A stretch of 37,022 nucleotides of DNA from Bacteroidales bacterium (GTDB lineage Bacteria; Bacteroidota; Bacteroidia; Bacteroidales; UBA12077): contig JAUWQL010000023.1 in assembly GCA_030611105.1 (NCBI GenBank), positions 1-37,022 on the forward strand. Reading direction: 5' to 3'. The notes beneath the pieces are model-generated. The model was not told the DNA's origin and searched no databases. It saw only the letters and a program-made list of their open reading frames with translations. Position numbers and translations under genes: made by a program. This document shows positions 1-37,022 of this stretch, piece by piece. Each line of letters opens with the position of its first letter. The first letter of the stretch is position 1.

Positions 1-2
1 CT

Positions 3-119
3 ATAGAATTTGAGAATAGTTATATTTATACCGGACAACAAACCTCTGGTTCTAATATTGCTCAAGAATTAAATATAAATAAAGTTAATAAGAAAGTAAA
101 AGTGGTCAACCTTATTTAG
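3..119 (+). CDS. 3' end of an unidentified gene (partial)
   Basis: An open frame runs in from the left edge and stops at TAG 117-119, giving the last 38 residues of a protein (ending NKKVKVVNLI). I see no motif that names a family. The tail is polar and lysine-rich and has no membrane segment. It lies on the same strand as everything else here, just before a repeat-rich spacer, so it may be the last gene of an upstream unit. It could also be a chance frame, but the absence of stops over 38 codons in AT-rich DNA slightly favours a real gene. Confidence 0.45.
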   Translation: MEFENSYIYTGQQTSGSNIAQELNINKVNKKVKVVNLI

Positions 120-334
120 GCATTGACAACCGCATACCATATACCTTGTACCGTAAACCATAAACCGTAAACCATATACCGTAAACCATATACCGTAAAC
201 CGCATACCGTAAACCTGCCGGCAGGCAGGCTGTCAGCATTTGTGGGAAAAAAAGAAAAAGTAATAAATGAACTTGATTTCTACTATTATTTTATTTATTT
301 TGCATGAAAATTTAAAACAGTCATTTAAATATTC
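120..334. repeat. Spacer with ACCGTAAACC-type tandem repeats and a GC palindrome
   Basis: From about 128 to 215 the DNA is a degenerate tandem array of ACCGTAAACC and ACCATAT units. It ends in the perfect 12-bp palindrome CCTGCCGGCAGG (214-225), followed by another CAGGC. The same two motifs recur at 1741-1830, and a relative of the first at 10666-10721. The rest, 236-334, is AT-rich and probably carries the promoter of the next gene, but I cannot place a clear -7/-33 pair. Confidence 0.75.
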
Positions 335-1522
335 GTGGACAGTGTAGCGCGACATATTGAAAAGTACATCTTTAAACTACTGGAGTTTTTTCCTGTTGTT
401 GGTATATTAGGAGCCAGACAAGTTGGTAAAACAACACTTGTTAAAATAATAGCAGAAAAAATAAACCGTAAAGTAATATATATTGATTTGGAATCTAATG
501 CCGACAGAAAAAAATTAGAGGATGCTGAATTATATTTAGAATCACAACAAGATAAATGTATTATTATTGATGAAATTCAAAGAAATAAAGAATTATTTCC
601 ACTATTACGTTCATTAGTCGACAAACACAAAGTTGCAGGACGGTTTATAATATTAGGTTCTGCTTCGCCCGAAATAATTAGAGATAGTTCTGAATCTTTG
701 GCAGGAAGAATTGCTTATACAGAATTGCAAGCTTTTAATATTTATGAACTAGGATTTAAAAACATAAATGGTCATTGGTTAAAAGGAGGATTTCCTCTGT
801 CTTACCTCTCTAATGATATTTTTTATTCCAGCGAATGGAGAGAAAACTTTATACGAACATATATCGAAAGAGATATTCCCTTATTGGGTTTAGATATAAA
901 GAAAGTCGACTTTAGAAAATTCCTAAATCTTTTAGCACATATTAATGCCCAAAGCCTTAATTATTCAAATCTTTCAAAATCGATGGAGCTTACTGTTCCT
1001 ACAATAAATAAATATATAGATTTTTTGGAAAAAGCCTTTCTTCTGAAAAAAATTCAGGCCTATACCTTAAACATTAAAAAACGCTTAGTTAAAGCACCAA
1101 AACTATATTTTACCGATACAGGTATATTACATCAATTGTTATCAATAAATAATTTTGAAGATTTACAAGCTAATATCTATCAAGGAGCTTCCTGGGAAAC
1201 CTATGTTATTATTCAAATTTCATCTATATTAAAAAAAGAATATAATTTATATTATTACAGAACACACAATGGTGCAGAAATAGATTTAATAATTGAACAA
1301 AGCAATATAATTTATATGGCAATTGAGATTAAATATACTAATGCGCCAAAATTATCAAAAGGAAATATTATAGCTTTTGCAGATTTAAAAGCAAAAGAAA
1401 ATTTTATAATTACTCCATCATCCGACAATTACCCTATTAAAAACAACATAGAAATCATATCAATAAAAGACTTTATAATTAAACTTATCGAAATGAAATT
1501 TACTGTAATAGATTATAAATAA
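335..1522 (+). CDS. AAA family ATPase with DUF4143 nuclease-like C-terminus
   Basis: The 395-residue protein has an AAA_14-type P-loop (GARQVGKTT, residues 26-34) and a Walker B motif (IIIDE, residues 76-80). A winged-helix-like middle follows. The C-terminal DUF4143 region carries a D...ExK signature (AEIDLII, then EIKYT) typical of PD-(D/E)xK-like folds. Families of this type are common stand-alone accessory genes in Bacteroidota and have no agreed substrate. Length is normal for the family. The start is a GTG at 335; no ATG lies near it in frame. The gene stands alone between two repeat-rich spacers, so it is probably an accessory insertion and not a polysaccharide gene. Family call is firm; role unknown. 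Confidence 0.85.
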   Translation: MDSVARHIEKYIFKLLEFFPVVGILGARQVGKTTLVKIIAEKINRKVIYIDLESNADRKKLEDAELYLESQQDKCIIIDEIQRNKELFPLLRSLVDKHKVAGRFIILGSASPEIIRDSSESLAGRIAYTELQAFNIYELGFKNINGHWLKGGFPLSYLSNDIFYSSEWRENFIRTYIERDIPLLGLDIKKVDFRKFLNLLAHINAQSLNYSNLSKSMELTVPTINKYIDFLEKAFLLKKIQAYTLNIKKRLVKAPKLYFTDTGILHQLLSINNFEDLQANIYQGASWETYVIIQISSILKKEYNLYYYRTHNGAEIDLIIEQSNIIYMAIEIKYTNAPKLSKGNIIAFADLKAKENFIITPSSDNYPIKNNIEIISIKDFIIKLIEMKFTVIDYK

Positions 1523-1854
1523 GCGTGTCCTCCAAAGGTTTAGTAAGTGGCAGGATACAGAATTTAAGAAAAAGGAGACGAGGAGAAAGGGAGAGTTTAC
1601 AATGAGCAATTTTACCAGCTTGACCGCCGAAGGAGGTTAACCAATAAACAATTAAACAATTTTACTGATAAACTATTTGAAACTTGTCCCGTTCCGATAT
1701 GTATCGGGAGCTTTCGGGATGAAATCTGAAACTCGAAACCTGAAATTTGAAACCGCAAACCATATACCGTACACCTTATACCGTAAACCTGCCTACCGCC
1801 CGCCTGTCGGACGGACAGGGCAGGCAGGCCACACACCATTTAACTAATATACCA
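1523..1854. repeat. Intergenic mosaic of dispersed repeats
   Basis: This 332-bp stretch holds no convincing gene. It contains TTAACCAATAAACAATTAAAC-like text (1637-1665), an imperfect hairpin TCCCG...CGGGA with a GAGCTTTCGGGA tail (1687-1719), ACTCGAAACCTGAAATTTGAAA text (1732-1752), the ACCGTAAACC/ACCATAT motif (1753-1789) and a GC hairpin bounded by CCTGCC (1788-1793) and GGCAGG (1819-1828). Several of these same pieces reappear inside the legC coding sequence downstream. Confidence 0.7.
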
Positions 1855-3036
1855 ATGCTTCATTTACTAGGAAGAGAAAAAGAATTATTTACTGATGATA
1901 TTAGAAATCATAAGGAAAAATTAGAAAAAATTGTATCTAATTCCAGGTTTTTAGTTATTGGTGGTGCGGGTTCTATTGGGCAAGCTGTAACTAAAGAGAT
2001 TTTTAAACGAAATCCAAAAAAACTCCATGTTGTAGATATTAGTGAAAATAACATGGTAGAACTTGTTCGGGATATCAGAAGTTCATTTGGATATATTGAT
2101 GGCGATTTTAAAACATTTGCTCTTGATGTTGGCTCTGTAGAATATGATGCATTTATTGAAGCAGATGGAGCTTATGATTATGTCTTAAATTTGTCTGCAC
2201 TAAAACATGTGCGAAGTGAAAAAGACCCATTTACTTTGATGCGGATGATAGATGTGAATATTTTTAACACTGATAAAACTATACAACAATCAATAAAAAA
2301 AGGAGCTAAGAAATATTTTTGCGTTTCTACCGACAAAGCTGCCAATCCTGTGAATATGATGGGAGCATCAAAACGAATTATGGAAATGTTTGTAAATAGA
2401 CGAAGTCAAGACATTAATGTTTCCATGGCTCGATTCGCCAATGTGGCTTTTTCGGATGGCTCTTTATTACACGGCTTCGACCAACGCATTAAAAAACAGC
2501 AGCCAATTGTTGCACCCAATGATATTAAAAGATATTTTGTTACTCCTAAAGAATCCGGTGAGTTATGTTTGATGTCTTGTGTTTTTGGTGAGAATAGAGA
2601 TATTTTCTTCCCAAAATTAAATGAAAACCTATACCTTATATCTTTTGCAGAAATTGCAATAAAATATTTACATAATCTTGGATATGAACCATTTTTATGT
2701 AAAACCGAAGAAGAGGCTCGAAACTTAGCTATAACTTTACCGGATGAAAAAAAATGGCCATGTTTATTCACAAATAGTGATACAACGGGAGAAAAAGATT
2801 TTGAAGAGTTTTATACTGACAATGAAACATTAGAATTGGATCGATTCAAAAATCTGGGTGTTATAAAAAACAAATTATCATTTGATAATAATAAACTGGA
2901 TACTTTTGTTTCAACTATTAATAATTTAAAAGCAGCCAAAAAATGGAACAAAACAGAAATAGTAGAATTGTTTCACGAAATGATCCCGAATTTTGACCAT
3001 AAAGAAACAGGTAGGTATTTAGATAGCAAAATGTAA
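1855..3036 (+). CDS. UDP-N-acetylglucosamine 4,6-dehydratase (FlaA1/CapD/PglF type)
   Basis: This 393-residue cytosolic NAD-dependent SDR should convert UDP-GlcNAc to a UDP-4-keto-6-deoxy sugar. The Rossmann motif GGAGSIG is at residues 36-42, STDKA at 158-162, and the catalytic Tyr is replaced by Met in MMGASK (M169/K173), as is usual in the FlaA1/CapD branch. I chose ATG 1855: the open frame extends back to 1747, but that part translates the spacer repeats and family members begin with a phrase like HLLGREKELF. The product is the substrate for the aminotransferase at 3489. The pair resembles the first two steps of bacillosamine-type or legionaminic-acid synthesis; later steps of those pathways are not in the window. 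Confidence 0.88.
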   Translation: MLHLLGREKELFTDDIRNHKEKLEKIVSNSRFLVIGGAGSIGQAVTKEIFKRNPKKLHVVDISENNMVELVRDIRSSFGYIDGDFKTFALDVGSVEYDAFIEADGAYDYVLNLSALKHVRSEKDPFTLMRMIDVNIFNTDKTIQQSIKKGAKKYFCVSTDKAANPVNMMGASKRIMEMFVNRRSQDINVSMARFANVAFSDGSLLHGFDQRIKKQQPIVAPNDIKRYFVTPKESGELCLMSCVFGENRDIFFPKLNENLYLISFAEIAIKYLHNLGYEPFLCKTEEEARNLAITLPDEKKWPCLFTNSDTTGEKDFEEFYTDNETLELDRFKNLGVIKNKLSFDNNKLDTFVSTINNLKAAKKWNKTEIVELFHEMIPNFDHKETGRYLDSKM

Positions 3037-3043
3037 TCCACAA

Positions 3044-3334
3044 ATGAAAGCTTGGATTTATATTGTTTCGAATAGAAAAGATGGAGTGCTTTATGTTGGA
3101 GTTACAAGTGAATTAAAATACAGAATAGAAAGTCATAAAACAAAGAAATACAAAGACGCTTTCTCAGCACGATACAACCTTGACAAGTTAGTTTATTACG
3201 AGGAGTATAATAGTATAGTTACAGCACGTGCGAGAGAAAAGCAATTGAAGGCAGGAAATAGAGTGAAGAAAGTGAGACTTATTGTGAAAAATAATCCTGA
3301 ATGGCGAGACTTATATGATAAAATTATTGAGTAG
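3044..3334 (+). CDS. Stand-alone GIY-YIG endonuclease (URI type)
   Basis: The 96-residue protein is a complete single-domain GIY-YIG nuclease. The first strand carries YIV (for GIY) and YVG (for YIG), the catalytic Arg sits in YRIESHK, and the metal-binding Glu in AREKQLK. It starts 7 bp after the dehydratase stop and therefore splits the dehydratase from its aminotransferase partner. Small URI-type GIY-YIG proteins are abundant in bacteria and of unknown function; some relatives are homing endonucleases. Only 3 bp separate its stop from an inverted-repeat element (3338-3464), which suggests the two moved together. That is inference. A second, divergent copy sits at 7333. Confidence 0.88.
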   Translation: MKAWIYIVSNRKDGVLYVGVTSELKYRIESHKTKKYKDAFSARYNLDKLVYYEEYNSIVTARAREKQLKAGNRVKKVRLIVKNNPEWRDLYDKIIE

Positions 3335-3337
3335 CAT

Positions 3338-3464
3338 TGATGAGATTGCTTCGCTTCGCTCGCAAATTCGATGAGCTTATATTATTTCGTAAGGTATAGC
3401 CCAATCGAATCTGCATTAATAATCATGACTTTGCGAGGAGCATAGCGACGAAGCAAACTCATCA
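3338..3464. repeat. Inverted-repeat element downstream of GIY-YIG gene
   Basis: The arms TGATGAGATTGCTTCGCTTC... (3338-3366) and ...GACGAAGCAAACTCATCA (3430-3464) are imperfect inverted repeats about 29-35 bp long. They enclose a second nested pair (AATTCGAT near 3365, ATCGAATC near 3402). The text resembles the widespread TTGCGAGGAGCGAAGCGACGAAGCAA repeat seen between genes in many environmental bacteria. A related element lies at 13147-13255. It could fold into a long hairpin in the transcript. Confidence 0.8.
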
Positions 3465-3488
3465 AAACTTGCAAGAACTGAATAAAAA

Positions 3489-4802
3489 ATGTACAAAAAA
3501 TTTATAGACTTCGTAAGAAAAACCTACAACAAACCCCAAGGTTTCATACCTCTCCACGAACCTACATTTCGCGGCAACGAAAAAAAATATCTGGAAGAAT
3601 GTATTGATTCAACTTTTGTTTCAAGTGTAGGAAAATTTGTTGACCTGTTTGAGGAAGAAATGGCAAAATACACCGGAGCAAAAAAAGCCGTTGCTTGCGT
3701 AAACGGAACTAATGCTTTGCATTTAGCTTTAAAACTGGTTGGAGTAGAACCAGATACAGAAGTAATTACACAACCATTAACTTTTATAGCTACAGCCAAT
3801 GCAATTTCATATTGTAATGCAAAACCGGTTTTTATAGATGTAGATAAAGATACTTTGGGCTTATCACCCAAAAAACTTAAAATCTGGCTCGAAGAAAATA
3901 TAAAACTCAGAACTCAGAACCTGTCTGCCGATCAGGCAGGCTCGAAATTCGGTACTCAAGTTGTACCAATAAACAAGTTAACCAATAAACCAATAACAGC
4001 CTGTGTCCCAATGCACACTTACGGGCATCCCTGCAAAATTGATGAGATAATTAAAATATGTAATAAATATAATATCCCTGTTATTGAAGATGCCGCAGAA
4101 AGTTTAGGAAGTTTTTATTCACCCCGTGAAATTCGTGGAACGAATATTTCACAGGGTAAAAACCAACATACAGGAACTTTCGGAGAAATAGGAGTTTTAA
4201 GTTTTAACGGTAATAAAATTTTAACCACCGGCGGTGGTGGAATGTTACTCTTTAAAAATGAAGAACTGGCAAAAAAAGCAAAACATTTAACTACTCAGGC
4301 TAAAGTTTCACATCCATGGGAATTTGCACATGATGAAATCGGATACAACTATCGTATGCCTAACATTAACGCTGCATTAGGCTTGGCACAATTGGAACAG
4401 TTACCAAAGTTTTTGGAATCTAAACGCAAAATAGCTGAAGCATATAAAAACTTCTTCTCAGGTTGTCACCCTGAGCATGTCATCCTGAGCCCGCCTGTCC
4501 GGCAGGCAGGCTCGTCGAAGGGTGTCGAAGGGTCAACCTCCCCCGAAAGCTTTCGGGGCTTAACCTTCGTTTCTGAACCTAAAAATACAAAATCCAACTA
4601 TTGGCTAAATACCATAATATTAAAAGATAAATCCGAGCGCGATTCGTTTTTAAAATACACCAACAAAAATAATATTATGACCCGACCCGTTTGGAAGTTA
4701 ATGAATAAATTAACTATGTTTAAAGATTGCCAAAAAGGAGATTTATCTAATGCTGAATGGCTGGCTGATAGACTTGTAAATATACCTAGTAGCATGATAT
4801 AA
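3489..4802 (+). CDS. LegC-type DegT/DnrJ/EryC1 aminotransferase with in-frame repeat insertions
   Basis: This PLP-dependent sugar aminotransferase should install the 4-amino group on the product of the dehydratase at 1855. The PLP lysine is K243 in SFNGNKILTTGGGG, with NGTNALHLAL early and PMHTYGHP and EDAAESLGS before it. At 437 residues it is about 60 longer than I would expect for the family. Three low-complexity, repeat-derived stretches account for the excess: around 3905-3985, 4119-4157 (13 codons) and about 4464-4562. All three keep the frame, so the protein may still fold, but two flank conserved blocks. Its last ~105 bp recur three more times downstream. It may therefore be a living gene repeatedly rebuilt at its 3' end. 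Confidence 0.85.
   Translation: MYKKFIDFVRKTYNKPQGFIPLHEPTFRGNEKKYLEECIDSTFVSSVGKFVDLFEEEMAKYTGAKKAVACVNGTNALHLALKLVGVEPDTEVITQPLTFIATANAISYCNAKPVFIDVDKDTLGLSPKKLKIWLEENIKLRTQNLSADQAGSKFGTQVVPINKLTNKPITACVPMHTYGHPCKIDEIIKICNKYNIPVIEDAAESLGSFYSPREIRGTNISQGKNQHTGTFGEIGVLSFNGNKILTTGGGGMLLFKNEELAKKAKHLTTQAKVSHPWEFAHDEIGYNYRMPNINAALGLAQLEQLPKFLESKRKIAEAYKNFFSGCHPEHVILSPPVRQAGSSKGVEGSTSPESFRGLTFVSEPKNTKSNYWLNTIILKDKSERDSFLKYTNKNNIMTRPVWKLMNKLTMFKDCQKGDLSNAEWLADRLVNIPSSMI
3905..3985 (+). repeat. Repeat-like insertion 1 inside the LegC-type gene
   Basis: Coding DNA here looks like the spacers: a doubled ACTCAGA, the palindrome-like CCTGTCTGCCGATCAGGCAGG core (3920-3940), CTCGAAATT, then CCAATAAACAAGTTAACCAATAAACC. 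Very similar pieces occur at 1637-1665 and 1732-1752. It encodes a Gln/Lys/Thr-rich stretch between WLEEN and CVPMHTYGHP. Exact limits are uncertain because the family varies in length at this point. Confidence 0.65.
4118..4160 (+). repeat. Palindromic insertion 2 inside the LegC-type gene (39 bp net)
   Basis: TTCACCCCGTGAAAT (4118-4132) and ATTTCACAGGGTAAA (4146-4160) are inverted repeats matching at 13 of 15 positions, around a 13-bp centre. Removing the 13 codons 4119-4157 restores SFYKNQHTGTFG, the expected family sequence. Both 15-bp arms are identical, base for base, to the ends of the GIY-YIG element at 7310-7623. Confidence 0.85.
4464..4562 (+). repeat. Composite repeat insertion 3 inside the LegC-type gene
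   Basis: Between YKNFFSG and TFVSEPKNTKSNYW lies about 99 bp of repeat text: CACCCTGAGCATGTCATCC, the near-palindrome GAGCCCGCC...GGCAGGCAGGCTC (4487-4513), two CGAAGGGT units (4516-4533) and the perfect 18-bp palindrome CCCCGAAAGCTTTCGGGG (4541-4558). It is open in frame and encodes about 33 Pro/Ser/Gly/Arg-rich residues. Similar palindromes sit in the spacers. Confidence 0.8.
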
Positions 4803-4844
4803 AATATTGTTTTGTGGTCGAAAATTTCGACTTTAAAAGAAAAA

Positions 4845-6209
4845 ATGACAAAAGATCAATTAATACATATTATTAATCAAGGCGAAACAGAAACTGTTGA
4901 GTTTAAAAAGTCTTTTTCTAAAAAGGTTTTAGAAACTATTGTTGCATTCTCTAATAGCAAAGGAGGACAAATACTTATTGGAGTTGACAATAATGGTATT
5001 ATTGAAGGAGTTTCATTAAAAGAAGAAGCGGTTCAGAAATGGATAAATGAAATAAAGCAAAATACAAATCCACAAGTTGTTCCTTATGTTGATGTTGTAG
5101 AGATTGAAAATAATAAAGTAGTTGTTCTTACAATAATTGAGTATCCAATAAAACCAGTTAGCTATAAAGAAAAATTTTACAAACGTGTATTAAACTCTAA
5201 TCACCAAATGAGTTTAACAGAGGTTGCCAACGAACATTTACGAACCATTAATAGTAGCTGGGATTATTTCCCAGACCCCAATCATAATATAGAGCATATT
5301 TCGATAAAAAAAGTTGAGAATTATATATCTGAATACGAAAAATGGAATAATACGAAAGTAGAATATAGCCCAATAGAATTTTTAAATAAACAAGAGATTT
5401 TGCGAGAAGGTAAATTAACCTTTGGTTCTTATCTGCTATTTGCTAAAGATCTTTGTATTGTTAGTGATGTTCAAATAGGACGTTTTAAAAGTCCTACAAA
5501 AATAATTGATAGTTTAAACTTAGATTCCGATATATTTACTGAACTTAACGAAATCCTTGCTTTTATTAAAAAGCATTTAATGGTTGAATTTATTATTACT
5601 GGTAAGCCTCAACGCGAAGAACGTTACGATTATCCTGTTGAAGCTATTAGAGAAGTGGTGATTAATATGTTAATTCACAGGGATTACCACAATAGCAATG
5701 GGAGTATAATCAAAATATATGACGATAGAATAGAATTTTATAATCCCGGTGGTTTATATGGAGATTTAACTATTAAAAAACTTCTTAAGTTTAAATATTC
5801 TTCACAAAGTAGAAATAAACTTATTGCCAAAGCTTTTAAAGAAATCGGAACTATTGAAAAATATGGGTCTGGAATAAAAAGAATATTTGATATTTGTGAA
5901 AATTACGGTATTAAAGCTCCTGTATTAAATCTTAGTCCAAATAGTTTTGAAGTTATATTATTTAAGAAAAAAATTGGGGTCGGAGATAATGTCGGAGATA
6001 ATGTCGGAGATAATCGCTTGCAGAGAGTATTAGAATTAATTATAGAAAATAATCAAATATCAGCAAAACAAATTTCTGAAATACTAAATGTAACAAGTCG
6101 TACAATAGAAAGAGATATTGAAAAACTAAAACATCAAAATAAAATTAAACGCATAGGTAGTGAAAAAAGAGGTTATTGGGAAGTATTAAAGAATGGGCAG
6201 AATACCTAA
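4845..6209 (+). CDS. AlbA_2/Schlafen-type ATP-binding transcriptional regulator
   Basis: The 454-residue protein has an N-terminal AlbA_2 domain (TVEFKKSF, then SNSKGGQILIGVDNNG), a central HATPase_c_4-type region (EAIREVVINMLIHRDY, RIEFYNPGG, GSGIKRI) and a C-terminal winged helix (ISAKQISEILNVTSRTIERD). Between the last two is a VGDN linker repeated three times (5979-6014). Such proteins are frequent accessory genes with predicted DNA-binding or nuclease-regulatory roles; no function is proven for this type. I chose ATG 4845 over an in-frame TTG at 4812, because family members begin just before the ETVEFK motif. It lies directly behind the legC stop and in front of the first displaced legC tail, so it looks like cargo inserted at the legC 3' end. 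Confidence 0.85.
   Translation: MTKDQLIHIINQGETETVEFKKSFSKKVLETIVAFSNSKGGQILIGVDNNGIIEGVSLKEEAVQKWINEIKQNTNPQVVPYVDVVEIENNKVVVLTIIEYPIKPVSYKEKFYKRVLNSNHQMSLTEVANEHLRTINSSWDYFPDPNHNIEHISIKKVENYISEYEKWNNTKVEYSPIEFLNKQEILREGKLTFGSYLLFAKDLCIVSDVQIGRFKSPTKIIDSLNLDSDIFTELNEILAFIKKHLMVEFIITGKPQREERYDYPVEAIREVVINMLIHRDYHNSNGSIIKIYDDRIEFYNPGGLYGDLTIKKLLKFKYSSQSRNKLIAKAFKEIGTIEKYGSGIKRIFDICENYGIKAPVLNLSPNSFEVILFKKKIGVGDNVGDNVGDNRLQRVLELIIENNQISAKQISEILNVTSRTIERDIEKLKHQNKIKRIGSEKRGYWEVLKNGQNT
5979..6014 (+). repeat. 12-bp coding repeat, three units (VGDN linker)
   Basis: GTCGGAGATAAT occurs three times in perfect tandem and encodes (VGDN)3 between the HATPase and winged-helix domains. Copy-number change would alter linker length without shifting frame. 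Confidence 0.9.
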
Positions 6210-6234
6210 TATAATTAAGCAACAAAATCAGGAA

Positions 6235-6339
6235 TTAATGAATAAACTAAAAATGTTTAGGAAGTGCCAGAAAGGAGATTTAACAAATGCCAAATGGCTG
6301 GAAGAAAAAATTGTAAATATTCCAAGTAGTGTAATATAA
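6235..6339 (+). pseudogene. Displaced 3' end of the LegC-type gene (copy B)
   Basis: This aligns without gaps to the last 105 bp of the gene at 3489 (4698-4802), about 79% identical by my hand count. It encodes MNKLKMFRKCQKGDLTNAKW...NIPSSVI and stops at the same point. It begins abruptly at TTAATGAATAAA, 26 bp after the AlbA_2 stop, with no legC homology before. The frame is intact, so it has not decayed long or it came from a working homologue. It cannot be functional alone. Confidence 0.88.
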
Positions 6340-6393
6340 ATAGTATTTTTTCGAAATTAAAGCATCATTTAAAGTAATAAGGTGTAAAAAATT

Positions 6394-6729
6394 ATGAGTC
6401 GTTCTGCAAAAAAAGCCGAAATAGTTATTTATAAAGCACTTGATAGTGCTGATTTTCAAATTGAAGTAAGAGTTGAAGATGAAACTGTTTGGTTGAATCG
6501 AAATCAAATTGCTTTATTGTTTGACAGAGATGTTAAAACCATTGGCAAACACATTACGAATGCCCTAAAAGAAGAATTGAATTCCATTTCAGTTATCGCA
6601 AAATTTGCGACAACTGCATCCGATGGAAAAGTATATCAAGTTGAATATTACAACTTAGATCTTATTATCTCTGTTGGTTATAGAGTTAAACCACAACGTG
6701 GCATACAATTCAGACTTTTGGAAAATTAG
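6394..6729 (+). pseudogene. RhuM-like gene, truncated at its 3' end
   Basis: The 111 residues match the N-terminal third of RhuM/Fic-adjacent virulence-type proteins: IVIYKALDS..FQIEVRVEDETVWLNRNQIA, then VEYYNLDLIISVGYRVKPQRGIQFR. Family members run to roughly 300 residues or more; here the homology ends after GIQFR and a stop follows within five codons. The break is at about 6714-6729, just before the ORF6N gene. RhuM proteins have no established biochemical role. The fragment could still be translated, but most of the family sequence is missing, so I treat it as a remnant of a recombination event. Confidence 0.75.
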
Positions 6730-7309
6730 ATATTAATGACAAGCAAATTATTAATAGAACAAGAAATCAAAACTAAAATATACATTTTTAGAGAAGTACA
6801 AGTTATGCTTGATAGAGATTTAGCCAAATTATATCAAGTAGAAACTAAAGTTTTAAATCAAGCTGTAAAACGAAATATAGATAGATTCCCAGATGATTTT
6901 ATGTTTCAATTATCTAATGATGAATTTGACCATTGGAGGTCACAAAATGTGACTTCCAAAAATGACAAAATGGGATTAAGACGCGCCCCCTATGCATTTA
7001 CAGAACAAGGTGTATCAATGTTGGCATCGGTATTAAAAAGTGAAATTGCAGTTGAAGTTAGTGTTCAAATTATTAGAACCTTTGTTAGTATTAGAAAATT
7101 ATTATCGGAAAACGTTCTCGTTTTTCAGAAAATTGAACAAATTGAACAAAAGATAAAAAGCCACGATAAAAAGTTCGATTTACTTCTTAAAACAGATTTA
7201 CCAACAAACGAAGGCATTTTTTACGATGGACAAATATTTGATGCGTATGCCTTTGTTTCTAAATTAATAAAATCAGCAAAGAGCTCAATTGTACTAATAG
7301 ATAATTATA

Positions 7310-7623
7310 TTCACCCCGTGAAATAAATTCAAATGGAAGGATTCTATTATACATATATACTTCAAAGCAAAAAAGATGGTAACAATTATGCTGGTTATAC
7401 AAAAGATTTGAATTTACGCTTTGAGCAACACCAAAATGGTGAAGTAGAATCTACAAAACATAGAAGACCACTAAAATTGATATATTTTGAAGCTTGTTTA
7501 AACCAAAAGGATGCTTTGAAAAGAGAGAAATATTTTAAAACTCATTATGGGAAGATGTTTTTAAAGAATCGATTAAATAATTGGTTTAAACAGTAAAGCT
7601 CAAAGGGTATTTCACAGGGTAAA
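7310..7623 (+). mobile_element. GIY-YIG element bounded by 15-bp terminal inverted repeats
   Basis: TTCACCCCGTGAAAT (7310-7324) and ATTTCACAGGGTAAA (7609-7623) are inverted repeats (13 of 15) lying exactly where the ORF6N gene is split. Between them is only the 87-codon GIY-YIG gene. The identical arm pair bounds the short in-frame insertion in legC at 4118-4160, which lacks the gene. The simplest reading is an endonuclease-bearing element and its short non-autonomous or precursor form. No transposase is present. Confidence 0.75.
7333..7596 (+). CDS. GIY-YIG endonuclease within the ORF6N-splitting element
   Basis: The 87-residue protein has the GIY-YIG core: YIL and YAG in the first strands, Arg in LRFEQH, Glu in KREKYFK. 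It is a complete single-domain member of the URI-like group and shares the architecture, but little sequence, with the protein at 3044. The ATG lies 8 bp after the left terminal repeat and the stop 12 bp before the right one, so the gene fills the element. Known GIY-YIG homing enzymes cut alleles lacking their element, and that would fit its position in a split gene; here this is inference. It may instead be a passenger. Confidence 0.87.
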   Translation: MEGFYYTYILQSKKDGNNYAGYTKDLNLRFEQHQNGEVESTKHRRPLKLIYFEACLNQKDALKREKYFKTHYGKMFLKNRLNNWFKQ

Positions 7624-7949
7624 TGAAACTGTATTAACATTGCTAACAAAACGAAATGCCAAGGTAAAAGCAACAATTTATTCTGCTTCGGTTTCAAAAC
7701 AACTCAAATTGGATTTGGAAAAACACAATGCTCAATACGAAGCCATTGAATTAAAAACATTTACTAAATCACACGACCGTTTCCTAATCATTGATGACAG
7801 CACTGTTTACCACATTGGGGCTTCACTAAAAGACCTCGGGAAAAAATGGTTTGCTTTTTCTAAGATTAATATTGATGCTGTTGAAATGATTAAAAGATTG
7901 AAAATTTTATAATTGTTTCGATGGCTTTAAGATCCGGTTAATATGGATA

Positions 7950-8063
7950 TTAATGAATAAACTCGAAATGTTTAAAATTTGCCAAACAGATGAATTAACA
8001 AATTCAAATTGGCTGGAAGAAAGACTTGTAAATATTCCGAGTAGTGTAATACAAATGGTTTAA
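7950..8063 (+). pseudogene. Displaced 3' end of the LegC-type gene (copy C)
   Basis: Starting at the same TTAATGAATAAA as copy B, this encodes MNKLEMFKICQTDELTNSNW...NIPSSVIQMV and stops at 8061-8063, three residues beyond the other tails. No legC homology precedes it. It follows the orphan half of the ORF6N gene by 37 bp. It is intact in frame but only 36 codons long. Confidence 0.87.
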
Positions 8064-8082
8064 AAATAAATGGTATTAAACC

Positions 8083-8172
8083 CCAGGGCAAGCCCTGGAC
8101 CCTCTCTTCCGGGGCAAGCCCCGGGGAATTAGACCATACCTTCTCGTCCGCCGGAGCGGAACGCGAAGGAGG
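8083..8172. repeat. Cluster of three GC-rich hairpins
   Basis: Two perfect 7-bp stems with the same AA loop lie side by side: CCAGGGC-AA-GCCCTGG (8083-8098) and CCGGGGC-AA-GCCCCGG (8109-8124). A third imperfect palindrome runs from CCTTCTCGTCCGC to GCGGAACGCGAAGG (8141-8169). They stand out strongly from the AT-rich surroundings. They might act as terminators but lack U-tracts, so I class them as dispersed repeats. Confidence 0.75.
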
Positions 8173-8239
8173 ATTAAAAAACCAGCTTTAAAAACAAGTT
8201 ACCTGCAAGATGAAAAGAGCATTCCAATAAAAAGATAGC

Positions 8240-8270
8240 TTGTCCCATATTTTTACTATTTTTGGGACAA
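8240..8270. promoter_or_regulatory. Inverted repeat upstream of the DUF6088-like remnant (operator candidate)
   Basis: TTGTCCCA (8240-8247) and TGGGACAA (8263-8270) form a perfect 8-bp inverted repeat around a 15-bp AT-rich spacer, ending 10 bp before ATG 8281. The spacing is typical of a repressor site overlapping a promoter. Autoregulation by the adjacent antitoxin-like gene is my inference; a hairpin role is the alternative. Confidence 0.5.
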
Positions 8271-8280
8271 ATAATAGTAA

Positions 8281-8389
8281 ATGTCAGTATTAAAAAAAAT
8301 AGAACAAATTTTAGAAAAGAAAAAAACGGGAGAAATTCTGTTCATCTTGGATTTTCTTGAAATCAGCGATTACGATACCGTTAGAAAAT
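8281..8389 (+). pseudogene. 5' remnant of a DUF6088/AbiEi-like gene
   Basis: About 36 residues, MSVLKKIEQILEKKKTGEIL followed by FILDFLEISDYDTVRKS, resemble the start of DUF6088/AbiEi-type antitoxin-like proteins (k..G.iff..DFl..gs.davrkaL). The similarity stops at about 8389, where the reading frame of an AlbA_2-family C-terminal half takes over in another frame. The join falls in GAAAATCCC, which fits both genes, so it looks like a deletion at microhomology. The family call is tentative because the piece is short. Confidence 0.45.
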
Positions 8390-8769
8390 CCCGGAGGTTT
8401 GCCAAAAGGACTCTCTTCGGCTACATTTGGGAAAAAAGCAGTAAGGCGCAACCCTATTATCACAAATTTATTGCAAAGGTGCAAGTTTGTTGAAAATATG
8501 GGCACGGGGATTCATAAAATGAAGCAACTTTGTTTTGAAAATATTATTCCTGAACCGGAATTCATATTTAACGACTTTTTCACTGTTATATTTAAACGAC
8601 ATACATTAAATGAAGGCCAGCACTTGGTCTTTAGCTATATAAAACACAACCAGGGCGTTATGGCTAAAACCATTTTGGAAAAATTAAATGTGCCCTTTGG
8701 AACAGTTGACAGGCATATCCGGGTTTTATTGAAAATGAGCGAATAGAACGAAAAGGAAGTAAAAAATAA
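8384..8769 (+). pseudogene. 3' half of an AlbA_2/HATPase regulator, truncated and frameshifted
   Basis: From 8384 one frame reads ENPGGLPKGLSS, NPIITNLLQRCKFVENMGTG and then a winged helix (AKTILEKLNVPFGTVDRHIR), the HATPase-to-wHTH half of the AlbA_2 family. The N-terminal half is gone. Near 8730 the frame breaks: the expected end NERIERKGSKK continues in another frame to TAA 8767-8769, as if one base had been lost. It is a different family member from the intact genes at 4845 and 8831. Confidence 0.8.
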
Positions 8770-8830
8770 TTAATAATTACCATCCTGTCCAGATAATAAT
8801 TATCGAAAGTCGAAGGATGTATAAATAGAA

Positions 8831-10213
8831 ATGACAAACAACGAAATAAAATATATTATTGATAAAGGCGAAGGTTTAACTGTTGAATTTAAAAAAGCAG
8901 AAAATCAATTGCCTAAAAATTTGTTTGAAACAGTTTGTGCTTTTCTAAATCACAAAGGAGGAACTATATTATTAGGCATTACTGATAATAAAAATGTTAT
9001 AGGTATTCATAAAAGTATAGCCTTACAATTATGTAAAGAATTTACCAACCTAAGCAATAATAAACAAAAGCTTGATCCACCGTTTTTATTACAGGCAAAA
9101 ACAGTTGAATATAACAATAAAAACCTTATTTATATTTTTGTGCCTGTAAGCTCTCAAGTACATAAAACAGCAGGAAAAATATATGACAGGAGTAATGATG
9201 GTGATTTTCTCCTTTCTACAAATGAACAAATTAGTCGCTTATATATCCATAAAAGCACATATTATTCTGAAAATACTATTTATCCTTATCTAAAAGAAGA
9301 ACATTTCGTAGACGGATTACTTGAAAAAGCAATGCAAAGAATAAAGAATGTACGTCCGGCGCATCCATGGCTAACACTAAATAAAACAGATTTTTTTAAA
9401 ACAGCCGGTTTATACCGAACAGACATTAAAACAGGTGAAGAAGGATTTACACAAGCTGCACTTTTACTTTTTGGCAAAGAAGAAATTATACAAAGTGCTA
9501 TTCCTCATTATAAGATTGATGCTATTTTAAGACGTAAAGATGTAGACAGATATGATGATAGGGAAAATATTCGTTGCAATCTTATTGATGCCTATGAAAA
9601 ACTGATGAATTTTGTAGCCAAGCATTTGCCTGATAAATTTTTTATGCAAGGCGATCAGAGAATATCTTTACGCGAAAAAATTTTTAGAGAAATAATAGCA
9701 AATTTCTTAATGCATAGAGAATTTACCAATGCCTTTCCTGCTACTTTTATCATCTACGAAAATAAGGTCGTAGTTAAAAATGCCAATCGTCCTCAAAAAC
9801 ACGGAATATTATTACCCGGGCAATTTGAACCTTTTTCTAAGAATCCTACTATTGCCAAATTTTTTGTGCAAATGGCTTTTGCCGAAGACCTTGGTACTGG
9901 TATCAATAATGTATATCGATTTTTGCAGTCTTATTCAGGAACGAAACCTATATTTAAGGAAAATGATATTTTTGAATCAATCATTCCATTAACAGAAAAT
10001 GTCCCTGAAAATGTCCCTGAAAATGTCCCTGAAAGTAGATTGAAAAAAATTATTGAAATCATAAAACAAAATAATAAAACAACAATTAAAAATCTTTCCG
10101 AATATTTTAATGTTGATATAAAAACCATAAAACGAGATTTGGAAAAACTAAAAACACAAGACAAAATAAAACGAATTGGGCCTGATAAAGGTGGGAGCTG
10201 GGAAGTATTATAA
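8831..10213 (+). CDS. AlbA_2/Schlafen-type ATP-binding transcriptional regulator
   Basis: The 460-residue protein has an AlbA_2 domain (LTVEFKKAENQ, FLNHKGGTILLGITDN), a HATPase_c_4-like middle (REIIANFLMHREF, EDLGTGINNVYRF) and a C-terminal winged helix (TIKNLSEYFNVDIKTIKRDL). The two last domains are joined by VPEN repeated three times (9995-10030). It shares architecture and its final motif (IKRIG...GG/RG.WEVL) with the protein at 4845 but is clearly diverged. Role is unknown; predicted DNA-binding accessory regulator. It sits between two broken members of the same family and before copy D of the legC tail, so it belongs to the accessory island and not to polysaccharide synthesis. Confidence 0.85.
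   Translation: MTNNEIKYIIDKGEGLTVEFKKAENQLPKNLFETVCAFLNHKGGTILLGITDNKNVIGIHKSIALQLCKEFTNLSNNKQKLDPPFLLQAKTVEYNNKNLIYIFVPVSSQVHKTAGKIYDRSNDGDFLLSTNEQISRLYIHKSTYYSENTIYPYLKEEHFVDGLLEKAMQRIKNVRPAHPWLTLNKTDFFKTAGLYRTDIKTGEEGFTQAALLLFGKEEIIQSAIPHYKIDAILRRKDVDRYDDRENIRCNLIDAYEKLMNFVAKHLPDKFFMQGDQRISLREKIFREIIANFLMHREFTNAFPATFIIYENKVVVKNANRPQKHGILLPGQFEPFSKNPTIAKFFVQMAFAEDLGTGINNVYRFLQSYSGTKPIFKENDIFESIIPLTENVPENVPENVPESRLKKIIEIIKQNNKTTIKNLSEYFNVDIKTIKRDLEKLKTQDKIKRIGPDKGGSWEVL
9995..10030 (+). repeat. 12-bp coding repeat, three units (VPEN linker)
   Basis: GAAAATGTCCCT is repeated three times in tandem at the same domain boundary as the VGDN repeat of the paralogue at 4845. The DNA sequences differ, so the two arrays arose separately or diverged completely while keeping a 12-bp period. 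Confidence 0.9.
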
Positions 10214-10223
10214 ATACTATCCT

Positions 10224-10290
10224 CTCCTGCCAATCGGTTTATCCGCCCTAAAAGGACAGGCAGGAGTGATTAGTGATTAGTGAATAGTAA
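10224..10290. repeat. Hairpin and short tandem repeat after the regulator
   Basis: CTCCTGCC (10224-10231) pairs with GGCAGGAG (10259-10266). It is followed at once by a GTGATTA tandem repeat (10265-10285). Too far from a U-tract to be a textbook terminator. Confidence 0.6.
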
Positions 10291-10302
10291 AAATTTAAAA
10301 TA

Positions 10303-10401
10303 AATGAATCGGCTATTCAGAAACATATAGATAAACTAAAGCACCTTGGAATAATTGAAAGATTGGGATCAACAAGAGGCTCTTGGAAAATTATTCAATA
10401 A
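10303..10401 (+). pseudogene. 3'-terminal scrap of another AlbA_2-family gene
   Basis: The 32 codons read NESAIQKHIDKLKHLGIIER followed by LGSTRGSWKIIQ and a stop, the recognition helix and end of the winged helix that closes the AlbA_2 family proteins. Nothing upstream continues it. It is the fourth trace of this family in the island. Confidence 0.75.
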
Positions 10402-10429
10402 GTAGGGAGCTGTTTAATTTTCAATTTTA

Positions 10430-10666
10430 ATGAAAATCAACAAAAATGAAAACCTTAATTCCGTCCAGACCAAATCATCGAGTACCAAACGTGATGCTTT
10501 TTCACAATACGGCAATGAAAACAACATTATGACCCGCCCTGCATGGACTTTAATAAATAAACTTGAAATGTTTAAGAATTGCCAAACCGGTGACTTAACA
10601 AATGCCGAATGGCTGGCTGACAGACTTGTTAATATACCAGGTAGTGTAAATTTATCTCAACCTTAA
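10430..10666 (+). pseudogene. Displaced 3' end of the LegC-type gene (copy D, longest)
   Basis: This 78-codon frame carries legC homology from about 10487: KRDAFSQYGNENNIMTRPAW, then TLINKLEMFKNCQTGDLTNAEW...LVNIPGSV. That is about 27 residues more than copies B and C, which start at TTAATGAATAAA (here TTAATAAATAAA, 10550). Because it stands next to rfbF it may be the ancestral end of legC, left behind when the island built up. The first ~19 residues have no legC similarity. Not expected to be functional. Confidence 0.87.
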
Positions 10667-10721
10667 CCTTAAACCACATATCATAAACCATATACCTTAA
10701 ACCACATATCATAAACCATTT
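10666..10721. repeat. Two-unit 28-bp tandem repeat (ACCTTAAACCACATATCATA type)
   Basis: The unit ACCTTAAACCACATATCATA plus AACCATAT occurs twice (10666-10693 and 10694-10721), the second copy nearly perfect. It is a variant of the ACCGTAAACC/ACCATAT repeat in the first 1.9 kb. The last 35 bp before rfbF show nothing clear. Confidence 0.8.
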
Positions 10722-10756
10722 TACCACTAAGACACAATGATAAAAACTAAAAATAT

Positions 10757-11527
10757 ATGAAAGTAATAATACTTGCAGGAGGATATGGTTCCAGACTGGG
10801 GCATGTTTCTGAATTAATCCCCAAACCTATGGTAGAAATAGGAGGAAGGCCTATTATCTGGCATATTATGAAAATTTATGCTCACTACGGATACAACGAA
10901 TTTGTTATTGCGCTAGGTTATAAAGGGAACATTATTAAAGATTATTTCTATAAATTACAAAGCTATAATAGTGATTTTACGGTTGATACTGCTACAGGTG
11001 AAATAATATATCATAATGGTTCTCCAGATCAATGGAAAGTAACCTTAGTGGATACCGGAGTTGATACCTTTAAAGGAGGCCGAATAAAAAGATTAGAAAA
11101 ATATTTGGATGATATTAACATGCTTACTTACGGTGACGGAGTCTCAAATATTGATATTAATGAATTAGTTGCATACCATAAAAAGCATGGTAAGATGGTA
11201 ACAATTACCGGAGTAAAACCACCTTCAATGTTTGGTGAAGTAATAGAAAAAGACGGATTGGTTCTTTCTTTTGAAGAAAAACCACAAACCAGTAAAGGTC
11301 TCATTAACGGTGGTTATATGGTATTTAACAAACAAATGTTAAATTATCTGACTCCTGACACTAAATGCGACTTTGAATTTGGCCCTTTGGAGAAATTAGC
11401 AACCGAAGGGGAGGTTATGACTTATAAACATGAAGGTTTTTGGGAATGTTCCGATACTGTCAGAGACGTAAACCATTTGAATAAGCTTTGGGAAACAGGA
11501 AAAGCTCAATGGAAGATATGGAAATAG
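10757..11527 (+). CDS. rfbF: Glucose-1-phosphate cytidylyltransferase
   Basis: The enzyme makes CDP-glucose from CTP and glucose 1-phosphate in the cytosol. The nucleotidyltransferase signature LAGGYGSRLG (residues 6-15) and PKPMVEIGG (22-30, with catalytic K23) are clear, and the length of 256 is normal for RfbF/DdhA. LTYGDGVSNID carries the metal-binding Asp. It begins a tight unit: rfbG overlaps its end. Together they supply CDP-4-keto-6-deoxyglucose. The gene follows copy D of the legC tail and a tandem repeat, so its promoter probably lies in the 90 bp before it. Confidence 0.95.
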   Translation: MKVIILAGGYGSRLGHVSELIPKPMVEIGGRPIIWHIMKIYAHYGYNEFVIALGYKGNIIKDYFYKLQSYNSDFTVDTATGEIIYHNGSPDQWKVTLVDTGVDTFKGGRIKRLEKYLDDINMLTYGDGVSNIDINELVAYHKKHGKMVTITGVKPPSMFGEVIEKDGLVLSFEEKPQTSKGLINGGYMVFNKQMLNYLTPDTKCDFEFGPLEKLATEGEVMTYKHEGFWECSDTVRDVNHLNKLWETGKAQWKIWK

Positions 11528-12615
11528 ATACTTTATTTGAAAAATACCGAGGCAAGAAGGTATTAATTACCGGACACACAGGCTTTAAAGGTTCATGGCT
11601 CAGCGTTTGGTTGAATAAACTAGGCGCTAACATTGTTGGAATAGCTCTTGAACCAAAAACACAATTTGATAATTTTATATTATCCAATGTTTCATCTTTT
11701 GTAAAAGATATCAGGTTAGATATTAGAGATAAAAAATCTGTTATTGATCTATTTAAGGAAGAACAGCCCGAAATAATTTTTCATTTGGCTGCACAACCAC
11801 TTGTATTAGAAAGCTATCAGAACCCTTTGGAAACATTTGAAACGAACACTCTTGGTACTGCTAATATTTTGGAAGCAATTCGTCAAACTGATTCCGTTAA
11901 AACGGCGATTTTTATAACTACAGATAAAGTATATGAAAACAAGGAGTGGCTTTGGCCGTATCGTGAAGATGAAAAGCTAGGAGGCTATGACCCTTACAGT
12001 GCAAGTAAAGGGGCTTCTGAATTAATAATTTTTTCTTATAGAAATTCATTTTTTAATCCCAAAGATTATTCCAAACACGGAAAATCCATTGCATCAGTAA
12101 GAGCTGGGAATGTAATTGGTGGTGGTGATTGGGCAAAAAACAGGATTGTACCGGATTGTTTCAGGGCGCTTGAAAAAAACCTGTCAATAGAAGTGAGAAA
12201 CCCCAAATCAGTGCGTCCCTGGCAACATGTACTGGAACCTTTGGGAGGATATCTGTTATTGGGTGCAAAAATGATGTTTGAACCAGATAAATTTGCCGAA
12301 GCATGGAATTTTGGCCCCAAAGATGAAAATATTATTACTGTTGGCAGCTTAACAAATATGATTATTAAGTCTTATGGAAAAGGAAGCTGGAAAGATTTAT
12401 CCAATCCTGAAGCAATACATGAGGCAAAACTTCTTGCTTTAGATATTAATAAAGCTAAATTTAAACTTAATTGGAAATCGGTTTTAAGTATTAATGAAAC
12501 TATTGAGTTTACATTGGATTGGTATAAAAATTATAAAACTGAAAATATACGTGAACTGTGTGAGCAGCAAATTACACAATACACAAGCCTATGGAAATTA
12601 AGGAACGAAAATTAA
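11509..12615 (+). CDS. rfbG: CDP-glucose 4,6-dehydratase
   Basis: This extended SDR turns CDP-glucose into CDP-4-keto-6-deoxyglucose. It has the cofactor loop TGHTGFKG (residues 21-28), TTDKVYENKEW, and the catalytic pair Y163/K167 in YSASK. An in-frame GTG-like extension to 11488 is possible, but ATG 11509 or 11518 gives the usual short leader before GKKVLITGHTGFKG; I cannot decide between these two. It overlaps the end of rfbF by 19 bp, which points to translational coupling. The length of 368 is typical. No rfbH/ddhC 3-dehydratase follows, so the pathway diverges from the classic 3,6-dideoxyhexose route. Confidence 0.93.
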   Translation: MEDMEIDTLFEKYRGKKVLITGHTGFKGSWLSVWLNKLGANIVGIALEPKTQFDNFILSNVSSFVKDIRLDIRDKKSVIDLFKEEQPEIIFHLAAQPLVLESYQNPLETFETNTLGTANILEAIRQTDSVKTAIFITTDKVYENKEWLWPYREDEKLGGYDPYSASKGASELIIFSYRNSFFNPKDYSKHGKSIASVRAGNVIGGGDWAKNRIVPDCFRALEKNLSIEVRNPKSVRPWQHVLEPLGGYLLLGAKMMFEPDKFAEAWNFGPKDENIITVGSLTNMIIKSYGKGSWKDLSNPEAIHEAKLLALDINKAKFKLNWKSVLSINETIEFTLDWYKNYKTENIRELCEQQITQYTSLWKLRNEN

Positions 12616-13187
12616 AAGGAACTTTTGAAATTACTTTAAAACCTTATTTTGATAGCAGGGGTTTTTTCATGAGAACTTTTGATGAAACTATATTTAAAGA
12701 ACAAGGAATTGAAAGGAAATGGGTGCAAGAAAATCATTCCCGATCAGAAGAAAAAGGAATCATAAGAGGATTACATTTTCAATTACCCCCGTTTACAGAA
12801 ACCAAGTTGGTTCGTTGTGTGAAAGGGTTCATTCTGGATGTATTTGTTGATTTAAGAAAGAATTCCGATACTTTCGGACAGTGGGACAATATAGAGTTAT
12901 CCGAAGAAAATAAAAAAATGATTTTTATACCAAGAGGCTTTGCTCACGGATTTTGCACTTTAACAAAAGAAAGTGAAATTTTATATAAAGTTGATAATTT
13001 CTATAATGCAAAAGCTGAAGCAGGTATTATCTGGAACGATTCAAATTTGAATATTGAATGGCCAGTTAGGAATCCTATTCTTTCTGAAAAAGATCAGAAA
13101 AATTTAACTTTTAAGGAGTTTGTTGAGCAATACGGTGCAATTGAAACGTCATTCCGAGGAGGAACAACGAAGGAATCTGTTGAATAA
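12591..13187 (+). CDS. dTDP-4-dehydrorhamnose 3,5-epimerase family protein (RmlC-like)
   Basis: The cupin-fold epimerase has the catalytic His in RGLHFQ (H62), the Asp-bearing VDLRKNS strand, and FIPRGFAHGFCTL, all standard for RmlC relatives. Since rfbF and rfbG lie upstream and no rmlA, rmlB or rmlD is present, I infer a CDP-4-keto-6-deoxyhexose substrate instead of dTDP-linked. It overlaps rfbG by 25 bp. The 198-residue length is slightly long: the last 13 codons (from T186, TSFRGGTTKESVE) are read from the left arm of an inverted repeat (13147-13255), so the native stop was probably overwritten. The core domain should be unaffected. Confidence 0.88.
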   Translation: MEIKERKLKGTFEITLKPYFDSRGFFMRTFDETIFKEQGIERKWVQENHSRSEEKGIIRGLHFQLPPFTETKLVRCVKGFILDVFVDLRKNSDTFGQWDNIELSEENKKMIFIPRGFAHGFCTLTKESEILYKVDNFYNAKAEAGIIWNDSNLNIEWPVRNPILSEKDQKNLTFKEFVEQYGAIETSFRGGTTKESVE

Positions 13188-13255
13188 ACGGATGGGAATA
13201 ATTAATAAACATTGATAATATATATTATGAGATTACTTCGCTACGCTCGTAATGA
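13147..13255. repeat. Inverted-repeat element overlapping the end of the epimerase gene
   Basis: CGTCATTCCGAGGAGGAACA...GGAATCT (13147-13178) and AGATTACTTCGCTACGCTCG...AATGAC (13230-13255) are imperfect inverted repeats around a 51-bp AT-rich centre. The text is of the same type as the element at 3338-3464. Its left arm is translated as the epimerase C-terminus. Confidence 0.8.
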
Positions 13256-13272
13256 CACATAAAAAATAAAAA

Positions 13273-14475
13273 ATGAACATACGACTATTTAAACCATCAG
13301 TAGGAAAAGAAGAACTCGACAATATTAAAGAATCGTTCGAACGTTCATGGATTGGCCTTGGCCCTAACGTAAACGAATTTGAAAAAAAATGGGCCGAATA
13401 CATTGGCTGTAAAGAAGCCATTGGAGTAAACTCTGCAACAGCAGCATTACATATTGCATTAATGGTTTTTAAATTTCCCGAAGGGAAAAAAGTATTAGTA
13501 CCTTCCTTAACTTTTGCATCTACAGCAACAGCTATTTTATATAACAGACTAATACCCGTATTTGTAGATTCCGACCCAATCACTCTGGGAATGGACATGG
13601 AAGACATGAAACGCAAATATGATAAAGACGTAGTTGCCGTTATGCCTGTACATTATGCAGGACATCCTGTGCCAATGGATGAGCTAATGCCTTGGGCAAG
13701 AGAAAAAGGACTAAAAGTTATTGAAGATTGCGCACATACAGCAGGCGCTAAATATAAAGGTAAAACATTGGGAACATGGGGCGATATTGGATGTTTTTCT
13801 TTCGAAGAAAAGAAACTTATGACCACAGGCGATGGAGGAATGATTGTATCCAATGACCCCGAATTATTAAAAGATGTAAAAGCATATCGTTGGGTAGGAA
13901 TTGATAAAGACAATTGGAAAACAGCACAAGCCTATACCGATGCCAATAAAGATGCCATGCACTGGTTTTACGAAATTAATCTATTGGGTTATAAATATAA
14001 TATGAATGATTTGGCTGCCGCAATTGGATTGGCACAACTCCCAAAACTCCCCAAAATGAATGCTCGCAGGTCTGAAATTATACGAATGTATTTAGATGGA
14101 ATCAAAGACATTAAAGGAATAGAGCCTTTACTTCCTTTTGAACCAGAAAACTATGTTTACCAAATGTTTGGCATCAGGTCTGAAAAGCGTGATGAGTTAA
14201 TGATTTATTTAAAATCTAAAGGTATTGCAACGGGTTGCCATTATACTCCATTAAGTTTACAAGCATTATTTAAACCTTATGCAAAGGATTGTAATTTTAT
14301 AGAACGGGAAGCCGATAAATTTATTACCCTACCCCTACATGCTGATTTAACCGATGACGAAGTGAATTATATTATTGAAAATCTATACCATTTTAAAAAG
14401 AAATATTCTAAAAGAAATGTTTTTATTAAAAAATATAAAAAAACTATTAAACGGAATAGGGTATACTTTCTATAA
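13273..14475 (+). CDS. DegT/DnrJ/EryC1 sugar aminotransferase
   Basis: A PLP-dependent aminotransferase with GVNSATAALHIAL, VMPVHYAGHP, EDCAHTAGA and the PLP lysine K181 in SFEEKKLMTTGDGG. A lysine here argues against the dehydratase RfbH/DdhC, which has His instead. Its position after rfbF, rfbG and the epimerase suggests it aminates the CDP-4-keto-6-deoxy sugar, but other nucleotide sugars are possible. Homology seems to end near IIENLYHFKKKYSK (about 14405); the last ~20 residues, very basic, overlap the next gene and may be read-through after loss of a stop. Length 400 against a usual 370-390. Confidence 0.87.
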   Translation: MNIRLFKPSVGKEELDNIKESFERSWIGLGPNVNEFEKKWAEYIGCKEAIGVNSATAALHIALMVFKFPEGKKVLVPSLTFASTATAILYNRLIPVFVDSDPITLGMDMEDMKRKYDKDVVAVMPVHYAGHPVPMDELMPWAREKGLKVIEDCAHTAGAKYKGKTLGTWGDIGCFSFEEKKLMTTGDGGMIVSNDPELLKDVKAYRWVGIDKDNWKTAQAYTDANKDAMHWFYEINLLGYKYNMNDLAAAIGLAQLPKLPKMNARRSEIIRMYLDGIKDIKGIEPLLPFEPENYVYQMFGIRSEKRDELMIYLKSKGIATGCHYTPLSLQALFKPYAKDCNFIEREADKFITLPLHADLTDDEVNYIIENLYHFKKKYSKRNVFIKKYKKTIKRNRVYFL

Positions 14476-14992
14476 ATTAAAATGTAGTTTTTTTTATAAA
14501 TTACAGGGGGGCGAAGGTCTTTCTTTTGTTATTGAAAAATTACCTAAAATATATATCATACCTATTTTAAAAAGTTATGGAGCGGCCATTGGTGAAGGTT
14601 GCGATATTGACAGAGGTATTATATTACATAGATTAATCCAAACAAAAGATATCCGAAAGTTATCGATAGGTGACAAAACACATTTGGGGCATAACATGAT
14701 TCTTGATTTAACTTCAGATATTAAAATTGGATCATATTCCGCTTTTGGAGCTAATTGCCAAATATGGACACATACAGGTAATTGGACAATAGATAGAAGT
14801 GATGAAGTAGATATAATAAATCCGGTAATAATTGGAGATTCTGTAATATGTTACTCTGGAGTAATAATAAGCCAAAATGTTACAATTGGGGATTATTCGC
14901 GTGTTGCAGCAGGCTCAGTCCTTACTAAAAATGTTGAAAGTAAATGCTTTGTAGGTGGTGTACCTGCCAAATTTATTAAAGAAATTAAATAA
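14417..14992 (+). CDS. Left-handed beta-helix acetyltransferase (CysE/WcaF-like)
   Basis: About 191 residues with hexapeptide repeats from KLSIGDKTHLGHNMIL through VIIGDSVICYSG, NVTIGDYSRVAAGSVLTKNV to the typical end FVGGVPAKFIKEI. The histidine in WTHTGNW is the likely catalytic base. Acetyl-CoA is the usual donor; the acceptor is probably the amino sugar made next door or the growing repeat unit. I prefer ATG 14417 to an in-frame ATG at 14375; either start overlaps the aminotransferase frame (59 or 101 bp), which is unusually long. Confidence 0.85.
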   Translation: MFLLKNIKKLLNGIGYTFYKLKCSFFYKLQGGEGLSFVIEKLPKIYIIPILKSYGAAIGEGCDIDRGIILHRLIQTKDIRKLSIGDKTHLGHNMILDLTSDIKIGSYSAFGANCQIWTHTGNWTIDRSDEVDIINPVIIGDSVICYSGVIISQNVTIGDYSRVAAGSVLTKNVESKCFVGGVPAKFIKEIK

Positions 14993-16438
14993 GTGAGTAT
15001 TTTAAAACAAAAATCTGTAGATGGTATCATATGGAACCTAATTGAAAAGTTTGGTATTCACTTTATAAAATTAATTTTAGGCGTTATTTTAGCAAGACTA
15101 TTAACTCCGGCTGATTATGGTTTAATTGGTATAATAACCGTTTTTTTTGTTGTTGCCAATGTTTTTATCGATAGCGGCTTTGGACTAGCCTATATTCAAA
15201 AAAAGACGGCTACAGAATTAGAAGCAAGTACTATTTTCTATTTTAATCTGATTGTAAGCATTATCTTATATTTTCTTCTATGGATATTTGCTCCTATAAT
15301 CGCTAAATTTTACGAAGAATTACAATTAATAAATTTAGTTCGCATAATGGGTGTAATTCTTATTATAAATTCCTTTAGCATAATGCAAATTGCTAAATTA
15401 ACTAAAGAGGTAAATTTTAAGAAAAAAACAATAATTTTATTAGTTAGTGCTGTTATTTCTGGCGGTGCAGGTATTACTGCCGCTTTGTTAAATTGTGGTG
15501 TGTGGAGTTTGGTGATACAAGGTGTCGTGAATGCGTGCATTAAAACGCTTGGACTATGGATAACATATAAATGGAGACCTCTGTTTGCTTTTGAATTTAA
15601 CTCTATAAAAAGTTTATTTCATTTTGGTTCATGGATTCTTTTAAATAATATTTTACGAACAATCTTTGAAAATATTTATGCGCTAATTATTGGTAAATTT
15701 TTTCCTGCAGCAGAGTTAGGTTTTTATACGAAGGCTCAACAATTTCAAAAAATGGTTTCTCAACAGACGTCTTCAGCAATTGGTTCTGTTGCTTTTCCTG
15801 TTTTTTCTCAATTACAAGATGAAAATGCAAGAATGCAAAATGCTATAAAAAAATTCAGTCAGCACACACTGTTTTTTGTTGCTCCAATTTCATCTATTTT
15901 AATAGTAATAGCAAAACCCCTTTTTTTGATTTTACTGACAGAAAAGTGGTTGCCGATGGTGCCTTATTTTCAATTTCTGCTTATTGCAGGAGTATTCTAT
16001 CCAATAAATATGATAAATGTGCAAGCTATTACAGCAAAAGGTGGTGTAAAATTAAATTTCAACTTATCGGTAATACTAAGTTTGTTAAAAATTATTAATA
16101 TATCATTAATGTATCGATTTGGTGTAATTTATATAATTTATGGTGAAATATTATTATCATTTATAACATATATTATATACTCTTATTACATTAAAAAATA
16201 TATTAATTACGGAATACTTGAGCAAATAAAAAGCTTACTTGGAATTTTTTTAACTTCAGGTATTTTTTCAATTATTGGCCTTCTTTTAATTGAAGAATTA
16301 GCAAACCCGTATTTAAAAATTGTTTTGGGTACATTTATTATTGGGGGATTTTATTTGGTCACAATGTATTTTTTAAAAAAGGAGATTGTCGTTGATACTT
16401 TAGATTTAATTAAAAATAAAATATTAAAAAACCTATGA
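14993..16438 (+). CDS. Polysaccharide flippase, MOP superfamily (Wzx/WzxC-like)
   Basis: The 481-residue integral membrane protein has about 12-14 hydrophobic segments spread over its length, starting with WNLIEKFGIHFIKLILGVIL and containing ARLLTPADYGLIGI and the cytoplasmic loop GFYTKAQQFQKM, typical of lipopolysaccharide-type MOP exporters. It would flip the undecaprenyl-linked repeat unit across the inner membrane. The GTG start follows the previous stop directly (TAA then GTG), so translation is coupled. Its presence with the Wzy-like protein at 20378 argues for Wzx/Wzy-dependent assembly. Confidence 0.92.
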   Translation: MSILKQKSVDGIIWNLIEKFGIHFIKLILGVILARLLTPADYGLIGIITVFFVVANVFIDSGFGLAYIQKKTATELEASTIFYFNLIVSIILYFLLWIFAPIIAKFYEELQLINLVRIMGVILIINSFSIMQIAKLTKEVNFKKKTIILLVSAVISGGAGITAALLNCGVWSLVIQGVVNACIKTLGLWITYKWRPLFAFEFNSIKSLFHFGSWILLNNILRTIFENIYALIIGKFFPAAELGFYTKAQQFQKMVSQQTSSAIGSVAFPVFSQLQDENARMQNAIKKFSQHTLFFVAPISSILIVIAKPLFLILLTEKWLPMVPYFQFLLIAGVFYPINMINVQAITAKGGVKLNFNLSVILSLLKIINISLMYRFGVIYIIYGEILLSFITYIIYSYYIKKYINYGILEQIKSLLGIFLTSGIFSIIGLLLIEELANPYLKIVLGTFIIGGFYLVTMYFLKKEIVVDTLDLIKNKILKNL

Positions 16439-16603
16439 ATTAATTTAGTCATAACGAAAGATAATATAGTTTGCCCATAGAAAACACTTAATTGATGAAA
16501 TAGGCATACGTTTTCTAGAGTTTCGTTCTAAAAGCATGATTACAAAAATATTTTTATTAAACGTTACAGCTATATTATAAGTAATTTAAAGTAGATAATT
16601 ATT

Positions 16604-17572
16604 TTGGAAAAGCAAAACAATCCGTTAGTCACAATAATATGCCTTTGTTATAATCACGAACAATTTGTTCAAAACTGTTTAGATAGCTTGATCGTACAAA
16701 CATACTCCAATCTAGAATTAATAATAATTGACAACTTTTCAACGGACAATTCAGTAAGTATAATTAATAAAAATTATTTGAGCTTACTAAGTAAATTTCA
16801 CAACTATAAATTTATAAAAAACAGTTATAATTTTGGAATAACAAAAGCATTAAATTCTGCTGCGAAAATAGCAACTGGTGAATTTATCTCTTATATTTCT
16901 ACTGATGATGTGTATGTCCCTGATAAAATTAAGGTGCAAATTAATGCATTTAAAAATTTAAACGATAACTATGCTGTCGTATGTGGCGATTGCGATATAA
17001 TTGATCAACATAACAATAAGGTATTTCTTACGAAAGACGGTCAAATTTCCCAAAATGACTATAATGGTTTTGCAACAGGCACAAAAATAATACTAAGAAA
17101 TAGGCAAGTAAATAATATAATGGAAGCTTATGGCGAATACAACACATTGCTTTCTTCTAATTATATACAAGCAGCGTCTGTTCTTATTAGGAAAAAAGTT
17201 TTGGATGAGGTTGGTTTATTTGATGAACATTTTTTTTACGAAGACTGGCCATTATGGTTAAATATTGCTAAAAAATATAACTTTTACTACATCAACAAAG
17301 TCTTTTTTCATTATAGAAAACATTCTACTGTTACATCATTAAATTATAGAGATAAATTAAAAATAGAAAAAACCAAAATACTATTACGAGAAAAAAACTT
17401 TTGTTTAAAGAATAACTACAAAACAGTTTGGGTGGATATTTATACTGATAGTCTTATTTCCTTTATATTAAAAAGGAAATATCTAATTTTCATTATATTT
17501 ACAATTAAAGCCCTGTCGTTTAGTATATTGTATTTTTTATTAAAAAAAGCATTTGTTAAATTCAAAAAATGA
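16604..17572 (+). CDS. Glycosyltransferase family 2
   Basis: A 322-residue GT-A enzyme: VTIICLCYNHEQFVQNCLDS, LIIIDNFSTDNS, GEFISYISTDDVYVPDK (the DxD-like metal site is TDD) and the acceptor-side DEHFFYEDWPLWLNIAK. The last ~35 residues include a hydrophobic stretch (KYLIFIIFTIKALSFSILYF) that probably anchors it to the membrane. It would add one sugar to the lipid-linked repeat unit. It starts with TTG; a 165-bp spacer after the flippase leaves room for a promoter. The next gene overlaps by 4 bp (ATGA). Confidence 0.9.
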   Translation: MEKQNNPLVTIICLCYNHEQFVQNCLDSLIVQTYSNLELIIIDNFSTDNSVSIINKNYLSLLSKFHNYKFIKNSYNFGITKALNSAAKIATGEFISYISTDDVYVPDKIKVQINAFKNLNDNYAVVCGDCDIIDQHNNKVFLTKDGQISQNDYNGFATGTKIILRNRQVNNIMEAYGEYNTLLSSNYIQAASVLIRKKVLDEVGLFDEHFFYEDWPLWLNIAKKYNFYYINKVFFHYRKHSTVTSLNYRDKLKIEKTKILLREKNFCLKNNYKTVWVDIYTDSLISFILKRKYLIFIIFTIKALSFSILYFLLKKAFVKFKK

Positions 17573-18000
17573 AAATAAACACGCCGTTAAATACTAAGTA
17601 TGCTGAATTAATTGATCTTCCTAAAATTGAAGATGAACGTGGAAATCTTACTTTTTTAGAAGAAAATAATCATATACCATTTGAAATAAAACGTACTTAT
17701 TGGATTTATGATGTCCCCGGAGGGCAAACGAGAGGAGGACATGCATATAAAGAACTACACGAAGTATTCATTGCCTTATCTGGTAGTTTTGATATAAAGC
17801 TTTTTGATGGAAAGAACTACAAAACCTTTTCGCTAAACCGTTCTTATTATGGATTATATGTCCCTAATAAGATTTGGAGGTCAATAGAAAACTTCTCTAC
17901 CAATTCTCTGTGTTTAATTCTTGCTTCTGACATTTATAAAGAAGACGACTATATAAGAGATTTACAACAATATAAACTGGATTATGGATTTAAAAAATAG
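17569..18000 (+). CDS. dTDP-4-oxo-6-deoxyglucose 3,4-ketoisomerase-like cupin, variant active site
   Basis: The 143-residue cupin belongs to the FdtA/QdtA/WxcM-C family, which isomerises dTDP-4-keto-6-deoxyglucose to the 3-keto form before amination at C3. The signature reads RGGHAYKELHE, with His58 and Tyr60, where the family normally has HAH. So the second active-site histidine is replaced by Tyr here. The neighbour at 17984 has the normal motif. This copy may have another stereochemistry, act as a partner subunit, or be inactive. It overlaps the GT gene before it by 4 bp and the paralogue after it by 17 bp. Confidence 0.88.
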   Translation: MKINTPLNTKYAELIDLPKIEDERGNLTFLEENNHIPFEIKRTYWIYDVPGGQTRGGHAYKELHEVFIALSGSFDIKLFDGKNYKTFSLNRSYYGLYVPNKIWRSIENFSTNSLCLILASDIYKEDDYIRDLQQYKLDYGFKK

Positions 18001-18409
18001 TACAATCGAAGATTGTAAAATAATTGATCTTCCCAAAATCAATAATCGCGCAGGAAATATAACATCTATACATTCTAACATTGATATTCCTTTTAATATT
18101 AAAAGGGTGTATTATCTTTATGATATACCGGGAGGTGAAAACCGTGGCGGACACGCACATAAAAAACTGCATCAATTAATTGTAGCAACAAGTGGCGGTT
18201 TTGATGTTATTGTTGATGATGGTAAAAATAAAAAAACAATCCCTTTAAACAGGCCATATATTGGATTAATTATTATTCCTGGAATTTGGAGAGAATTAAC
18301 TAATTTTTCTTCTGGTTCTGTTTGTTTAGTTCTTGCATCATCTCTTTACAACGAAAATGATTACATCAGAAACTATTTTGATTTCTTAAATATAAAAAAA
18401 CATGAATAA
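17984..18409 (+). CDS. dTDP-4-oxo-6-deoxyglucose 3,4-ketoisomerase (FdtA/QdtA family)
   Basis: This 141-residue cupin has the complete family motif RGGHAHKKLHQ (His57 and His59), the upstream VYYLYDIPGG, and the closing LVLASSLYNENDYIRNY. It should form the 3-keto intermediate for the aminotransferase at 19159. Whether the product becomes Fuc3N (FdtA) or Qui3N (QdtA) cannot be told by eye. It is a tandem paralogue of the gene at 17569 and overlaps the acetyltransferase after it by 8 bp. rmlA and rmlB, needed for the dTDP substrate, are not in this window and must lie elsewhere. Confidence 0.9.
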   Translation: MDLKNSTIEDCKIIDLPKINNRAGNITSIHSNIDIPFNIKRVYYLYDIPGGENRGGHAHKKLHQLIVATSGGFDVIVDDGKNKKTIPLNRPYIGLIIIPGIWRELTNFSSGSVCLVLASSLYNENDYIRNYFDFLNIKKHE

Positions 18410-19130
18410 TCACATAAGTAATAATGCAAAAATAGGAAAAGATGTTATTATTGGAATTGGTACAATTATTTATGATAATGTTGAAATTGGCGACAATTCA
18501 AATATTGGTCCATATTGTATTATTGGAGAACCAACTGCGGGTTACTACAAAGATAGCTCTAGACATCTGTTTGCTAAAACTAAAATTGGAAAGAATTCCG
18601 TAATAAGATCATCAACTATTATCTATGAAGATGTTGAAATTGGCAATTATTTCCAGACAGGACACAACGCAATAATTAGAGAGAAAAGTAAAATAGGTCA
18701 TCATACCAGTTTTGGATCTTTTTCTGAGTTGCCCGGAAATTCAACAATTGGCAATTATGTTAAAATACACAGCAAAGTAATGTTAAGTGAAAGAAACATA
18801 ATTGAAGATTACGTTTGGATTTTTCCTTTGGTTGTACTAACTAATGTAAAACATTCCCCTGTTAGTGAGTTTGTTGTTACTCGAATTAAAAAATACGCTT
18901 TATTATTTGCATCATCTACAATATTGCCAGGCGTAACAATTGGAGAAAATGCAATTATTGGTGCAGGGGCATTGGTAACAAAAGATGTACCTAGAGAACG
19001 ATTAATAATTGGAAATCCCGGTAAAGATATAAAATCAATTAGAGAAATTAAAGATGAGAATGGTAATTTTATTTACCCTTGGAAAAATCATTTAAAAGAA
19101 TATCGAGGTTATCCCTGGCAAAAGAAATAA
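18402..19130 (+). CDS. Left-handed beta-helix sugar N-acetyltransferase (FdtC/QdtC/WxcM-N-like)
   Basis: The 242-residue protein is built of hexapeptide repeats (IGKDVIIGIGTIIYDNVEIG, TIGENAIIGAGALVTKDVP) and ends with the IIGNPGK...IREIKDENGN extension seen in amino-sugar acetyltransferases. Placed between ketoisomerase and aminotransferase, it most likely N-acetylates the dTDP-3-amino-3,6-dideoxyhexose to Fuc3NAc or Qui3NAc using acetyl-CoA. In WxcM-type proteins this domain is fused to the isomerase; here they are separate overlapping genes. The final WKNHLKEYRGYPWQ may cap the trimer. Confidence 0.88.
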   Translation: MNNHISNNAKIGKDVIIGIGTIIYDNVEIGDNSNIGPYCIIGEPTAGYYKDSSRHLFAKTKIGKNSVIRSSTIIYEDVEIGNYFQTGHNAIIREKSKIGHHTSFGSFSELPGNSTIGNYVKIHSKVMLSERNIIEDYVWIFPLVVLTNVKHSPVSEFVVTRIKKYALLFASSTILPGVTIGENAIIGAGALVTKDVPRERLIIGNPGKDIKSIREIKDENGNFIYPWKNHLKEYRGYPWQKK

Positions 19131-19158
19131 TTAAAATTAATTAATCGATATTTAAAAA

Positions 19159-20259
19159 ATGATTAATTTTCTTGATTTAAAAAAAATTAACCAGCAATAT
19201 GCCGAAGAATTAAAACAAGCTGCAACAGAAGTTATTGATAGCGGTTGGTATTTGCTTGGCGAAAAAGTTAAACAGTTTGAATACTCTCTTGCGAAATATG
19301 TTGGCGTTAAACATGCCATTAGTGTCGGAAATGGTTTGGATGCTCTCAATTTAATTCTTAAAGCATATATAGAAATAGGTATTATGCAAGAGGGTGACGA
19401 AATAATCGTTCCCGCCAACACATATATTGCTTCAATATTAGCTATTACAGATAATAATTTAAACCCCATATTAGTTGAGCCTAATGTTAATACATTCAAT
19501 ATAGATATAACAAAAATTGAAAAAAGTATTACCAAGAAAACCAAAGCTATAATGCTTGTTCACTTATATGGCATGGTTTGTTGGTCAACAGAAATTAATC
19601 AGTTAGCAAAAAAATACAATCTTAAAATAATAGAAGATAATGCTCAAGCTATTGGTGCTATATGGGAAGGGAAGCGCACCGGTTCGCTAGGCGATGCTGC
19701 AGGCAATAGTTTTTATCCAGGTAAAAATTTAGGAGCGTTAGGTGATGCGGGGGCAGTAACAACAAATGATGATAATTTATCAGAAACCATTCGTGCTATT
19801 GCAAATTATGGGTCTGAAAAAAAATATTATAACATTTATCCAGGTATAAATAGCCGCATGGATGAGCTACAAGCAGCTTTTCTTAGTATTAAATTAAAAT
19901 ACCTAGATAAAGAAAATCAAATAAGACGCGAAATTACCAAGTATTATATTGAAAATATTAATAATACACATATTCTTTTGCCAAAACACCCATTAAATGA
20001 TGAAGAACATGTATGGCATCTTTTTGTAATACGACATTTAAAAAGAGATGATTTAAAAAAATATTTAGAGAAGAATGGTGTCCAAACTATGATACACTAT
20101 CCTATACCTCCTCATAAACAAAAGGCTTATAAAAAATACAATGATTTAATTTTACCAATTACAGAGTTAATACATAAAGAGGTTCTTAGTTTACCAATGT
20201 CACCAATATTAGACAAAAAGGAACAGGATGTAATCATATTTCTTTTAAATAGTTATTAA
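19159..20259 (+). CDS. dTDP-3-amino-3,6-dideoxyhexose aminotransferase (FdtB/QdtB type)
   Basis: A 366-residue PLP aminotransferase with the 3-aminosugar subgroup's phrase [16 protein letters not shown] (PLP lysine K189), [33 protein letters not shown] and EDNAQAIGA. It would aminate the 3-keto sugar formed by the ketoisomerases immediately upstream, with glutamate as donor. A 28-bp gap separates it from the acetyltransferase. Length is normal. It is the third DegT-family aminotransferase in the window and clearly a different subgroup from those at 3489 and 13273. Confidence 0.92.
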
Positions 20260-20377
20260 CAAAAATTAAGAATAATAAATAACTAAAAAAATTAAGAGGC
20301 TATATGTTTAAAGTGGGATTGATTAAATTAATTGTGTTAACTATAAAAAGAGCTTAAAAAGTGCATATTTTTAAATA

Positions 20378-21868
20378 ATGAGAATTTTATCGAAGACAAA
20401 AAACAATAAAACATTTTTTAATCTAATTTATAGATTTTATCTATTGTTACTTTTTACGGCTGGTATTATCTATTTTATGCCCAAAATAATTAGTATATTA
20501 TTTTTGCTTTTCACTCTTGTAAAATTTTTTCGTTCAAAAAATGATTGTTTTTGGTTTGCATATGCGTTTATTATTACTTTTGATATTGCTGGTCTTTTTT
20601 TAGACCAAACTACACTATTATTTAGTTTAAATAATTTTTCAATTACATACTTAAGCTTGTTTGGAGTTGTATCTTTTTTAAAATATCCTTTTTCAACAAA
20701 AGTTCAATTGGGATATTTGCGAAAGCCTTATCTCGTATATTTTACGATATTTTTTATTTTACTAATTTACGGTTTAATTGTTCATGGAATACTTGGTGGT
20801 GGCGCCTCTGGCTATCGCTATATAATCTATTTTTTACAAACAACACTTTATTTTCCATTGTTTTATACCATTCCAAAAATCATTGATAACTTTAAAAAAG
20901 TTACATTATTTAGCATGCTTATGATAAGTTTGGTTCCATTAAATTTAATCGGACAAGTTTACATGTTAATATATGGCATGTCTATATCCACACAATTTGG
21001 CTTATCAGGCTCGATAATAGGGGGTTTAAATGTGCTTGATAGTGATAAAATTCTTCGTCCAGTATTTGGAATAACACCTTTGTTTTTTGCTTTTATAATG
21101 TCTTTATTTTTTTATTTTCATCGAAGCAAAGAATTAGTAATCTCAAAATCGTATTTGTTAGTATTTGTTTTGTTAAACTTTTTATCTATATACCTTTCTG
21201 CTACTCGAGGGTACATCCTTACATATATAGTTATTTTATTCTTAATCATTTTGAATAATATATATTATAAGCGGGGTTTAAAATTTGCTATTCGTAGTTT
21301 TATACTCTTTCTTATTGGCATGTTTCTTTTACTTGCCAGTCCAACTCTTAGGATGCAAATAAGCAAATCAACTGAACGAGTTTTATCAATGGAGGAGGTT
21401 GCCCGAGGAGATCCAACAGCAGGCGGTACTCTATCGCGGCTTACGACTCGGCACGACCGAGTTATGGAATATTATTATACGAACTCCAAGATTTTAGGAA
21501 CAGGCATATCGAAGGAAGGATTTGAGGCGTTCGACCAACATGTTGGCAACCAGAGCATGCTAGCGACCGGAGGATTGCTTGAAGTTGTTTTCGTTGTTAT
21601 TTTTCTTTTTTATATCGTTGCTAAAACTATATTAATTAACAAAACATTGCACTCTTCAAATGATTTTAAAAATACAATATTAATATTAATCTTTTTCTTA
21701 ATTGGATTTTTAGTTATTCACTCTACTTCTTCTTTTAAATTTGGTATTGTTGGCTGGATAAAATTCGGAGCAGTATTTGTTGTGCCAATTCTGTTCTTTA
21801 CAATTTATAACAATATATTAATAGAAGCAAAAATCAAAAACTATCAAATATTGCATCCAAATGAATAA
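20378..21868 (+). CDS. O-antigen polymerase-like membrane protein (Wzy candidate)
   Basis: The 496-residue protein has about 11-12 membrane segments and a large soluble loop around residues 325-395 (STERVLSMEEVARGDPTAGG...LTTRHDRV), the usual layout of Wzy/O-antigen-ligase proteins. The phrase LSATRGYILTYIVILFLIIL resembles the S.sRg motif of the Wzy_C family. Polymerases are too divergent to assign firmly, but locus and topology fit. It would join repeat units at the periplasmic face. GC is locally higher in 21380-21560, inside the loop. A 118-bp AT-rich spacer precedes it; the next gene overlaps by 8 bp. Confidence 0.8.
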   Translation: MRILSKTKNNKTFFNLIYRFYLLLLFTAGIIYFMPKIISILFLLFTLVKFFRSKNDCFWFAYAFIITFDIAGLFLDQTTLLFSLNNFSITYLSLFGVVSFLKYPFSTKVQLGYLRKPYLVYFTIFFILLIYGLIVHGILGGGASGYRYIIYFLQTTLYFPLFYTIPKIIDNFKKVTLFSMLMISLVPLNLIGQVYMLIYGMSISTQFGLSGSIIGGLNVLDSDKILRPVFGITPLFFAFIMSLFFYFHRSKELVISKSYLLVFVLLNFLSIYLSATRGYILTYIVILFLIILNNIYYKRGLKFAIRSFILFLIGMFLLLASPTLRMQISKSTERVLSMEEVARGDPTAGGTLSRLTTRHDRVMEYYYTNSKILGTGISKEGFEAFDQHVGNQSMLATGGLLEVVFVVIFLFYIVAKTILINKTLHSSNDFKNTILILIFFLIGFLVIHSTSSFKFGIVGWIKFGAVFVVPILFFTIYNNILIEAKIKNYQILHPNE

Positions 21869-22850
21869 TAGTAAAGTAATCATTATAACTTTAAATTATA
21901 ATCAAAATGATTATTCTCTGGCATGTATTGATTCATTATTAAATTCCAACTATACAAATTTCCAGATAATGTTGATTGATAACGGGTCAACAGAAGAAAA
22001 TACACAAGAATTAGAAAGAATATTACCTATTGATTATCGGCTAATTTTAAAAAAAATTAAAAAAAACAGAGGATATGTTGGCGGCATTAATTATGGATTA
22101 GAAGAGGGTTCTAAATTAAATCCCGACTACTTCCTTATAATGAATAATGATACAATAATTGACGATAAAGCCATAACAGAATTGGTTAAAGCAGCTGATA
22201 AATATGAGCAAAATGCTATTGTTTCCGGAAAAGTATATCATTATGACCAACCCAATGTAATTCAATTAACAGGATTAATTTTTTCAGATCATAAGTATTT
22301 AATTGGGAAATCACCTGGAAAAGATGAGCTTGATATTGGACAATGTGATCAAGAAGCAGAAAGGGATTCTCTTGATGATGTTTTTTGGATATTACCTGCT
22401 AAAATAGTAAATGATATTGGTTTTTATTGTAATTACTTTTTTTTATATGCCGAACAAGGAGACTTTGCTCAAAGAGCCCGTCGAAAAGGATACAAGCTAA
22501 TTTATACTCCAAAAGCAAAAATTTGGCATAAAGGAAGTGTAACTACAGGTAATAGTAACCGAAGAGCCTTACCTATATGTTATTGGAGAGGGAAAAGCAC
22601 ATTTATTTTTTTATATCGTAACCTTAAGAAAAAATATTTTTTGCTTCGAATAAGCAAATTGATACTTAAGCAAATTGTAAAATTTATTATCTATAAAGGA
22701 GACGAAAAAAAACAAATCAAAGCAAGCCTTTTAGGATCCTTTGCAGGAATAAAATGGATGTTCAATAAAAAACCTGACAATGGATATAACCCCTATATAG
22801 AACCAACAATAAATACTATAAATGATACATCAAATAAAATCCATAATTAA
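21861..22850 (+). CDS. Glycosyltransferase family 2, rhamnosyltransferase-like
   Basis: The 329-residue GT-A enzyme shows VIIITLNYNQNDYSLACIDS, LIDNGSTEENTQEL, NRGYVGGINYGL, the metal site MNNDT, and the C-terminal block AEQGDFAQRARRKGYKLIYT, PKAKIWHKGS typical of the WbbL/rhamnosyltransferase subgroup. The subgroup includes many other specificities, so the sugar is unknown. It has a basic, partly hydrophobic C-terminus that may sit on the membrane. Overlaps with the genes before (8 bp) and after (29 bp) point to one transcript. Confidence 0.9.
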   Translation: MNNSKVIIITLNYNQNDYSLACIDSLLNSNYTNFQIMLIDNGSTEENTQELERILPIDYRLILKKIKKNRGYVGGINYGLEEGSKLNPDYFLIMNNDTIIDDKAITELVKAADKYEQNAIVSGKVYHYDQPNVIQLTGLIFSDHKYLIGKSPGKDELDIGQCDQEAERDSLDDVFWILPAKIVNDIGFYCNYFFLYAEQGDFAQRARRKGYKLIYTPKAKIWHKGSVTTGNSNRRALPICYWRGKSTFIFLYRNLKKKYFLLRISKLILKQIVKFIIYKGDEKKQIKASLLGSFAGIKWMFNKKPDNGYNPYIEPTINTINDTSNKIHN

Positions 22851-23469
22851 AAAGACAATACCAGAAAATATTTTATTAAGTATTTACAGGATAAAACCTA
22901 CGATACAAATTACAAATACTTATTTGCTTAAAAAAAACAAATTAATTGAAAGCCTGCATTCTATTGATAAAAAGTACAGAATTAGGGAACTCAACATAAA
23001 TGACTCAACAGATTTAAAAAAGTTTTATGGGAATCAAAGTACTTTTGAAAAAACTATTCTTGCGCGCTTAAACAGTATTGCATGGGTTGGTTTGGCAGCA
23101 ATCGATTCCAAAAGTAATACTATTGCTTATGTATCTTGGATTATTATAAAAAATATCAAATTCATAAAAGACTTTAAAATTGAAATAAACAAAAATCAAT
23201 TCTTTGTTCGACACGGTTATTGCGCACCTCTATATAGACATCAGGGTCTTCATACACGAATGGAACAGGAAAGAATAAACTACTGTATTAGTAATGGTGC
23301 AAATGAAATTTTTATACAGATTGGAAGCAATAATAAAAAAGGGCATACATCTGTAATAAATAATGGGTTTATATTCTTTCAAAAAAATTATATTCTAAGA
23401 ATCCCTGCTCTGGGTATCCATCAGGAGCTTTTTTCTGCACTAAAATCTCCTTTTAGAAGAGTTTTATAA
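22822..23469 (+). CDS. GNAT-fold acyltransferase-like protein
   Basis: The 215-residue protein has a GNAT-type core in its second half: RHGYCAPLYRHQGLHTRMEQ resembles acetyl-CoA-binding motif A, followed by GANEIFIQIGSNNKKGHTSV and NNGFIFF. The first 60 residues are basic and have no clear domain. It probably transfers an acyl group to a sugar or amino sugar, but the substrate is unknown. The C-terminal LFSALKSPFRRVL recurs in a fragment at 23831-23959, so this gene's end is duplicated. It overlaps the glycosyltransferase before it by 29 bp. Confidence 0.65.
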   Translation: MIHQIKSIIKKTIPENILLSIYRIKPTIQITNTYLLKKNKLIESLHSIDKKYRIRELNINDSTDLKKFYGNQSTFEKTILARLNSIAWVGLAAIDSKSNTIAYVSWIIIKNIKFIKDFKIEINKNQFFVRHGYCAPLYRHQGLHTRMEQERINYCISNGANEIFIQIGSNNKKGHTSVINNGFIFFQKNYILRIPALGIHQELFSALKSPFRRVL

Positions 23470-23525
23470 AAATAGATTCCATTGCACAATCTGACTTTTC
23501 AGAATTGTAAATATTAATTCTAAAT

Positions 23526-23816
23526 ATGATTTCAAATATTACTATTATAAAAATAACACCCCAGGATGAACAAAGATGGAATAAATTATTATTCAATGCC
23601 ATAAATGCGTCGTATAGACAAAGTATCCCTTTTGAGTATGCTAAAATGGATAATGGCAGGGAAATAGAAACATTTATTTTTAATTATAATGGACAAGATA
23701 TTGCAGGAGTCCACTATTCGATTAAAAGATCTCTTGGTGGATTTATATCAACTGCAAATATATTATCCGGTTTTATTTCTAGAGAGAAACCAAAACAGGA
23801 ATTTTTAGCATTTTAA
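23526..23816 (+). pseudogene. FemAB-like gene, only the N-terminal part
   Basis: The 96 residues match the start of the intact FemAB-like protein at 23969: DEQRWNKLLFNAINASYRQS against DEIRWNNLLNCAFNASYRAS, then GQDIAGVHYSIKR against DQDIAGALYALKK, and ILSGFISREK against IQSGTIFRNEK. After that the frame stops. About three quarters of the family length is lost. It lies between the GNAT gene and a scrap of a second GNAT 3' end, so it is a leftover of a duplication or allele exchange. Confidence 0.8.
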
Positions 23817-23830
23817 TTTAGCATTTTTAA

Positions 23831-23959
23831 TTGGGACAGGAGAAAGAAAGTTTCTTTACATATCAATCCCCTGTTTATGATGCAATTGTAGGAGCTAAGA
23901 GACAATATCAGGCATTATTTTCTGCAATCAAGAATCCAGTTAGAGAAATATTAAAATAG
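23831..23959 (+). pseudogene. 3' remnant of a second GNAT-like gene
   Basis: A 42-codon open stretch ending at TAG 23957-23959 finishes with YQALFSAIKNPVREILK, very like the end of the gene at 22822 (HQELFSALKSPFRRVL). The residues before it (ESFFTYQSPVYDAIVGAKRQ) are not obviously shared. It has no start codon of its own and ends 9 bp before the intact FemAB gene, just where a GNAT gene end would be expected. Confidence 0.65.
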
Positions 23960-23968
23960 GAATTTATT

Positions 23969-25066
23969 ATGTCATATTTAGTATCAAAAAACCCAAATAG
24001 AAGTACTACATCTGATATTGGTTTTACCCTGCTAACAGAAAAAGATGAAATCAGATGGAACAATCTATTAAATTGTGCTTTCAATGCTTCATACAGGGCA
24101 AGCATAGCTTTTCAGTACTCTAAATATTTATCAGAGGATGGGATACAAATTTTTGTTTTTCACAAAAATGATCAAGATATTGCTGGTGCACTTTATGCAC
24201 TTAAAAAAGGTCCAAGCGGACTTATGAAAATTGCTGATATTCAATCGGGCACAATTTTTAGAAATGAAAAGGATATAAAGTATTTCTCATTTATCATTAA
24301 TCATTTTATATCATGGGCAAAGGAAAACAAGGCTTCCTACATTAGACTTAACCCTTGGCTGCCCAAAACAATCGATGGCCAATTGACAAATCATTATATG
24401 TGGTTAAAAAATACAATTACAGATTTTGGCTTTAATAAAATCACAGATGGTAAGCATACATATTGGATTGATCTACAATTAGCAGAAAACGAATTATTAT
24501 CCAAAATACATCGAAGTAATCGTAAAATAATTCGACGAGGGCTAAGATCTAGTTTTGAAGTAGATGTAATTGAGAAACCTGACCAACAATTATTGAAAAG
24601 TTTTTGGGACATGTATTCAAACCTTTCATCCTCTAAAGGATTTGAATCTCTTGAAAAAGAGAAATTTTTTTCTAAGGTTGAGAACTTATTTGATAAAGGA
24701 CAGGCCTATTTATTTGTTACACGCTATAATGATGAAATCGCAAATATTACTATGACAAGTAATTTTGGAGTAGCGGCAGGAATGTATGGAGCAATAAATC
24801 CGGGTTTTAAAAAAATTGAAAATTACCCATCTCCCGGACCTCTTTCTGTTTGGAAGATAATCACAACCTTCAAAGAAAGGGGTTTGAAGATTTATGATAT
24901 GGGGTTTTGCCCCGGAAGAGTACCTATTGAAGGACATCCAAATTACAATGTTTGGGTTTTTAAATACAGTTTTGGAGGTATTCATGTGCAATTTATGCCA
25001 ACATATGGTAAAATATTAAAGCCCTTAAGAGGTAGATTGTTTGAATTTCTAAAATATAGAAAATGA
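23969..25066 (+). CDS. FemAB-like GNAT-fold aminoacyl/acyltransferase
   Basis: The 365-residue protein has the two-GNAT architecture of FemAB/BioF2-like enzymes: an N-terminal half with FNASYRASIAFQYSK, a middle with HTYWIDLQLAENELLSKIHR and SNRKIIRRG, and the closing GLKIYDMGF, NYNVWVFKYSFGG. FemAB proteins use aminoacyl-tRNA to add amino acids to peptidoglycan; relatives in polysaccharide loci may aminoacylate or acylate amino sugars. That role is inference here. It is cytosolic and overlaps the deacetylase gene by 4 bp. A truncated paralogue precedes it at 23526. Confidence 0.82.
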   Translation: MSYLVSKNPNRSTTSDIGFTLLTEKDEIRWNNLLNCAFNASYRASIAFQYSKYLSEDGIQIFVFHKNDQDIAGALYALKKGPSGLMKIADIQSGTIFRNEKDIKYFSFIINHFISWAKENKASYIRLNPWLPKTIDGQLTNHYMWLKNTITDFGFNKITDGKHTYWIDLQLAENELLSKIHRSNRKIIRRGLRSSFEVDVIEKPDQQLLKSFWDMYSNLSSSKGFESLEKEKFFSKVENLFDKGQAYLFVTRYNDEIANITMTSNFGVAAGMYGAINPGFKKIENYPSPGPLSVWKIITTFKERGLKIYDMGFCPGRVPIEGHPNYNVWVFKYSFGGIHVQFMPTYGKILKPLRGRLFEFLKYRK

Positions 25067-25887
25067 GTCTATTCAGTATTATATATCAAAAACTATATTA
25101 TATATTTTTGGATATCATCCTTCCAAAAACAAAATTTAATGTACCTACTTCCATATCTAATAAAATAAATATCTTTATTTACTTTGATTACGAGCGTGAG
25201 TTTGGTGGTCATTCAACTTCTGTTTCAGATGATGATATAAACTATATTCTTGAATTTTTAAAAACTAATTCTGTAAAAACAACCTGGTTTACCGTTGGCA
25301 AAATTTTTAATAAGTATTCTAATTCTATTAAAAACATTAATTACAATAATCACGAAATTGGTTCTCATACATATGGACATGTAGTTCCCTTAGAATTAAA
25401 AACAAAAACTTTAAAAAAAGATTTCAATCTATATTCAGAAATAATAAACGACAAAAATAAAACAATTGGGTTTCATTCACCAAAAGGGAGATGGAGCTTT
25501 GGTTTAATTAAATTACTTATAAAATATAATTACACATACGATGTGGTTGGAGCTAGTAAAGGAGAACAATATATTCCTTTTTATATTATTAAAAACAATA
25601 AAAAACTCCTAAGGTTCCATACCTTAGGAGATGACTGGCCTTTGTACAATAAGAATTATTCTGAAGAAGATGTTTTTGAATATTTCAAAAACAAGATAAA
25701 AAAAATCAAGCCTGGCAATATAGGAGGTATGGGATTTCATCCTTGGGTTCTGTTTTCCAACACCAAAATTCTGCATGGATTTGAAAAGTTTATTTCCTAT
25801 GTGATTCAACAAAAAAGCATTAACATTGAGCTCGCAAGTTTTTATGCAAACACCCTTTTACAGGAAGAAAAATCATCAATTAAATAA
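25063..25887 (+). CDS. Polysaccharide deacetylase family protein (NodB-like)
   Basis: The 274-residue protein has the NodB homology motifs in order: FDYE (D42), SHTYGH (H102 and H106, metal ligands), GFHSPKGRW (136-144), GDDW (189-192) and GMGFHPW (H226). It should remove an N- or O-acetyl group, or an analogous acyl group, from the saccharide. The first ~25 residues are hydrophobic (FSIIYQKLYYIFLDIILP) and could anchor it in the membrane. Motif 1 lacks the usual second Asp (DYE for DDG). It overlaps the FemAB-like gene by 4 bp, so deacetylation and re-acylation may be linked steps. Confidence 0.88.
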   Translation: MSLFSIIYQKLYYIFLDIILPKTKFNVPTSISNKINIFIYFDYEREFGGHSTSVSDDDINYILEFLKTNSVKTTWFTVGKIFNKYSNSIKNINYNNHEIGSHTYGHVVPLELKTKTLKKDFNLYSEIINDKNKTIGFHSPKGRWSFGLIKLLIKYNYTYDVVGASKGEQYIPFYIIKNNKKLLRFHTLGDDWPLYNKNYSEEDVFEYFKNKIKKIKPGNIGGMGFHPWVLFSNTKILHGFEKFISYVIQQKSINIELASFYANTLLQEEKSSIK

Positions 25888-26236
25888 CAGATAAATTCAG
25901 TATTTTCTAATTAATAAATATATAACCGATGAATAAAATTGAAACGTTCGAACAATTCTTAGCCTCAGGTAGCACACAACTTTCAATTTGGAATTACCTG
26001 AATAAAAAATGAATCATAACAAAAAATAAAAATCATTAAAACGCATTTTATTAAGAACGTTACCAACCAGCTTGGGAGAAGGTCGAAGGGATGAAATATA
26101 CGGTGCCGATATTAATATTGGTTTTTGTGGGAAAGGAAGAGATGTTTTTTACACATCCAAAGCAAATTTATTGTTGATGGTAAAAAAAGATTAAAGAACA
26201 TACAATGTAATATTGAAAACAAAAAATTTAGTAAAA
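25888..26236. other. Spacer without a supported gene
   Basis: About 350 bp of AT-rich DNA. A 27-codon frame at 25929-26012 (MNKIETFEQFLASGSTQLSI...) looks like the truncated start of some protein but is too short to name. The stretch 26068-26100 has a higher-GC GGGAGAAGGTCGAAGGGA resembling the CGAAGGG dispersed repeat. This gap divides the repeat-unit genes from the methyltransferase/CDP-glycerol-transferase/YidC-like unit, so a promoter may lie here. Confidence 0.6.
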
Positions 26237-26866
26237 ATGGATAAAAAATATTGGAAGAATTATTACTCAAAACATAGAGAAGAAAAGCAACCTTCATTGT
26301 TTGCAAAACATATAATAGAAAATTATTTAAGTGATGAAAAATCCACCTTAATAGAGTTAGGTTGTGGTAACGGTAGGGATAGTATCTATTTTAGCGAAAA
26401 AGGATTAAATGTTGCTGCGATAGATCAAGTTGAAGAAGAAATTACCTTTTTGCAGAATCGATTTAGTGAAGTTAAGAACGTAGAATTTATAAGCGGAGAT
26501 TTTAGTAAATTGGGACATGACAGAATATATGATATAGTCTATTCTCGTTTTACGTTACATTCAATAAATTCTATACAACAAGATAGGGTTTTGAATTGGG
26601 CTTATAAACAGCTTAATGAAAATGGTTTGGTTTGTATTGAAGTTAGAGGAAAGAAAAATGAACTTTATAAAAAGGGAGAGAAAGTCGCTGAGGAAGAAGA
26701 TGCATTTATCTATGAAAATCATTATAGAAGATTTCTTGATTTTGATGATCTCTGCAATGAACTTAAAGAGATCGGCTTTACTATAAACTATTGTCTAGAG
26801 GCGAAGGGTTTTGCCCCGTTTAAAAATACAAATGAAACATTCATAAGAGTAATAGCAAAAAAATAG
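26237..26866 (+). CDS. Class I SAM-dependent methyltransferase
   Basis: The 209-residue protein has the SAM-binding motif IELGCGNGRDSIYFSE, an acidic end of strand 2 (AAIDQ) and VYSRFTLHSI where motif IV lies. The opening KKYWKNYYSKHREEKQPSLF is typical of a subgroup found with capsule and phosphotransferase genes. I chose ATG 26237 over an in-frame TTG at 26213. It is 7 bp from the CDP-glycerol-transferase-like gene, so it may methylate the group that enzyme transfers, or cap a chain. The substrate is unknown. Confidence 0.85.
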   Translation: MDKKYWKNYYSKHREEKQPSLFAKHIIENYLSDEKSTLIELGCGNGRDSIYFSEKGLNVAAIDQVEEEITFLQNRFSEVKNVEFISGDFSKLGHDRIYDIVYSRFTLHSINSIQQDRVLNWAYKQLNENGLVCIEVRGKKNELYKKGEKVAEEEDAFIYENHYRRFLDFDDLCNELKEIGFTINYCLEAKGFAPFKNTNETFIRVIAKK

Positions 26867-26873
26867 TTTTACA

Positions 26874-28082
26874 ATGACAGCCAATACAACTTTATTGTAT
26901 ATTGACCCAGGAACCGGAAGTTTATTAATTAGTGCCCTATTTGGTATAGTAGTAACTGTTTTATATTCCTTAAAAGGTGTTTTTTATAAAATCTCCTTAT
27001 TAATCTCTGCAACAGGAAAAAAGAATTTATCGGATTTTTCTGGAAAAATTGTCTTTTTTAGTGAAGGTAAAGCATATTGGCGAGTATATAAGCCTGTTAT
27101 TGAAGAGTTAATCAATAAGGGACAAAAAATTATTTATCTGTCTGCTGACAAAGATGATGAAGGTTTGTCTATTTCGTCTGAGTATGTTGAAACACATTAT
27201 CTTGGAAAGATAAAACAAGCAATATTCATTTTAAACAGATTGAGAGCAAAAATGTGTGTTATGTCAACTCCACAGCTTGACGTAATATCGTTAAAGCGTT
27301 CAAAACATGTTGAGCATTATTGTCATATTATACATTCACCTACAGATATTCATGCCTACAAAAAATTTGCATTTGATTTTTATGATTCTGTTTTATGCAG
27401 CAGTTCATCGCAGATTAGTAATTTAAAATATTTGGAGAATGAACGACATACTAAACCCAAGCAAATCTTCCAAACTGGATGCACTTATTACGATGTTTTT
27501 AGGTCAAATAATGAGGATAGAGATAATTATATATTGTTAGCTCCAACATGGGGAGATAGAACATTCTTTAAATCTTGTGGTAAAGAAATATTAAACAACT
27601 TATTGAAAGGTGGTCATAAAGTTATTTTTAGACCACACCCACAATCTTGGATTTCAGACAAAGAATTAATGGATGATATAATTTCCACATATAGTTCTAA
27701 TTCTAATTTGATTATTGATAAGGAAACCAGAGGAGAAAAAAGCATTAATAAATCAAAACTTTTAATTTGTGATATTACTTCGGGAATGTTGTTTGATATG
27801 GCATTCGTTTATAAAAAACCGGTTGTTGCTATTAAATTTGATTGGGCAGATGGTGGCTATGAAGCTTCAGATTTAATTAATGATACAACAGCAATTAACT
27901 TACTTAAAGATGTTGGGGATGTACTAAACGTTGCAGATGTGAAAGACATCTCAGAAACTGTAGTTAAAAGCTCTGCTAAAATTATCACTCAAGAGATAAT
28001 AGGCAAACATATCTTCAATTTTCAAAAAGCTGGAAAAGTAGCAGCAGAACAAATATTATCAATCTTTAAAACCATAAAATAA
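26874..28082 (+). CDS. CDP-glycerol glycerophosphotransferase-like protein (TagB/TagF family)
   Basis: The 402-residue protein begins with a membrane segment (LLYIDPGTGSLLISALFGIV, then VTVLYSLKG) and continues as a GT-B-like CDP-glycerol glycerophosphotransferase: HSPTDIHAYKKFAFDFYDS, LAPTWGDRTFF, FRPHPQSW (H255) and the C-terminal CDITSGMLFDMAF (D300-S303). Known TagB/TagF enzymes transfer glycerol phosphate from CDP-glycerol to lipid-linked acceptors in teichoic acid synthesis. In a Gram-negative locus it would decorate or cap a saccharide with glycerol phosphate or another polyol phosphate. No CDP-glycerol synthase is visible here. The next gene starts inside its stop (TAATG). Confidence 0.87.
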   Translation: MTANTTLLYIDPGTGSLLISALFGIVVTVLYSLKGVFYKISLLISATGKKNLSDFSGKIVFFSEGKAYWRVYKPVIEELINKGQKIIYLSADKDDEGLSISSEYVETHYLGKIKQAIFILNRLRAKMCVMSTPQLDVISLKRSKHVEHYCHIIHSPTDIHAYKKFAFDFYDSVLCSSSSQISNLKYLENERHTKPKQIFQTGCTYYDVFRSNNEDRDNYILLAPTWGDRTFFKSCGKEILNNLLKGGHKVIFRPHPQSWISDKELMDDIISTYSSNSNLIIDKETRGEKSINKSKLLICDITSGMLFDMAFVYKKPVVAIKFDWADGGYEASDLINDTTAINLLKDVGDVLNVADVKDISETVVKSSAKIITQEIIGKHIFNFQKAGKVAAEQILSIFKTIK

Positions 28083-30703
28083 TGTTTTTTGTAAATTTTT
28101 TAAAGCATATATTAGCGTTTTTCTTTAGCTTAACTGATAGTTATGGACTATCAATAATTTTGTTAAGCCTAACTGTAACCGTTATAATGCTTCCTTTATT
28201 TTGGATAGCAGAGAAAATTCAGAATAAGGAAAGAGCAAGAAAAGCAAAAATGCAACCTGCTCTTGATAAGTTTAAAGATGTAACAAACAAACAAGAAAAA
28301 TATTATTACACAAGAAGAATATATAAGCAATATAATTATGCACCCTTCTATTCATTAACAGGTTTATTGGGCTTATTTATCCAAATGCCATTTTTCCTTG
28401 CTGCTTATTGGATGTTGTTGGAATACACACCACTTCAAGGAGTTTCTTTTGGTCCAATCAAAGATTTATTTCAGCCGGACGGATTGTTGTCTTACGGGGG
28501 ATTGTCAATTAATGTCTTACCTTTTGTGATGACAATCGTCAATTTATTTGCAGGTTATTTATATGCAAAAAACATGAATAAAAGTGAACAAATACAATTG
28601 ATAATAATTGCCTTTATCTTTTTGATATTATTATATAATCTTTCAGCGGCACTTGTGCTATATTGGACAATGAATAATGTATTTGCTATTGGGAAGAATT
28701 GGTTGATAAGTAGAACTAATAAACCAGTCAAGATAAATAATAAAATAGAACGATATAGCTTGTTTGGGGATGGTGTTAAATGGTTAAAATCCCATAGTCC
28801 TCAAATTATATTTGTATCGTTTATATGGTCTATTTATTTCATGGGGTTAAGTATCTTCTATAAAATTAACCTTGGGTTATGCTTAACATCTGTTATGTCA
28901 ATATTGACATCATTCTTTTTTTTAGAAATAATATGCTCTCTGATGTTGATTTTTAAAAACAAAAAAAAACAATTAAGATGGACAATGATAATAATATATT
29001 TGCTTCTAAATTTCTCTCTATCTGTTGTTTTCTTATTGGTGGTATTTGATAAATTGTACTTTATCTCTGATTCTTTGATTTTAGTATTATGCTCAGGTGT
29101 TCTTTTGTTATTTACTATTGTATTATTAGTACAAAACTACTCAATGCTTGTAGGTGAACCTATTGATAAGGTGAAAAACAGAAATACACAATATTATTAC
29201 TTCTCAAGTATTCTAATCATTATCTCGCCTTTAATTCCATATTACCTAAACAATCCAATTTATTTTTCAATAGCATCAGTTTTTCTATATTTTATTATAC
29301 TGTTGGGAATACCCCTTCTATTAATTGCAGCAACGAATTATTTAAATAAAAACAAGGATTCTATATATCTCCTTTTTGGTACTTTTGTTGCTCTATTCTT
29401 TACACTATACACATTACCAATATTAACAGATCTTTCTTCGCTAATTGCAGAAAATAATTATTTCGTACATATAATCTCATTATTAACAACTACATGCATT
29501 TTTATATGGCTTTATCATAAATCGAAAATTGCTATTCTTCTATTTAGTTTAGTACTACCATTAGGTGCGATTGTTCAAATAATAGCAAAACCAACTGAAG
29601 GTATTAACCAAACAGAAAAAAATGACAACCAGAAAACGGATTTATATAATCACTTATCATCATTGGAAATAAAAAGAAGTCCGAATATATATTATTTGTT
29701 ATATGACACATATATCAATGAAAATTTAATGAAGTTTTATGATATTGATAATTCTGAGCAAATGAATTATCTGAGAGATAAAAACTTTCAAGTTTCTGAA
29801 AATGTATATTCTATAGGCAAATCAACACTTCCCAGTATTGCACCCTTATTAGAAGTAGCAAGTGTTGATTTTGCGACTCAACGTCGAAATATTATTTTGG
29901 GTAATTCAACTGTAGATAACTTGCTTCAGAAAAATGGATATGAAACGCATTATATTGTTGGTGAATATTTTTTACGAGGCTTAAATGTACCTTTTGGTGG
30001 TGATTTTTTGAATAATGAGACTATAAATTCTTTATCCGAGAATGGTTATTCAGATAACTCAATGATGACTGTTCTGTATAGTACATTGATAGGAGAATTT
30101 AAGTTTGATAATGAATTTTTGCTTGGAACAATAACAGAGGATATGAAAGCAGAACTACTAAAAAGGTATACTCTCACTAACCTTACTAGTAAACCAAAAT
30201 TTTTGTTTTACCATACAAATTTCCCAGGACATGGAGTAGGAAATTGCCACCCAAATGAAAATGAACTGTATGCAAAAAATGTACAGATAGCAAACAATAT
30301 GATGAAAATAGATGTTCAGAATATATTATCAATTGATACGAATGCAATTATCATCATTGCTGGTGATCATGGAGCATACAGGAAAGGAGATTGTAAGACA
30401 GGTTTTAAAAGATATAAAGACGATGAAATTAGAGCGGAACATATTCTAGATATGCATGGAAGTTTTTTGGCTGTTAAATATCCCGATAATTATATACAGG
30501 AAGACATAATATTATTACAAAATGTATTTATTAATATCTTTTCTTACCTCTTTGATGTCAATAATCTTTATGATTATAAGATACCAGCAAAAACAAGAAG
30601 GAGTAACCGTCTACCACAAGGATGCATCACTAACGGAAAAATAACATTTGGTGCAGACAAAGGTAAAAGCCTTGAAGAAATTTTTTCTGAAAGTTCAGAG
30701 TAA
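28082..30703 (+). CDS. YidC/Oxa1-like domain fused to a sulfatase/LtaS-like phosphotransferase domain
   Basis: The 873-residue protein has three parts. Residues 1-215 match the YidC/Oxa1/Alb3 fold: SYGLSIILLSL, the cytoplasmic KMQPALDKFK loop, FFLAAYWML and LVLYWTMNN (191-199). Residues ~235-515 hold about nine or ten further membrane segments. Residues ~535-830 form an alkaline-phosphatase/sulfatase-type domain with a metal Asp (D542 in YDTY), a Thr nucleophile candidate (T582 in KSTLPS), FPGHGVG and the GDHGAY metal motif (D762, H763). The last domain resembles LtaS/OpgB-type glycerophosphate transferases. In place of the Arg that YidC insertases keep in the groove, this has Thr33. It is coupled to the CDP-glycerol-transferase gene. 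I infer an envelope phosphodiester transferase. Confidence 0.85.
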   Translation: MFFVNFLKHILAFFFSLTDSYGLSIILLSLTVTVIMLPLFWIAEKIQNKERARKAKMQPALDKFKDVTNKQEKYYYTRRIYKQYNYAPFYSLTGLLGLFIQMPFFLAAYWMLLEYTPLQGVSFGPIKDLFQPDGLLSYGGLSINVLPFVMTIVNLFAGYLYAKNMNKSEQIQLIIIAFIFLILLYNLSAALVLYWTMNNVFAIGKNWLISRTNKPVKINNKIERYSLFGDGVKWLKSHSPQIIFVSFIWSIYFMGLSIFYKINLGLCLTSVMSILTSFFFLEIICSLMLIFKNKKKQLRWTMIIIYLLLNFSLSVVFLLVVFDKLYFISDSLILVLCSGVLLLFTIVLLVQNYSMLVGEPIDKVKNRNTQYYYFSSILIIISPLIPYYLNNPIYFSIASVFLYFIILLGIPLLLIAATNYLNKNKDSIYLLFGTFVALFFTLYTLPILTDLSSLIAENNYFVHIISLLTTTCIFIWLYHKSKIAILLFSLVLPLGAIVQIIAKPTEGINQTEKNDNQKTDLYNHLSSLEIKRSPNIYYLLYDTYINENLMKFYDIDNSEQMNYLRDKNFQVSENVYSIGKSTLPSIAPLLEVASVDFATQRRNIILGNSTVDNLLQKNGYETHYIVGEYFLRGLNVPFGGDFLNNETINSLSENGYSDNSMMTVLYSTLIGEFKFDNEFLLGTITEDMKAELLKRYTLTNLTSKPKFLFYHTNFPGHGVGNCHPNENELYAKNVQIANNMMKIDVQNILSIDTNAIIIIAGDHGAYRKGDCKTGFKRYKDDEIRAEHILDMHGSFLAVKYPDNYIQEDIILLQNVFINIFSYLFDVNNLYDYKIPAKTRRSNRLPQGCITNGKITFGADKGKSLEEIFSESSE

Positions 30704-30757
30704 TTACAAAAAGGAAAAGGCTTTATGGAGTAGATTTATGGTTATAAACCTTAAGTT

Positions 30758-31204
30758 AGCATTGAAACCCCAATCCTTGAAATTAAAATAAAAAAAGGAA
30801 TCGTGGGATCAAAAAAGCTACTAAAGCTAAATGCTTTTCAATTAAAAGAAGGCATTAATATCTTAGACCTAAAAACCCTAATCAAAAATTCTGATATTGA
30901 TCACAAGATCCAATTTAAGTTGGAGGAACAGTTGCCCCTAATACTAAACAGATACCGTAGAAAATATTTTGAAACAAAAGACAAAAAATTTAGAATTACT
31001 ATTGATGACAATCAATCATTTTATAAAATTAATACATTTAATAATAGTTTTTTACAGAAATACAATGACTCCAGCAATGTTATACTAGAACTAAAATATG
31101 ATAAACAATTTGAAAAGGAGTCAGCAAATATTACGAACAATCTCCCGTTTAGGTTAACAAAAAGTTCAAAATATGCAAGGGGGATCGAATTATTCTATAT
31201 TTAA
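30758..31204 (+). pseudogene. VTC-domain gene, 5'-truncated
   Basis: The reading frame carries the C-terminal half of a VTC (polyphosphate polymerase-like) domain: PILEIKIKKGIVGSKK, LPLILNRYRRKYFETKDKKF, RITID, VILELKYD and LPFRLTKSSKYARG. Full proteins run to about 240 residues; here only ~148 codons remain. Homology starts upstream of any start codon (the first possible is GTG 30803), and the N-terminal part with its basic substrate-binding strands is missing. It is therefore probably a relic, though translation from GTG could yield a 133-residue piece. Nothing in the 50 bp before it restores the missing half. Confidence 0.72.
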
Positions 31205-31221
31205 ATACTCACAATTCTAAA

Positions 31222-31920
31222 ATGACAGAAAATTTTTACACAGAAAAAAATGGTAAATATTTAAAAAATCATCCTGAATGGCACGTTGAAGATTCTCCTT
31301 GGAAAGCCAATCAAATTTTAAAAATACTTCATCGTAATAAAATGGATCCGAAATCGATAGCAGAAGTAGGATGTGGGGCTGGTGAGATTTTAAATCGTTT
31401 ATACCATAAAATGTCTAGTGATATAATTTTTACAGGATATGATATTTCAATCGATGCGATAAACTTAACTAAAAAAAAAGAAAAGGACAGATTAATATAT
31501 AAACATGAAAATTTTTCAAAAACTAATAAAAAATTTGATTTACTATTAATGATGGATGTATTTGAACATGTTGAAGATTATTTAGGCTTCTTAAGATCGT
31601 GTAAGGATAAAGCAAAAAACACAATATTTCATATTCCATTAGATATTTCAGTACACGATATATTACGAAACAGATTAATTAACGGTCGTAATTCTGGTGG
31701 TCATTTACATTATTTTATGAAAGATACAGCTATTGCCACTTTAATCGATTCTGGTTATGAAATCGTTGATTTCTTTTATACTGCCGGCACTATAGAGTTG
31801 CCAAGAAAAACTTTTAAATCAAAGCTTGCTGTGTTCCCTCGAAAAATATTGTATAAAATAAATAAAGATCTTGCTGCAAAAATATTGGGGGGTTTTTCTC
31901 TATTAGTACTAACAAAATAA
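31222..31920 (+). CDS. Class I SAM-dependent methyltransferase
   Basis: The 232-residue protein shows IAEVGCGAGEILNRLY (motif I), FTGYDIS (acidic end of strand 2), FDLLLMMDVFEHVEDYLGFL (motif IV region) and a late GGHLHYFMKDTAIATLI, as in many saccharide and lipid O-methyltransferases. The C-terminal ~40 residues are basic and hydrophobic. It probably methylates a sugar or terminal residue of the polymer. It stands 17 bp after the VTC remnant and before a 147-bp spacer. Confidence 0.86.
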   Translation: MTENFYTEKNGKYLKNHPEWHVEDSPWKANQILKILHRNKMDPKSIAEVGCGAGEILNRLYHKMSSDIIFTGYDISIDAINLTKKKEKDRLIYKHENFSKTNKKFDLLLMMDVFEHVEDYLGFLRSCKDKAKNTIFHIPLDISVHDILRNRLINGRNSGGHLHYFMKDTAIATLIDSGYEIVDFFYTAGTIELPRKTFKSKLAVFPRKILYKINKDLAAKILGGFSLLVLTK

Positions 31921-32067
31921 TTGTAATCGATATTGCTGATTTACGACAATGAATCAGGCTGCTTATAGTAGAATAAAAGCAAATTGAAAAGATTGGTTTA
32001 AATATAAAAATGTAGTATGCGAAATTATTTATAAAGCAGTACTAATATTTATAAAAATAAATTTAAT

Positions 32068-33027
32068 ATGCTATCATTTATTATTATTGGGAGAAATGAA
32101 GGATGGAAATTAACAAAATGCATTAAAAGTGTCATTAATACAATTATTGAAAATAAACTTACAAAATACGAAATCATATATGTTGACTCAAAATCAACAG
32201 ATGATAGTATAGAAAGAGCAAAACAATTTAATGAAGTTAAGTTATTTCAACTTACAAAGGATTACAATGCTGCTATTGCCCGTAATGTGGGAGTTAATGA
32301 ATCATCTGGAAGTTTGCTTTTTTTTATTGATGGCGATATGGAAGTTATTCCAAGCGCATTCTCCTTTTTCTATACAGAAGAAAAAGGATTAGTTTATCCT
32401 TTTGTTAGTGGAAATTGGGTTAACTATTTCTATAATCAAGACTGGAAATATTTAAGCAAAGAAACTGGTTTAGACTTAATGGAAGACATAAATATAAGTA
32501 CTGTTGGTGGCAACTTTTTTATTGAAAAGGATTGGTGGCTAAATAGTGGAGGCATGAAAATTAAATTTAAAAGGAGCCAAGACATTGATTTGGCGCTAAG
32601 GTTGGCTAAACAAGGAATTCAATTATTACGGAAAAAAGAATTATTAGTACATCACCATATGATTAGTTACTTTGATAATTATCGGAAATGGAAACTACTA
32701 TTTTCTGGAGCTGATTTATATGGCAGGTCATATCTTTATCGTAAAAATATTTTCAATAAATATTGTTGGAAGCGAATTATTAGGAATGATTATTCTGTTT
32801 TGATATTATTATTAAGTATTGTTTTGTCTGTTTTACTTAATTCTTTCATTCCACTAATCTCTTTTATTTTTATTCTATTACCAAAAACTATAAGGAAAAA
32901 GGGAAATTATTTAGGTAATTACTTTTACTTTTTACTTCGTGATGTTTTTGTCTTATTAGGCTACTTTCTTTTTTGGCCAAAAAAATTAAAAAACATCTCT
33001 TATTCTGAAATAAAATATCTTAAATGA
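32068..33027 (+). CDS. Glycosyltransferase family 2, membrane-attached
   Basis: A 319-residue GT-A enzyme: FIIIGRNEGWKLTKCIKSV, YEIIYVDSKSTDDS, YNAAIARNVGVNES, then FFIDGDME with the DxD metal site. The last ~90 residues contain two hydrophobic segments (SVLILLLSIVLSVLLNSFIP and VFVLLGYFLFWP) that should hold it in the inner membrane. Specificity is not readable. The GT4 gene overlaps its end by 4 bp (ATGA), so the two probably act in succession. A 147-bp AT-rich spacer upstream shows no other feature. Confidence 0.9.
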   Translation: MLSFIIIGRNEGWKLTKCIKSVINTIIENKLTKYEIIYVDSKSTDDSIERAKQFNEVKLFQLTKDYNAAIARNVGVNESSGSLLFFIDGDMEVIPSAFSFFYTEEKGLVYPFVSGNWVNYFYNQDWKYLSKETGLDLMEDINISTVGGNFFIEKDWWLNSGGMKIKFKRSQDIDLALRLAKQGIQLLRKKELLVHHHMISYFDNYRKWKLLFSGADLYGRSYLYRKNIFNKYCWKRIIRNDYSVLILLLSIVLSVLLNSFIPLISFIFILLPKTIRKKGNYLGNYFYFLLRDVFVLLGYFLFWPKKLKNISYSEIKYLK

Positions 33028-34058
33028 AAATATTAGTAATAGCAAATTACCGAGAATCAGCAGGTGGAATTTCTGGTGTTGTATTTAATCATATAAAAAA
33101 AATTTCAGAAGAAGGTCATTGTATTAGAATATTTAATACAAAAAGAAGTTCCTTCGTCAGAATTTTTTTAATTTTTTCGCTGCTTATAAAGATTCGAAAG
33201 TTCAGTATTATTCATATTCATGGTTGTTCAGGGCTAGGATTTTTCCCTGTAGTTTTAGGAATAATAGCAAGCAAGATTTTCTACAATAAAAAAACTATTG
33301 TAACTTATCATGGTGGCGGTGCGGAGTCCTTCTTAAGAAAACATCCTAAATTTATTCGAAAAGTTTTAAATAAGGTAGATCACGTTACAGTTATGTCTGG
33401 ATTTCTTCAAAAAATATTCATGAATTATGGGGTTCATACAGAAATATTACCTAACTTAATTAATATTGAGATTAATGATAATTTTTATCCAGAACTTAAA
33501 TCCCCTCGAATTATTTCAATTAGAGCCTTAGAAAAGATATATAATATTGATGACATTGTAAATGCATTTTCACTTATCAAATCTGAATATATTAATGCGG
33601 AGTTAAACATTTTCGGTACAGGTTCTGAATATCAAAAGATCATTCAACTTTCAAAAAGATTAGGATTAGATAGTATTAATTTTCATGGTCAATTGCCTAA
33701 TGAACAAATTCATGTTAAATTAATGAAATCAAATATTATGATTTCTGTGCCAAGTTTTGATAATCAACCTATGTCGATTCTAGAGGCATTTGCTATTGGG
33801 ATTCCTGTGATTTCTACTAATGTTGGAGGAATCCCATATCTAATAAAGGATAATGTAACAGGATTTTTAATTGAAAAAAAACAACCCCAACAAATTTTTG
33901 AAAAAGTAAAGTGGATAATTAATAATCCCGAAAAAACTAAAATTATTGTTGATAATGCAAAAAAAGAGGTATTATCATTCCAGTGGAACAATGTGAAAGG
34001 TATATTATTTGAATTATATGGTTTTAACAAAAAGCAAAATTCATTAACTAAAAACTGA
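33024..34058 (+). CDS. Glycosyltransferase family 4
   Basis: This 344-residue GT-B retaining enzyme has the N-terminal GGISGVVFNHIKKIS acceptor loop, YHGGGAESFL, a Rossmann second half with LNIFGTGSEYQKI, and the GT4 signature SVPSFDNQPMSILEAFAIG (nucleotide-binding Glu in ILEAF) followed by PVISTNVGGIP. It adds a sugar to the lipid-linked repeat unit on the cytosolic side. Donor not determinable. The 79 bp after it are AT-rich and empty. Confidence 0.92.
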   Translation: MKILVIANYRESAGGISGVVFNHIKKISEEGHCIRIFNTKRSSFVRIFLIFSLLIKIRKFSIIHIHGCSGLGFFPVVLGIIASKIFYNKKTIVTYHGGGAESFLRKHPKFIRKVLNKVDHVTVMSGFLQKIFMNYGVHTEILPNLINIEINDNFYPELKSPRIISIRALEKIYNIDDIVNAFSLIKSEYINAELNIFGTGSEYQKIIQLSKRLGLDSINFHGQLPNEQIHVKLMKSNIMISVPSFDNQPMSILEAFAIGIPVISTNVGGIPYLIKDNVTGFLIEKKQPQQIFEKVKWIINNPEKTKIIVDNAKKEVLSFQWNNVKGILFELYGFNKKQNSLTKN

Positions 34059-34137
34059 TGTTTCAAATCCATGACTTCTAATTTACACTCATCAATTTAT
34101 TTTAAAAATATATTTTAAATATGTCTTTTAACTGAAT

Positions 34138-35496
34138 ATGTCAGTAAGAAATATTATTGCAGAAAAAATCACCTTACCATTAAGTGATTTGGTACTTGGA
34201 CAATCTATTTACAAACATCTTAGGTTTTTGCTTAAAAGTCAATATTGGACAAAAGATGAACTTGAATCTTATCAAAACAAACAACTTAGAAAATTAATTG
34301 ATCATTCATATAAGTACGTTAAATATTATCATGATTTATTCAATAAACTTGGGCTTAAACCAGATGATATTAAAACAAAAGAAGATTTACATAAAATACC
34401 AATTTTAACCAAAGAGGATATTAAACGAGAAGGTCTTGAAAAATTTACTTCAACTGCGTTTTCAAAGAAAAAAATAGATAAAATTAGTTCAAGTGGTTCA
34501 ACAGGTGAGCCTCTACAATTTTATAAAACAAAGTATTCTTCGTCATTTAATAAAGCAGCAGCAATTAGAGCTTGGTACTGGCAAGGATATCGCTTAGGAG
34601 ATAAATATGTTAAAATAAGTATGAATCCTAGAACGTCATTCATTAAGCAACTTCAGGATCGAATGAATAATTGCAAATATTTATCCTCAAATCAACTTGT
34701 AAGAGAAGAATTTCAGAAAATAGCAGACGAAATTATACGTTTTAATCCCAAAATTATACGTTGTTACCCTGTTCCGTTATTATTTCTTACAGAGTTAATT
34801 AAAAATTCTGGAAACAGAATTGGAAACTCCCTGATTGGAATAAATACAACAGGAAGTACTTTGCACGATGATTCCAGAAATAAAATAGAAGTAGTATTTA
34901 AAACTAAAATTTTTGATGGTTATAGTTGTGAAGGTGGCGCAATTTGCTCTCAATGTGAAACCTTTGAAAATTATCACTTTGCAGAAGAATATGCAATTAG
35001 CGAGTTTATTGAAGATGATTACACGAAAGCTGATCCTGAACACTCCGCAAGACATATTACAACAGATTTGCAAGACTATGCTACTCCATTTATAAGATAC
35101 GATTCACAAGATTACATTGTTCTTGGAAACAATAATCCATGTCGCTGCGGGAGAGCTTATCGTAATATCAAAAAAATTAAAGGGAGAGATAGTGATATAC
35201 TTATAACACCTAGTGGAAAATATTTAATCGTTGAGAATTTTGTTGCATACTTTCAGTGGATTGAGTCTGTTGAACAAATTCAAGTAGTTCAAAACAGTAT
35301 TAATAGTATAGTCATTAATTTAGTTATAAATGATAAATTCTCTCAAAAGGTTCATGAAGAGCTCTTGGATTATTGGAAGATGTATATTGGAGAAGATGTA
35401 AATCTTACAATTGAAACAGTAAATGAAATTAAATTAACACCTTCAGGGAAAAGGAGAACATTAATAAGAAATCCTAAAATTAAAATTGATTTGTAG
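34138..35496 (+). CDS. PaaK/CapK-like adenylate-forming enzyme
   Basis: The 452-residue protein belongs to the phenylacetate-CoA ligase-like branch of AMP-forming enzymes found in capsule loci. It has the ATP-binding P-loop ISSSGSTGEP, INTTGSTLHDD, the conserved YSCEGG, and a C-terminal IKGRDSDILITPSGK. Cysteines in ICSQCE and PCRCGR could bind a metal, as in other CapK-type proteins. It would activate a carboxylic acid as the adenylate for attachment to an amino sugar or CoA; the acid is unknown. The methyltransferase-like gene starts within its stop codon (TAGTG). Confidence 0.87.
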   Translation: MSVRNIIAEKITLPLSDLVLGQSIYKHLRFLLKSQYWTKDELESYQNKQLRKLIDHSYKYVKYYHDLFNKLGLKPDDIKTKEDLHKIPILTKEDIKREGLEKFTSTAFSKKKIDKISSSGSTGEPLQFYKTKYSSSFNKAAAIRAWYWQGYRLGDKYVKISMNPRTSFIKQLQDRMNNCKYLSSNQLVREEFQKIADEIIRFNPKIIRCYPVPLLFLTELIKNSGNRIGNSLIGINTTGSTLHDDSRNKIEVVFKTKIFDGYSCEGGAICSQCETFENYHFAEEYAISEFIEDDYTKADPEHSARHITTDLQDYATPFIRYDSQDYIVLGNNNPCRCGRAYRNIKKIKGRDSDILITPSGKYLIVENFVAYFQWIESVEQIQVVQNSINSIVINLVINDKFSQKVHEELLDYWKMYIGEDVNLTIETVNEIKLTPSGKRRTLIRNPKIKIDL

Positions 35497-36413
35497 TGGA
35501 CTTTAAGGTTATTAAGGCTGTTATTAAAGGGGCAATTACATTTATTCCTTTTGCGAATTCTTATATAAATATTCGCAAGAGAAAAAAAAATAATCATAGT
35601 GGTAGCAATGCCCTTTTCTGTTATACTCTTTGGATGAAAATTATTACTTTTTTACATAATAGTAATTGTCCAATAAAATTTGAATCCATTGCAGAAATAG
35701 GTCCTGGAGGGTTTTTAGGGTTAGGGTTTTGTGCATTATTAACTGGTTCAGAAAAATATACTATTTTAGAAATAGAGAAAAATTTCAATTCAAATAAAAA
35801 CTTACAGCTTTTTGAAGAAATCTTATCATTGTTTAAAGAAAATACTTCGGTCCCCTCTTATCATCAGTTTGAACAAATCAATATTAAAACAGATAATTTT
35901 GAATATTACAACCAAATTATTGATCAATCGGAATTAAATAAATATATGAGTATTGAAAGAATAAATAAAATAAGAGATAGTATTTCAGCGAGTGGTTCAA
36001 ACCTAATTGAGTGTAACTTTAATTGGGAACAAAATCCTCATGTATTAATAGATTTTGACATGGTATTCTCAAGGGCAGTAATGGAGCATGTTAATTCACC
36101 AGAAATAGTATATAAGAACATTGGAAGCATATTAAAATCTGATGGGATTATGTTACATGATATTGAATTTCACTCACATGGTATAACAAAATCCTGGCAT
36201 GGGCACAATGATATAAATGATTTTGTATGGAGCATTATTAAAGGTAAAAGAAACTATTTTCAAAATCGGCTAAATTATAATGAACATTGTTTGCTAATGA
36301 AAAAGAATAATTTTAAAAGAATAAATGAAATTATTGTTACAAAAGAAATTAACAACGTTCAAAAAAATATTTATGGGGCAGCTATTCTTGTCAGAAAAGA
36401 TCAGCAAAATTAA
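35496..36413 (+). CDS. SAM-dependent methyltransferase-like protein
   Basis: The 305-residue protein has a weak but complete methyltransferase layout: IAEIGPGGFLGLGFCALL (motif I), YTILEIEK (strand 2), and DMVFSRAVMEHVNSPEIVYK with SDGIMLHDIEFHSHG (motifs IV-VI). Residues 90-165 are an insertion compared with small methyltransferases. The start is GTG overlapping the stop of the adenylating-enzyme gene, so the two are probably translated together. The substrate is unknown; the partner suggests a modified acyl group or sugar. Confidence 0.75.
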   Translation: MDFKVIKAVIKGAITFIPFANSYINIRKRKKNNHSGSNALFCYTLWMKIITFLHNSNCPIKFESIAEIGPGGFLGLGFCALLTGSEKYTILEIEKNFNSNKNLQLFEEILSLFKENTSVPSYHQFEQINIKTDNFEYYNQIIDQSELNKYMSIERINKIRDSISASGSNLIECNFNWEQNPHVLIDFDMVFSRAVMEHVNSPEIVYKNIGSILKSDGIMLHDIEFHSHGITKSWHGHNDINDFVWSIIKGKRNYFQNRLNYNEHCLLMKKNNFKRINEIIVTKEINNVQKNIYGAAILVRKDQQN

Positions 36414-36421
36414 CATTTAAT

Positions 36422-37022
36422 ATGAAGTTTCTTTTTTTCTTCGTTCATCCATCCAAGTTTCATGTATTTCGAAATACTATTAATGCATTAATTGCCAAAG
36501 GCCATCATGTTGATGTTTTTATAACATCGAAAGATGTATTGGAAGATCTTGTAAAAATGGAAGGTTGGACATACACCAACATATTCCCCGAAGGTCGAAA
36601 AATGAAAGGAATTCCTTCATATGTTAGTTCTGGTATAAATTTCTTTCGTACTATCTACAGGCTTTATAAATATACAAAAGGGGGAAGTTATGATTTATTT
36701 ATTACTGATGATCTTTTAGGATATATTGGAAAATGGAAAAAAACTCCAACTATAGTTTTTAGCGATGATGATTTAGCTATAGTTAAACTTTTTGCCTTTG
36801 TGCTATCAAAAGCTAATCATATTTTGAGTCCAGAAATTACTAATTTAGGTAGATTCGAAATAAAAAAAATTGGATTCCCTGGTTATAAAGAGTTAGCGTA
36901 TTTACACCCCAATCAATTTAACCCTGATATAAATATTGTAAAAGAATTTAATCCTGAATTATCGCCATATTTTATTTTACGTTTGGTTTCTCTTCGTGCA
37001 TTCCATGATGTTGGTATGAAAG
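36422..37022 (+). CDS. DUF354 family GT-B-like protein (partial)
   Basis: The first 200 codons of a gene running off the right edge. HPSKFHVFRNTINALIAKGH, VFITSKDVLEDLV, and NIFPEGRKMKGIP are the opening motifs of DUF354, a family of GT-B-like proteins in archaeal and bacterial polysaccharide loci, related to UDP-GlcNAc 2-epimerases and glycosyltransferases. No activity is established that I can cite for the family as a whole. Full length is about 340 residues. It follows the methyltransferase-like gene by 8 bp, so the polysaccharide locus continues beyond the window. Confidence 0.85.
   Translation, partial: MKFLFFFVHPSKFHVFRNTINALIAKGHHVDVFITSKDVLEDLVKMEGWTYTNIFPEGRKMKGIPSYVSSGINFFRTIYRLYKYTKGGSYDLFITDDLLGYIGKWKKTPTIVFSDDDLAIVKLFAFVLSKANHILSPEITNLGRFEIKKIGFPGYKELAYLHPNQFNPDINIVKEFNPELSPYFILRLVSLRAFHDVGMK

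Follow-up and report, generated by a model that had tools for sequence, protein, structure and literature searches.

Results

The window analysed here is the whole stretch of 37,022 nt from a Bacteroidales bacterium (assembly GCA_030611105.1, contig JAUWQL010000023.1, forward strand), and it carries a LegC family aminotransferase gene, legC, followed downstream by three orphan copies of its own 3' end with other genes between them (Table 1). A sequence-only reading of the window had described four such copies, here called tails A to D, as bracketing cargo, and both a repeat search and a comparison of flanks bear this out: copies of 129 nt start at 4675, 6212, 7927 and 10527, with identities to copy A of 100, 73, 72 and 75% (A, B, C and D), and tails A and B match at 79% over 111 nt (E 7e-23) and C and D at 81% over 107 nt (E 4e-26), both far beyond chance. 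The frame over the tail is open in all four copies, as that reading had it, and conserved residues are retained in homologous tails. Tail D indeed reaches upstream to about 10487, its alignment to A beginning at 10487 in D and 4635 in A; for tail C the alignment reaches back to about 7932, which corrects the first reading. Searched against its own genome at E values up to 10, the window tail matches these four copies only, ruling out a dispersed repeat in that genome.

Table 1. Features of the legC locus, in coordinates of the window.
Feature	Position	Strand	Evidence
legC, LegC family aminotransferase, 437 aa	3489..4802	+	TIGR04181, 539 bits (cut-off 420)
Tail A, current 3' end of legC; aligns to D from 4635	4698..4802	+	repeat search and alignment
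Cargo 1, AlbA_2 + HATPase_c_4 + HTH protein	4848..6209	+	Pfam
Tail B, orphan, open frame	6235..6339	+	repeat search and alignment
Cargo 2a, RhuM remnant	6394..6729	+	Pfam PF13310; stop within match
Cargo 2b, ORF6N gene split by GIY-YIG gene (6736-7326 and 7640-7912)	6736..7912	+	Pfam PF10543, first piece
GIY-YIG gene within ORF6N gene, between palindrome halves	7333..7596	+	Pfam PF01541; palindrome read by eye
Tail C, orphan, open frame	7932..8063	+	repeat search and alignment
Cargo 3a, AlbA_2-type remnant (HATPase_c_4)	8357..8746	+	Pfam
Cargo 3b, AlbA_2 + HATPase_c_4 + HTH protein	8831..10213	+	Pfam
C-terminal remnant of another AlbA_2 gene	10300..10401	+	limits by eye; profile match that stops 91 nt short of D
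Tail D, orphan, longest copy; probably the oldest (native) tail	10487..10651	+	repeat search and alignment

By Pfam, the cargo belongs to the SLFN_AlbA_2, RhuM and ORF6N families, whose usual annotation is regulator or antirepressor, and includes no restriction-modification system. For the second ORF6N piece Pfam gave nothing, but a RhuM profile made here matches it with its C-terminal part. A supposed DUF6088 remnant has to be given up: the open reading frame at 8281-8493 has no Pfam match at E 1e-3, and the overlapping frame at 8357-8746 is the AlbA_2-type HATPase_c_4 remnant. The strict pattern of the palindrome around the GIY-YIG gene was found once in the genome. No integrase was found among the 20 window proteins scanned, in agreement with the sequence-only reading.

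The pattern seen at legC is neither unique to the window nor special to legC. Across the order, the legC tail occurs in 65 of 393 genomes, 10 of which hold orphan tails, and for 13 of 16 orphan tails the 700 nt upstream contain a match to an AlbA_2 or RhuM/ORF6N profile. Among the 33 distinct legC genes with downstream sequence, six are directly followed by AlbA_2, and in five of these six loci an orphan tail lies beyond the cargo. The displaced 3' pieces at legC form arrays with core fragments of variable length; the earliest start lies about 30 codons ahead of the 44-codon tail and the latest at its codon 26. Occupied and empty legC loci were compared across genera, with no same-species pair among them; in genome G071 the orphan runs into the beginning of the following gene (neuD-like, named by eye), an overlap that the in-gene tail shows in the empty loci of G215 and G026. 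Two genomes with such cargo have no orphan tail: G309, where AlbA_2 separates legC from the next gene, and G026, where an AlbA_2-like gene comes one gene later. The earlier reading took a mobile tail found away from legC as grounds for refuting it; such tails do lie beside AlbA_2 in G215, and also in G365 and G214 (stretches read without legC), whereas in the window's own genome there are none.

Long direct repeats flank the cargo families more widely. With repeats taken at E<1e-8 and the discovery loci removed, 11 of 64 AlbA_2, 4 of 26 RhuM and 4 of 23 ORF6N genes were flanked by them, against 0 of 25 glycosyltransferase and 0 of 30 epimerase genes at the same threshold, a bias towards the cargo families of Fisher p 4e-4; in the genomes searched, AlbA_2 was found in 85 of 98, RhuM in 31 of 59 and ORF6N in 24 of 59. 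A multi-phylum AlbA_2 sample gave direct repeats at 7 of 66 genes, with one repeat of a known locus removed, and inverted repeats at 0 of 67. Control frames in sugar-gene and murC neighbourhoods yielded repeats in a single case (1/119), which was an ORF6N gene before murC. Other genes near AlbA_2 also had flanking repeats (10/200 and, in a second sample, 6/182), and all six positives of the second sample were cargo-type families themselves. Over 28 positive loci no repeat sequence was common between loci, those at legC excepted; the repeats therefore derive from the target, and terminal repeats borne by an element are ruled out. Several repeats are the head or tail of a neighbouring gene (ugd, murB, murC, DegT), and at other genes heads behave as tails do. 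Near-identical repeats exist (98% at locus L318, 95% at L088), and several are non-coding and hence outside any test of synonymous against nonsynonymous change.

At murG-murC, empty and filled alleles coexist within the window's own genus: of 18 loci, 8 have ORF6N between the two genes and 10 do not. In one genome, G000, a 53-nt murC head (85%) directly follows murG, as murC does in the empty allele, and the ORF6N-murC junction nearly matches, by eye, that of G005; among four ORF6N-filled loci compared, a clear orphan head is found in G000 only. The G000 arrangement would be consistent with one homologous and one illegitimate junction.

The divergence of intact from orphan copies was assessed by a simple count of synonymous and nonsynonymous changes over 12 non-window pairs, then by kappa-weighted counts, then by simulation. 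A first simulation covered 10 non-window pairs, without the two shortest (L317, L338); the final one covered 14, with L317, L338, G185 and the murB tail L186 added; these four are individually not significant. Further orphans of G193 and G114 were excluded as non-independent, and L218, L088, L318 and L350 lie outside the set. Over the 14 coding pairs, nonsynonymous changes are too few for duplication followed by decay (combined p 1e-7); individually, seven fall below 0.05 and seven, including G071, G185 and the murB tail, are not significant alone. The murB orphan carries a stop codon and the frame of the L316 orphan is broken by an insertion. Within the window A/D alone is significant, at p 0.0025, the floor of that simulation (A/B p 0.10, A/C p 0.34), and in the simple count test the legC pairs alone are not significant at 0.05 for kappa of 2 or more. 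Taken over all pairs, this synonymous excess is what would be expected of a replacement end brought in from outside.

A tree of tails (48 tails, 129 nt), proposed earlier as the arbiter between replacement and local duplication, is too weak to decide. The window tails fall together (0.72, weak), as do the in-gene and orphan tails of G071, G089 and G185; the G215 tails join those of G114, from the same genus, and the G193 tails join those of G089. The G161 in-gene and orphan tails stand apart, 67% alike and grouping with different lineages. Such clustering, read from the tails themselves, would fit either local duplication or very close relatives as donors, and since the window tails cluster weakly together, their donors would be close relatives.

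Discussion

Our comparison of the window with related loci leads us to favour, as a probable account, gene-end displacement without an integrase, in which DNA from a related strain brings in the cargo and recombines by homology within one gene end, leaving the recipient's own end beyond the cargo. In the donor, a single-gene cargo of the AlbA_2, RhuM or ORF6N kind would adjoin the end of a conserved gene, and its DNA would enter a relative that has the same gene and no cargo. One junction would form by homologous, RecA-type recombination inside the shared gene. The other would lie inside that gene end in the recipient's copy, arising by homology-facilitated illegitimate recombination or from integration of a circle by one crossover. 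The outcome would be a complete gene with the donor version of its end, then the cargo, then the recipient's stranded end. At legC in the window at least three such events would have taken place, D being the oldest tail and A the newest. The earlier proposal of repeated insertion at the legC 3' end, each with a replacement tail, thus survives in part: recurrence in other genera and the overall synonymous excess speak for it, and the site-specific integration it invoked is not supported.

The strongest rival, which we nevertheless consider unlikely, is strict insertion with long target duplication, the target being copied at insertion and the copies then drifting in place. It predicts the same geometry and locus-specific repeats, and it would account for the several in-gene and orphan pairs that cluster on the tree and for the 95-98% identity of L088 and L318, as a fresh duplication would give; the scarcity of nonsynonymous changes over the 14 pairs and the different affinities of the two G161 tails argue against it. 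Less probable still is tandem duplication or unequal crossing-over of a resident unit of gene end and cargo, with later loss of cargo copies. The two adjacent RhuM-tail units of G193 and the weak grouping of the window tails suit it, and against it stand the differing cargo between the window tails (AlbA_2; RhuM/ORF6N; AlbA_2), the displaced heads and the synonymous bias. That orphan ends are functional in place, as mini-peptides or by translational coupling to the next gene, and were kept by purifying selection after insertion, seems very improbable: all window tails are open and the tail stop and AlbA_2 start share bases in G215 (ATGA), but starting codons differ, many orphans are truncated, the one in G071 has substitutions at a conserved W and C, and the L316 and murB frames are disrupted. 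A classical integrase-dependent element, for which gene ends are typical attachment sites, seems the least probable of all given the variable left edges of the orphans, which rule out site-specific integration, the lack of a common repeat sequence and the lack of an integrase among the scanned proteins.

If gene-end displacement is the right account, it suggests that single genes can move without a dedicated integration enzyme, and the movement of solitary recombinase-less genes becomes a directly testable question. The recurrent scar at the border offers a sequence signature by which insertions of cargo genes can be counted and oriented, and short gene-end reading frames beside AlbA_2, RhuM or ORF6N are likely debris. 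We also raise, as a speculation we think doubtful, that AlbA_2, RhuM, ORF6N, Bro-N, YhcG (DUF1016), DUF234-ATPase and similar solitary genes may form a recombinase-less selfish guild that spreads in this manner, their own nuclease or nucleic-acid activity provoking a break and one-sided recombination, with the displaced end as the scar.

Elements that integrate at the 3' ends of tRNA genes or guaA regenerate the gene end and leave the old one on the far side. The loci described here likewise have a replacement end and an old end beyond the cargo, but differ in having no integrase found, no fixed core site and a cargo of one to a few genes; the sequence-only reading had likened the two, an analogy that the variable orphan edges, and heads that behave as tails do, speak against. 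In the long-target-duplication insertion of restriction-modification genes (Nobusato et al. 2000, as cited in PMC1643837), as far as the citing text describes it, the inserted gene is also flanked by a long direct target duplication, which here holds for a minority of the genes tested (for instance 11 of the 64 AlbA_2); unlike there, our cargo is not restriction-modification, and as a set the copies resemble alleles more than recent duplicates.

Precedents for the mechanism are in print (PMC5361080, PMC2935791). In Rhs C-terminal tip displacement (Jackson et al. 2009, PMC2935791), displaced 3' pieces are arrayed downstream with core fragments of variable length, and homologous recombination with circular intermediates was proposed; the legC loci share the conserved gene, the downstream array and the variable fragments. 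In contrast, Rhs tips lack homology and alter the gene product, whereas legC tails are homologous and should leave the product unaltered; the cargo here is AlbA_2, RhuM or ORF6N, and 5' heads are displaced too. For the orphan immunity arrays of the Vibrio cholerae T6SS (Kirchberger et al. 2017, PMC5361080), homology-facilitated illegitimate recombination was proposed, and successive insertions anchored on one side push the old 3' piece downstream as they would here, but the piece retained there is an immunity gene and here the leftover end of a biosynthetic gene. Among the matches listed in searches of the open-licence literature, none dealt with AlbA_2, RhuM or ORF6N genes moving by gene-end duplication. 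The Rhs and T6SS models concern polymorphic toxins, and because the pieces displaced here come from ordinary biosynthetic genes, the process would be a general one, independent of toxin diversification. This kind of displacement is known; what is new is that the cargo families are unexpected ones and that the targets are biosynthetic genes.

Displaced legC ends in the window

Direct-repeat comparison bears out the sequence-only reading that four legC 3′ ends bracket cargo, namely accessory genes of the AlbA_2, RhuM and ORF6N families. The parent gene scores 539 bits against TIGR04181, the LegC aminotransferase family, and its end recurs in direct order as 129-nt copies that are 72–75% identical to the in-gene copy A, followed by the orphans B, C and D. 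By Pfam, the A–B interval holds an AlbA_2 gene. From B to C there is a RhuM remnant, followed by an ORF6N gene that a GIY-YIG gene splits in two; the C–D interval holds an AlbA_2-type remnant and a full AlbA_2 gene. The open frames claimed for all copies hold across the tail in 4/4; the earlier label of a DUF6088 remnant was unconfirmed in the Pfam scan. A search of the window's own genome (217 contigs, 89.7% complete) returned no fifth tail match. Position and the length of D suggest that A is the newest tail and D the oldest. Such an arrangement probably arose by gene-end displacement, in which cargo and a donor gene end would recombine in and strand the recipient's own end beyond the cargo.

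Other features of the window and of comparison loci (L-numbers) are collected in the table. The strict palindrome pattern occurs intact just once in the window's own genome, and the AlbA_2 linker repeats look prone to changes of length. Outside its 60KD_IMP-like part, the 873-aa protein gave no Pfam hit at E 1e-5.

Coordinates of legC ends and side features in the window and in comparison loci
Sequence	Position	Feature	Remark
Window	4675	legC end, copy A	in-gene
Window	6212	legC end, copy B	orphan
Window	7927	legC end, copy C	orphan
Window	10527	legC end, copy D	orphan
Window	7313-7622	GIY-YIG gene between palindrome halves CACCCCGTGAAAT...ATTTCACAGGGT	inside ORF6N gene
Window	4120-4157	same palindrome, intact	in frame within legC
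Window	3921-3945, 4490-4512, 8080-8130	short G+C-rich repeats	by eye; some in frame within legC, apparently lengthening the protein
Window	~5978-6014, 10000-10036	12-nt tandem repeats in AlbA_2 linker ahead of HTH	by eye; also at other AlbA_2 loci; read NVGDNVGDN, NVPENVPEN, KTTQKTTQ, varying from gene to gene
Window	28082-30703	873-aa protein	N-terminal residues 21-210 match 60KD_IMP (YidC/Oxa1 family)
L088, reverse strand	555-1888	DUF3791/DUF3990-like module	by eye; apparently inserted at AlbA_2 head
L318	2603-2769, 4923-5088	167-nt copies, 98% identical, flanking AlbA_2 gene	downstream copy spans start of 172-aa ORF
L170 (G046:C95), reverse strand	1483-5324	legC seemingly split by ~3 kb of other small genes	by eye
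L166, reverse strand	1298-3164	two adjoining RhuM genes, alike at both ends, middle diverged	by eye

Orphan tails and cargo in related genomes

The tail peptide was matched in 21 of 98 genomes searched, and a 13-row tail profile in 65 of 393 genomes of the order, sampled at one per species and mostly drafts. Counting as orphans those matches that neither end a full gene nor are cut by a contig end, we find 16 in 10 of the 65 tail-bearing genomes: three each in the window's genome and G193, two each in G114 and G215, and one each in G071, G089, G161, G185, G365 and G214. Contig-edge cases were left out, as was G046, whose split legC appears to reflect internal disruption rather than end displacement. 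Of these 16 orphans, 13 have an AlbA_2, RhuM or ORF6N match no more than 700 nt upstream, by profiles built from orphan-tail and related loci to which some tested loci contributed members. The three exceptions are the first orphans of G114 and G215, the latter following a hisF-like gene (by eye), and that of G185, close to a contig start. The middle of the adjoining RhuM pair at L166 looks as if it had been exchanged.

Among 33 distinct legC genes, compared mostly with 1.5 kb downstream (two are shorter than 310 aa, apparently cut by contig ends), AlbA_2 follows within about 45 nt in six (the window, G071, G089, G193, G161 and G309), and an orphan tail lies beyond the cargo in five of these. 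G309 has none, which counts against a strict rule, yet is the look that would be expected of a donor-type allele. At G026 an AlbA_2-like gene stands one gene further from legC, with no orphan tail. At G071 it is the orphan that overlaps the start of the neuD-like next gene; in G215 and G026, whose loci are empty, the in-gene tail has that overlap. The G071 orphan thus keeps an original-looking junction.

Alleles or decayed duplicates

Local duplication would free one gene-end copy, so that the orphan should drift neutrally. On this premise we simulated a drifting orphan beside an intact copy that takes only synonymous changes, until the pair reached its observed difference count (kappa 2, AT-rich composition). 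The 14 intact/orphan pairs from outside the window give a combined p of 1e-7, with p<0.05 reached alone by seven (G089, G161, L068, L084, L228, L316 and L344) and not by the other seven (G071, G193, G215, G185, L317, L338 and L186). Within the window, A/D yields p 0.0025, the lowest value that 400 simulations can give; the values for A/B (p 0.10) and A/C (p 0.34) are not significant. Across 12 non-window pairs, a plain count test is significant throughout kappa 1 to 4. For kappa of at least 2 it misses the 0.05 level in the window and in the five legC pairs taken by themselves. Taken together over all pairs, these divergence patterns argue that intact and orphan ends are alleles rather than decayed duplicates.

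The sequence-only reading had proposed a tail tree that sets local clustering against grouping with other lineages. In the tree of 48 tails (129 nt), local clustering was found for the window, with weak support, and for the G071, G089 and G185 pairs; a lineage split was seen in G161, whose orphan is 67% identical to the in-gene tail and belongs to a separate group. Donors, if any, would therefore usually be close relatives.

Flanking repeats around cargo and other genes

The legC-type scar extends to other genes flanking such cargo and is general. Many flanking repeats are pieces of the adjacent gene, and among 28 positive loci no sequence is common to the repeats of different loci, those of legC excepted. 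Tails are repeated from UDP-glucose dehydrogenase (L316, Prolixibacter denitrificans), murB (L186, cargo RhuM) and a DegT-like gene (L317, cargo Bro-N, named by eye); heads from murC (L218, cargo ORF6N), DegT (L344, cargo AlbA_2), a DUF4268 gene (L228, cargo ORF6N), an unnamed 423-aa gene (L068) and, by eye, an ABC ATPase (L084, cargo YhcG) and glycosyltransferases (L088, L338). Non-coding repeats also occur, including low-complexity or intergenic ones at L102, L117 and L331 that may have other causes. At L088 a 132-nt copy of the AlbA_2 head, 95% identical, accompanies the inserted module, and AlbA_2 is therefore itself a target. The repeat pair at L318 is possibly a recent event.

For a measure of rates, 72 regions around long-form AlbA_2 genes of relatives, the best-scoring among the matches listed and picked by open-frame length, were examined with the window, L028 and L029 by comparing 900 nt upstream and downstream (E<1e-8). 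Direct repeats flank 18/72 AlbA_2 genes, four discovery genes included, and 10/200 other ORFs of the same loci. With 700-nt flanks the counts are 15/68 for AlbA_2 (11/64 minus the discovery genes), 4/26 for RhuM, 5/24 for ORF6N (4/23 minus the window), 0/25 for glycosyltransferases and 0/30 for epimerases, the last four families having entered with 30 loci each; loci missing from these counts had no ORF or too little flanking sequence. Among 30 top AlbA_2 loci, a mixed set that includes many short forms, the count was 1/25, the one being the window. An independent named sample covered 80 AlbA_2 loci of several phyla; 8 of its 67 testable loci were positive (7/66 minus G089, which is GWF2_33_38), inverted repeats were found at 0/67, and neighbouring genes were positive in 6/182; ORFs of sugar-gene and murC neighbourhoods gave 1/119. 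These rates hold for thresholds set by the analyst and for cargo and control loci that are the best-scoring of their families. The six positive neighbours encode Bro-N, YhcG, DUF234-ATPase, DUF3800 and two AlbA_2 proteins, and count as other solitary accessory genes. AlbA_2 is thus enriched rather than unique, because its neighbours also show repeats at a lower rate.

Empty and filled murG–murC alleles

The murC locus was obtained in 18 of 19 genomes searched from the window's own genus. ORF6N lies between murG and murC in eight (G000, G005, G013, G016, G018, G012, G017 and G014) and not in ten. Upstream murC-head copies were sought in ten loci, four of them filled. G000 carries a clear one (53 nt, 85%) immediately after murG, positioned as in an empty allele, and by eye the ORF6N–murC junctions of G000 and G005 are almost the same. 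None of the remaining three filled loci shows a clear copy. The G000 pattern is what would be expected if ORF6N had entered with a donor murC start, stranding the recipient's head.

Relation to known systems

Our search of open-licence literature found no account of such a scar around AlbA_2, RhuM or ORF6N at biosynthetic gene ends. For Rhs tip displacement, and likewise for T6SS immunity arrays, the relevant passages of PMC2935791 and PMC5361080 jointly offer homologous recombination with circles or homology-facilitated illegitimate recombination, and insertion with long target duplication is described for restriction-modification genes in Helicobacter in work cited in a passage of PMC1643837. 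We regard all three as known relatives of the arrangement reported here, in which the AlbA_2/RhuM/ORF6N cargo and its position at biosynthetic gene ends would be new.
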